Made by a program: the position numbers and the translations under genes. DNA of 42,397 nucleotides from Streptomyces afghaniensis 772 (lineage in GTDB: Bacteria; Actinomycetota; Actinomycetes; Streptomycetales; Streptomycetaceae). Location of the stretch: the NCBI GenBank assembly GCA_000415505.1, contig KE354375.1, positions 1-42,397 on the forward strand, in the 5' to 3' direction. Under the pieces are notes generated by a model. It made no database searches, was not told the origin of the DNA, and worked only from the letters and a program-made list of their open reading frames with translations. Numbering within the stretch: position 1 is the first letter of the stretch; each line of letters starts with the position of its first letter. Positions 1 through 42,397 of this stretch are shown here, piece by piece.

Positions 1-188
1 GATGCCCCTAGTGGTTGTATCCGGTATTAGACCCCGTTTCCAGGGCTTGTCCCAGAGTGCAGGGCAGATTGCCCACGTGTTACTCACCCGTTCGCCACTA
101 ATCCCCACCGAAGTGGTTCATCGTTCGACTTGCATGTGTTAAGCACGCCGCCAGCGTTCGTCCTGAGCCAGGATCAAACTCTCCGTGA
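1..188 (-). rRNA. rrs: 16S ribosomal RNA, 5' end (partial)
   Basis: The reverse complement contains the universal 5' 16S stretch AGAGTTTGATCCTGGCTCAG followed by the usual start of helix 6 and the V1/V2 region. The short V1 hairpin (AACCACTTCGGTGG) and the ACTAGGGGCATC end are of the Streptomyces type. Only about the first 188 nt are inside the window and the gene runs off the left edge. The exact 5' base is set by comparison with known Streptomyces 16S ends and could be off by a few nt. Confidence 0.97.
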
Positions 189-254
189 ATGTTTACCGGT
201 AATCCGGTCGACACCACGAGAGCGGAACAGCCAGGCGGAATAAGCCCGGCCGTT

Positions 255-278
255 CACAGCGTCCTCGCTGTGTTTTTT
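255..278 (+). terminator. Terminator-like hairpin antisense in the rRNA leader
   Basis: CACAGCG, a 4-nt TCCT loop and CGCTGTG form a 7-bp perfect stem at 255-272, followed directly by six T residues on the plus strand. It therefore has the form of an intrinsic terminator for transcription running away from the 16S gene toward crr. On the rRNA strand the same element is a leader hairpin preceded by A6, so it may instead serve pre-rRNA folding. Its shape is seen directly; its function is inferred. Confidence 0.4.
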
Positions 279-342
279 CAAAGGAACCTCGCCCCAGCAG
301 ATGCTGGAGACGGGGTATCAACATATCTGGCGTTGACTTTTG

Positions 343-363
343 GCACGCTGTTGAGTTCTCAAG
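343..363 (-). promoter_or_regulatory. rRNA leader antitermination-type element (boxA-like)
   Basis: On the minus strand this reads CCTTGAGAACTCAACAGCGTG. The GAGAACTCAA(C/T)A block is a conserved part of actinobacterial pre-16S leaders, where it lies in the Nus antitermination/processing region. Its position about 160 nt upstream of mature 16S fits. Assignment is by remembered similarity to other actinobacterial rrn leaders. Confidence 0.55.
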
Positions 364-435
364 GAACGGTCGCTTCCTTTGTACTCACCCTCTCGGGCTT
401 TCCTCCGGGCGCTTCCCTTCGGTCTTGCGTTTCCA

Positions 436-465
436 ACTCTACCAGTGTTTTTCCGGCCCTCTGAC
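436..465 (-). promoter_or_regulatory. Putative rrn promoter
   Basis: On the minus strand a TAGAGT -10 hexamer (441-436) is preceded at 17-18 nt by a weak -35 (TCAGAG/GTCAGA). The downstream GTTGGAAACGC is the sequence typically found at the main rrn start region in Streptomyces. Streptomyces rrn operons usually have several tandem promoters; more may lie in 470-560, but I could not define them. Confidence 0.45.
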
Positions 466-599
466 CACCGTCCTGCAGGCATGCAGGAAGTGACCCCGAG
501 ATAGGATCTGACAAGTTGGGTGCTGCCAGGCGAGGACACGAGGTTGCGTCACTCAGCCCCAGGCAGGAGTACGACTGTACACGCGGCCACGGAGCGGGT

Positions 600-613
600 G
601 CAAATCGATTTGC
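600..613. promoter_or_regulatory. Perfect 14-bp palindrome GCAAATCGATTTGC
   Basis: A perfect inverted repeat with an AT-rich centre, unusual in this GC-rich context, lies 4 bp from the DasR box and between the divergent rrn and crr promoters. It has the form of an operator for a dimeric regulator. I do not recognise the cognate factor. Confidence 0.4.
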
Positions 614-617
614 GGTA

Positions 618-629
618 TGGTCTAGACCA
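618..629. promoter_or_regulatory. DasR binding site (dre) upstream of crr
   Basis: TGGTCTAGACCA is a perfect 12-bp palindrome matching the core of the dre consensus (ACTGGTCTAGACCAGT). It continues as CT on the 3' side. DasR is the GntR-family regulator that controls N-acetylglucosamine/PTS genes in Streptomyces, and pts genes are known targets. The site is 114 bp upstream of the crr start codon, so it is expected to control crr-ptsI; it lies about 150 bp from the divergent rrn promoter. Confidence 0.85.
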
Positions 630-743
630 CTCTGAAGCGCTCACGCGGAACCGGCACTTCAGGTGACATACCCTGCTGAACAGTGTGCCGCCCGGTACCG
701 ACAGGGACGGCCCATATCGATCTCCACCCCTGGGAGGCTTCCC

Positions 744-1193
744 ATGACCACCGTGACGTCCCCGCTCGCAGGACGCGCCATCGGACTGGCATCCGTGCCG
801 GATCCGGTCTTCTCCGGGGCCATGGTCGGCCCGGGCACAGCGATCGACCCCGTACGTGAGCCTTCCGAGGCCGTCTCGCCCGTGGACGGCGTCATCGTCT
901 CCCTGCACCCGCACGCGTTCGTCGTCGTCGACGAGAACGGTCACGGTGTTCTCACCCACCTCGGTATCGACACCGTGCAGCTCAACGGCGAGGGTTTTGA
1001 GCTGCTCGTGAACAAGGGTGACACCGTCAGGCGCGGTCAGGGCATCGTGCGCTGGAACCCGGCTGCCGTCGAGGCCGCCGGTAAGTCCGCGGTCTGCCCG
1101 ATCGTGGCGCTGGAGGCCACGGCCGAAGCACTCTCCGATCTTCGTGACGACGGCGATGTGAAGGCCGGCGACAGTCTCTTCCTCTGGAAGTGA
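744..1193 (+). CDS. crr: PTS glucose-type EIIA component (IIA-Crr)
   Basis: 149-residue cytoplasmic phosphocarrier that takes phosphate from HPr and passes it to IIB domains of the sugar phosphotransferase system; in Streptomyces it serves N-acetylglucosamine uptake. It aligns end to end with the EIIA-Glc fold. His72 in the THLGIDTVQL motif is the phosphorylated residue and His57 in HPHAFVV is the supporting active-site His. The ATG at 744 is chosen because GGGAGG lies 6 nt upstream and the protein then starts MTTVTSPLAG, the family start. An upstream in-frame extension to 663 lacks family similarity. It is first gene of crr-ptsI, 78 bp before ptsI, with a DasR box upstream. Confidence 0.96.
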   Translation: MTTVTSPLAGRAIGLASVPDPVFSGAMVGPGTAIDPVREPSEAVSPVDGVIVSLHPHAFVVVDENGHGVLTHLGIDTVQLNGEGFELLVNKGDTVRRGQGIVRWNPAAVEAAGKSAVCPIVALEATAEALSDLRDDGDVKAGDSLFLWK

Positions 1194-1271
1194 CGTCAGT
1201 GCCGTCGTACGGCGGCTAGCAGGAGAACCAACGCGGCGGTCGTATCCGCCGCACTATCGGAGACGGGTGAG

Positions 1272-2942
1272 ATGGACACAACGCTGCGAGGCGTCGGCGT
1301 GAGCCACGGTGTGGCTATCGGCGAGGTTCGGCACATGGGAACGGCGGTGCTGGAGCCGCCCGCGAAGCAGATACCCGCGGAGGAGGCGGAGCGTGAACAG
1401 GGGCGCGCCCGCAAGGCCGTGGAGGCTGTGGCGGCCGACCTGATGGCACGGGGCAACCTGGCGGGAGGTGAAGCCCAGGCGGTGCTCGAGGCGCAGGCCA
1501 TGATGGCCCAGGACCCCGAGCTGATGGCAGACGTGGAGCGACGGATCGCCGTCGGCAGTACGGCCGAGCGCGGGGTGTACGACGCGTTCGCCGCGTACCG
1601 CGAGCTGCTGGCCGGCGCCGGTGAGTATCTCGCCGGTCGCGTGGCCGACCTCGACGACGTGCGGAATCGTATCGTCGCCCGTCTGCTGGGGGTCCCGATG
1701 CCGGGTGTCCCCGACAGCGACGAGCCCTATGTCCTTGTCGCCCGTGACCTGGCGCCTGCCGACACCGCCCTGCTGGACCCGACTCTGGTGCTCGGCTTCG
1801 TCACCGAGGAGGGCGGTCCCACCAGCCACAGCGCGATTCTGGCCCGGGCGCTCGGGGTACCGGCCGTCGTCGCGCTGCCGGGTGCCGGGGAGCTCGCCGA
1901 AGGCACGATGATCGCCGTCGACGGCAGCACCGGCGAGATCTTCGTGGACCCGAGCGATGAGAAGAAAGCCCAGCTCGAGGCCGCGGCCGCCGAGCGCAAG
2001 GCGGCGCTGGCGGCCTCGACCGGTCCCGGTGCCACCGCGGACGGTCACAAGGTGCCGCTGCTCGCGAACATCGGTGGCCCTGCGGATGTGGCGGCAGCCG
2101 TCGAGGCCGGGGCCGAGGGTGTCGGTCTCTTCCGTACCGAGTTCCTCTTCCTGGACGACAGCAAGCAGGCGCCGTCCGAGGAGAAGCAGGTCGCCGCATA
2201 CCGGCAGGTGCTGGAGGCGTTCCCCGAGGGGCGTGTCGTGGTGCGGGTGCTGGACGCGGGCGCGGACAAGCCGCTCGACTTCCTGACGCCGGCCGACGAG
2301 CCGAATCCGGCGCTCGGCGTGCGGGGTCTGCGGACGCTGCTGGATCACCCGGAGGTCCTGCGTACCCAGCTGACGGCGCTCGCGAAGGCCGCGGAGGGGC
2401 TGCCGGTCTACCTCGAGGTCATGGCCCCGATGGTCGCGGACCGGACAGACGCCCGGGCCTTCGCGGACGCGTGCCGCGAGGCTGGGCTGCGGGCGAAGTT
2501 CGGCGCGATGGTCGAAATTCCGTCGGCCGCGCTGCGGGCTCGCTCGATCCTCCAGGAGGTCGAGTTCTTGTCGCTGGGGACGAACGACCTGGCGCAGTAC
2601 ACCTTCGCCGCCGACCGTCAGGTGGGTGCGGTCTCCCGACTCCAGGATCCGTGGCAGCCCGCGCTGCTGGACCTGGTGGCACTGTCCGCCGAGGCGGCGA
2701 AGGCCGAGGGCAAGAGCTGTGGCGTCTGTGGTGAGGCCGCGTCCGACCCGCTGCTCGCTTGTGTGCTGGCTGGTCTGGGCGTCACCTCTCTTTCGATGGG
2801 CGCGGCGTCGATTCCCTATGTCCGGGCCACACTGGCGAAGTACACGCTGGCGCAGTGCGAGCGGGCCGCTGCTGCGGCGCGGGCCTCGGACAGCGCCGAG
2901 GACGCGCGCAGCGCGGCGCAGGCGGTGTTGTCGGGCGAGTGA
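1272..2942 (+). CDS. ptsI: PTS enzyme I (phosphoenolpyruvate-protein phosphotransferase)
   Basis: 556-residue soluble enzyme that autophosphorylates with phosphoenolpyruvate and transfers phosphate to HPr. The length is that expected for enzyme I. The phosphorylated His is His186 in GGPTSHSAILARALG. The PEP-binding barrel shows GLFRTEFLF, EVMAPMVA, GAMVEIPSAA and SLGTNDLAQYTFAADR, and the C-terminal SCGVCGEAASD carries the active-site Cys. The start ATG at 1272 follows GGGTGAG. It is probably cotranscribed with crr and so under DasR control, and is followed by a strong hairpin terminator. No ptsH is in the window. Confidence 0.97.
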   Translation: MDTTLRGVGVSHGVAIGEVRHMGTAVLEPPAKQIPAEEAEREQGRARKAVEAVAADLMARGNLAGGEAQAVLEAQAMMAQDPELMADVERRIAVGSTAERGVYDAFAAYRELLAGAGEYLAGRVADLDDVRNRIVARLLGVPMPGVPDSDEPYVLVARDLAPADTALLDPTLVLGFVTEEGGPTSHSAILARALGVPAVVALPGAGELAEGTMIAVDGSTGEIFVDPSDEKKAQLEAAAAERKAALAASTGPGATADGHKVPLLANIGGPADVAAAVEAGAEGVGLFRTEFLFLDDSKQAPSEEKQVAAYRQVLEAFPEGRVVVRVLDAGADKPLDFLTPADEPNPALGVRGLRTLLDHPEVLRTQLTALAKAAEGLPVYLEVMAPMVADRTDARAFADACREAGLRAKFGAMVEIPSAALRARSILQEVEFLSLGTNDLAQYTFAADRQVGAVSRLQDPWQPALLDLVALSAEAAKAEGKSCGVCGEAASDPLLACVLAGLGVTSLSMGAASIPYVRATLAKYTLAQCERAAAAARASDSAEDARSAAQAVLSGE

Positions 2943-2971
2943 GCCGGGCATGGCCGGCCGAGGCTGCCATG

Positions 2972-3011
2972 GGCGGGGCGCTCCACTGCGGTGGGGCGCC
3001 CCGCCGCTTTT
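2972..3011. terminator. Bidirectional terminator after ptsI
   Basis: GGCGGGGCGC (2972-2981) pairs with GCGCCCCGCC (2996-3005), giving a 10-bp GC stem followed by GCTTTT. It lies between the convergent ends of ptsI (stop 2942) and the minus-strand gene ending at 3011, so it can serve both. Confidence 0.8.
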
Positions 3012-3901
3012 CAGTGGTTGTGTCCCTGTGCGGGTTGCACTTCTCCCAGGTCGGGCGGCTCGCAGTAGTCGACGTTGGATTCGGGAGAGATCAGGTCGCC
3101 GGATTCGACGTCCGTGCAGTAGGCGTCGAAGACCTCTCCCGCGGTGAGTGGTTCGAGTCCATATGCCCGCAGGCGCCAGCCGTAGACGCGGTCGGGGTTG
3201 CCTGGGGCGCTGGCGCGGATGACGAGACCGCCAGGGCTTTCGGTGGCCAGGCCGAGGGCCAGGACCGTGGTGAACTCCAGGGCTTCGGTCTCGTCGAGTT
3301 TTACGTCGCCGTCGGTGTCGGCGACGTGGAGGGCTGCGACGAGGGTTTCGGGCGGTCCGGTGACGCTGCATACGAGGTGCCGGTTGCCGGGTGGGGCCGT
3401 GTCGAGGATGCGGACGAGGAGGTCCGAGGCCCGGGCGAAGGCGGCGCGTCCGAGGTCCTCGCCGCAGGAGGCGCAGTCGCCCAGGCGAGCGAGGAGTGTG
3501 GTCGCGTACTCCCAGGTGGCCTGGCGGACGGCCTCGTCGACGAGGGCCGGAAGGAGGTCGGACAGCGGCTGGCCCTCGTACGGAAGGGTCGGGCCTGTGA
3601 CCGCGAGTCGTGCTGTGAAGCGTGTGCGGCTCGACGGGTTGTCGGGGTCAAGGCCTTTTTGCGTGCAGAACTCGGCGTACTCCTCGGGGTCGAAGAGGGC
3701 CACCGTGGTGTGGCTGCCTTGCAGGGCCCGTGTCCTGAGGAGGCCTTCCACGTGCTTGAGATAGGCCGCGTGGTCGTCGAAGGTGAAGCTGCGGTAGCGC
3801 CGCATGGCACGGAAGTCGTGCTCGTCGGTGAGCAGGCCGATGGTGCCGGCGATTTCGCGGCGCAGGACGCGTCGCATGGTCCGGCTGTCGGTGTGCGTCA
3901 T
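3011..3901 (-). CDS. Conserved hypothetical protein (296 aa)
   Basis: I do not recognise a named domain. The protein is soluble-looking and acidic, with no signal peptide or membrane segment. It begins MTHTDSRTMRRVLRREIAG. Visible details are a CASC motif in the centre (a Cys pair), a DTDGDVKLDETE stretch in the C-terminal half resembling an acidic loop, and an RVYGWRLRAYG segment. The ATG at 3901 is preferred over an upstream start because GGGGGAA precedes it at normal spacing. It lies between ptsI (convergent) and the acetoacetyl-CoA synthetase gene on the same strand, about 180 bp away. Function is unknown. Confidence 0.85.
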   Translation of the reverse strand: MTHTDSRTMRRVLRREIAGTIGLLTDEHDFRAMRRYRSFTFDDHAAYLKHVEGLLRTRALQGSHTTVALFDPEEYAEFCTQKGLDPDNPSSRTRFTARLAVTGPTLPYEGQPLSDLLPALVDEAVRQATWEYATTLLARLGDCASCGEDLGRAAFARASDLLVRILDTAPPGNRHLVCSVTGPPETLVAALHVADTDGDVKLDETEALEFTTVLALGLATESPGGLVIRASAPGNPDRVYGWRLRAYGLEPLTAGEVFDAYCTDVESGDLISPESNVDYCEPPDLGEVQPAQGHNH

Positions 3902-3930
3902 TGTTCCCCCTGTGCACGGTCGATCAATGC

Positions 3931-4086
3931 TCACTCACAGTAATCGGCAGCACTGACAACGAGGGCGAGCGAGGTGATCGCGCACCCCAGGGAGGGCAGA
4001 AAAGCACAGGTCAGAATCCATGAAGTCGGCACAACTACGCCGACAGTCACAGTTACGACGAGTGGCCAGAGGGCGGTGGCGGTCAG
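3931..4086 (-). CDS. Possible small membrane protein, uncertain start
   Basis: In one minus-strand frame immediately after the acetoacetyl-CoA synthetase stop there are 51 codons of hydrophobic sequence. They form two potential membrane segments (LWPLVVTVTVGVVVPTSWI and CAITSLALVVSAAD). The segment opens at a CTG overlapping the upstream TGA (CTGA) and has no ATG; a GTG at 4050 is an alternative start. No ribosome binding site is evident, and GC3 is lower than in neighbours. It could be a translationally coupled two-helix protein or a remnant of one. The hydrophobic pattern is seen; that it is a gene is only a guess. Confidence 0.25.
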   Translation of the reverse strand: MTATALWPLVVTVTVGVVVPTSWILTCAFLPSLGCAITSLALVVSAADYCE

Positions 4087-6050
4087 GCGCGTTTGCGGGC
4101 CAGGTCCTCGTAGAAGCTCAGCAGGTCGAGGTTGTCGATGGAGCCCGGGTTCACCGCTTTCTCCAGTGGGGTTCCCTGGAGGAGGCGTTTGACCGGGACC
4201 TCGATGCGTTTGCCGGTCAGGGTGTGGGGGACGCCGGGTACTTCGATGATCTCGTCGGGGACGTGGCGCGGTGACAGTTGTTCGCGGATGGTCTGTTTGA
4301 TGCGGTTCAGCAGGGCCTCGTCGAGGACGGCTCCGGGGGCCAGGTGGACGAAGAGGGGCATCCAGTAGCCGCCGTCGGGCTGTTCGATGCCGATGACGAG
4401 GGATTCCCTGATCTCGGGGAGGCGCTCCACGGCCTCGTAGATGTCGGCGGATCCCATGCGTACACCCTGGCGGTTGAGCGTGGAGTCGGAGCGGCCGTGG
4501 ATGACGACGGATCCGCGGGAGGTGACGGTGATCCAGTCGCCGTGCCGCCAGACGCCGGGGTACGTGTCGAAGTAGCTGTCGTGGTAGCGGCTGCCGTCGG
4601 GGTCGTTCCAGAAGTGGATGGGCATCGACGGCATGGGGTTGGTGACCACGAGCTCGCCGACCTCGTCGACCAGGGGGTTGCCGCTGGGGTCCCAGGACTG
4701 GAGGTCGGTGCCGAGGCAGGGGGCCTGTAGCTCGCCGACGTGGACCGGGAGGGTCGGTACGGCTCCGGCGAAGCAGGAGCACACGTCGGTGCCGCCGCTG
4801 ACGGAGGCGATCCACAGGTCGTCGCGCACCTCGTCGTGGAGCCAGCGGAAGCCGTCGGGGGGCAGGGGCGAGCCCGTGGTGGCGACGCACTGGACGGAGG
4901 AGAGGTCGAAGTCGCGGGACGGGTGGACGCCCGCCTTGCGGCAGGCCATGACGTAGGCGGCCGAGGTGCCGTAGAGGGTGGCCTCGGTGCGTTCGGCGAT
5001 GCGCCACTGGGCGCCGGTGTCCGGGTAGCCGGGGCTGCCGTCGTAGAGGACGATCGTGGTGCCGGTGAGCAGGCCGGAGACGAGGAAGTTCCACATCATC
5101 CAGCCGGTCGACGTGTACCAGAAGAAGCGGTCCTCGGGGCCCAGGTCGCAGTGCAGGCCGAGTTGCTTGAGGTGCTCGACCAGGATGCCGCCCTGGGACT
5201 GGACGATGGGCTTGGGCAGGCCGGTCGTGCCGGAGGAGTAGAGCACCCACAGGGGGTGGTCGAAGGGTACCTGTTCGAAGACGGGGGCCGTGTCGGCGGA
5301 GGTGAGGGACGACCACTCCAGGGCGCCCTCCGGTGCTTCCGTGCCGAGGAGGGGGATGTGGACGACGGCGCGCAGGGTGGGCAGTTCGTGGCGCAGTTCG
5401 GCGACGATCTCGCGGCGGTCGTGCTCCTTGCCGCCGTAGCGGTAGCCGTCGACCGTGAACAGCACGACGGGTTCGACCTGCTGGAAGCGGTCGAGGACGC
5501 TGCGGGCGCCGAAATCGGGCGCGCAGGAGGTCCAGACGGCGCCCACGGCGGCTGTGGCGAGGAGAGCGACCACGGCCTGCGGGACGTTGGGGAGATAGCC
5601 GCTGACGCGGTCTCCGGGGCGGACGCCGAGGGCGCGCAGTTCGGCGGCCAGGGAGCCGACCTGGCGGCGCAGCTCGGCCCAGGTGACGGGGCTTGGTTCG
5701 TGCGTTTCGTCGACGTACAGGAGGGCCGGTTCGTCAGCGCGGGTGTCGGCCGCGCGCAGGGCGTGTTCGGCGTAGTTGAGGGTCGCGCCGGGGAACCACT
5801 GGGCGCCCGGCATCGCACGGTTGCCGAGCACGCGCGCGTAGGGCGTCGAGAAACGGACGTCGAACCACTCCGCGACGGCTTTCCAGAAGGTCTCCAGCTC
5901 GTCGACGGACCAGCGCTGGAGGGCCGCGTAGCCGCCTTCGGCGGGGGCGCCGTGGTGCTCGGCCGCCCAGGCCTGGAACCTCGTGATCCGTGCCCGGGCG
6001 ATGCGCTCGGGGTCTGGCTGCCACAGCGGCTGAGGACTATCGGTCGACAT
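4083..6050 (-). CDS. Acetoacetate-CoA ligase (acetoacetyl-CoA synthetase)
   Basis: 655-residue member of the adenylate-forming (ANL) superfamily; it activates acetoacetate (possibly other short acids) to the CoA thioester with ATP. The length and the N-terminal layout (LWQPDPERIARARITRFQAW) match acetoacetyl-CoA synthetases rather than acetyl-CoA synthetases. The P-loop-like motif is LYSSGTTGLPKPIVQSQGG, and the C-terminal adenylation-loop Lys lies in TGKRIEVPVKRLLQG. The ATG at 6050 has GGAGCC just upstream and gives the family start; a longer frame to 6227 does not look coding. It is divergent from the GH31 gene. Acetoacetate use fits ketone body, leucine or PHB turnover. Confidence 0.93.
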   Translation of the reverse strand: MSTDSPQPLWQPDPERIARARITRFQAWAAEHHGAPAEGGYAALQRWSVDELETFWKAVAEWFDVRFSTPYARVLGNRAMPGAQWFPGATLNYAEHALRAADTRADEPALLYVDETHEPSPVTWAELRRQVGSLAAELRALGVRPGDRVSGYLPNVPQAVVALLATAAVGAVWTSCAPDFGARSVLDRFQQVEPVVLFTVDGYRYGGKEHDRREIVAELRHELPTLRAVVHIPLLGTEAPEGALEWSSLTSADTAPVFEQVPFDHPLWVLYSSGTTGLPKPIVQSQGGILVEHLKQLGLHCDLGPEDRFFWYTSTGWMMWNFLVSGLLTGTTIVLYDGSPGYPDTGAQWRIAERTEATLYGTSAAYVMACRKAGVHPSRDFDLSSVQCVATTGSPLPPDGFRWLHDEVRDDLWIASVSGGTDVCSCFAGAVPTLPVHVGELQAPCLGTDLQSWDPSGNPLVDEVGELVVTNPMPSMPIHFWNDPDGSRYHDSYFDTYPGVWRHGDWITVTSRGSVVIHGRSDSTLNRQGVRMGSADIYEAVERLPEIRESLVIGIEQPDGGYWMPLFVHLAPGAVLDEALLNRIKQTIREQLSPRHVPDEIIEVPGVPHTLTGKRIEVPVKRLLQGTPLEKAVNPGSIDNLDLLSFYEDLARKRA

Positions 6051-6150
6051 GGTCGGCTCCCGGACTGTGCGCGTCGTGTGCGTCCTCCGCGCACGGGCTG
6101 GGGTGTGCGCGTGACGCGGCTGGCACGGACAATGCCATGTGATCGACTTC

Positions 6151-6164
6151 GGCACCAGGGTGCC
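6151..6164. promoter_or_regulatory. Palindrome in the 212-bp divergent region before the GH31 gene
   Basis: GGCACCAGGGTGCC has 6-bp perfect arms around AG. It lies in the divergent intergenic region (6051-6262) between the acetoacetyl-CoA synthetase and glycosidase genes. It may be an operator, but no cognate regulator or clear -10/-35 pair was identified. Confidence 0.25.
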
Positions 6165-6262
6165 CTCCACATAGTCCGTGTCGTGAAGATGTGGTCCCGG
6201 CACGGGTGAACGGCAGTTGAACGACACGCGCGCGCGGCTCGGTCAGTGGCAGGGTGAGCAGC

Positions 6263-8629
6263 ATGAACGGTCGTGACCTGGTGCGTTCGGTGAAAGCGGT
6301 GGGGTCGGTGGGCGCGGCGCAGGGTGTGCGTACCGTACGAGCAGCGTGGCGCAGGCGGCGGGCCGACGCCACCGGGCTGCCGGCGCGGGGGGCGGAGCGT
6401 GCGCGGGTGCCCGGGGCCGTGCAGGAGGTGGAGCCGGGGCCGGGGGGCGGTGTCGTCCGGTTCAGCCGGTCGGAGCTGCGGATTCTCGTCGCCGTGAGCG
6501 GAGCCGTCTTCTGGGGCTGGGACGGGGCGGAGCCCGAGCCGTCGTACGCGCTGGCCGGCCGGTGTCCGGAAGCGGATCCCCGGGCGGTGCTGGAGCCGGA
6601 CAAGGACGGCGGCTGGCGGGTGGTGGCCGAGCGGGTGACGGTCGTCGTGTCGCGGCATGGCGCGGTGGAGGTGCGCACCCCCGGTGGCGTGACGCTGCGC
6701 CGTGATCTGCCGCCGCGGTGGTGGGAGCCGGTCGGTGGCGGCCCGGCGCGGTGGATGCAGCGGTCGGAGGTGGCTGCCGACGCGCGGTTCTTCGGGCTGG
6801 GTGGTCGTGCCTCGGGTCCTCGGCTGCCGGACGGGACATACCGGCTGTGGAACACCGACCCCGGTCAGGCGTTCGCACCCGGTGACGACCCCCTGTACAT
6901 CACGATGCCGGTGCAGCTGGTGGTGTCCGACGGCGGTACGCATCTGGTGTTTCACGACAGTTCGTGGGACGGCACGGTGACGCTGCGGGAGGGCGAGGAG
7001 GGCGCCGGTTCCGGGCACGACCAGGCCGGGACGAGCGAGCTGCGGATGGACGGCGGTCCACTGCGCTGCTGGGTGATGGCGGGTACCCCCGCGCGCGTGC
7101 TGCTCGCCTGGGCCTCACTGACCGGCGCGCCCGCGCTGCCGCCCGCGTGGGCGCTCGGGCACCACCACGCGCGGTGGGGATTCGGCAGTGAGCAGGAGGT
7201 GCGGCGGATCGTCGCGGGTTACCTGGAGCACGGTCTGCCGCTCGACGCCGTGCACCTGGACATCGACCATTTCGACGCACATCAGGTGTTCACCGTCGAC
7301 GAGGACCGCTTCCCGAAGCTGCCCGTTCTGGCCGAGGAGCTCCGGCGGGACGGCATCCGGCTGGTGTCGATCGTCGACCCCGCCGTGAAGGCCCTGCCCG
7401 GCAATGCCGTGTACGACGGCGGTACGGCCGAGGACGCGTTCGTGCGGGACGCCTCGGGGCAGGTCGTGCAGGGTGTCGCGTGGCCCGGGGAGGCGGTGTT
7501 TCCCGATTTCACGCACGCGCGCGTGCGTGAGTGGTGGGGCGGTCTCTACGAGGAGCGGCTCGCGCAGGGCTTCTCGGGTTTCTGGCACAACATGAACGAG
7601 CCCACGTCGTTCGCCGCCTTCGGGGAGTCGACGCTGCCGCGTTCGGCGCGGCACTCCCTGGAGGGGCGGGGCGGTGACCATCGTGAGGCGCACAACGTGT
7701 ACGCGCTGTGCATGGCCAGGGCGGGCTTCGAAGGACTGCGGAAACTCGCGCCCCAGGAGCGGCCGTTCCTGTTCTCCCGCTCGGGGTGGGCCGGCATGCA
7801 GCGCTACGGCGGGACGTGGTCGGGTGACGTGGCCACCGGTTGGCCGGGGCTGCGGGCGTCCTTGGCGCTGGTGATGGGGCTCGGACTGTGCGGTGTGCCG
7901 TACTCGGGGCCGGACATCGGAGGCTTCGACGGGGATCCCTCGCCCGAGCTGTTCCTGCGGTGGTTCCAGCTGGGGGCCTATCTGCCGCTGTTCCGTACGC
8001 ACGCGAGTCTGCGGGCGGGGCGCAGGGAGCCGTGGGAGTTCGGTGCCGAGGTGCTGGAGCACGCGCGCGTGGCGCTCGTCGAACGCCGGCGGCTGCTGCC
8101 GTACTTCATGACGCTGGCGCATCTGGCCCGGCGTACCGGGGCTCCCTATGTGCGGCCCCTGTGGTGGGGGGCGCCGGAGGAGCGGGCGCTGCGTGACTGC
8201 GGGGACGCCTTCCTGCTGGGCGACAGCCTGCTGGTGGCGCCGGTGCTCGACCCGGGCGCGGACCGGCGTGCCGTGCTGCTGCCGCGGGGGCGCTGGTACG
8301 ACACGGTGACGGAGCAGGCGTACGAGGGGCCGGCGCAGGTGCTCGTCGACGCACCTCTGTCGCGGATACCGGTGTTCGCACGCGCGGGTGCGGTGCTTCC
8401 CGTACGCGGGGAGGACGGCGGGCTGGAGCTGGAGGTGTGGGCGCCCGCCCGGGGACGGACCGGGGGCGGGCTGGTCGTGCCGGACGGGGGCGAGGGGTGG
8501 GACGAGCCGGATATCGAGCGCTACACCGCTCGGTGGATGGGCTCTCGGGTGGTTGTCGAGCTGGAGGGTGAGGACGGCGCGGGCGAGCCGTCCCACCCGG
8601 TGCGCGTCCGCGGGGCCGGAGAGCGCTGA
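6263..8629 (+). CDS. Glycoside hydrolase family 31 protein (alpha-glucosidase-like), Asn at nucleophile position
   Basis: 788-residue protein of GH31, the family of alpha-glucosidases, alpha-xylosidases and transglucosidases; no signal peptide is seen, so it is probably cytoplasmic. It has an N-terminal beta domain (ARFFGLGGRASG, DPLYITMPVQL), then the TIM barrel with the substrate-loop Asp in LDAVHLDIDHFDAH. The nucleophile motif is GFWHNMNEPTSF, and the acid/base Asp522 is in GTWSGDVATGW. The barrel ends with FRTHASL and a C-terminal beta domain follows. In classical GH31 enzymes the position before MNEP is the catalytic Asp; here codon 443 is AAC (Asn). The ATG at 6263 is preferred because AGGG lies 8 nt upstream; an in-frame GTG at 6254 is the alternative. 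Its stop is 2 bp from the convergent Nudix gene. Confidence 0.92.
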   Translation: MNGRDLVRSVKAVGSVGAAQGVRTVRAAWRRRRADATGLPARGAERARVPGAVQEVEPGPGGGVVRFSRSELRILVAVSGAVFWGWDGAEPEPSYALAGRCPEADPRAVLEPDKDGGWRVVAERVTVVVSRHGAVEVRTPGGVTLRRDLPPRWWEPVGGGPARWMQRSEVAADARFFGLGGRASGPRLPDGTYRLWNTDPGQAFAPGDDPLYITMPVQLVVSDGGTHLVFHDSSWDGTVTLREGEEGAGSGHDQAGTSELRMDGGPLRCWVMAGTPARVLLAWASLTGAPALPPAWALGHHHARWGFGSEQEVRRIVAGYLEHGLPLDAVHLDIDHFDAHQVFTVDEDRFPKLPVLAEELRRDGIRLVSIVDPAVKALPGNAVYDGGTAEDAFVRDASGQVVQGVAWPGEAVFPDFTHARVREWWGGLYEERLAQGFSGFWHNMNEPTSFAAFGESTLPRSARHSLEGRGGDHREAHNVYALCMARAGFEGLRKLAPQERPFLFSRSGWAGMQRYGGTWSGDVATGWPGLRASLALVMGLGLCGVPYSGPDIGGFDGDPSPELFLRWFQLGAYLPLFRTHASLRAGRREPWEFGAEVLEHARVALVERRRLLPYFMTLAHLARRTGAPYVRPLWWGAPEERALRDCGDAFLLGDSLLVAPVLDPGADRRAVLLPRGRWYDTVTEQAYEGPAQVLVDAPLSRIPVFARAGAVLPVRGEDGGLELEVWAPARGRTGGGLVVPDGGEGWDEPDIERYTARWMGSRVVVELEGEDGAGEPSHPVRVRGAGER

Positions 8630-8631
8630 GC

Positions 8632-9168
8632 TCAGATGTAGCGGCCTTCGAACCAGGCCCGTACCGCCACGGTGTGCAGAGGGAAGGCGAGTTCCTCCGC
8701 CCTGCGCAGGAGGTGCCAGCCCTCCGTCTCGTCCGTGGCGGCGGAGGGCGGCAGGCCTTCGACAGGGCGTTCCGGGAGGAGGCCGAACAGCAGCAGGTGT
8801 CCGTCGGGCGAGCTCATCGCGTCGACGAGGCGTACGTCGCGGACGGCCGCGTCGATGCCGGTTTCCTCCTTGAGTTCGCGTACGACGGCCTGCCGCCAGT
8901 CCTCCCGGTCGTCGATGTAGCCGCCGGGCAGGGCGATGCCCCCGCGCGCGGGGGCGACGGTTCGGGTGATGACGACCAGGGCGGTGCCTTTGGTGTCGTA
9001 CACGGGCTGGAGGGCCACCGCGACCGGGAGTGGATTGCGGTAGGCCACGCTGCCGCACGCCGGGCAGGTGCGGGGCCAGCCGGAGACGCCCTCTCCGTAG
9101 GGCGCGCCGCAGCTCGAACAGTGGGAGTCCGGCGCGGAGTTGGAACTGGAGTGCTGAGTTTCGGACAC
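8632..9168 (-). CDS. Nudix hydrolase with N-terminal zinc ribbon
   Basis: 178-residue protein. The N-terminal CSSC...CPAC pair forms a zinc ribbon of the type found in NudC-like and other Nudix proteins. The Nudix box is complete: G(GYIDD)RE(DWRQAVV)RELKEETGI, with all metal-binding Glu residues present. It should hydrolyse a nucleoside diphosphate linked to another group; the substrate cannot be deduced. The start is GTG at 9168. No Shine-Dalgarno is present, but a TACAGT -10 element ends exactly 7 nt upstream, so the mRNA is probably leaderless. It converges on the GH31 gene with 2 bp between stops. Confidence 0.92.
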   Translation of the reverse strand: MSETQHSSSNSAPDSHCSSCGAPYGEGVSGWPRTCPACGSVAYRNPLPVAVALQPVYDTKGTALVVITRTVAPARGGIALPGGYIDDREDWRQAVVRELKEETGIDAAVRDVRLVDAMSSPDGHLLLFGLLPERPVEGLPPSAATDETEGWHLLRRAEELAFPLHTVAVRAWFEGRYI

Positions 9169-9181
9169 GCGGCGGACTGTA
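9169..9181 (-). promoter_or_regulatory. Leaderless -10 element of the Nudix gene
   Basis: TACAGT (9181-9176, minus strand) followed by 7 nt and the GTG start codon. This spacing places the transcription start at or next to the GTG. No good -35 is seen 17-18 nt upstream. Confidence 0.45.
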
Positions 9182-9215
9182 GCCGATCACGGAGAGGGCG
9201 TCTCGGGCGGGCGGC

Positions 9216-10025
9216 TCAGTGAGCTCGGGTGAGCGCCTTCCTGGACACGGGGAAGTCGAAGTAGGTGTCCGGGTAGGGCTCGGGCTTGTAGGTGTAGTGC
9301 CACCACTCCTCTGCCAGGTTCACGAAGCCGAGACCCTCCAGGGTGCTCTTGAGCAGCAGCCGGTTGGCGCGCTGTTGGCCCTGGACACGGGGGTCGAGGG
9401 TGTGCGAGAGGGTGTCGAAGCAGTCGAAGCCGGTCCCCATGTCGACGGAGTTGTCGGGGAACCGCTCGTCTTTGGGGGCGAAGCACGGCACGAGGGGCTC
9501 TCCGGGGTGGTACGGCCGGGTCGGTTTCGCCGGCAGTTTCACGAGCGTGACGTCGAGGGTCGATCCGCGGCTGTGGCCCGACTTCTCGGCGATGTAGCCG
9601 TCGGCGAACAACCGGGTCTTGTCGACGTTCGGGTAGAACTCGCCCTTCATGGCCTGGTCGTCGAGGTCCTTGGCCCAGCGGACGAAGTGGTCCACCGCGC
9701 GCTGCGGCCGGTAGCAGTCGTACACCTTGAGTGTGTAGCCCTGGCGCAGCAGCTTCGTCTGGGCCCTGTGGAGGGCTTGGGCGGCGGGGCGGGTGAGGAC
9801 GCAGATCGGCTGGGCGTAGCCGTCGATGCGCTGGCCGACGAAGTTGTGCGGGGTGAAGTAGCGCATCTCCTGGATGATCGTCGGGTCCACGCTTCTCAGG
9901 GCCACGAAGTCTTTAGGTGCATGGGGCCCGGTCTTGGCCTGGGCGGTGGCGGTGGGGGCGGTCGCTGCCAGCACGGCGGCGAAGGCGGTGATCAGGCCGC
10001 GTGCCACGGTGGTGATTCGTGTCAT
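9216..10025 (-). CDS. Secreted D-Ala-D-Ala dipeptidase (VanX-like, M15D)
   Basis: 269-residue zinc peptidase of the VanX/DdpX group, which cleaves D-Ala-D-Ala or similar D-dipeptides from peptidoglycan metabolism. Zinc and catalytic residues are visible: His151 and Asp158 in SGHSRGSTLDVT, and Glu240 and His243 in AEEWWHYTY, with the substrate-binding Arg in YDCYRPQRA. An N-terminal signal peptide is clear (MTRITTVARGLITAFAAVLA, cleavage after about ATAQA), so it acts outside the membrane, unlike cytoplasmic resistance VanX enzymes. The ATG at 10025 has AGGAG close by (short spacing). No vanH/vanA partners are present, so a role in peptidoglycan recycling is more likely than glycopeptide resistance. 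Confidence 0.92.
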   Translation of the reverse strand: MTRITTVARGLITAFAAVLAATAPTATAQAKTGPHAPKDFVALRSVDPTIIQEMRYFTPHNFVGQRIDGYAQPICVLTRPAAQALHRAQTKLLRQGYTLKVYDCYRPQRAVDHFVRWAKDLDDQAMKGEFYPNVDKTRLFADGYIAEKSGHSRGSTLDVTLVKLPAKPTRPYHPGEPLVPCFAPKDERFPDNSVDMGTGFDCFDTLSHTLDPRVQGQQRANRLLLKSTLEGLGFVNLAEEWWHYTYKPEPYPDTYFDFPVSRKALTRAH

Positions 10026-10088
10026 GGCTCCTGCGTCTACCAGGAGACGGTCCCGCCGGGGAAGGGATGCCGAAATCCGGAGGACCGT

Positions 10089-10113
10089 GTCAGACTTCTG
10101 ACGTTCCGTCAGA
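10089..10113. promoter_or_regulatory. Overlapping palindromes, probable operator of the DUF35-thiolase operon
   Basis: TCTGACGTTCCGTCAGA (10097-10113) is a perfect 7-3-7 inverted repeat. It shares its left arm with a second inverted repeat, GTCAGActTCTGAC (10089-10102), giving three consecutive half-sites. It lies 22-46 bp upstream of the DUF35 start and 64-88 bp from the divergent dipeptidase start. The form fits a TetR-type repressor; the regulator is not in the window. Confidence 0.6.
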
Positions 10114-10134
10114 TTCGGTCTGCGGGGAGGCTCG

Positions 10135-10581
10135 GTGTCGCGTACACGAACGCCGGTGGTCGCGGGGTGGTTCGCCGGGGAGGGGGAAGACTTCCGGCTG
10201 CTGGGCACGCGTTGCGCGGCGTGCTCTTCGGTCTTCTTCCCCCGCGAGGACCACCACTGCCACAACCCTGCTTGCGGGGGCGGGGAGTTGACGCAGGTCC
10301 CGCTGTCGCGGCGTGGCCGCGTCTGGTCGTACACGGACAGCCGGTACCGGCCGCCGTCACCCTACGTGAGTGATCCGGAACTCTCGTGGGAGCCGTGCGC
10401 GTTGATCGCTGTGGAGCTGCAGGCCGAGCGGCTCGTGGTGCTGGGACAGGCGGCTCCCGGGGTCACCGTCGCGGACCTGGCGGTGGGCATGGAGGTGGAG
10501 GTCGTGCCCGGCGTGCTCCACGAGGACGCGGAAACGACCTGGACGACGTGGCACTGGCGGCCGACGGGGGTGAAGGCATGA
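10135..10581 (+). CDS. DUF35 OB-fold/zinc-ribbon protein (thiolase partner)
   Basis: 148-residue protein of the DUF35 family: an N-terminal zinc ribbon (CAAC, then CHNPAC) followed by an acyl-CoA-associated OB fold (RGRVWSYTDSRYR, PCALIAVEL, GMEVEVVPG). Members pair with thiolase-like proteins. For example, the DUF35 part of ChsH2 binds the Ltp2 retro-aldolase in steroid side-chain breakdown. Start is GTG at 10135 with GGGGAGG just upstream. Its stop overlaps the thiolase ATG (ATGA), so the two are translationally coupled and probably form a complex. Confidence 0.9.
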   Translation: MSRTRTPVVAGWFAGEGEDFRLLGTRCAACSSVFFPREDHHCHNPACGGGELTQVPLSRRGRVWSYTDSRYRPPSPYVSDPELSWEPCALIAVELQAERLVVLGQAAPGVTVADLAVGMEVEVVPGVLHEDAETTWTTWHWRPTGVKA

Positions 10582-11768
10582 CGGGTGAGGTCGCGGTGCT
10601 GGGTGCGGGCATGCACCCGTGGGGCAAGTGGGGACGGAACTTCGTCGAGTACGGCGTCGCAGCGGCCCGCGCGGCGCTGACCGACGCCGGGCTGGACTGG
10701 CGGGACATCGGCTCGATCATCGGCGCGGACACGGTCCGGGGCGGTTATCCCGGGTATGTCGCTGGAGCGACGTTCGCGAAAGCACTGGGCTGGCAAGGGG
10801 CCCGGGTCACGAGCGTGTACGCGGCGTGCGCGTCCGGGGCGCAGGCCGTGGACGCCGCGCGGGCCCAGATCCTCTCCGGGCTCGCCGAGGTGGTGCTCGT
10901 GGTGGGAGCCGATGCCGCTCCCAAGGGATTCTTCCGCCCAGCGGGCGGGGACCGGCCCGACGATCCCGACTGGCTGCGGTTCCGGGTTCTCGGGGCGACC
11001 AACCCGGTGTACTTCGGGTTGTACGCCTGCAGGCGCATGGCCGTGCACGGCGACACACCGGGCGACTTCGCACAGGTGAAGGTGAAGAACGCGGCGATGG
11101 GAGCGCTGAACCCCAAGGCGCGCTACCGCCGGCGGGTCACCGCCGAGGAGGTCGCCGCCTCCGCCGTCGTCGCCGATCCGCTGCGGCTGCTCGACATCTG
11201 CGCGACCTCAGACGGCGGCGCGGCGGTCGTGCTCTCCAGCATGGAGTTCGCGCGGCGGCACGGCCATGCGGACCCGGTGCGGATCCGGGCCGTGTCCACG
11301 GTGACGCCGCGGTACCCGAACACCGTGCTGGACCTCCCGGACATCGCCACGGACTCCGCAGTGGCGGTCGATCCGCCCGCCGAGACGTTCCGGACGTCGA
11401 TCGCCCGGGCGGCCTACGAGGAGGCGGGGGTCGGACCGGAGGACCTGTCGCTGGCCGAGGTCTACGACCTGTCCACGGCGCTCGAGTTGCAGTGGTACGA
11501 GGACCTGGGGCTGTGCGGTGAGGGCGAGGGCGTGAAGCTGCTGCGGGACGGGGCGACGGCCCTGGGCGGGCGAATACCGGTGAACGCCAGCGGTGGTCTG
11601 GCCTCCTTCGGCGAGGCGGTCCCGGCGCAGGCGATAGCCCAGGTGTGCGAGCTGGCATGGCAGTTGCGGGGCGAGGCAGGTGACCGGCAGGTCGAGGGAG
11701 CGCGTGTGGGTATCAGCGCGAATCAGGGGCTGTTCGGGCATGGATCGGCGGTGATCGCGGTGCGGTGA
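10578..11768 (+). CDS. Thiolase-like lipid-transfer protein (SCP-x/Ltp2 type)
   Basis: 396-residue thiolase-fold protein. The nucleophilic Cys84 is in SVYAACASGAQA. The usual thiolase GHP motif is replaced by GGLASFGEAVPAQ, and the C-terminal second catalytic Cys is absent (ISANQGLFGHGSAVIAV). That pattern is the SCP-x/Ltp type rather than a biosynthetic or degradative acetyl-CoA acetyltransferase. With the adjacent DUF35 protein, likely chemistry is C-C cleavage (thiolysis or retro-aldol) of a bulky acyl-CoA; the substrate is unknown. No acyl-CoA dehydrogenase or hydratase gene is adjacent, so the pathway cannot be reconstructed from this window. Confidence 0.88.
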   Translation: MTGEVAVLGAGMHPWGKWGRNFVEYGVAAARAALTDAGLDWRDIGSIIGADTVRGGYPGYVAGATFAKALGWQGARVTSVYAACASGAQAVDAARAQILSGLAEVVLVVGADAAPKGFFRPAGGDRPDDPDWLRFRVLGATNPVYFGLYACRRMAVHGDTPGDFAQVKVKNAAMGALNPKARYRRRVTAEEVAASAVVADPLRLLDICATSDGGAAVVLSSMEFARRHGHADPVRIRAVSTVTPRYPNTVLDLPDIATDSAVAVDPPAETFRTSIARAAYEEAGVGPEDLSLAEVYDLSTALELQWYEDLGLCGEGEGVKLLRDGATALGGRIPVNASGGLASFGEAVPAQAIAQVCELAWQLRGEAGDRQVEGARVGISANQGLFGHGSAVIAVR

Positions 11769-11824
11769 GCCGCGGGGCCGGGACGCGGCTGCGGGCTGTG
11801 CCGGACAGGGCACGGGCCGGCGCT

Positions 11825-11941
11825 CGGACGTGCACGGGAACCCGGGGCTTGCACGGGATGGTGCCGGGACATGCGCGGGCTGGCGCCGAGACGTGCACGA
11901 CCCATGCCGACGCGTGCATGGAGCCGTGCCGACGTCGGCAC
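11825..11941. repeat. Degenerate ~22-bp tandem repeats ending in a 16-bp palindrome
   Basis: About five imperfect copies of a 21-23 bp unit with core GACGTGCACGGG...TGCCG follow each other: GGACGTGCACGGG, GCTTGCACGGGATGGTGCCG, GACATGCGCGGGCTGGCGCCG, AGACGTGCACGACCCATGCCG and ACGCGTGCATGGAGCCGTGCCG. They end in the perfect palindrome GTGCCGACGTCGGCAC (11926-11941). They fill most of the 287-bp gap between the thiolase and EAL genes. No convincing gene is present there. Function unknown. Confidence 0.5.
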
Positions 11942-12055
11942 TGGTGGTACGGCCGCGACCGGGCCTCGGCATACGCTGTGTGACCGCTCCGGAATCCTGC
12001 GTGAACGTCTCATGAACTGCGCTTGGGCGTACGCCGGTGGAGTCATCATGCTTGC

Positions 12056-13719
12056 GTGCACTCCTGGACGGATACTCTCCGCTTCGCCTTCCAACCGGTG
12101 GTCAACCTGACGACCGGCGCGGTCGCGGGACTGGAGATACTCGCCCGCCCGGAGACCGGCGACATCCTGGCCGAGGCCCGCCGGGATCCCGAGCTCGACA
12201 GCCGGCTGGCGGTGTCGGCGGTCCGCGCGGCGGTGCGCAAGGAGACCCTGCTGCCGCTGTTCGTCAACGTCTTCGCCGGCACCCTCGCCGACCTCGGCGG
12301 GCTCCCTTCGCTGCATGATGCCGTGCGCGAGGCGGGGCGGCTTCCGTGGGAGGTGACGATCGACGTCTGTCCGCCGTACACGCACGTGCCGCAGCGGGCA
12401 CTGCTGGAGGCGGTGTCCAGGGTGCGCGGTCAGGGATTCCGGATCTGTGCGGACGGTGTCGGTGACGGGGACGTGCCCTTGCGGCTCCTGTCGGACATCA
12501 CGCCCGACCTGGTGAAGCTGGACGCGACGCTGCTGGCGCGGCCGGCGGTGGTGCGGTCGATGCGGACGCTGTGCGACGGGCTGGGGGCTCTCCTGGCTGT
12601 CGAGGGCGTGGAGACCGAAGGGCAGTGCGCTGCGGCGCTGGCGGCCGGGGCGCAGTTGGCACAGGGCGAGCTGTTCGCCCCGCCGGCCCGGCTGCCCGCC
12701 GCGGACGTCTACGTTCCGCCCCGCTCCCCCGCGAGGTGGCCGTGCCGCGGTCGGGGCCGTCGGTGCGGGAGTTCGTGCGGCCCGCCGCGCTGCTGCCCGC
12801 CACGGCGTCCGCGGGGCAGGTGCGGGCGCTGCTGACCGGGTCACCGGATGTGTCCGGGGTACTGCTCGTGGACACCGCCGGAGTGCCGGTCCGGTCGGTG
12901 CACCGGTCCCGCTTCCTGTTGTCGATGTCGGGGCGCTACGGGCACGCCCTGTACGCCGACCGGCCCGCGGCCAAGCTCGGTGACCCACCGCGGACGGTGG
13001 GCATCGACGCCACGGCCTGGGAGGTACTGGACGTCGTGGCGGTCGGCGGGCGGGACCGTACGTCGGACGATGTCGCCGTCGTGGACGCGTACGGGCGGTG
13101 CGTGGGCGTCGTACGGCTCGCGGATCTCGTGCGCGCGCTGGCCGAGTCACGGGTGGAGGAGGCGGCGGGGCTCAATCCGCTGACGCGTCTGCCCGGCTCG
13201 GACGCGATCACCGGTGAGGTGGACCGGCGGATCGTGTCCGGGCGGGCGTTCGTGCTGAGCTGGCTGGACGTCGACCACTTCAAGCAGGTCAACGACGGGG
13301 CCGGCTTCGCGGCGGGCGACGAGCTGATCCGGGCGGTGGGGCGTGTGTTGCAGCAGGCCGCGACGGACGGCACCCGCGTGGGTCACATCGGCGGCGACGA
13401 TTTCCTGGTGCTCGCAGAACCGGAGGGACTCGATCCGCTGGCCGCCTCCGTGCTGGACGTCCCCTGGTCGGCAGGCGGTCGGCCGGTCACGCTGTCGCTC
13501 GCCACGGTGCTGTGCGCGCCGGGCAGTGTGACCGACCACCGGCAGGCGGCGGCTTGCCTGGCGCCCCTGAAGAAGGCGGCGAAGGCGTTGCACGGGGCGA
13601 GTTGGGTGGTGGGCCGAGCGGGCGTGCCCGGGCATGAGACCCGCCGCGGCGCTGAGCCGACACCGACACCGGCACCGGCACCGGCGCGGTGTGGGGCGGC
13701 GGAGCCGGGTGGGGGTTGA
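12056..13719 (+). pseudogene. EAL-CBS-GGDEF cyclic-di-GMP family protein, split by a frameshift
   Basis: An EAL-type domain (VHSWTDTLRFAFQPVVN to VEGVETEGQ) is read in one frame to about 12730, and a CBS-like segment plus a GGDEF-type domain in the next frame to 13719. One extra C in the C5 run at 12726-12730 joins them as a single protein of about 554 residues, EAL first and GGDEF last. The second part has no ribosome binding site of its own. Key motifs are degenerate: EAL reads EIL (GLEILARP), the DDFG motif reads ADGVGDG, and the GGDEF signature reads GGDDF (HIGGDDFLVL). Turnover or synthesis of c-di-GMP is thus doubtful and a binding role likelier. As sequenced, translation of the first frame continues to a stop at 12833-12835. 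The start is uncertain: GTG 12056 chosen, TTG 12023 possible. The tail is a Pro-Ala-Thr repeat. Confidence 0.8.
12726..12730 (+). other. Frameshift site in a C5 run (EAL-GGDEF gene)
   Basis: The reading frame of the EAL part and that of the CBS-GGDEF part meet at GCTCCCCCGCG. Adding one C restores a continuous reading (VPPRSPREVAVP). This is either a sequencing error, a true mutation, or slippage. Confidence 0.7.
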
Positions 13720-13841
13720 GAGAGCCGTGCAGGGCCCTTAGACCGTAGGGGGGCGTGGGCGGCAGGGCGGGGGTACGGGCCCCGGCGGTTGGTGGCGCTG
13801 TCCGGGGCGGGCACCTGGGGACGGCTGTGGCCCCGTCCGGC

Positions 13842-14029
13842 GGAGCCCGGCAGGGGCTCCTGCACGGGGCGCTGCTCGTCCGGTTGAGAGACCGCCTGGT
13901 CAGGTGGATGCTGGTGGCTAGCAAGCGAGGAGTCAGGTGCGCTGGGCGATCGCCCATGGCGGAGCCCAGCGGAGGCCGGACGACACCACCAGCAAGGCCT
14001 CGCGTGGCGCACCGAAGCCCGCGCAGGCC
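13842..14029. other. Gene-poor stretch with nested inverted repeats (possible structured RNA)
   Basis: The 689-bp gap 13720-14408 contains no convincing gene. Within it are GGAGCCC/GGGCTCC (13842-13860); a 9-bp perfect outer stem TGCTGGTGG (13909-13917) with CCACCAGCA (13986-13994) enclosing an 8-bp perfect stem CGCTGGGC (13940-13947) with GCCCAGCG (13964-13971); and GGCCTCGCG with CGCG-C-AGGCC (13996-14029). The 12-bp palindrome GGGCGATCGCCC overlaps the inner stem. Nested and tandem perfect stems suggest a folded RNA or a protein-binding region. High GC makes chance stems common, and I do not recognise an RNA family. Confidence 0.35.
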
Positions 14030-14303
14030 CCGACCAGATCTGAACAACGACCCGACCGGGCGCCGCCAGGACCGTGCAACCGGCCACCCGGCCCAGCAGG
14101 CCCGGCCGCCGGCACAAGGCCGTCAACCGTTGCGGTCGGCGACCTTGACGCCCCATGGGCGCCGGTGAACACTTCCGGTGTCAGTCGACATCGCCGTACA
14201 TACTCGGCGTATCCGGCACTGCGGCGCGCGGGCGCGCCTGCGCCAAGGCCCTTTCCCCCACGGGCGATTCGGCTGCGATCGGCACGCTCGTCACGGACGC
14301 CGG

Positions 14304-14388
14304 GCGGGGCGCGGGTTTCCCTGCCTTCGGCTGAAGTAGCCATGGGAAACGCACCCCGCACATGAGGACCGGGGCAGATCGTCCCCGG
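14304..14388 (+). promoter_or_regulatory. Structured leader of glpF-glpK (two hairpins)
   Basis: A long interrupted hairpin is formed by GCGGGG (14304-14309) with CCCCGC (14354-14359), GTTTCCC (14315-14321) with GGGAAAC (14344-14350), and an apical CTTC-GGCT-GAAG (14325-14336). A second hairpin CCGGGG/CCCCGG (14369-14388) ends 20 nt before the glpF ATG. It could be an mRNA leader structure or operator for glycerol control; no known riboswitch class was recognised. Confidence 0.4.
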
Positions 14389-14408
14389 GCCTCGGCCTAG
14401 GAGCCGCC

Positions 14409-15206
14409 ATGAGCAACGTAGACATCTTCGTCGGCGAGATCATCGGCACGGCGATCCTGATCCTCTTCGGCGCGGGGGTCTGCGCCGCCGTCACCCTGAG
14501 GTTCTCGAAGGCCAGGGCGTCGGGCTGGATCGTCATCGCGTTCGGCTGGGGATTCGGTGTCCTGGCCGGCGCGTACACCGCCGCCCCGCTGTCGGGCGGC
14601 CACATCAATCCCGCCGTGACTCTTGGCCTGGCCGTCGACACAGGCGTGTGGGACAAGGTCTGGGTCTACCTGCTCGGGCAGATCGTGGGGGCGATGCTGG
14701 GCGCCGTCCTGGCGTACCTGCTCTACTTCGCCCAGTTCCAGGCCAACGTACGGCAGACGGGCACCACGGACGGCACGGTGGACGAGCCGGTGCCGACACT
14801 CGGCATCTTCTCCACCATCCCGGAGATCAGAAACCCGGTCGCCAACCTGATGACGGAGATCCTCGCGACCATCGCCCTGGTGCTTCCCATCCTCGCGCTG
14901 GTCGGCGACGACAGGGTCGTCCAGGGGGTCGGCATCGGGCCGATCCCGGGCGAAGGAGCCGGAATCTATGGCTCCGGCATCTCGATCCTGCTGGTTTCCC
15001 TGCTGGTCGTCGGGATCGGCCTCTCGCTCGGTGGGCCCACCGGCTACGCGATCAACCCCGCACGTGACCTGGGGCCGCGCATCGTGCACCAGTTCCTCCC
15101 GATCCCGAACAAGGGAACGTCCGACTGGGGGTACGCCTGGATCCCGGTGGCAGGGCCTGCGGCCGGCGGAATTCTCGGGGCCCTCATCTACAACGCAGCC
15201 TTCTGA
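14409..15206 (+). CDS. glpF: Glycerol uptake facilitator (aquaglyceroporin)
   Basis: 265-residue membrane channel of the MIP family that lets glycerol diffuse into the cell. Six membrane helices are evident. Both pore NPA motifs are present, GGHINPAV in the first half and YAINPARDLGPR in the second; the Asp after the second NPAR is typical of glycerol-conducting members. The start ATG at 14409 is preceded by AGGAG. It is followed 24 bp later by glpK, so the pair forms a glycerol uptake and phosphorylation operon. Unlike the classic Streptomyces gyl operon, no glpD follows. Confidence 0.95.
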   Translation: MSNVDIFVGEIIGTAILILFGAGVCAAVTLRFSKARASGWIVIAFGWGFGVLAGAYTAAPLSGGHINPAVTLGLAVDTGVWDKVWVYLLGQIVGAMLGAVLAYLLYFAQFQANVRQTGTTDGTVDEPVPTLGIFSTIPEIRNPVANLMTEILATIALVLPILALVGDDRVVQGVGIGPIPGEGAGIYGSGISILLVSLLVVGIGLSLGGPTGYAINPARDLGPRIVHQFLPIPNKGTSDWGYAWIPVAGPAAGGILGALIYNAAF

Positions 15207-15230
15207 CCAAGCGATCAAGAGGTAGTAGCC

Positions 15231-16751
15231 ATGACGGACAACTCCGAGAAGTACGTAGCAGCGATCGACCAGGGCACCACCTCGAGCCGCTGCATCGTCT
15301 TCAACCAGAACGGTGCCATCGTCGCCGTGGACCAGCGTGAGCACCGCCAGATCTTCCCCAAGCCCGGGTGGGTGGAGCACGACGCCACCGAGATCTGGTC
15401 CAAGGTGCAGGCGGTGGTCGCCGGGGCGCTCGCCAAGGCCGGTCTGCGCGCCGACCAGCTGAGCGCGATGGGAATCACCAACCAGCGCGAGACGACCCTC
15501 CTGTGGGACCGCACGACGGGGAAGCCGGTGCACAACGCCATCGTGTGGCAGGACACGCGGACGGCGGCGCTGTGCAACCAGCTCGGCGGCTCGGAGGGAC
15601 AGGACCGTTTCCGCGAGCAGACGGGTCTGCCGCTGGCCACCTACTTCTCCGGGCCCAAGGCGGCCTGGCTGCTCGACAACGTGCCCGACCTCCGGTCCCG
15701 GGCCGAACGCGGTGAGATCGCCTTCGGAACGATCGACTCCTGGCTGATCTGGAACCTCACCGGCGGCACCGACGGCGGGCAGCACGTCACCGACGTGACC
15801 AATGCCGGGCGCACCATGCTGATGAACCTGGAGACCCTGCAGTGGGACTCCTCGATCTGCTCGGCGATGAACATTCCCGAGGCCATGCTGCCGGAGATCC
15901 GGTCCTCCGCCGAGGTGTACGGCACCGCCGTCGGCCAGCTCGCCGGCGTGCCCGTGGCCTCCGCGCTGGGCGACCAGCAGGCCGCCGTGTTCGGCCAGGC
16001 CTGCTACGACGTGGGCACCGCGAAGAACACGTACGGCACGGGCAGCTTCCTGCTGCTCAACACCGGCAACCGTCCGGTGTCGTCGAAGAGCGGTCTGCTG
16101 ACGACGATGGGTTACAAGATCGGGAGCGAGGCGCCGGTCTACTGTCTGGAGGGGTCGATAGCCATAACGGGCGCGCTGGTCCAGTGGTTCCGCGACCAGC
16201 TCGGCATCATCCGGACCGCCGACGAGATCGAGCCCCTGGCCGCGAGTGTGGAGGACAACGGCGGTGCCTACATCGTGCCGGCGTTCTCGGGCCTGTTCGC
16301 GCCGTACTGGCGCTCGGACGCGCGTGGTGTGGTCACCGGGCTGACCCGGTACGTCACGAAGGCGCACCTCGCGCGCGCGGTGCTGGAGGCGACGAGCTGG
16401 CAGACCCGCGAGGTCGTGGACGCCATGTACCAGGACTCCGGGGTGCACATCACCACCCTGAAGGTCGACGGCGGCATGACGAAGAACAACCTGCTCATGC
16501 AGCACCAGGCGGATGTGCTGGACGTGCCGGTGGTGCGGCCCAAGGTCTCCGAGACGACCTGTCTGGGCGCCGCGTACGCGGCCGGTCTGGCCACCGGTGT
16601 GTGGAACGACCTGGACGAGCTCAAGGCGCACTGGCAGAAGGACGTCGAGTGGACACCGTCCATGGACGCGTCGGTGCGGGACCGCGAGCACCGCAACTGG
16701 CGCAAGGCCGTGGAGAAGAGCTTCGGCTGGGAGGAGGACGCCGACAGCTAG
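15231..16751 (+). CDS. glpK: Glycerol kinase
   Basis: 506-residue FGGY-family kinase that phosphorylates glycerol to glycerol 3-phosphate with ATP. The N-terminal phosphate loop is [25 protein letters not shown] and the glycerol-binding WQDTR, and the C-terminal ATP-domain segments [14 protein letters not shown] and [14 protein letters not shown], are all intact. The length is that of typical bacterial glycerol kinases. GAGGT precedes the ATG. It is coupled to glpF and ends at a strong bidirectional terminator shared with the convergent cvnD. Confidence 0.97.
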
Positions 16752-16781
16752 CCACGCGCGCGTGAAGGGTCGTTTCCGGAG

Positions 16782-16813
16782 GGACCGTACCCCTGTCGGC
16801 GGGGGTACGGTCC
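16782..16813. terminator. Bidirectional terminator between glpK and cvnD
   Basis: GGACCGTACCCC (16782-16793) and GGGGTACGGTCC (16802-16813) form a 12-bp perfect stem with an 8-nt loop. It lies between the convergent ends of glpK (16751) and cvnD (16836). There is no long U tract, as is common for Streptomyces terminators. Confidence 0.85.
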
Positions 16814-16835
16814 GCGCCCGCCGGTCGGCCTGGCG

Positions 16836-17441
16836 TCAGGTGGTCACCGTCTGACGGCGGTCGGCCGCGTACGCCATGGCGTGCTGGACGACGCCGATGA
16901 GTGCTTCCTTGACCGACTCGCGGTCACGGGCGTCGCACATCAGGAGCGGAACGCCGTCGTCGAGGTCGAGGGCCTGGCGGACGTCCTCGACCGGGTAACG
17001 CGGTGCGCCCTCGAAGCAGTTGACGCCGACGAGGAACGGTATCGAGCGCCGTTCGAAGTAGTCCACGGCGGCGAAGGAGTCCTCCAGGCGGCGCGTGTCG
17101 GCGAGGACGACGGCTCCGAGGGCGCCCTCGGAGAGCTCGTCCCACATGAACCAGAACCGCTCCTGACCGGGCGTTCCGAAGAGGTACAGCACCAGGTCCT
17201 CGCGGAGCGTGATGCGGCCGAAGTCCATGGCCACGGTCGTGGTGTGCTTGCCTTCCACACCGCTGGTGTCGTCGACCGGGCGCCCGGCCTCGGTGAGCAG
17301 CTCCTCGGTGCGCAGCGGCCGGATCTCGCTGACCGCGCCGACGAGCGTGGTCTTGCCCACGCCGAAACCGCCGGCCACCAGGATCTTGAGCGTGACGGGC
17401 TCGACCGGAGGCTTGCCGCGCTCAGAACGCCCGAAGATCAT
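16836..17441 (-). CDS. cvnD: Conservon small GTPase-like protein CvnD
   Basis: 201-residue Ras/MglA-like ATP/GTP-binding protein, last gene of a conservon. The P-loop is GGFGVGKTT, switch region DFGRITL, G3 [12 protein letters not shown]; the G4 motif is the atypical VNCFEGAP usual in CvnD. It is expected to work with the CvnA sensor, CvnB and CvnC at the membrane. The ATG at 17441 has AGGAG 10-14 nt upstream and gives the family start [12 protein letters not shown]. However, there is no stop codon between the preceding oplAH gene and this ATG, so it can also be read as the C-terminal part of a 1411-residue fusion. Confidence 0.93.
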
Positions 17442-20400
17442 CGATCTCTTCTCCTGCTTGATGGGGGTCGGCGACGGCGGGCCGTAGCCTCCGCCGCCTG
17501 GGGTTTCGATGACGAGTACGTCGCCGGTGACGACGTCCGCGGAGTCGCTGCCGCCGAGTTCCGTCACGGTACCGTCGGCGTGTTCCACCCGGTTGGCGCC
17601 GAGAGCGCCCGGTTCTCCGCCCGCCATACCGTACGGGGGGACACGGCGGTGCTGGGACAGCGTGGAGACGGTCATGGGCTCCAGGAACCGGATACGACGC
17701 ACAGCGCCGTCGCCGCCGCGCCACCGGCCGGCTCCGCCGCTGCCGCGCCGGACCGCGAACTCCTCCAGGCGCACGGGCAGTCGCCACTCCAGGACCTCGG
17801 GGTCGGTGAGGCGGGAGTTGGTCATGTGCGTCTGGACGACGGGGGCGCCGGGGAAACCGTCGCCCGCGCCGGAGCCGGGGGCGACGGTCTCGTAGTACTG
17901 GTGGCGTTCGTTGCCGAAGGTGACGTTGTTCATGGTCCCGGAGCCCTCGGCCTGCACGCCGAGCGCCGCGTAGAGGGCGCCGGTGATGGCCTGGGAGGTC
18001 TCCACGTTGCCGGCGACGACGGCGGCCGGTGGCTCGGGTGAGAGCAGGGAGCCGGGCGGTACGACGATGTCCAGGGGGCGCAGGCAGCCGTCGTTGAGGG
18101 GGATGTCGTCGGCGACGAGCGTGCGGAAGACGTACAGGACGGCCGCGTTGACGACCGAGAAGGGGGCGTTGAAGTTGGTGGGCAGCTGCGCCGAGGTGCC
18201 GGTGAAGTCGATGGTCGCGGCACGGTTCTCGCGGTCCACGCGCACGCTGACCCGGATGATCGCGCCCGAGTCGGTCTCATAGGCGTAGTCACCGTCGTCG
18301 AGGGCGTCGATGACGCGGCGTACGGCCTCTTCCGCGTTGTCCTGGACGTGCCTCATGTAGGCCTGGACGACGTCGAGACCGAAGTCCGCGATCATGCGGC
18401 CGACCTCGTCGACGCCCTTCTGGTTGGCGGCGATCTGCGCGCGCAGGTCGGCGAGGTTGGTCTTGGGATTGCGCGAGGGGTACGGCGCCTCGGTGAGGAG
18501 GCGGAGGGTCTCGTCCTCGCGGAAGCGGCCGTTCTCGGCGAGCAGCCAGTTGTCGAAGAGGACGCCCTCCTCCTCGATGGTGCGGCTGTTCGCGGGCATG
18601 GAGCCGGGGGCGATGCCTCCGATCTCTGCGTGGTGGCCGCGTGAGGCGACGTAGAAGAGGATCTCCGGGTCACTCTCCGTGTCGTCCGACGGTGCGGCGT
18701 CGAAGACCGGGGTGATCACGGTGACGTCGGGCAGATGGGTGCCGCCGTGGTACGGGTCGTTGACGGCGTAGGTGTCGCCCGGGCGCATGCCAGAGCCCCG
18801 CCGCCGGATGACCTCCTTGACGCTCGTGCCCATGGAGCCCAGGTGAACGGGGATGTGCGGGGCGTTGGCCACCAGGTTTCCGTCCGGGTCGAAGAGCGCG
18901 CAGGAGAAGTCCAGGCGCTCCTTGATGTTGACGGACTGGGCCGTGGATTCGAGGCGGGCACCCATCTGTTCGGCGATGGACATGAACAGGTTGTTGAAGA
19001 CCTCAAGCAGAACCGGGTCGACTTTCGTGTCGAGTTCGGAACTCTGCGTAATCGCGGCGCGTTCCATGACCAGATGCCCGTGGTCCGTCGCCGCGGCCCG
19101 CCAGCCGTCGTCGACGACGGTCGTCGCGCCGGGTTCGGTGATGATCGCGGGACCGGTGACGGTGTCGCCGGGGGGAAGGTCCTCGCGGCGGTGGAGGGGT
19201 ACGTCGCGCCAGGCTCCGCCCGTGTGAAGGCGGACGGACCGGGGCGCCGCAGGGCTGCCGTCGGCGGTGGCTTCGCAGGGAGCGAGAGCGGAGAGATCGG
19301 GGGGTTCGGTGATGCCGGTGGCTTCGACGGAGAGGGCTTCGACAACGATCGGGCGGTCGAGCGTGAAGGAGTACGTGGCGCGATGACGTTCTTCGAAGGC
19401 GTGCCGCATGGTGCGCGGCTCGGTCAGCTCGACGGTGAGGGTGGTGTCGGTGCCGTCGTAGCGGAGCTGCGCGCGGCGGGTGATCTCGATGTGCTCCTCG
19501 GGGACGTCCTCGGCGAGGAGTTCGGCGCGTGCCGCGGCTTCCAGGTCTTCGGCGGTCTTGAGGACGCCGGGCATGGAGGCGGGTTCCAGTGGTGCCTCGA
19601 CGGACTGTTCGCGCATGGCGGTGGTGTCGGCGAGTCCGATGCCGAGTGCGGAGAGGACACCGGCCATGGGCGGCACGAGGACGGTGCGGATGCCGAGCGA
19701 GTCGGCGACCAGGCAAGCGTGCTGGCCGCCGGCGCCGCCGAAGGTGGTGAGGGCGTAGCGGGTGACGTCATGGCCCTTCTGGACCGAGATCCGCTTCACG
19801 GCGGACGCGATGTTGGCGACGGCGATCTGCAGGTAACCCTCGGCGACCTGTTCGGGGGTGCGGTCATCGCCCGTCTTCTCGCGGATCTCGCGCGCGAGGG
19901 CGGCGAAGCGGTCCCGGACGAGCGCGTCGTCGAGGGGCTCGTCACCGTTCGCGCCGAACACGTTCGGGAAATGGGCGGGCTGGATGCGGCCGAGCATGAC
20001 GTTGGCGTCGGTGACGGCGAGGGGGCCGCCGCCGCGGTAGCAGGCCGGCCCCGGGTCCGCGCCCGCCGAGTCCGGCCCTACGCGGTAGCGGGAGCCGTCG
20101 AAGTGCAGGACCGAGCCGCCGCCGGCGGCGACGGTGTGGATGTCGAGCATGGGGGCGCGCAGCCGGACGCCGGCGATCCGGCTGGTGAAGACACGTTCGT
20201 ACTCGCCCGCGAAGTGGGAGACGTCGGTGGAGGTCCCGCCCATGTCGAAGCCGATGACGCGGTCGAAGCCGGCGAGCTGCGACATGCGGGCCATCCCGAC
20301 GATGCCGCCGGCCGGCCCGGACAGGATGGCGTCCTTGCCGCGGAACTGCCCGGCCTCGGTGAGACCGCCGTTGGACTGCATGAACATCAGCCGTACGCCT

Positions 20401-21071
20401 TCGAGGGCGTCGGCGACGTGCCGGACGTAGCGGCGCAGGACGGGAGAGAGGTAGGCGTCGACGACGGCGGTGTCCCCGCGGGGGACGAGTTTCATCAGGG
20501 GGCCGACCTCGCTGGAGAGCGAGATCTGCGGGAAGCCGATGCGGGCGGCGAGTTCCCCGACGGCTTGTTCGTGGGCGGGGTGGAGGTGGCTGTGCATGCA
20601 GACCACGGCGACGGCCCGGATCCCGTCGTCGTAGGCCTCCTGGAGAGGTCCGGCGAGGGCGTCCAGGTCGGGCGCGCGCAGCTGGGTGCCGTCGGCGGCG
20701 ATGCGTTCGTCGACCTCGACGACCCGTTCGTACAGCAGCTCGGGCAGTTCGATGCGGCGGGCGAAGATGCTCGGGCGGTTCTGGTAGGCGATGCGCAGAG
20801 CGTCGTGGAAGCCGCGGGTGATGACGAGCAGGGTGCGTTCGCCCTTGCGCTCCAGGAGGGCGTTGGTGGCGACCGTCGTGCCCATGCGCACGGTGTCGAC
20901 AGGGTCGTCGGAGTCGGCCAGCAGGGTGCGGACGCCCTCGACGGCCGCGTCGGTGTAGCGGGCCGGGCTGTCCGACAGGAGCTTGTGCGTGAGCAGCCGG
21001 CCGTCCGGGCGACGCGCGACGATGTCGGTGAAGGTGCCGCCTCGGTCAACCCAGAACTGCCAGCCTGCCAC
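17442..21071 (-). CDS. oplAH: ATP-dependent 5-oxoprolinase, OplAH/HyuA-HyuB type, inside the conservon
   Basis: 1210 codons, the full length of eukaryotic-type 5-oxoprolinases, which open 5-oxoproline to glutamate using ATP. The HyuA half starts [19 protein letters not shown], with [13 protein letters not shown] and [10 protein letters not shown] at the nucleotide and metal site; the HyuB half runs from about residue 685 ([23 protein letters not shown]) to the end [17 protein letters not shown]. Start is GTG at 21071, 24 bp after the cvnC stop. There is no stop codon: the frame continues through [11 protein letters not shown] into CvnD. A C5 run (17463-17467) lies in this linker; with one more C the protein would instead end at 17422, overlapping cvnD by 20 nt. 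Hydantoinase activity is an alternative, but the fused full-length form favours 5-oxoprolinase. Confidence 0.93.
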
Positions 21072-21095
21072 GTCAGTACCCCGCTTCCGCGCCGC

Positions 21096-21491
21096 TCACA
21101 GCGCCCGGAGGCCGTTGATCACGTCGCGCAGAATACTCTCGTCCGGCAGTTCGGCAGGGGGTACGGGCCGGTTCACATGGACGAATTCCGCGTCCACGAG
21201 ATCTCCGACAAGGACCCGTACCACCCCGATCGGCAGGTCGAGTTCCGCTGCGAGTTCGGCGACCGACTGCGGGACGTCACGACACAGTTCGACGATGTCC
21301 ACATGCTCCGGGGAGAGCATGTGGTCCGCTTCCGGGTCGTCCGCGTGCGGTTCCGTGACCACGACCGCGATCAGGTCCAGGCGGTGCTGGCCCTGGCTGC
21401 TGGTGCGGCCGCGCGTCATGGCGTACGGACGGACGACCGGTCCGGCCTCGTCGTCGAACCAGTGGCTTCTTCCCTGACCGTCAGCGCTCAT
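21096..21491 (-). CDS. cvnC: Conservon protein CvnC (DUF742)
   Basis: 131-residue DUF742 protein, third gene of the conservon. It has the characteristic VRPYAMTRGRT segment near the N-terminus and a winged-helix-like C-terminal half (CRDVPQSVAELAAELDLPIGVVRVLVGDLVDAEFV), ending DESILRDVINGLRAL. In studied conservons CvnC interacts with CvnA and CvnB; a biochemical activity is not established. It begins 9 bp after the cvnB stop and is followed by oplAH rather than, as usual, directly by cvnD. Confidence 0.95.
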   Translation of the reverse strand: MSADGQGRSHWFDDEAGPVVRPYAMTRGRTSSQGQHRLDLIAVVVTEPHADDPEADHMLSPEHVDIVELCRDVPQSVAELAAELDLPIGVVRVLVGDLVDAEFVHVNRPVPPAELPDESILRDVINGLRAL

Positions 21492-21500
21492 GTCATCCCA

Positions 21501-21935
21501 CTACCCGCCTGCGGGCAGATCGGTGCGCGGAGCGGCACCCAGATGCACACCCACCCGCTTCACCAGGAGCGTCATCTCGTAGGCGACCTGACCGACGTCC
21601 GAGTCGGCGTCCGAGAGGACGGCGAGGCAGCTGCCGTCGCCGGCGGCCGTCACGAACAGGAAGGCGTCGTCGAGCTCGACGACCGTCTGACGGACGTTGC
21701 CGGCCTCGAAGTGGCGTCCCACGCCCTTGGCGAGGCTGTGGAACCCGGAGGCGACGGCGGCCAGGTGCTCGCTGTCCTCCCTGGTCAGGTCCCTGGACAC
21801 TCCGGTCGGCAATCCGTCGCCGGAGAGCACGAGGGCCTTGCGGATGCTCGCGACGCGGTCCACCAGGTCGTCGAGGAGCCAGTTCAGCTCCCCCTTGTTG
21901 GCTGCGGTGTGGCCGGTGGCCTTCGGTGCGGTCAT
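21501..21935 (-). CDS. cvnB: Conservon roadblock/LC7 protein CvnB
   Basis: 144-residue roadblock/LC7-domain protein, a probable regulator of the partner GTPase CvnD in the way MglB acts on MglA. It shows the family start (ELNWLLDDLVDRVASIRKALVLSGDGLPTG) and central strands (VVELDDAFLFVTAAGDGSCLAVL). Its ATG overlaps the cvnA stop (ATGA at 21935-21932), indicating translational coupling. Confidence 0.96.
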   Translation of the reverse strand: MTAPKATGHTAANKGELNWLLDDLVDRVASIRKALVLSGDGLPTGVSRDLTREDSEHLAAVASGFHSLAKGVGRHFEAGNVRQTVVELDDAFLFVTAAGDGSCLAVLSDADSDVGQVAYEMTLLVKRVGVHLGAAPRTDLPAGG

Positions 21936-24900
21936 CGACCGTCCCCCTCTGTCGTTCCTTGTCGTGCTGTGCCGCTGTGGGCGGCGTCGCCCGCTGCGTT
22001 CTCCTCGCGGCCGCGCTTCCAGCCGCGCTGGAGCGAGGCCATACGGCTGCGTACTTCGTCGGCGTCGCGTTCGACGGGCTCGGCTCTGTCCTCCGTACGC
22101 GGCTCGGACCCCCGCTTCAGCTGCGGTGCCAGGTTGGCCTGGCGCACGCGCCGGGGCAGCGGCGCGGTGCCGGACCGAGGCTCGTTCGGTGCGGATCCGG
22201 GAGCCTGCCCCCGTCTTCCGGAGCCGGGAGTCGCCCCGGTCTCCCGGGGCGTGGCACCGGAGCCGGTCATCTGGCCCGCGGGCCCGCCGGTGGGCTCCGG
22301 CCCGAGGCCCGACCTACGGTCGAAGCCGTCTTGGCCGCTCGATGCGATCTCCGCGCGGCGTGTCCGCGTGGGGAGAGTGGGCGGCTCCGGCCCGGTGCCG
22401 GAGGAGACCGGTGATTCGGTGCGGTCGTCGTTCCGGCCGGCGGCGCCGATGCCGCGGCGGCCGGACTCCGCCCCACGACGGCGGGCAGGCAGGGGCGGCG
22501 GTGAGTCCGGCTGCTGGTTTTCGCCTCGCCGGCTGCCGGTCGAGGAGCCTTCGGTGCGGCGGCGGACCGGAAGCGCGGACGCGGGCTCCGGCCCGGACCG
22601 GCCCGTGGCCCCGCCGCTCACGGAGTCGTCGCCCTGGCGACGCGAAGGAAGCGGGGAGGTGCCGCCCGGCTCCGCTCGACCGGTGCCCGTGGTGCTCTCC
22701 TCGTCCGTCTTCCCTCGCCGGGGGCGCTGCTCGGTGACCGGGCGCCCGTGCGAGCTGACCAGCTTCGGGGTGTGGCGGCGCGGCAGCTGGACCGGGGCGT
22801 TCGGGTCGTCGTCGGTGTCGGTCCGGTCGTGTGCGCTGTGGGCGTCGGCTGCCTGGTGCGGACCGGGGCGTCGGCCGGCTGCCTCGTCCTGGGCGCGGGT
22901 GAGGGGCCGGGGGCGGAACAGGGCGCCGTGTTCGCTGTCCTCGTCATCGAGCGCGCCGGGGAAGTCGCCGATGGCGTCCAGGTCGACGGGCGCCTCCAGC
23001 TCCACCGGTCCGTCCAGGAGGGAGGCCGGCAGGCCGGGCCGTTGCGCGGGTCCCTGGGACAGCGCGGCGCGGCGGCTGTCCTGCGGCTCGCTCTCCTTGG
23101 CCAGCTGGGGGCGGTCGAGTCGGAAGCCGATGCCGTTCGTGTCCGGGACGTCGTCCGTCAGCAGGGCGTCCGGGATGAAGACGACCGCGGTCGTGCCGCC
23201 GTACGGGGAGGGCTGCAAGGAGACGCGGACGTTCTGTCGCTGGGCGAGACGGCTGACCACGAACAGGCCGAGCCGGTCGGTGTCGGACAGCTCGAACTCC
23301 GGGGTCTCGGCGAGCCGGAGGTTGGCGTCCAGGAGCGCTTCGGCGGCCATGCCGAGACCGCGGTCGTGGATCTCCAGGGTGAAGCCGTTGGCGACCCGCT
23401 CGCCCAGGACCTGGACGGCGGTGTGCGGCGGCGAGAAGACAGTGGCGTTCTCGAGGAGTTCCGCCACGAGATGCGTGATGTCGGCGACGGCCGGGCCGGT
23501 GACGGCGATACGCGGAAGGCGGCGGACCTCGATGCGCTCGTAGTCCTCGACCTCGGCCACGGCGGCGCGTACGACGTCCATGAGCTGGACGGGCTTTCGC
23601 CACTGCCGGGAGGGCGCGGCGCCGGAGAGGATCACGAGGCCCTCGGCGTGCCGGCGCATGCGGGTGGTCAGGTGGTCGAGACGGAACAGATCGGCGAGTT
23701 CCTCGGTGTCCTCGGTCCGGCGCTCCATGGCGTCGAGCAGGGTGAGCTGCTTGTGGAGCAGGACCTGGCTGCGCCGCGCGAGGTTGACGAAGACCTCGGA
23801 GACGCCGGCGCGCAGTTCGGCCTGCTTGACGGCGGCTTCGACGGCGGCGCGCTGAAGGGTGTTGAGGGCCTGGCCGACCTCGCCCATCTCGTTCTTGTCG
23901 TACTCCAGGCGCGGGACCTCGGTCTCCACGTCGACCTGCTCGCCCGCAGACAGCCTGCGCATCACGCTGGGCAGCCGCACTCCGGACGCCTCGTGGGCCT
24001 CCAGACGCAGCTGCCGCAGGTCACGGATGAGGGTGCGGCCGACGCGCACGGACAGGAAGAGGGAGACCAGGAGAGCGAGCAGGCCGAGCACGCCGGCGAT
24101 GACAGCCTTGGCGATGACGCCCATGGCCACCGGTTCGACGCGGTTCTGATAGCGGTCGTTGGCTTGGTCGTTGAGCGTGCCGAGCTCGTCGAGCACGTTG
24201 CCGGCGGCGCTGTCCCAGCTCTTGGCGGTGACGCCACGCGGTGTTCCGTCGGCGGAGGAGAGGGCCGCTTCCTCGGCCACGCGCAGCGGAGCGGTGGAGG
24301 CGTTCTTCCAGAAGCTCTGGTAGCGGTCGCGTTCCGACACGGGCAGCAGCGGGAGGCTGGTGTCGTACATCAGGGTGCGCTGCGCCACGAGGTCGGAGAT
24401 GTCGCGCTCTTCCGAGTGGGAGATCTCGCCGACGATCAGGGCGGAGCCGAGGAGGGCGTCCTCGCGGGAGAGCAGTTCACGGGCGCGGGCGAGATTGACC
24501 AGCGCGCGGTACTGCTTGTCCAGTTCCACGTTGTCGACGACGTGGAGGTTGGCGAGCAGGACGTAGCACGGGTCGACCAGCCTGTTGTAGAGGTCGAGGG
24601 CCTGGGAGCGGTTGACGGTGCCGTCCTCGACGCTGCGGCGCAGCGACTCGATGCCTTCGAAGGCGTCCAGGACCGCGGTCAGCCGCTCGTCGGTGTCCGC
24701 TCCCATCGCGTCGCGCACGTCCGGATTCCGGGCGTTCTCGCGGATGCCGCCGACGGCCTCGTCGGTGGCGGTCCGGCTGCGCCGGAGCGCGGCGAGCCCG
24801 TCGGAGGCACGGGGGTCGGCGAGGTAGACCAGGGTCTGACGGCGCTCCTCCTGGAGGACGCGGACGGTGTCCTCGATGGGGTAGCCGATCTTCTCCACCA

Positions 24901-25039
24901 CGGACGACACGTTGAACAGGTCGCCCGCCTCACGTCCCGTGAGCACCGTGGCGAAGGCCCAGATCGCGGTCAGGGACACCAGCGGCACGAGAAGCAGCGC
25001 CACGATCTTCCGGCGGATGGACTTCCCGCGAAAGCGCAT
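21932..25039 (-). CDS. cvnA: Conservon sensor histidine-kinase-like protein CvnA
   Basis: 1035-residue membrane protein. A first membrane segment near the N-terminus (IVALLLVPLVSLTAIWAF) is followed by a long extracytoplasmic nitrate/nitrite-sensor-like helical region. A second membrane segment (VIAKAVIAGVLGLLALLVSLFL) leads to a HAMP-like stretch and an ATPase domain with N box ELLENATVFSPP and G1 DRGLGM. No classical H-box His was seen, as is usual for CvnA. The last ~300 residues are a Pro/Ser/Gly/Arg-rich low-complexity tail. The ATG at 25039 is chosen because GGGGGAGG lies just upstream. It is first gene of the conservon and may perceive an unknown signal. Confidence 0.94.
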   Translation of the reverse strand: MRFRGKSIRRKIVALLLVPLVSLTAIWAFATVLTGREAGDLFNVSSVVEKIGYPIEDTVRVLQEERRQTLVYLADPRASDGLAALRRSRTATDEAVGGIRENARNPDVRDAMGADTDERLTAVLDAFEGIESLRRSVEDGTVNRSQALDLYNRLVDPCYVLLANLHVVDNVELDKQYRALVNLARARELLSREDALLGSALIVGEISHSEERDISDLVAQRTLMYDTSLPLLPVSERDRYQSFWKNASTAPLRVAEEAALSSADGTPRGVTAKSWDSAAGNVLDELGTLNDQANDRYQNRVEPVAMGVIAKAVIAGVLGLLALLVSLFLSVRVGRTLIRDLRQLRLEAHEASGVRLPSVMRRLSAGEQVDVETEVPRLEYDKNEMGEVGQALNTLQRAAVEAAVKQAELRAGVSEVFVNLARRSQVLLHKQLTLLDAMERRTEDTEELADLFRLDHLTTRMRRHAEGLVILSGAAPSRQWRKPVQLMDVVRAAVAEVEDYERIEVRRLPRIAVTGPAVADITHLVAELLENATVFSPPHTAVQVLGERVANGFTLEIHDRGLGMAAEALLDANLRLAETPEFELSDTDRLGLFVVSRLAQRQNVRVSLQPSPYGGTTAVVFIPDALLTDDVPDTNGIGFRLDRPQLAKESEPQDSRRAALSQGPAQRPGLPASLLDGPVELEAPVDLDAIGDFPGALDDEDSEHGALFRPRPLTRAQDEAAGRRPGPHQAADAHSAHDRTDTDDDPNAPVQLPRRHTPKLVSSHGRPVTEQRPRRGKTDEESTTGTGRAEPGGTSPLPSRRQGDDSVSGGATGRSGPEPASALPVRRRTEGSSTGSRRGENQQPDSPPPLPARRRGAESGRRGIGAAGRNDDRTESPVSSGTGPEPPTLPTRTRRAEIASSGQDGFDRRSGLGPEPTGGPAGQMTGSGATPRETGATPGSGRRGQAPGSAPNEPRSGTAPLPRRVRQANLAPQLKRGSEPRTEDRAEPVERDADEVRSRMASLQRGWKRGREENAAGDAAHSGTARQGTTEGDGR

Positions 25040-25456
25040 GGCCTCCCCCAGCTCGGGCCCCCGGGCCACCGGGGGTACACATGTGCGTCAACAAACGGCG
25101 CGAGCCTACTACCGACGCCCAGGGAACTCGAAGGCCGGTCCGGAAGATGAACTTCCGCGCCAGCCACGAGGCATGTGGAGTTGTCCGGGCATTGCGGGAG
25201 TTGTCTCCCCGAAACCGATGGTGGCCTCGTGGGTCAAGGCCCGTCGACCGCCTGGGCGGTTGGCTGAAATTTTTCGGTTTCCGGGAATCTTCGTGGGAGG
25301 TCGTTCGTCCTTCTCTACGGGAAATGGGGGCGGAATCGGCCACAGGAGCCGCATCCCGCACCTGGGCGGCGTAAAGCAGCGCAAGCCGGGCAGCCACTGG
25401 GGAACACGGGTCTTCGGATGCGAGCGAGCAGTCTGCTGGCGGTGGGGAGTGACACG
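25040..25456. promoter_or_regulatory. Divergent intergenic region between cvnA and the membrane protein gene
   Basis: 417 bp without a convincing gene. On the minus strand TAGGCT (in GTAGTAGGCTCG, about 25101-25107) with TTCGAG 18 nt upstream is a possible cvnA promoter. An AT-rich patch with AAATTTTTCGG near 25270 is unusual for this genome. No palindrome beyond a short CACATGTG-type one was found. Confidence 0.3.
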
Positions 25457-26017
25457 GTGATGGGCACGGCGGAGCGGCGCGGGGCGCCCAGGGCGGGCGG
25501 GGTGCAAGTGACAGCGCATCAGGAAGCGACTGATCGCGACGATCCCGCTGACGAGGTGGAGAGCACGGCTCGAGAGGCGTCGGGCCCGGCTCGTGAGGTG
25601 GGCCGTGACGTGCGCGGGCAGCAGCACTACCGGCCCTTGTGGGTCGAGGAGCCGGCGCGGCGGCGTCGGTTGCCGGATCCGGTGCGGACGGCCGCCGTGC
25701 GGTCGGTGCTTCTCATCGCTCTGACGCTGCTTCAGGCCATGGTGGCCTTCCTGTGCACGATGGCCGGGTCGTGGCTGGCGTTCCCGATGGTGATCAGCAG
25801 CGTGGTCAGCACGATCGCGGCGACGTGGGGAGCGCTCGATGTGTGGGTGACGCGTCAGGTCTGGAACCAGCGCAACGGCGTGGTGTCCATGCCGAGCAGC
25901 ACGGCACGCGCCCTGCGCCGCGAGCGCCGCCGGGCACGACGGCAGGCCCGCGCCGCCGAGCGGACGCAGGAGCGGATACGCCGACGGAGCGGGGCTGGGC
26001 AGTTGTCCCACTCGTGA
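25457..26017 (+). CDS. Small membrane protein of unknown function
   Basis: About 186 residues. A hydrophilic N-terminal third rich in Asp/Glu/Arg is followed by two membrane segments (SVLLIALTLLQAMVAFLCTM and FPMVISSVVSTIAATWGALD) and a very basic C-terminal tail (ALRRERRRARRQARAAERTQERIRRR) that must be cytoplasmic and could bind nucleic acid or lipid head groups. The start is GTG 25457 (GGGGAG 7 nt upstream), directly followed by an in-frame ATG at 25460; a GTG near 25508 is possible. It is divergent from cvnA and upstream of the amino-acid permease gene. No family name recognised. Confidence 0.75.
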   Translation: MMGTAERRGAPRAGGVQVTAHQEATDRDDPADEVESTAREASGPAREVGRDVRGQQHYRPLWVEEPARRRRLPDPVRTAAVRSVLLIALTLLQAMVAFLCTMAGSWLAFPMVISSVVSTIAATWGALDVWVTRQVWNQRNGVVSMPSSTARALRRERRRARRQARAAERTQERIRRRSGAGQLSHS

Positions 26018-26103
26018 GCATGGACGGGCAGTCGGCCCGCGTCTGAGTGACTGCGGAAGGGGTGGCTTCCTGCAGTCCATCTGGCGCAAGGCCGGTTCCA
26101 CAC

Positions 26104-26139
26104 CTCAGGGTTGGTTCGACTGATCAAACCCGCCCTGAG
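26104..26139. promoter_or_regulatory. Inverted repeat upstream of the APC permease
   Basis: CTCAGGG (26104-26110) and CCCTGAG (26133-26139) are perfect 7-bp arms. Inside are GGTT/AACC (26113-26116, 26127-26130) and the palindrome TGATCA (26121-26126). It ends 24 bp before the permease ATG. It could be an operator or an mRNA hairpin. Confidence 0.4.
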
Positions 26140-26163
26140 AGAACGCGCCTTGAGGAACCGCCC

Positions 26164-27732
26164 ATGAGACCGACCGCGCAGTCCACAGAACCACACGGCA
26201 AGGACGACGCCGAACTCACCGAGTTCGGCTACAGACCCGAACTCAAACGCACCCTCGGCAACTTCCACACCTTCGCCGCCGGGATCAGCTACATCTCGAT
26301 CCTGACCGGTACCTTCCAGCTGTTCTACTTCGGCTACGGCAGCGGCGGCCCCGCCTACTGGTGGTCGTGGCCGATGGTCTTCGTCGGCCAGTTCATGGTC
26401 GCCCTGTGCTTCGCGGAGCTCGCCGCCCGCTATCCCGTCGCGGGGTCCGTCTACAACTGGTCGAAGAGAATAGGCAATCCGCATCTGGGCTGGCTCGCCG
26501 GCTGGATGATGCTGATCGCCTCGATCGTGTCCATATCGGCCGTGGCACTGGCCTACCAGTTGACGCTGCCGCAGATCTCGTCGTTCTTCCAGTTCGTGGG
26601 GGACGGCACGGGTACGTACGACGTGGCGACCAACGCGGTCATCCTGGCCGCGGTGTTGATCCTGTTCACCACCCTGGTGAACGCCTTCGGCGTCAAGTTG
26701 ATGGCGACGATCAACACGGCGGGCGTGTTCATCGAGTTGATCGCCACTGTCGTGTTGATCGCCCTGTTCGCGGTCCACATCACGCGCGGCCCGCAGGTCG
26801 TGATGGAGACGCACGGCACCGGCGCCGGCTACGGCAACGGGTATCTCGGTGCCTTCCTGGTCGCCTCACTGGCCTCGGCGTACGTCATGTACGGTTTCGA
26901 CACCGCGGCCTCGCTCGGCGAGGAGTCCCTGGACCCGACCCGGAACGCGCCGCGCGCGATCATCCGGGCCATCGTCGCCTCGTTCGTGCTCGGCGGCCTG
27001 ATCCTGCTGCTCGCGCTGATGAGCGTCTCCAGCCTGAAGGTCGAGAAGCTGTCCACGGACGGCTTGCAGTACATCGTCCTGGACGTGCTGGGCCCGACGG
27101 CCGGCAAGGCGATGCTGTGGTGCGTGCTGATCGCGGTGACGGTGTGCGCCCTGGCCGTGCACACGGCGGCGGTCCGGCTGGCGTTCGCGATGGCCCGCGA
27201 CAACAACCTGCCCGCGTCCTCGCGGCTGGCCAAGTGCCATCCGCGCTTCCAGACGCCGGTCCTGCCTACCGTGATCATCGGGATTCTCGCGCTGGCGATC
27301 CTGGTGGTCAACATCCGCCAGCCGCAGATCTTCACGGTCGTCACCAGCATCGGCATCATCATGATCTACCTCGCCTACCTGGGCGTCACGGTGCCGCTGC
27401 TGGTCGCGCGGCTGCGCGGCACGTGGCAGCCCGCGGGCGAGGGCCGGTTCTCGCTGGGCCGCTGGGGACTGCCGGTCAACATCGTGGCCGTGCTGTGGGG
27501 CGGAGCCATGACGCTGAACCTGATCTGGCCGCGGGCCGCGGTCTACAACGCAACGGCCCCCTACCACTGGTACCTGCGCTGGGGCGCGGTGCTGTTCGTC
27601 GCCGTCATCGCGGGCGGCGGCTTCGCCTACTACTGGTTCGTCCAGCGGCACCGGACCGGCGTGCTCGCCGAGCATCGTTCGGACGTCGGGGCCACCGCTC
27701 CCGCCGCCCCGGCGGCCGACAGCAGCACCTGA
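26164..27732 (+). CDS. APC superfamily amino-acid permease
   Basis: 522-residue transporter with about 12 membrane helices. The family start is clear (YRPELKRTLGNFHTFAAGISYISILTGTFQLF), with the conserved ELAARYPVAGSVYNW segment of helix 2-3 and GFDTAASLGEESLDPTRNAPRAI, both typical of the GABA/choline/amino-acid permease branch. The ATG at 26164 has GAGGAA upstream. The substrate cannot be read from sequence; GABA, another amino acid or a derivative such as 5-oxoproline are possibilities, the last only from the nearby oxoprolinase genes. It is convergent with the SMC-like gene. Confidence 0.92.
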   Translation: MRPTAQSTEPHGKDDAELTEFGYRPELKRTLGNFHTFAAGISYISILTGTFQLFYFGYGSGGPAYWWSWPMVFVGQFMVALCFAELAARYPVAGSVYNWSKRIGNPHLGWLAGWMMLIASIVSISAVALAYQLTLPQISSFFQFVGDGTGTYDVATNAVILAAVLILFTTLVNAFGVKLMATINTAGVFIELIATVVLIALFAVHITRGPQVVMETHGTGAGYGNGYLGAFLVASLASAYVMYGFDTAASLGEESLDPTRNAPRAIIRAIVASFVLGGLILLLALMSVSSLKVEKLSTDGLQYIVLDVLGPTAGKAMLWCVLIAVTVCALAVHTAAVRLAFAMARDNNLPASSRLAKCHPRFQTPVLPTVIIGILALAILVVNIRQPQIFTVVTSIGIIMIYLAYLGVTVPLLVARLRGTWQPAGEGRFSLGRWGLPVNIVAVLWGGAMTLNLIWPRAAVYNATAPYHWYLRWGAVLFVAVIAGGGFAYYWFVQRHRTGVLAEHRSDVGATAPAAPAADSST

Positions 27733-27761
27733 CCGCGGTCGGCCGCGGGACCGTTGGGCCG

Positions 27762-27784
27762 GTCGCGCAGCTCCCCGCGCCCCT
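27762..27784. repeat. Dispersed Streptomyces-type GC repeat fragment
   Basis: GTCGCGCAGCTCCCCGCGCC followed by CCT closely resembles the short GC-rich intergenic repeat (GCGCAGTTCCCCGCGCCCCT) found very often at gene ends in Streptomyces chromosomes. It lies between the convergent permease and SMC-like genes, where it may take part in termination. Identification is from memory. Confidence 0.4.
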
Positions 27785-30700
27785 AAGACGGCGTGGACGC
27801 GGGGCGTTTGTACATCCTGGTCGCCGTGATCTCGCTGTGTACCGCCTCCCCCGCCTGGGGCTGCTGCGGCAGTCCCGGGCGGAGGTGTTCCTCGACGCTG
27901 ATGTACTTGAGGCCGGCTCTCAGGTCGGCGTCGTTGCGCATGCGGATGACCAGGGGGAACTCGGCGAGCGCCGTGGTGTCGAACAGGCCCGTGGTGTAAA
28001 GGAGCTGGACGCCCAGGGCGTCCGACACCGCCCGCTGGAGTTCCAGCAGGTACGTGGCGTTGGCGCGGCCGATGGGGTTGTCGAGGAACAGCGTGCCGGC
28101 GTGCCGGTGTTTGTCACGGCCCCGGTCGTTCGAGCGCAGCGCGGCCATCGTGCAGTACAGGGCGATGGCGGCGGTGAGGAGCTGGCCGCCGGAGAAGACG
28201 TCGCCCATCTGGCCGACGGGGACGCGCTCGGCGCGCAGCACCGCGTCGGGCTTGAGGATCTCGACGGCGACGCCCTTGGGCTGGAGTGCCGCCGAGACGC
28301 CCCGCAGCAGCAGGGACATGCCGTCCCGCCGCAGGTCCGAGTTCTTCTTGACGGCGGCCCGGGTCGCCTCGTCGATGACCTCGCCCAGCCGTTCGGTGAG
28401 CGTGGCCTGGTCGGGCTCCTCGAAGCGGATGCGCAGGAACTCCTGTCCCGACCACTCGCCGAGGCCCTCCGGAAGGCGGGAGAGCCGCTGGGCGGAGCGC
28501 AGGGTGGCCAGGGCCGACTCGACCAGGCCGCGCAGCCGGTCCACGATCGAGTCGCGGTTGCGCTCCAGCTGCTCCAGCTCGTCCGTCAGGACCCGGAGCC
28601 GCGGCGCGAAGGCGTCGGCCCACTTCTGGGCGTGTTCGGGCAGTGCGGAGGCGGGCAGTTCGCGGATCTGCTGCCGTGCCGGGGTGCGGACCTGCTCGTA
28701 GCGCGTGGAGTTGGCGTGCCGGACGAGGATGTCACTGGCCTCACGGACGGCGGCCTCCGCGGCGGACAGGTCGGCGGCACAGCCGCGCAGGGAGCGGCGG
28801 GCCTCGGCGGCCGACTGCCGGGCCTCCTCCGGGCTGCCGGGGTATGGCTCGGTCTCCTCCTGCTCCTCCTCCGTGGTGTGCTCGCGCAGCAGGTCGCGGA
28901 GCATGGCGGCGATCTCGTCGAAGCCGCTCGCCGCGTCCTCGGCGGCGCGGTGGGCGTCGAGGAGCTCGGCGTGCGCCTCGCGGGCTTGGTTCAGCGCCTC
29001 GGTGTGGGAGGCGAGTTCGGCCGTGGCCGTGCGCAGCAGGGCCTGCGCGTGCTCGGCGTCGCGCGGCCGGCGGTCCTCGGGCAGGTCGGTGTGCGCCTCG
29101 CCGTCCTCGGGCGCGAGCCGTTCGGCCTCGCCGCGCAGCCGCCCGAGCTGCTCGCTCGCGCTCGACATGCGGGTCTCCAGGAGCTGCACCAGCTCCTCGG
29201 CACGGGCGGCGGCGGCCTGGCGGCTGGGTCCGTCGGAGCCGTCGGGGGATTGAAGGAGCTGCTCCGCGCGCGTGCGGACCTTGTTGCTCAGCCGGTCCAG
29301 CTCCGCGCGGGCCGCGCTCTCGTCGCTCTCCGCGCGGGCTTGCTCGGCCCGCAGGTCGGCGCCGACGCCGACCTTCTCGTACAGCTGCGACGCCGCCCGG
29401 TAGGCCTCGCGCAGGGCAGGCAGGGAGGCCTTCGGGGTCTGGGCGTCGTCCTCGGGTACGTCGTCGGGGGCGCCGGCGATCTCGGAGCGCTCGGCGCGCA
29501 GCGCGCGGGCGGTGCGGCGGGCGTCGTCGGCGGCGCGCTGGGCGGCCCGCCGGTCCTCGTCGGCGGCCCGGGCCCGCTCCAGGCAGGCCTGGGCGCTCGC
29601 CTCGGCCTCGGCTGCCTCGTCGGCCAGTTCACGCAGCTTGACCTGCCAGCCGGCCCGCTCACGGAGGCGGAAGGCGAGTCCGGCGAGGGCGTCGGCGGAG
29701 CGGCGGGCCTTCTGGGCGGCTTCCTGCCGCTCGTCCCGGACGCGTGCGGCCTCGGTGGCGGCCTCGTCGGCCTCCGCGCGCACGGTGCGCGCCTCGGCCA
29801 GCTCGGCTTCCGACTCCTCGGCGAACGCGCGGGTGTCGTGAGCCGCCTGCGCCAGTTCGGCCAGCCGGCCGGCCGGGCAGCCGGTGCGCCAGGAGGCGAG
29901 CCGGGCGGCCAGTTCCCGGTCCTTGCCGAGCCGGGCGGCGAGCGTGCGGATCTCCTCGTCCCGCTCGGTCGCTCGGGCGCGCAGCGCCTGGCGCTCCTCG
30001 TCTGCGGCGTGCTCGTCGTGCATGGCCGGGTTCGGCGGGACGAGGAACACGTCACCGCTGTCGGTGTCCGGGGCGGGGGTCGGGGCGAGCAGAGCGGCGG
30101 CCGTGCCGACCGCCACGGCGGAACGGGGCAGCAGAGCCGCGTCGCCCAGCGCCTCCCGGGCGCGTGCGTGGGAGTCCGGGTCGGTGATGATCACGCCGTC
30201 GACCAGTTCGGGCCGGGCGGCCAGCACGCGCGCGTGGTCGGCCGGGTCGACGGCCTGGGCGAGGTAGCGCCAGCCGGGCAGCGCGGGGATGCCGTGCTCG
30301 CCGAGGAACTCGACCGTGGCCAGCACGTCCGGGCCGGGCGGCAGCAGCCCGCCGTCACCGAGCGCGCCGAGGATCCGGGAGTCGTCGGCGGCGGCCGTAC
30401 GCAGGTCGAACAGCTGCCGTTCGGCGGAGTCGACGGCGTCGTCGAGCAGTTCGCGCAGGTCGTCGGCGAAGCGGTCGAGCTCCTCGGGGCTGAGCCCCTG
30501 CTCGCCGGGGACGGGCCGGGTGGCCGGCTCGCTGTCCGCGTCGTGGCGGGGCTGCGGGATGCCCGGGCGGGTCTCGGGAGTCAGGCTGAGCAGTTCCGCC
30601 AGCCGCTCCTCCCCCGCCAGTGCCTCGGCGGTGCGGCGCTCGGCCTCGTACGACCGCTCGGCGGCCGTCGCCGCGTCCGCCGCGCGGGCCGCGGTCAGTT

Positions 30701-31364
30701 CCGCGCGGGTCTCGGCGGCGGCGGCTTCGCGCGCGTGCTCGGCGGCCCGGTGGGACGCCTCACGGGCCGAGTCCCAGGCCGCGACGGCGGTCTTCTCGGC
30801 GTCGCTGGCGGCGAGGGCCGCCCGGGCCGGGTCGGCGTCGGGCGCGCTGTCGTCGAGCCAGCCGGCCCGGACCGCCTCGGCGGTCTCCTGCTCGACCTCG
30901 GCGAGGCGCTGCTTGAGGTGCCCGACCTCGCTGCGGGCCCGCTGCGCCTGTGTGGCAGCGGCGGTGGAGTCCCGGTAGGCGGCGTCGCTGACCTCCTGGA
31001 GGGCGGCGGAGCGCTCCTCCTCCTCGTTCGCGTGGTTCTCGGCGCTCTCCGCGGCCGCGTGCAGGGCCCGTACGAGGTCGACGGCGGCCTTGGAGCGGGC
31101 GGCCAGGGCCGGGGCGGCGTCGCGCTCCGCCTCCTGGATCGCGGCGGACACGCGGGCGACGCGGTCGGCGGCGGCGCGGTGGCGCAGTACGGCCTCGGCG
31201 GCCTGCCAGGCGGAGTACAGCGTGCGGGCGTCGGCGAGCTCGCGCTTCTGCGCGGCGGCGGACTTCTCGGCCGCGGCGAGGGCCAGCGAGGCGTGCCGGT
31301 AGGCCAGTTCGGCGGAGATCAGCGCGCTGCGCTCGCGGGCCGCCTCGGCGTGGGTGACGGCATA

Positions 31365-31392
31365 CGCGGCGGCGGTCGACCGCGTCGGGCCA
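31365..31392 (-). other. Apparent frameshift 2 in the SMC-like gene
   Basis: The amino-terminal frame is coding up to about ERARAADLARR and then runs to a stop at 31319. The carboxy-terminal frame looks coding from AAAYAVTHAEAARERSAL onward. One missing base in this stretch explains the change; no homopolymer longer than two is at the junction. Confidence 0.6.
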
Positions 31393-32308
31393 GGTCGGCG
31401 GCCCGGGCCCGCTCCTGCACGCCGCGCGCGGACAGTCTGCGGGCCAGGGTCCGGGTACGGCGCTCGGCTCCGGCGTGGATGTCACGCGCGCGTGAGCGGG
31501 CCTCGGCGGCCTCGACGATCCGTCCGAGCAGGTCGACGGACCCGGCGGTGAAGTCGCGTTCGGCGATCAGCTCGGCGCGCCGGCCCAGCTTGTTGCCGAA
31601 GCCGCTGACCAGGTCGGCGAGCCCGTCGGTGTCACGCGTGTCGGTGACGGCGCGCAGCAGCAGGTCGGTGAAGTCGGCGTCCTTCTTGACCGCGAAGAGG
31701 CCTGCGGCTTCACCCTCGTCGGCGTTCATCTCCCGCTGGTAGCGGAAGAGTTCGGGGTCGAGGCCGAGGTCGCCGAGGTGCTCGATCCAGCGGTCGTGGA
31801 TCTCCTCCCAGTGCACCTCCAGGTGCGGGTACGTCTTGCCCGCCTCCATGAGGGCGTCGCGGAAGCCCTTCATCGTGCGACGCCGGCCGCGCGCGCCCGA
31901 CTGGCCCTCGACCGGGGCCCGTACGGCGGTGGACTCGGCCACGGGGAGGTTGTCGAGGCTCAGTCCGGGCCCGGGCCGGAAGGAGTACCAGGCCTCGGCG
32001 AACTTGCGCGGGTCGTTGGAGACCTGCCGGCCGCGCCACTCGCTGACCTTGCCGACGACGACGCACTCGCCGGTCAGCACGTGCTGCCACTCCAGCGCGA
32101 CATGGCCGCAGTCGTCGGCGAGCAGGAACTTGCGCAGCACACCGGAGCTGGCCCCGCCGAGGGTGTTGCGGTGTCCCGGCAGCATCACGGAGAAGATCAG
32201 CTTGAGCAGCACCGACTTGCCGCCGCCGTTCTCCAGGAAGAGCACGCCCGCGGGCGCGGGCCGGCGCGGCGGGCCGACGGGCTCCTCCTCGAAGAACTCC
32301 GCCTGCGT

Positions 32309-32313
32309 GGGGG
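32309..32313 (-). other. Apparent frameshift 1 in the SMC-like gene (G5/C5 run)
   Basis: The start frame reads LRGVGEPVPDP and then loses coding character, while another frame continues TQAEFFEEEPVGPP into the Walker A motif. Adding one C to the C5 run (G5 on the plus strand) joins them as VPDPPPTQAEFFEEE. Confidence 0.7.
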
Positions 32314-32455
32314 CGGGTCGGGCACGGGCTCGCCCACACCGCGCAGGTCAAGCACGGTGTCGGCGTAGCGCGCACCGGCGGGCCCGATGGAGTAGAGGCG
32401 GACCCGGGACAGCTCGTACATGGCGGACTTTCGTAAGGCTTCGTGGGGTGGGGGT

Positions 32456-33337
32456 TCAGGAGGAGTGGAACGGCAGCCCGGCGTCGGCGACCAGGTCCAG
32501 GTCGTCGCTCTCCTCGGGGGGCAGCAGCGTCGGGGTGCCGTCGGTGACCGGGACGACGCCCAGCTCCAGCAGCTCGGCCAGGGCGGCGCTGCCGGCCATG
32601 TCGCGGACCTGGAGCTGGTAGCGGGCGGTCGTGCGGTACGTGCCGCCGTTGTCGTCGCCGGTGCGCTGGAGGAAACCGGAGTCGGTGAGGAACGCGACGG
32701 CCTTGGCGACGATGCCGGTGGTCGAACCGGCGAGCCGGCGCGCGTCCTTGGTGGCCCCGGTGGAGCTGCGTCGCACCCAGATCCGCCAGGCGGCCTCCAG
32801 ACCTGGCGCGTCGGTGGCCGGGTCGGTGTTCTCGCCCTGTTCGGCGGCGCGCTCCTCCAGGCGGTGGCAGGCCTGGCGGACGAAGGCGTCGACGCCGTTG
32901 ACCGTGACGCGGCCGATGTAGCCGTCGTCGGCGAGGTCCTCGGGGCGCGGGAACGCCATGGCGGCGACGGCGAGATGGGCGAGCCCGTGCAGGAACCGGT
33001 CGCCGCCGTCGGCGGACGTACGACGCGCGTAGTCGCCCATGCGGACGGCGAACACCGAGTCCTCGGCGGCGGTCACGGCCATGCCCGCGCGCGGGGACAC
33101 CTCCAGCACGATCAGCCCCAGTCCGGTCGCCACGGCGTCGGCGAGCCGCGCGAAGGGCGGGTCCTCCCGGTACCGCCGCAGCAGGTCCGCGTACTCCTGG
33201 TCGCGTGCGGGCTGGAGCTTGGGCTGCAGCCCGAAGGACACGAGCCGAGCCGCGTCGGCGGCGTCGGCGGGAGTGACGGCGGCCGAGGCCGTCGGGGCCG
33301 GGACTTCCGGCTCACTCCACTCGACATGCTCGCTCAC
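32456..33337 (-). CDS. Putative KITE-type subunit (MksE/JetB-like) of the SMC locus
   Basis: 293-residue soluble protein. The N-terminal ~40 residues are Pro/Ala-rich. The body shows helical segments (DQEYADLLRRYREDPPFARLADAVA, RFLHGLAHLAVAAMAF, VNGVDAFVRQACHRLEERA) and a C-terminal winged-helix-like unit (AGSTTGIVAKAVAFLTDSGF, then GTYRTTARYQLQVRDMAG). Size, winged-helix character and its place between a kleisin-like gene and an SMC gene match MukE/MksE/JetB; I did not recognise a domain by sequence, so this is inference from context. The GTG at 33337 is chosen because AAGGAG lies 8 nt upstream; a GTG at 33358 lies before the ribosome binding site. It starts 31 bp after the upstream gene. 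Confidence 0.8.
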   Translation of the reverse strand: MSEHVEWSEPEVPAPTASAAVTPADAADAARLVSFGLQPKLQPARDQEYADLLRRYREDPPFARLADAVATGLGLIVLEVSPRAGMAVTAAEDSVFAVRMGDYARRTSADGGDRFLHGLAHLAVAAMAFPRPEDLADDGYIGRVTVNGVDAFVRQACHRLEERAAEQGENTDPATDAPGLEAAWRIWVRRSSTGATKDARRLAGSTTGIVAKAVAFLTDSGFLQRTGDDNGGTYRTTARYQLQVRDMAGSAALAELLELGVVPVTDGTPTLLPPEESDDLDLVADAGLPFHSS

Positions 33338-33368
33338 GGTCGGGACTCCTTGTGCCACTTGTACTGAC

Positions 33369-34895
33369 TCATGCTGCTTCCGTCCGGTCCGCCGCCATCC
33401 CCGCCGCGTCCAGCAGCGCGGTACCGACGATCAGATCCGCCCCGCCGAACTCCGGATCATCGAGCTCGGTCCCGTCGTCCACGGCGAACAGCAGCTTCTG
33501 CTCGCCCTGGCGATAGGCGGTACCGACCGGCGGACTGGCCGCGTGCACCGCCAACAGGGCCACGAGATACGGCAGCTCGGGATCCTGGCGCCGGGCCTCG
33601 GCCAGCAGTCCGGACAACCGGCGCGGCGCATCCGCCGGCAGGTCGAGCAGCTCCTGCGCGGCCGCCATCTGCTCCTCGCTGAACCGGCTGTCGTCGGGCG
33701 TGGCGATGAGGTCCGGCTCGGGCATCTCCGCACCCAGGTGCTCCCGCTCCACCGGCGGCGTCAGCAGTATGTCGACCAGGTCCCCGACCCGGACGGACAC
33801 CGGCGTACGCAACCCGGTGCCGTGCCCGAAGAACGCGTCCGTGACCCGCACGGCCTGCTCCAGCGGCAGCGGCAGGACGGGCGAGACGAGATGCCCGTAG
33901 AGGTCGATCCCCGAGGCGGTCGCCGGCGTGGCGAAGGCCTGCCGGTCCTGCTCGGCGCGGAACAGCGGACCGGCCTCGAGCAGCCGGGACTGCAACTGGG
34001 TGTGCCGCCGGATGCAGTCCTTGACGATGTCGACGAGCTCGGCGGCGCGGCGCTTGTGCTCGGGCTCCTCGGACTCGTCGCGGGCCTTGCGGATGTTCGT
34101 GAGGATCGCGTTCTCGTGGCGGTAGCGGTCGGCCACGTGCTCCAGGGCCTCGGCGATCATGTCGGGCACGGTGGTGAGCCAGTCCACCGCGCGCACGTTG
34201 CGCCGGGTCGCGTCCAGCGCGCGGCGCAGGGTCTCCGAGTACTGCACGGTGCGGTAGCGGGCCTGTTCGGCCGCGAGCTGGGCGTCGGCGAGCCGGCCGC
34301 GGCTGATCAGCACCTCCAGCTTGACCTCGGCGGCGATCTGCGCGCTGGTGACGTCCGTGTCGAGGGCGCCGACGAGGACGTTGACCGCCTCGTCCGTCGT
34401 CCGCAGGTAGACCGTGCCGCCCGGGCCCGGGACCTCCTCGATCAGCTTGAAGTCGTAGTCACGGCGCACATACGTGCCGTCCGCCCCGAACGTGCCGTAC
34501 ACCGCGCGGAAGCCGCGGTCGACGCTGCCGACGTTGATCAGGTTCTCCAGGACCCAGCGGGCCACCCGCTCGTGCTCGGCGGCGGGCCGCTGCGGGGCCT
34601 GGGCGGCGATGCGCGGGATGAGGCGGGCGACGATCTGGTCGTGGTCCGCGCCCGTGTCGAAGTCCATGTTGAGGGTGACGAGGTCGATGGCCGCGAGGGC
34701 GACCTCCGCCATGCCGTACACCGAGTACTCACCGGCGAGGTTGGCCTTGCGCGCGTCGAGGTCGTGCAGCGGCGCGGTGCAGGCGAGCGCGCGCAGGCGG
34801 CGCGCCAGGCCCTCGTCGGCGGCCGGCCCCGGGGCGGGGCGCGGCCCCGCGCTGAGCTGGGGCGGAACGCTGTCCGTCGATGCAGGCGAAGTCAC
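33369..34895 (-). CDS. Putative kleisin-type subunit (MksF/JetA-like) of the SMC locus
   Basis: 508-residue soluble protein, first of three genes with the SMC-like ATPase. The N-terminal region looks winged-helix (ERVARWVLENLINVGSVDRGF, YDFKLIEEV, GTVYLRTTDEAVNVLVGAL). It is followed by long helices (AEVKLEVLISRGRLADAQLAAEQARYR to NAILTNIRKARDESEEPEHKRRAAELVDIV) and a C-terminal part with VRVGDLVDILLTPP and acidic loops. This winged-helix, helical middle and C-terminal domain layout is that of MukF/MksF/JetA. The family is assigned by architecture and gene order, not by a recognised signature. Start GTG 34895 lies 7 nt after a TAGTCT -10, so the transcript is probably leaderless; a TTG at 34925 is the alternative. 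Confidence 0.82.
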   Translation of the reverse strand: MTSPASTDSVPPQLSAGPRPAPGPAADEGLARRLRALACTAPLHDLDARKANLAGEYSVYGMAEVALAAIDLVTLNMDFDTGADHDQIVARLIPRIAAQAPQRPAAEHERVARWVLENLINVGSVDRGFRAVYGTFGADGTYVRRDYDFKLIEEVPGPGGTVYLRTTDEAVNVLVGALDTDVTSAQIAAEVKLEVLISRGRLADAQLAAEQARYRTVQYSETLRRALDATRRNVRAVDWLTTVPDMIAEALEHVADRYRHENAILTNIRKARDESEEPEHKRRAAELVDIVKDCIRRHTQLQSRLLEAGPLFRAEQDRQAFATPATASGIDLYGHLVSPVLPLPLEQAVRVTDAFFGHGTGLRTPVSVRVGDLVDILLTPPVEREHLGAEMPEPDLIATPDDSRFSEEQMAAAQELLDLPADAPRRLSGLLAEARRQDPELPYLVALLAVHAASPPVGTAYRQGEQKLLFAVDDGTELDDPEFGGADLIVGTALLDAAGMAADRTEAA

Positions 34896-34933
34896 GGTGC
34901 ACAGACTAGGTCCTGGGTCTGACAACGACCCAA
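34896..34933 (-). promoter_or_regulatory. Probable leaderless promoter of the SMC operon
   Basis: On the minus strand TTGGGT (34933-34928), 19 nt, TAGTCT (34908-34903), 7 nt, then the GTG start at 34895. The -10 to GTG spacing is what is expected when transcription starts at the initiation codon, and there is no usable Shine-Dalgarno sequence. Confidence 0.5.
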
Positions 34934-34948
34934 ACGACGTGGGCCTCG

Positions 34949-35644
34949 TCAGCCGTCCTCGCCGACCCGCCGCCGGTACACCTCGACGACCCGTTCCAGC
35001 GAGTCGTCGAGGTAACCGGCGAGCAGACGCTCGGCCTTGTCCCGGTCCCCCGCCTGAAGCGCCTCAAGAATCGTGATATTTCGTGCGATGTACGGCTCGT
35101 GCAACTGCTGCGGTTCATCCACCACGTGGAACGCGAGGCGCAGTTCGGCGAACACACTCCGCATCAACTCGGCGGTGCGCTCGCTCGCCGCGAGGGCGAC
35201 CAGCTCCCGGTGGAAGTGGATGTTGGCCGTGCCCACCCCCTTCCAGTCGCCTTCCCGCGCCGCCTGCCGGCCCTCCTGCACGGCACCGGCGAGCCCGTCG
35301 AGGCCGTACGGCGGCTCGCCGAGACCGCGCACGACGGCACACTCGACGAGCCTCCGGGTGCGGTAGATGTCCTCGACGTCCTCGACGGTCAGGACCCGGA
35401 CGAAAACGCCCCGGTTCAGCTCGTGGACGAGCAGGCGTTCGTGCGTGAGCAGCCGGAACGCCTCGCGCAGCGTGTTGCGGGAGACGCCGAGCGCGCCGCC
35501 GATGCTGTCCTCCGACAGCCGGGTGCCGGGCGGGAAGTAGCCCTCGGCGATCCGGCTCCTGAGGATGTCCGAGACGCGTTCGGCGGTGCTGGTGCGACCC
35601 AGGAGAGCCCGGTCGTCGGAGAGGTCCCTCAGCTGCTCTGCCAT
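34949..35644 (-). CDS. GntR-family regulator, FadR/FCD subfamily
   Basis: 231-residue repressor-type regulator. The N-terminal winged helix is TAERVSDILRSRIAEGYFPPGTRLSEDSIGGALGVSRNTLREAFRLL, and the C-terminal all-helical FCD effector domain contains the metal/ligand-binding His residues (NIHFHRELVALA, EPYIARNITILEAL). It is divergent from the transporter-DUF1445-pxpABC operon and very likely controls it, with 5-oxoproline or a related acid as probable effector (inference from neighbours). The ATG at 35644 (MAEQLRDL) is chosen; an upstream TTG at 35656 is possible. No strong ribosome binding site is seen for either. Confidence 0.9.
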   Translation of the reverse strand: MAEQLRDLSDDRALLGRTSTAERVSDILRSRIAEGYFPPGTRLSEDSIGGALGVSRNTLREAFRLLTHERLLVHELNRGVFVRVLTVEDVEDIYRTRRLVECAVVRGLGEPPYGLDGLAGAVQEGRQAAREGDWKGVGTANIHFHRELVALAASERTAELMRSVFAELRLAFHVVDEPQQLHEPYIARNITILEALQAGDRDKAERLLAGYLDDSLERVVEVYRRRVGEDG

Positions 35645-35678
35645 GCCGGAATTCAATCGCAGATTTCAAGAACGAACC

Positions 35679-35718
35679 AACATAGGTATTGAGGGATCGT
35701 TGAACAATCCTCTACGGT
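35679..35718. promoter_or_regulatory. Divergent promoters with central GntR-type operator
   Basis: The operator GGATCGTTGAACAATCC (35694-35710) is a 17-bp palindrome with one mismatched pair (core GTTGAAC), of the kind bound by FadR-type GntR proteins. Minus-strand promoter: TTGTTC (35707-35702), 17 nt, TATGTT (35684-35679). Plus-strand promoter: TTGAGG (35689-35694), 18 nt, TACGGT (35713-35718). Both promoters overlap the operator, so one bound dimer could silence both the regulator gene and the pxp operon. Confidence 0.7.
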
Positions 35719-35814
35719 GCTGGGCACGGCTCGCTCCCGAAGCGGCCGGGCTCACTCTCAGAGCACCCCCACTGCTCAGTCCGAAGCACCCTCCGTCCCC
35801 CCTTCGAGGTGCCC

Positions 35815-37116
35815 ATGAGCACGACTCCTCCACCGCAGGCCCTGACCGACGACACGCGCCACGCGGCGGCCGAACACACCACCGGTGACGGTGCGTTCGG
35901 CTGGCTGCGCGCCCTGGGGCCGCGCGGCCGGCGCGCGTTCGCCGGTGCCTTCGGCGGCTATGCCCTGGACTCGTACGACTACTTCACGCTGCCGCTGAGC
36001 ATGGTCGCGCTCTCCGCCTATTTCGGGCTGAGCAGCGGCCAGACCGGCCTCTTCACGACGGTCACCCTGGTGGTCTCGGCGATCGGCGGCGCCCTCGCGG
36101 GCGTCCTCGCGGACCGCATCGGCCGGGTGAAGGCGCTGATGCTCACGGTGATCACCTACGCGGTCTTCACCGTCGCCTGCGGCTTCGCGCCCAACTACGA
36201 GACCCTGCTGGTCTTCCGCGCCCTCCAGGGCCTCGGGTTCGGCGGCGAGTGGGCGGTCGGCGCGATCCTGGTCGCCGAGTACGCGAGCGCCAGGCACCGG
36301 GGCCGCACCCTCGGCGCGATCCAGAGCTCCTGGGCCGTGGGCTGGGGCATGGCCGTGATCGCCTACACCGTCATCTTCTCGGTGGCCGGCGACGATCTGG
36401 CCTGGCGCATCATGTTCTGGACCGGGGCGCTGCCCGCGCTGCTCGTCATCTGGGTGCGGCGCAGTGTGCACGACGCGCCCGAGGCGGCAGCCGCTCGTGA
36501 ACAGAGCGCGGAGAAGGGCTCGTTCACGGCGATCTTCAAGCCCGGCCTGCTGCGGACGACCGTCTTCGCGGTGCTGCTCTCGACCGGTGTCCAGGGCGGC
36601 TACTACACGCTCGCCACCTGGGTGCCCACCTACCTCAAGTCCGAGCGCGACCTGTCGGTCGTCGGCACCGGCGGCTATCTGACGTTCCTGATATCGGGTG
36701 CCTTCATCGGCTATCTGACGGGCGGTTACCTCACCGACAAGCTGGGCCGGCGGCGCAACATCTGGCTCTTCGCCCTGCTGTCGGCGATCTGCATCCTGGC
36801 GTACGCGAACATCCCGAGCGGCGCCAACACCCTGATCCTGGTGCTCGGTTTCCCGCTCGGGTTCTGCATGTCGGCGATCTTCAGCGGCTTCGGCTCGTAC
36901 CTGAGCGAGCTGTACCCGACGGCGGTGCGCGGCACGGGACAGGGCTTCACGTACAACACCGGGCGCGCGGTGGGTGCCGTCTTCCCGACGACGGTCGGTT
37001 TCCTGGCCGACAGCTGGGGTGTGGGCGGCGCGCTGGTCTTCGGGGCGATCGGCTACGGCATCGCGGCGCTGGCGCTGCTCGGGCTGCCGGAGACGCGCGG
37101 GAAGGAGCTCACATGA
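35815..37116 (+). CDS. MFS transporter (candidate 5-oxoproline/organic acid importer)
   Basis: 433-residue major facilitator with 12 membrane helices. The family start [20 protein letters not shown] carries the helix-1 Asp residues seen in acid symporters of the metabolite:H+ and aromatic-acid branches. Motif A is [11 protein letters not shown], repeated in the second half as [10 protein letters not shown]. The ATG at 35815 is preceded by GAGGTG. It is first gene of the operon, its stop overlapping the DUF1445 start (ATGA). Its position makes 5-oxoproline, D-glutamate or a related acid the likely substrate; this is an inference. Confidence 0.93.
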
Positions 37117-37946
37117 ACCGCACGAGCACCGAGACCGGGGACCGTCCCGTCGTCCTCGTCGACGAGCACGCGCGCGCGTGGAGCCCGGAAACGGCCCGGG
37201 CCCGCTTCCGGGAGGGCCTGACGGGCCCCACCGCCGGTGTCGCTGCGGGCCACACCCAGGCCAACCTGATCTCGGTGCCCGCCGACTGGGCCTACGACAT
37301 GCTGCTGTTCTGCCAGCGCAACCCCAAGCCCTGCCCGGTCCTCGACGTCACGGACGCGGGGTCCTGGACCACCGTGCTCGCTCAGGGCGCGGACCTGCGC
37401 ACCGACCTGCCGCGCTACCGGGTGTGGCGGGACGGCGAGCTGGTGGACGAGCCGGCGGACGTGCGCGCGTACTGGCGGGACGACCTGGTGTCGTTCCTGA
37501 TCGGGTGCAGCTTCACCTTCGAGTGGGCGCTGAGCGAGGCGGGCGTTCCGATCCGCCACGTCGAGCAGGGCCGCAACGTCCCGATGTACGTCACCGGCCG
37601 GCAGTGCCGTCCGGCGGGGCGGCTGCACGGACCGATGGTGGTGTCCATGCGGCCGGTGCCGCCGGAGCACCTGGCGGCGGCGATCCGGGAGAGCGGTCTG
37701 CTGCCGGCGGTGCACGGCAGCCCCGTGCACTGCGGCGATCCCTCGGGGCTCGGCATCGAAGACCTCGGCCGCCCCGACTTCGGCGACCCGGTGGCCGCCG
37801 AGCCGGACGACATCCCGGTGTTCTGGGCCTGCGGTGTGACCCCGCAGGCGGCCGTGATGGCCTCGCGCCCGCCGTTCGCCCTCACACACGCCCCCGGGCA
37901 GATGTTCCTCACCGACGCCCGCGACGAGCAGTACCGCGTGGCCTGA
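37113..37946 (+). CDS. DUF1445 putative hydro-lyase / D-glutamate cyclase-like protein
   Basis: 277-residue DUF1445 protein (YcsI group). Conserved stretches are [57 protein letters not shown] and [29 protein letters not shown]. The eukaryotic relative DGLUCY converts D-glutamate to 5-oxo-D-proline, and bacterial members often lie beside pxp genes, so a reaction linking glutamate-type acids to 5-oxoproline is likely. The ATG overlaps the transporter stop (ATGA), and pxpA follows after 17 bp. Confidence 0.92.
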
Positions 37947-37963
37947 CAGGAGGCACTGGATTC

Positions 37964-38722
37964 ATGGCCTGCATCGACCTGAACGCCGACCTCGGCGAGG
38001 GCTTCGGCCGCTGGCGGCTCACCGACGACGAACGGCTGCTGTCGGTCGTCACCAGCGCCAACGTGGCGTGCGGCTTCCACGCCGGGGACGCGGCCACCAT
38101 GCGCCGGGTGTGCGAGCTGGCGGCCGAGCGCGGCGTGCGGATCGGCGCCCAGGTGTCCTACCGGGACCTGGCCGGGTTCGGGCGGCGCGCGATGGACGTG
38201 CCGTCCGCCGAGCTGGCGGCCGAGGTGGCCTACCAGATCGGTGCCCTGGAGGTCTTCGCCCGCGCGGCGGGCGCCCGCGTGGCCTACGTGAAACCGCACG
38301 GCGCGCTCTACAACCGGGTCGTGCACGACGAGGAGCAGGCCGCCGCGGTCGTCGACGGCGTGCTCCTCGCGGACGCCACCCTGCCCGTGCTCGGCCTGCC
38401 CGGCTCGCGCCTGCTGGAACACGCCGGGAAGGCCGGGCTGCCGGTCGTCACGGAAGCGTTCGCGGACCGGGCGTACACCGACGCGGGCACGCTCGTGCCG
38501 CGCACCCTGGAGGGCGCCGTGATCACCGACCCCGACACCGTCGTGGAACGGTCGCTCGGCATGGCCCGCTCCGGCGAGGTCGTCTCCCACTCGGGGACCC
38601 GGATCGAGGTACGCGCGCGTTCCCTGTGCCTGCACGGCGACACACCCGGCGCGGTGGAGCTGGCACGCCGGGTACGGGAGCGGCTGGAGGCGTCGGGCGT
38701 CCGGGTGGAGGCCTTCGTATGA
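37964..38722 (+). CDS. pxpA: 5-oxoprolinase subunit A (LamB/YcsF family)
   Basis: 252-residue PxpA, one of three subunits of the prokaryotic ATP-dependent 5-oxoprolinase that converts 5-oxoproline to glutamate. Family motifs are DLNADLGEGFG at the N-terminus, SANVACGFHAGD (metal/active site), KPHGALYN and the C-terminal CLHGDTPGAVELA. The ATG at 37964 is preceded by AGGAGG. Its stop overlaps the pxpB start (ATGA). Confidence 0.96.
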   Translation: MACIDLNADLGEGFGRWRLTDDERLLSVVTSANVACGFHAGDAATMRRVCELAAERGVRIGAQVSYRDLAGFGRRAMDVPSAELAAEVAYQIGALEVFARAAGARVAYVKPHGALYNRVVHDEEQAAAVVDGVLLADATLPVLGLPGSRLLEHAGKAGLPVVTEAFADRAYTDAGTLVPRTLEGAVITDPDTVVERSLGMARSGEVVSHSGTRIEVRARSLCLHGDTPGAVELARRVRERLEASGVRVEAFV

Positions 38723-39345
38723 AAGTCCTGCCCGTCGGCGAGGACGCCCTGCTCGTCGAGGTCTCCTCGGGCGACGAGGCCCAAGCCCTGCACGCCGAGC
38801 TGCTGCGACGCCGCGCGGAGGGCTCGCTGTCGGCCCGCGAGATCGTGCCCGCGGCCCGCACGGTCCTCCTCGACGGCCTCGACCGCCCCCGCCGGGTGGC
38901 CGCCGAACTGACCGCCGCCGAGCTGCCGCCCGCTCCCCCACGCGCGCGTGCCGTGGTCGAGCTCCCGGTGCGCTACGACGGACCGGACCTGGCCGACGTC
39001 GCCGCGCACTGGGGCGTGCCGGAGCGTGAGGTCGCCCGCATCCACGCGGGGACGGAGTTCCGGGTCGCCTTCTGCGGCTTCGCCCCCGGCTTCGGCTACC
39101 TCACCGGGCTGCCGCCTCGCTACGACGTGCCGCGCCGGGCCACCCCGCGCACGGCCGTCCCGGCGGGTTCCGTGGCGCTGGCGGGCCCGTACACGGGCGT
39201 GTACCCGCGCTCGTCGCCGGGCGGCTGGCAGCTGATCGGCACGACGGACGCCGTCCTGTGGGACCACGCGCGCGTACCGGCCGCGCTGCTGTCGCCGGGC
39301 ACGCGCGTGCGGTTCGTCCCCGTCGAGCCGGTGGGGCAGCCGTGA
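38719..39345 (+). CDS. pxpB: 5-oxoprolinase subunit B (KipI/PxpB family)
   Basis: 208-residue PxpB/KipI protein. It begins [15 protein letters not shown], has the family segments [13 protein letters not shown] and [15 protein letters not shown], and the conserved [27 protein letters not shown] end, which belongs to the cyclophilin-like carboxyltransferase fold. It works with PxpC as the ATP-using part of 5-oxoprolinase. The ATG at 38719 overlaps the pxpA stop and the gene ends overlapping the pxpC GTG, so the three subunits are translationally coupled. Confidence 0.96.
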   Translation: [208 protein letters not shown]

Positions 39346-40211
39346 GCGATCGTGCGCTCGCCGTCGTACGGGCCGGGGCCCTGACCACCGTGCAGGACCT
39401 GGGGCGCCCCGGGCACGCCCACCTCGGCGTGCCCCGCTCCGGGGCACTGGACGGTCCCGCGGCGGACCTCGCCAACCGGCTGACGGGCAACCCGCCCGGG
39501 GCGGCCGTGCTGGAGACGACCGTCAACGGCTGTGCCGTGCGCCCCCGTTCCACCGTCACCGTGGCCGTGGCGGGCGCGCCCTGCCGGGTCACGGTGGACG
39601 GACGGCCCGTCGCCTGGGGTGCGCCGGTGCGCGTGCCCGCCGGGGCGCTGCTGGACGTCGGACCCGCCGTGTCGGGCCTGCGCAGCTACGTGGGCGTCTC
39701 CGGGGGCATCGCCGTCGAGCCGGTGCTCGGCAGCCGCTCGACCGACCTGCTGTCGGGGCTCGGCCCGCCCCCTCTCACGGACGGCACGGTGCTTCCCCTG
39801 GGCCGGCCGACAGGCGTGCACGCGCGCGTGGACGTCGCCCCACAGCCGGCGCCACCGGCCGAGCTGGTCCTGCGGGTGACACTCGGACCGCGCCACGGCT
39901 GGTTCACGCCGGAGGCCGTACACACCTTCGTCTCGCGTCCCTACCGGGTGTCCCCGGCGAGCAATCGCATCGGGCTGCGCACCGAGGGGGCCGCCCTGGA
40001 GCGGGCCCGGCCCGGGGAACTCCCCAGCGAGGGCATGGTGCTGGGCGCCGTCCAGGTCCCGCCCGACGGCAGGCCGGTGGTGTTCCTCGCCGACCACCCG
40101 ACCACCGGGGGCTATCCGGTGATCGCGGTGGTCCGCGCCGCCGACCTCGCGGCCGCCGCCCAGGCGGTTCCGGGCACGCCGGTCCGCTTCGTGGCCGTAC
40201 GACGCCGCTGA
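39342..40211 (+). CDS. pxpC: 5-oxoprolinase subunit C (biotin-dependent carboxyltransferase family)
   Basis: 289-residue PxpC/KipA protein. Motifs are TTVQDLGRPGHAHLGVPRSGALDG, SYVGVSGGIAVEPVLGSRSTDLL, SNRIGLRTEGAALER and FLADHPTTGGYPVIAVV, all typical. Despite the family name of carboxyltransferase, its genomic partners pxpA and pxpB mark it as the third 5-oxoprolinase subunit. Start is GTG 39342 overlapping the pxpB stop (GTGA). It is last gene of the MFS-DUF1445-pxpABC operon and converges on the SGNH hydrolase gene 31 bp away. Confidence 0.95.
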   Translation: MSDRALAVVRAGALTTVQDLGRPGHAHLGVPRSGALDGPAADLANRLTGNPPGAAVLETTVNGCAVRPRSTVTVAVAGAPCRVTVDGRPVAWGAPVRVPAGALLDVGPAVSGLRSYVGVSGGIAVEPVLGSRSTDLLSGLGPPPLTDGTVLPLGRPTGVHARVDVAPQPAPPAELVLRVTLGPRHGWFTPEAVHTFVSRPYRVSPASNRIGLRTEGAALERARPGELPSEGMVLGAVQVPPDGRPVVFLADHPTTGGYPVIAVVRAADLAAAAQAVPGTPVRFVAVRRR

Positions 40212-40242
40212 ACCGGCCGGCCCCCGTCGGTCGCTGCCGCGG

Positions 40243-41112
40243 TCAGGCCGCGTCCGGCTGCTCCGCCACCGACAGGGCGGCGAGCGCGGCGGACACCGCC
40301 GCGGAGGCCCTCAGGTCGAGCCGGGCGCTCGTGCCCCGGGCGCGGTGCCGGACCTCGTCGGCGGCGAGGGTCAGGAGCTGGGGCAGCAGGTCGGTGCACC
40401 GGCGGGCCACCCAGCCGGTGCCCGCCGTGGCCAGCCACCACAGGCTCGCCGACCTGGTCGGGGCGGGGAACTCGGGCTCGGGCGAGGGCGCGGGCCCCGT
40501 CGCGAGGCCGTGTTCCTCGAGCAGCGCGTGGAAGCGCAGGGCCAACTGCCGGTGCCCGCGCTCTCCGGGGTGCAGCCGGTCCGCGCTCCACAGGGCGCGG
40601 TCCGTGATCCAGTCGCCCTCGCGGGCGTGCAGGTGCACGGCTCCGTACCGGTCGGACAGCGCGTGGACGACCGTGTTCACGGCCCGCTGCCGCCGCGCCA
40701 GCGGGTGGGCGAGTGCCCCCGGCAGCCCGAGCATCGTGCCCGGGTCGGGCAGGCAGGCGGTGAGCAGGACCGCGCCCTGCTCGGTGAAGGCCGCGTACAC
40801 CTGGTCGAGCCGGGCGGCCACGGCCTGGATGTCGAAGGTGCAGCGCAGGGTGTCGTTGACGCCGATGACGACGGACACGAGGTCGGGCTTCAGGGCCAGC
40901 CCGGCGGGCAACTGCCGCTCCAGCACGTCCTGGGTCTGCGACCCGCTCACCGCGAGGTTGGTGAAAGCGACCGGCTCCTCGGCGAGCCCGTCCGCGAGCA
41001 GCGCGGCCCAGCCGCGCCAGGCCCCGTCGCCGACGGGATCCCCCACGCCCTCGGTGAGCGAGTCCCCGAGGGCCACGAAGCTCACGGGCCCCTCGAACCG
41101 CGGGGGTCTCAT
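40243..41112 (-). CDS. SGNH/GDSL-type hydrolase
   Basis: 289-residue GDSL esterase/lipase-like protein. Block I is VALGDSLTEGVGD with the catalytic Ser, the Gly/Asn blocks are NLAVSG and IGVNDT, and block V is DRLHPGERGH with the catalytic Asp and His. No signal peptide is evident, so it is probably cytoplasmic. About 90 residues follow the catalytic core, rich in Ala/Arg. Its ATG overlaps the stop of the upstream glycosyltransferase gene, suggesting action on the same glycoconjugate, for example as a deacylase. The substrate is unknown. Confidence 0.93.
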   Translation of the reverse strand: MRPPRFEGPVSFVALGDSLTEGVGDPVGDGAWRGWAALLADGLAEEPVAFTNLAVSGSQTQDVLERQLPAGLALKPDLVSVVIGVNDTLRCTFDIQAVAARLDQVYAAFTEQGAVLLTACLPDPGTMLGLPGALAHPLARRQRAVNTVVHALSDRYGAVHLHAREGDWITDRALWSADRLHPGERGHRQLALRFHALLEEHGLATGPAPSPEPEFPAPTRSASLWWLATAGTGWVARRCTDLLPQLLTLAADEVRHRARGTSARLDLRASAAVSAALAALSVAEQPDAA

Positions 41113-42305
41113 GCCACGCCCCCGGGCACGAAGGGCGGAACCGGACGCACAGGGACGGCCGCGTCGTGGGCGGCGAGAAACGCGTCGACCGCCGCGTCCC
41201 ACCCGAAGCACTCCGCACGCGCCCGTGCCCGCTCGCGCCGGTCCGCCTCCAGGCGTTCCAGCAGCAGGTCCACGGCGTCCGCGAAGGCCTCCCCATGGTC
41301 CGCCGCGACGGCTCCGGCGGAGCCGATCACCTCCGGCAGCGCGGACGACGCGCTCGCCACCACCGGCGTGCCGCACGCCATGGCCTCCAGCGCGGCGAGC
41401 CCGAACGTCTCGGCCGGCCCCGGTGCCAGGGCCACGTCGGCGGACGCCTGGAGCGCGCCGAGCAGCCCGCGGTCGGAGACGTGCCCGAGGAAGGTGACCG
41501 GCAGGCCGCTCTCCCGGGCCCGCTGTTCGAGCCGGGCGCGCAGCGGTCCGTCCCCGGCCACCACCAGCACCGCCCGGCGTCCACGCCGCCGCAGCGCCTC
41601 CAGGGCGTCCAGCGCCGTGCCGGGCCGCTTCTCCACGGACAGCCGCGAGCACATCACCAGCAGCGTCTCGTCCACGCGCGCGTGCCGTGCCCGCACCTCC
41701 GGATCGCGCAGCGCGGGGTGCCGCTGAACCAGGTCGACGCCCAGCGGAGCGCGGACGACGTTGCGTGCCCCGATCCGCACGAACTCCCGCTCGGCGAACT
41801 CGGTGGTGCACACCACGCGCGCGTACGTGTGGGCCGTACGGACGTTGAGGGCGTCGGCGGCACGCCGGGCGGCCCCCTCGGGCAGGCCCCAGGTGCGCAG
41901 CACACCGTCGGCGGTCTCGTGGGAGACCATCACGGCCGGGACCCGGGCGCGTCGCGCCCACTTGCCGGTCCACCTGAGGGTCGTACGGTCGGACACCTCC
42001 AGCCGGTCCGGCGCGAGCTCCTCCAGGAGCCGGGCCACCCGCCGCTTGTCGGTGAGCACGCGGTAGCCGCCGGTGCCGGGCAGCAGCGGCCCGGGAAGGG
42101 TGATCACCCGCCCCTGCTCGGTCTCCTGGTCGGTCATCCGCTCGCCGGGGACCACGAGGACGGGCTCGTGCCCCGCCGCCTTGAAGCCCTTGCCGAGTTC
42201 GCGCAGGGCGGTGCGCAGGCCGCCGGACGCGGGCGCGACGAAGTTGGCGAGCCGCACGATCCGCAGCGACTGGCGGCTGCGGTCGCCCGAACGCGAGTGA
42301 CTCAT
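41109..42305 (-). CDS. Glycosyltransferase family 4 protein
   Basis: 398-residue GT-B enzyme. The N-terminal acceptor domain has RIVRLANFVAPASGGLRTALRELGKGF. The C-terminal nucleotide-sugar domain has VMCSRLSVEKRPGTALDAL, VVAGDGPLRARLE, FLGHVSDRGLLGALQASADVALAPGPAETFGLAALEAMACGTPVVAS, which includes the GT4 E-x7-E motif. It should transfer a sugar from a nucleotide donor, as in the PimB/MshA-like group of actinobacteria. Both ends overlap neighbouring genes by 4 bp, giving a coupled operon with the SGNH hydrolase downstream. Confidence 0.93.
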   Translation of the reverse strand: MSHSRSGDRSRQSLRIVRLANFVAPASGGLRTALRELGKGFKAAGHEPVLVVPGERMTDQETEQGRVITLPGPLLPGTGGYRVLTDKRRVARLLEELAPDRLEVSDRTTLRWTGKWARRARVPAVMVSHETADGVLRTWGLPEGAARRAADALNVRTAHTYARVVCTTEFAEREFVRIGARNVVRAPLGVDLVQRHPALRDPEVRARHARVDETLLVMCSRLSVEKRPGTALDALEALRRRGRRAVLVVAGDGPLRARLEQRARESGLPVTFLGHVSDRGLLGALQASADVALAPGPAETFGLAALEAMACGTPVVASASSALPEVIGSAGAVAADHGEAFADAVDLLLERLEADRRERARARAECFGWDAAVDAFLAAHDAAVPVRPVPPFVPGGVA

Positions 42306-42397
42306 GCCGCCACCGCCGTCCTGCGCCCGGCGAGCACGTTCGCATAGTGCCCGATCAGCTGGTCTCCGACGGCCGCCCAGGTGCGGCCCTCGACGGT
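42302..42397 (-). CDS. C-terminal end of an upstream gene, probably a second glycosyltransferase (partial)
   Basis: The last 31 codons of a minus-strand frame are visible: TVEGRTWAAVGDQLIGHYAN and on to a TGA that overlaps the next gene's ATG (ATGA). The (R)TW..VGDQLIGHY ending is typical of the C-terminal helix of GT4 glycosyltransferases. The rest lies beyond the right edge. Confidence 0.6.
   Translation of the reverse strand, partial: TVEGRTWAAVGDQLIGHYANVLAGRRTAVAA

Follow-up and report, generated by a model that had tools for sequence, protein, structure and literature searches.

Introduction

In MukBEF and MksBEF, a kleisin, a KITE and an SMC subunit are encoded by a three-gene set devoid of a nuclease. 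Type III Wadjet systems have the composition JetA3-JetB3-JetC3-JetD3. The idea that Wadjet was the origin of MukBEF and MksBEF is called a tempting speculation in a review (PMC10586767). MksBEFG of Corynebacterium glutamicum, unlike the complex considered here, is reported to include a nuclease, MksG, and to act on plasmids (PMC10123090). We analysed an SMC operon of Streptomyces that has no JetD gene, for which a literature search did not find a published description of a JetD-less JetABC complex.

Results

A three-gene operon of the type III Wadjet family

The window, i.e. the whole stretch of DNA analysed (42,397 nucleotides, Streptomyces afghaniensis 772, contig KE354375.1), contains the following features:

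33369..34925, minus strand: jetA, type III, subunit in kleisin position, 518 aa; PADLOC JetA3 (PDLC00567), E = 1.9e-188
32456..33358, minus strand: jetB, subunit in KITE position, 300 aa; named from its position and from 30-57% identity to accessory JetB
32456..32515, minus strand, limits approximate: C-terminal acidic linker of JetB and AGLPFH motif
27783..32421, minus strand: jetC region, type III SMC ATPase, frame-broken in the present assembly; PADLOC JetC3 (PDLC00588) on both large pieces
31319..32245, minus strand: ORF with an N-terminal piece of JetC, Walker A FLENGGGKSV; JetC3, E = 3.3e-101
27783..31151, minus strand: ORF with the remainder of JetC, VFSGGQLL and TLFLDNPIG; JetC3, E = 2.1e-278
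34949..35656, minus strand: GntR/FCD regulator, upstream neighbour; common in close relatives, not across genera
26047..27732, plus strand: amino-acid permease, convergent with jetC; neighbour in a minority of loci

The intergenic gaps are short (10 bp between jetA and jetB, about 34 bp between jetB and jetC), as in an operon, and the codon-position GC of the three genes' ORFs agrees with coding. A plus-strand ORF of 1793 aa overlapping jetC (26361-31742) failed this codon-position filter and was taken as a shadow ORF. The JetA-JetB-JetC order put forward in the preliminary description is confirmed, and both neighbours that it named, the upstream GntR regulator and the convergent permease, are in place.

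By profile, jetA and jetC are type III Wadjet genes, and the gene between them is taken as the jetB of the same system. The earlier statement that the subunits belong to no known Wadjet type did not hold, since PADLOC type III models recognise both JetA and JetC. The profile searches proposed at that stage were positive for JetA3 and JetC3; JetB of the window had no PADLOC match, and no window protein matched the MukB, MukE or MukF Pfam families at E ≤ 1. Of 18 aligned JetB members, the commonest JetB3 model matched 6 at E ≤ 0.1, and the best value for any JetB3 model was E = 7.6e-4. Against solved structures, the JetA and JetB profiles gave nothing significant (best E 0.36 and 0.13, respectively) and the JetC profile found coiled-coil proteins only (designed coils, dynactin). 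AlphaFold2 models built from shallow alignments were poor (mean pLDDT 41.6 for JetA and 40.8 for JetB) and were not used as proof of fold. Foldseek searches with these two models returned no match at E ≤ 0.001; a MukBEF entry (9gm7_C) ranked first for JetA with E = 0.032, and a MukEF entry first appeared at rank 12 for JetB with E = 0.88. We infer that JetA may have a kleisin fold and JetB a KITE fold.

The jetC frame and the operon surroundings

The SMC-like ATPase of about 1550 residues described previously is indeed JetC, but in the window it is not a single open frame. Two frame changes separate a short start from about 32421, the ORF 31319-32245 and the ORF 27783-31151. In relatives jetC is a single ORF, for instance of 1545 aa in one core locus (L039). 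An ORF of at least 1450 aa was present in 105 of 117 core loci, and 8 of the remaining 12 are cut by contig ends. Walker A, signature and Walker B motifs are identical across all 105 intact JetC. An asparagine following the aspartate of Walker B (DN for DE) was considered as a mark of core copies and rejected, both residues being invariant in all 14 JetC of one alignment (3 core, 11 accessory). Compared with five relatives, the window jetC displayed three non-triplet gaps against each of four and five against the fifth, with none in jetA or jetB. The breaks may be either assembly errors or a real lesion.

Counterparts of the GntR gene lie near 93 of the 117 core loci, mostly in Streptomyces, and near 11 of 28 loci in a more diverse set; permease counterparts lie near 31 of the 117. 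The MFS, hydro-lyase, permease and gntR genes of the window themselves carry one to three non-triplet gaps relative to some of the five relatives. A set of regulator words was sought upstream of jetA, and only GACAC was seen, at 15 of 80 loci; this count has no control and nothing was drawn from it. Placing the operon in S. coelicolor through the neighbouring conservon, which we presumed to be cvn9, failed: in the literature SCO1631 is given as a helicase and SCO1632 and SCO1633 as Tat genes.

JetD is missing beside core loci, and core JetB carries a specific tail

At E ≤ 1e-6, none of four type III JetD queries matched the window locus or the available flanking sequence of the 117 core loci, whereas the same queries found JetD beside 19 of 25 accessory loci. 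The absence of JetD next to the operon, already noticed in the window, is thereby extended to its relatives. A survey for JetD elsewhere, also suggested at the outset, found strong JetD3 matches in 13 of 150 sampled same-genus genomes, in every case including one that belongs to an accessory JetABCD locus distinct from the core operon, and weak matches in a further 10 of the 150. Genes of the PF09983 family occur elsewhere in two genomes (G009 and G012); this family detects type III JetD poorly, as shown by a third genome (G007) whose known JetD3 it failed to find.

An acidic tail with the motif LP[FY][HF] ends JetB in all 114 core copies and in none of 23 accessory ones, and may represent a docking motif.

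The operon is inherited like a core gene

JetA orthologs were found in 147 of 150 sampled same-genus genomes (own genome included) at 80-100% identity. A partly overlapping sample of the family Streptomycetaceae had the ortholog in 147 of 150 genomes and in 16 of the 17 genera that it covered. In a sample of 396 genomes of the phylum, the 28 JetA matches comprised 20 from the same genus and 8 from outside the family at 28-42% identity. When viral contigs were scanned, JetA turned up at one locus and JetB at none. The 29 core JetA rows of the tree form one clade with support of 100/100, nested among JetD-bearing rows. Over 24 genomes, all of which encode ScpA, JetA distances track ScpA distances (Pearson 0.85, 0 of 2000 permutations as high) and mean identity is 83.5% for JetA and 78.7% for ScpA, so that JetA is the better conserved. 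Homology, a single clade and core-gene-like inheritance are established at the level of sequence. In six core pairs dN/dS was 0.02-0.07 for jetA, 0.07-0.15 for jetB and 0.09-0.18 for jetC, and substitution patterns demonstrate purifying selection on core jetABC. Some genomes have lost the core operon, indicating that JetABC is dispensable: jetA alone is left in G012, jetC is broken in G010 and G185, only distant JetA copies remain in G143 and G183, and none was found in G096, G174, G241 and G304.

Discussion

These data suggest that a defence system may have turned into a chromosome organiser in Streptomyces and relatives. We consider it fairly probable that JetD was lost once, from a type III Wadjet in the ancestor of the family Streptomycetaceae, and that JetABC was then retained alongside Smc-ScpAB, passed on vertically as a chromosomal complex that does not cleave DNA. 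JetC is the SMC ATPase of this remaining complex, in which JetA would act as kleisin-like and JetB as KITE-like subunit; the complex would load onto DNA and extrude loops without cutting. JetABC would then be a second chromosome-organising complex beside Smc-ScpAB, after a transition similar to that proposed for MukBEF, and the LP[FY][HF] tail of core JetB would dock a partner gained in place of JetD. Loop extrusion and a chromosomal role are what we infer from the comparison of genomes. We give about an even chance to the more specific proposal that Streptomycetaceae possess a further kind of condensin, a nuclease-free type III Wadjet whose JetB tail docks a new chromosomal partner and which acts on the chromosome beside Smc-ScpAB.

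The family had initially been suggested to serve either plasmid defence or chromosome organisation; the latter gains comparative support, while the inheritance pattern does not favour the former. Defence would take the form of a JetABC that still recognises foreign circular DNA and, with JetD replaced, recruits another effector, possibly via the JetB tail. The core clade is nested within a plasmid-defence family, a partner not shared with accessory copies is suggested by the newly acquired, conserved tail, and core copies retain most positions that are invariant in JetD-bearing relatives (93 of 110 in JetA, 39 of 45 in JetB, 151 of 169 in JetC), so that no loss of JetD contacts is demonstrated. 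However, a conserved fourth gene of the operon was not found, the commonest neighbour being convergent (18 of 28 loci), and near-universal inheritance resembling that of ScpA contrasts with the patchy accessory copies. We regard continued defence as unlikely, though with an appreciable chance.

A Wadjet with a split locus, whose JetD is provided in trans by a gene that is unlinked or has diverged strongly, is improbable. The weak JetD3 matches, the PF09983 genes located elsewhere and the insensitivity of the PF09983 search speak for it, but a partner of the core complex is expected nearly everywhere, and the strong JetD3 matches are confined to the few genomes that own a JetABCD locus while core JetA is in almost all. 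Marginally less probable still is that the complex compacts plasmids and integrated elements and so silences or limits them without cutting: conservation of the motor without the nuclease is compatible with it, the remainder being conjecture, but it does not by itself account for family-wide retention. Decay of a former defence system, of which the broken jetC of the window and the degraded operons of G012, G010 and G185 would be signs, is very improbable, as family-level data already speak against it: once loci truncated at contig ends are set aside, jetC is intact with the same motifs in 105 of 109 core loci, dN/dS is far below 1 and JetA is better conserved than ScpA.

Loss of JetD with retention of JetABC as a chromosomal complex would, if true, have repeated independently the proposed transition from Wadjet to MukBEF, and some of the genomes concerned still hold JetD-bearing relatives. 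Studies of chromosome folding in Streptomyces may then have overlooked a second SMC complex, with a kleisin-like subunit conserved no less well than ScpA. The operon offers a family-wide candidate for a change from defence to condensin; its hosts are amenable to genetics and JetD-bearing relatives can serve as a comparison, which makes the idea testable.

Compared with known systems, core JetABC shares with type III Wadjet the JetA and JetC profile matches, the A-B-C order and similar ATPase motifs, but differs by the lack of JetD, by core-gene inheritance across the family and by a JetB tail that accessory copies do not have. With MksBEFG of C. glutamicum and the like it has in common an actinobacterial SMC operon of Wadjet type. 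Smc-ScpAB of Streptomyces is likewise a chromosomal core SMC complex, but its ScpA belongs to another family and is encoded elsewhere (PF02616, on contig C305 of the same genome); ScpA is not encoded in the operon, JetA having no PF02616 match. Core JetABC resembles MukBEF and MksBEF as a three-gene set without nuclease, but it lacks matches to their Pfam families at the threshold used, sits inside the type III tree and coexists with a retained Smc-ScpAB.

Organization of the jet operon

Three minus-strand jet genes lie in the window, flanked on one side by a gene for a GntR/FCD regulator and on the other by a convergent gene for an amino-acid permease:

27783-32421, minus strand, jetC region; two pieces match PADLOC JetC3 (E=3.3e-101 and 2.1e-278)
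32456-33358, minus strand, jetB; no match in the PADLOC profile search
33369-34925, minus strand, jetA; matches PADLOC JetA3 (E=1.9e-188)

In its own assembly (1724 contigs), the jetC of the window shows two changes of reading frame, and its pieces were used as separate profile-search queries. From homology to JetA and gene position, we infer that the two smaller proteins would adopt kleisin and KITE folds. Elsewhere in the window, positions 21501-25069 hold a gene for a NIT-domain sensor kinase and a Roadblock/LC7 gene, an arrangement that we take to be like a Streptomyces conservon; this kinase had a match in 64 of the 117 core loci. A single ORF at 16836-21071 combines hydantoinase A and B domains with a C-terminal ATP_bind_1 domain, and is either an odd fusion or a further frame artefact.

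JetD is absent from the core loci

The comparison covered 117 core and 25 accessory loci, 142 in all and each exceeding 8 kb; some genomes may count twice among them (named and unnamed). The absence of JetD beside the JetABC set, claimed in the preliminary description, was borne out: four JetD queries (E up to 1e-6) found no match in the available flanking DNA of any of the 117 core loci, that of the window included. The same queries matched in the available flanking DNA of 19 of the 25 accessory loci, leaving L037, L038, L101, L102, L107 and L110 without a match; the operon is truncated by the contig end in L038, L102 and L110. L107, from genome G666 of another family, contains JetABC (8392-15376) with no JetD detected, followed by a gene presumably resembling phosphoserine aminotransferase, and is possibly a second JetD loss. 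L037 (genome G047) has a JetA-like gene at 4120-5703, JetB and JetC matches being absent on its 16.7 kb contig. PF09983 (JetD_C) was found in 3 of 20 genomes checked, one of these being the accessory copy of the own genome, and is a weak test for JetD because it missed the JetD3 of genome G007. When the neighbours of 28 core loci were clustered, no fourth gene emerged as a conserved part of the operon; the most frequent neighbour, convergent with jetC, was present at 18 of them.

JetD3 was sought in 150 genus genomes with the settings used for JetA, all 43 genomes listed being also in the JetA sample. Matches were obtained in 23 genomes; in 13 of them the match was strong (E < 1e-40) and in the other 10 it was weak. 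All 13 genomes with a strong match also carry core JetA, so that 134 genomes have core JetA without a strong JetD3. At the one JetD3 locus inspected in each strong genome, JetA, JetB, JetC and JetD all matched (13/13); G112 and G173 each have a second JetD3 match outside these loci. Contig C525 of the own genome encodes a JetD3 (PDLC00594, E=6.5e-122) within a separate locus, L003, together with JetB, JetC and a second JetA 39% identical to that of the window. The genome thus contains a type III JetABCD system and, apart from it, the JetD-less operon. L003 (13000-28880) is a complete accessory operon. Its jetC ORF extends beyond the end point seen in the relative L104 and overlaps jetD in a different frame, hinting at a frame problem there too.

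Distribution and inheritance of the core operon

JetA matched in 148 of 150 same-genus genomes (own one counted), with an ortholog at 80-100% identity in 147, including two or three partial copies at contig edges. G143 has a distant copy only, and the search found none in G096 and G174, both drafts of more than 1000 contigs. In an overlapping family sample, 148 of 150 genomes matched and 147 had an ortholog (74-100% identity), covering 16 of 17 genera; G183 was the exception with a weak match, and no JetA was found in G241 and G304. Across the phylum sample the matches fell to 28 of 396 genomes, 20 of the same genus and 8 outside the family, the latter at 28-42% identity with one spanning 70 residues only. 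Other families of the order gave matches in 2 of 15 genomes (L037 and L038), both outside the core clade. The family was identified from the best 80 named loci, all of them Streptomyces (at least 562 relatives were among the candidates), together with the origin assigned to L121 in the JetA tree. Of 72,556 plasmid records, 5 matched, all below 60% identity, the best being a linear Rhodococcus plasmid with an annotated JetD downstream of the operon. A core-like JetA (87%) was also seen at the extreme end of a viral-classed contig (L201, IMGVR_UViG_2936099427_000006), perhaps the host flank of a prophage.

A maximum-likelihood tree of JetA was built from 54 rows (29 core, 19 with JetD and 6 whose JetD status was not assignable). 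A branch with 100/100 support separated the 29 core rows from all others; the rows closest to them were L109, a locus with JetD, and L110, which is truncated at its contig end. Nine rows were flagged as long, among them L036 and L111 near the core clade. In 24 genomes, JetA distances (498 columns) followed those of ScpA (220-residue stretch), with correlations of 0.85 (Pearson) and 0.84 (Spearman) reached in none of 2000 permutations, and mean identity was higher for JetA (83.5%) than for ScpA (78.7%). ScpA was found in 24/24 genomes, indicating that Smc-ScpAB was not replaced. These comparisons suggest that the JetD-less operon acts like a core gene set, with a single JetD loss and vertical inheritance thereafter.

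Maintenance of the motor and the JetB tail

The jetC ORF reaches at least 1450 aa in 105 of the 117 core loci; in the remaining 12 it is cut by a contig end (8) or broken or lost (4: the window, G012, G010 and G185). FLENGGGKSV, VFSGGQLL and TLFLDNPIG are common to all 105 intact core JetC. For six core pairs, dN/dS was 0.02-0.07 for jetA, 0.07-0.15 for jetB and 0.09-0.18 for jetC; two accessory pairs gave 0.13-0.38, a ratio inflated because these pairs are closer than the core ones. Most residues that are at least 90% invariant among relatives with JetD (ten relatives, or nine in the case of JetC) recur unchanged in the core, where they are invariant to 95% or more: 93 of the 110 JetA positions, 39 of the 45 JetB positions and 151 of the 169 JetC positions. 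Judged from these alignments, the motor therefore looks largely unchanged relative to JetD-bearing relatives, and no loss of JetD contacts was demonstrable in the core from this comparison of JetA, JetB and JetC. The usual Walker B of SMC proteins has D-E; that of type III JetC is D-N-P in the window ORF 27783-31151 and its relatives, D and N being invariant in 14/14 aligned JetC, core and accessory alike.

Core JetB ends with an acidic linker followed by an LP[FY][HF] motif. AGLPFH occurs in 110 of 114 core JetB ORFs and variants in the other 4; no JetB ORF was found in L042, L085 and L183, hence 114 of 117 loci. The motif is the best-kept part of the tail (L and P 100%, F 99%, H 97%), and was found in the last 40 residues of none of 23 accessory JetB. 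In our reading, this motif is a putative docking motif that the lineage without JetD acquired.

Discussion

In the accessible parts of the open-licence literature on Wadjet type III, JetABC/JetD, Streptomyces SMC-like/MukB, domestication and DUF3584, we found no description of this operon, and the word Wadjet is absent from the portions consulted of two Streptomyces SMC papers (PMC8410768 and PMC13121528). In the sections available, 42% of actinobacterial genomes are reported to carry Wadjet, with an enrichment towards the ends of Streptomyces chromosomes; these figures may or may not count the JetD-less operon (PMC10482375).

As excerpted, published work describes Wadjet as a loop-extruding SMC (PMC12647877) in which JetABC uses ATP to sense the shape of circular DNA and JetD does the cutting (PMC10586767). 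Without JetD, the remaining motor would be able to fold DNA and not to cut it. JetABC could still be a defence system using an effector other than JetD, which we consider unlikely, at a small but appreciable probability. A role of JetABC on the chromosome is suggested by its near-universal chromosomal retention, by conservation exceeding that of ScpA and by its presence alongside Smc-ScpAB. A Wadjet origin of MukBEF and MksBEF has been speculated, in the part of that study available to us (PMC10586767); compared with this proposed transition, the JetD-less operon would be a separate case, within type III.
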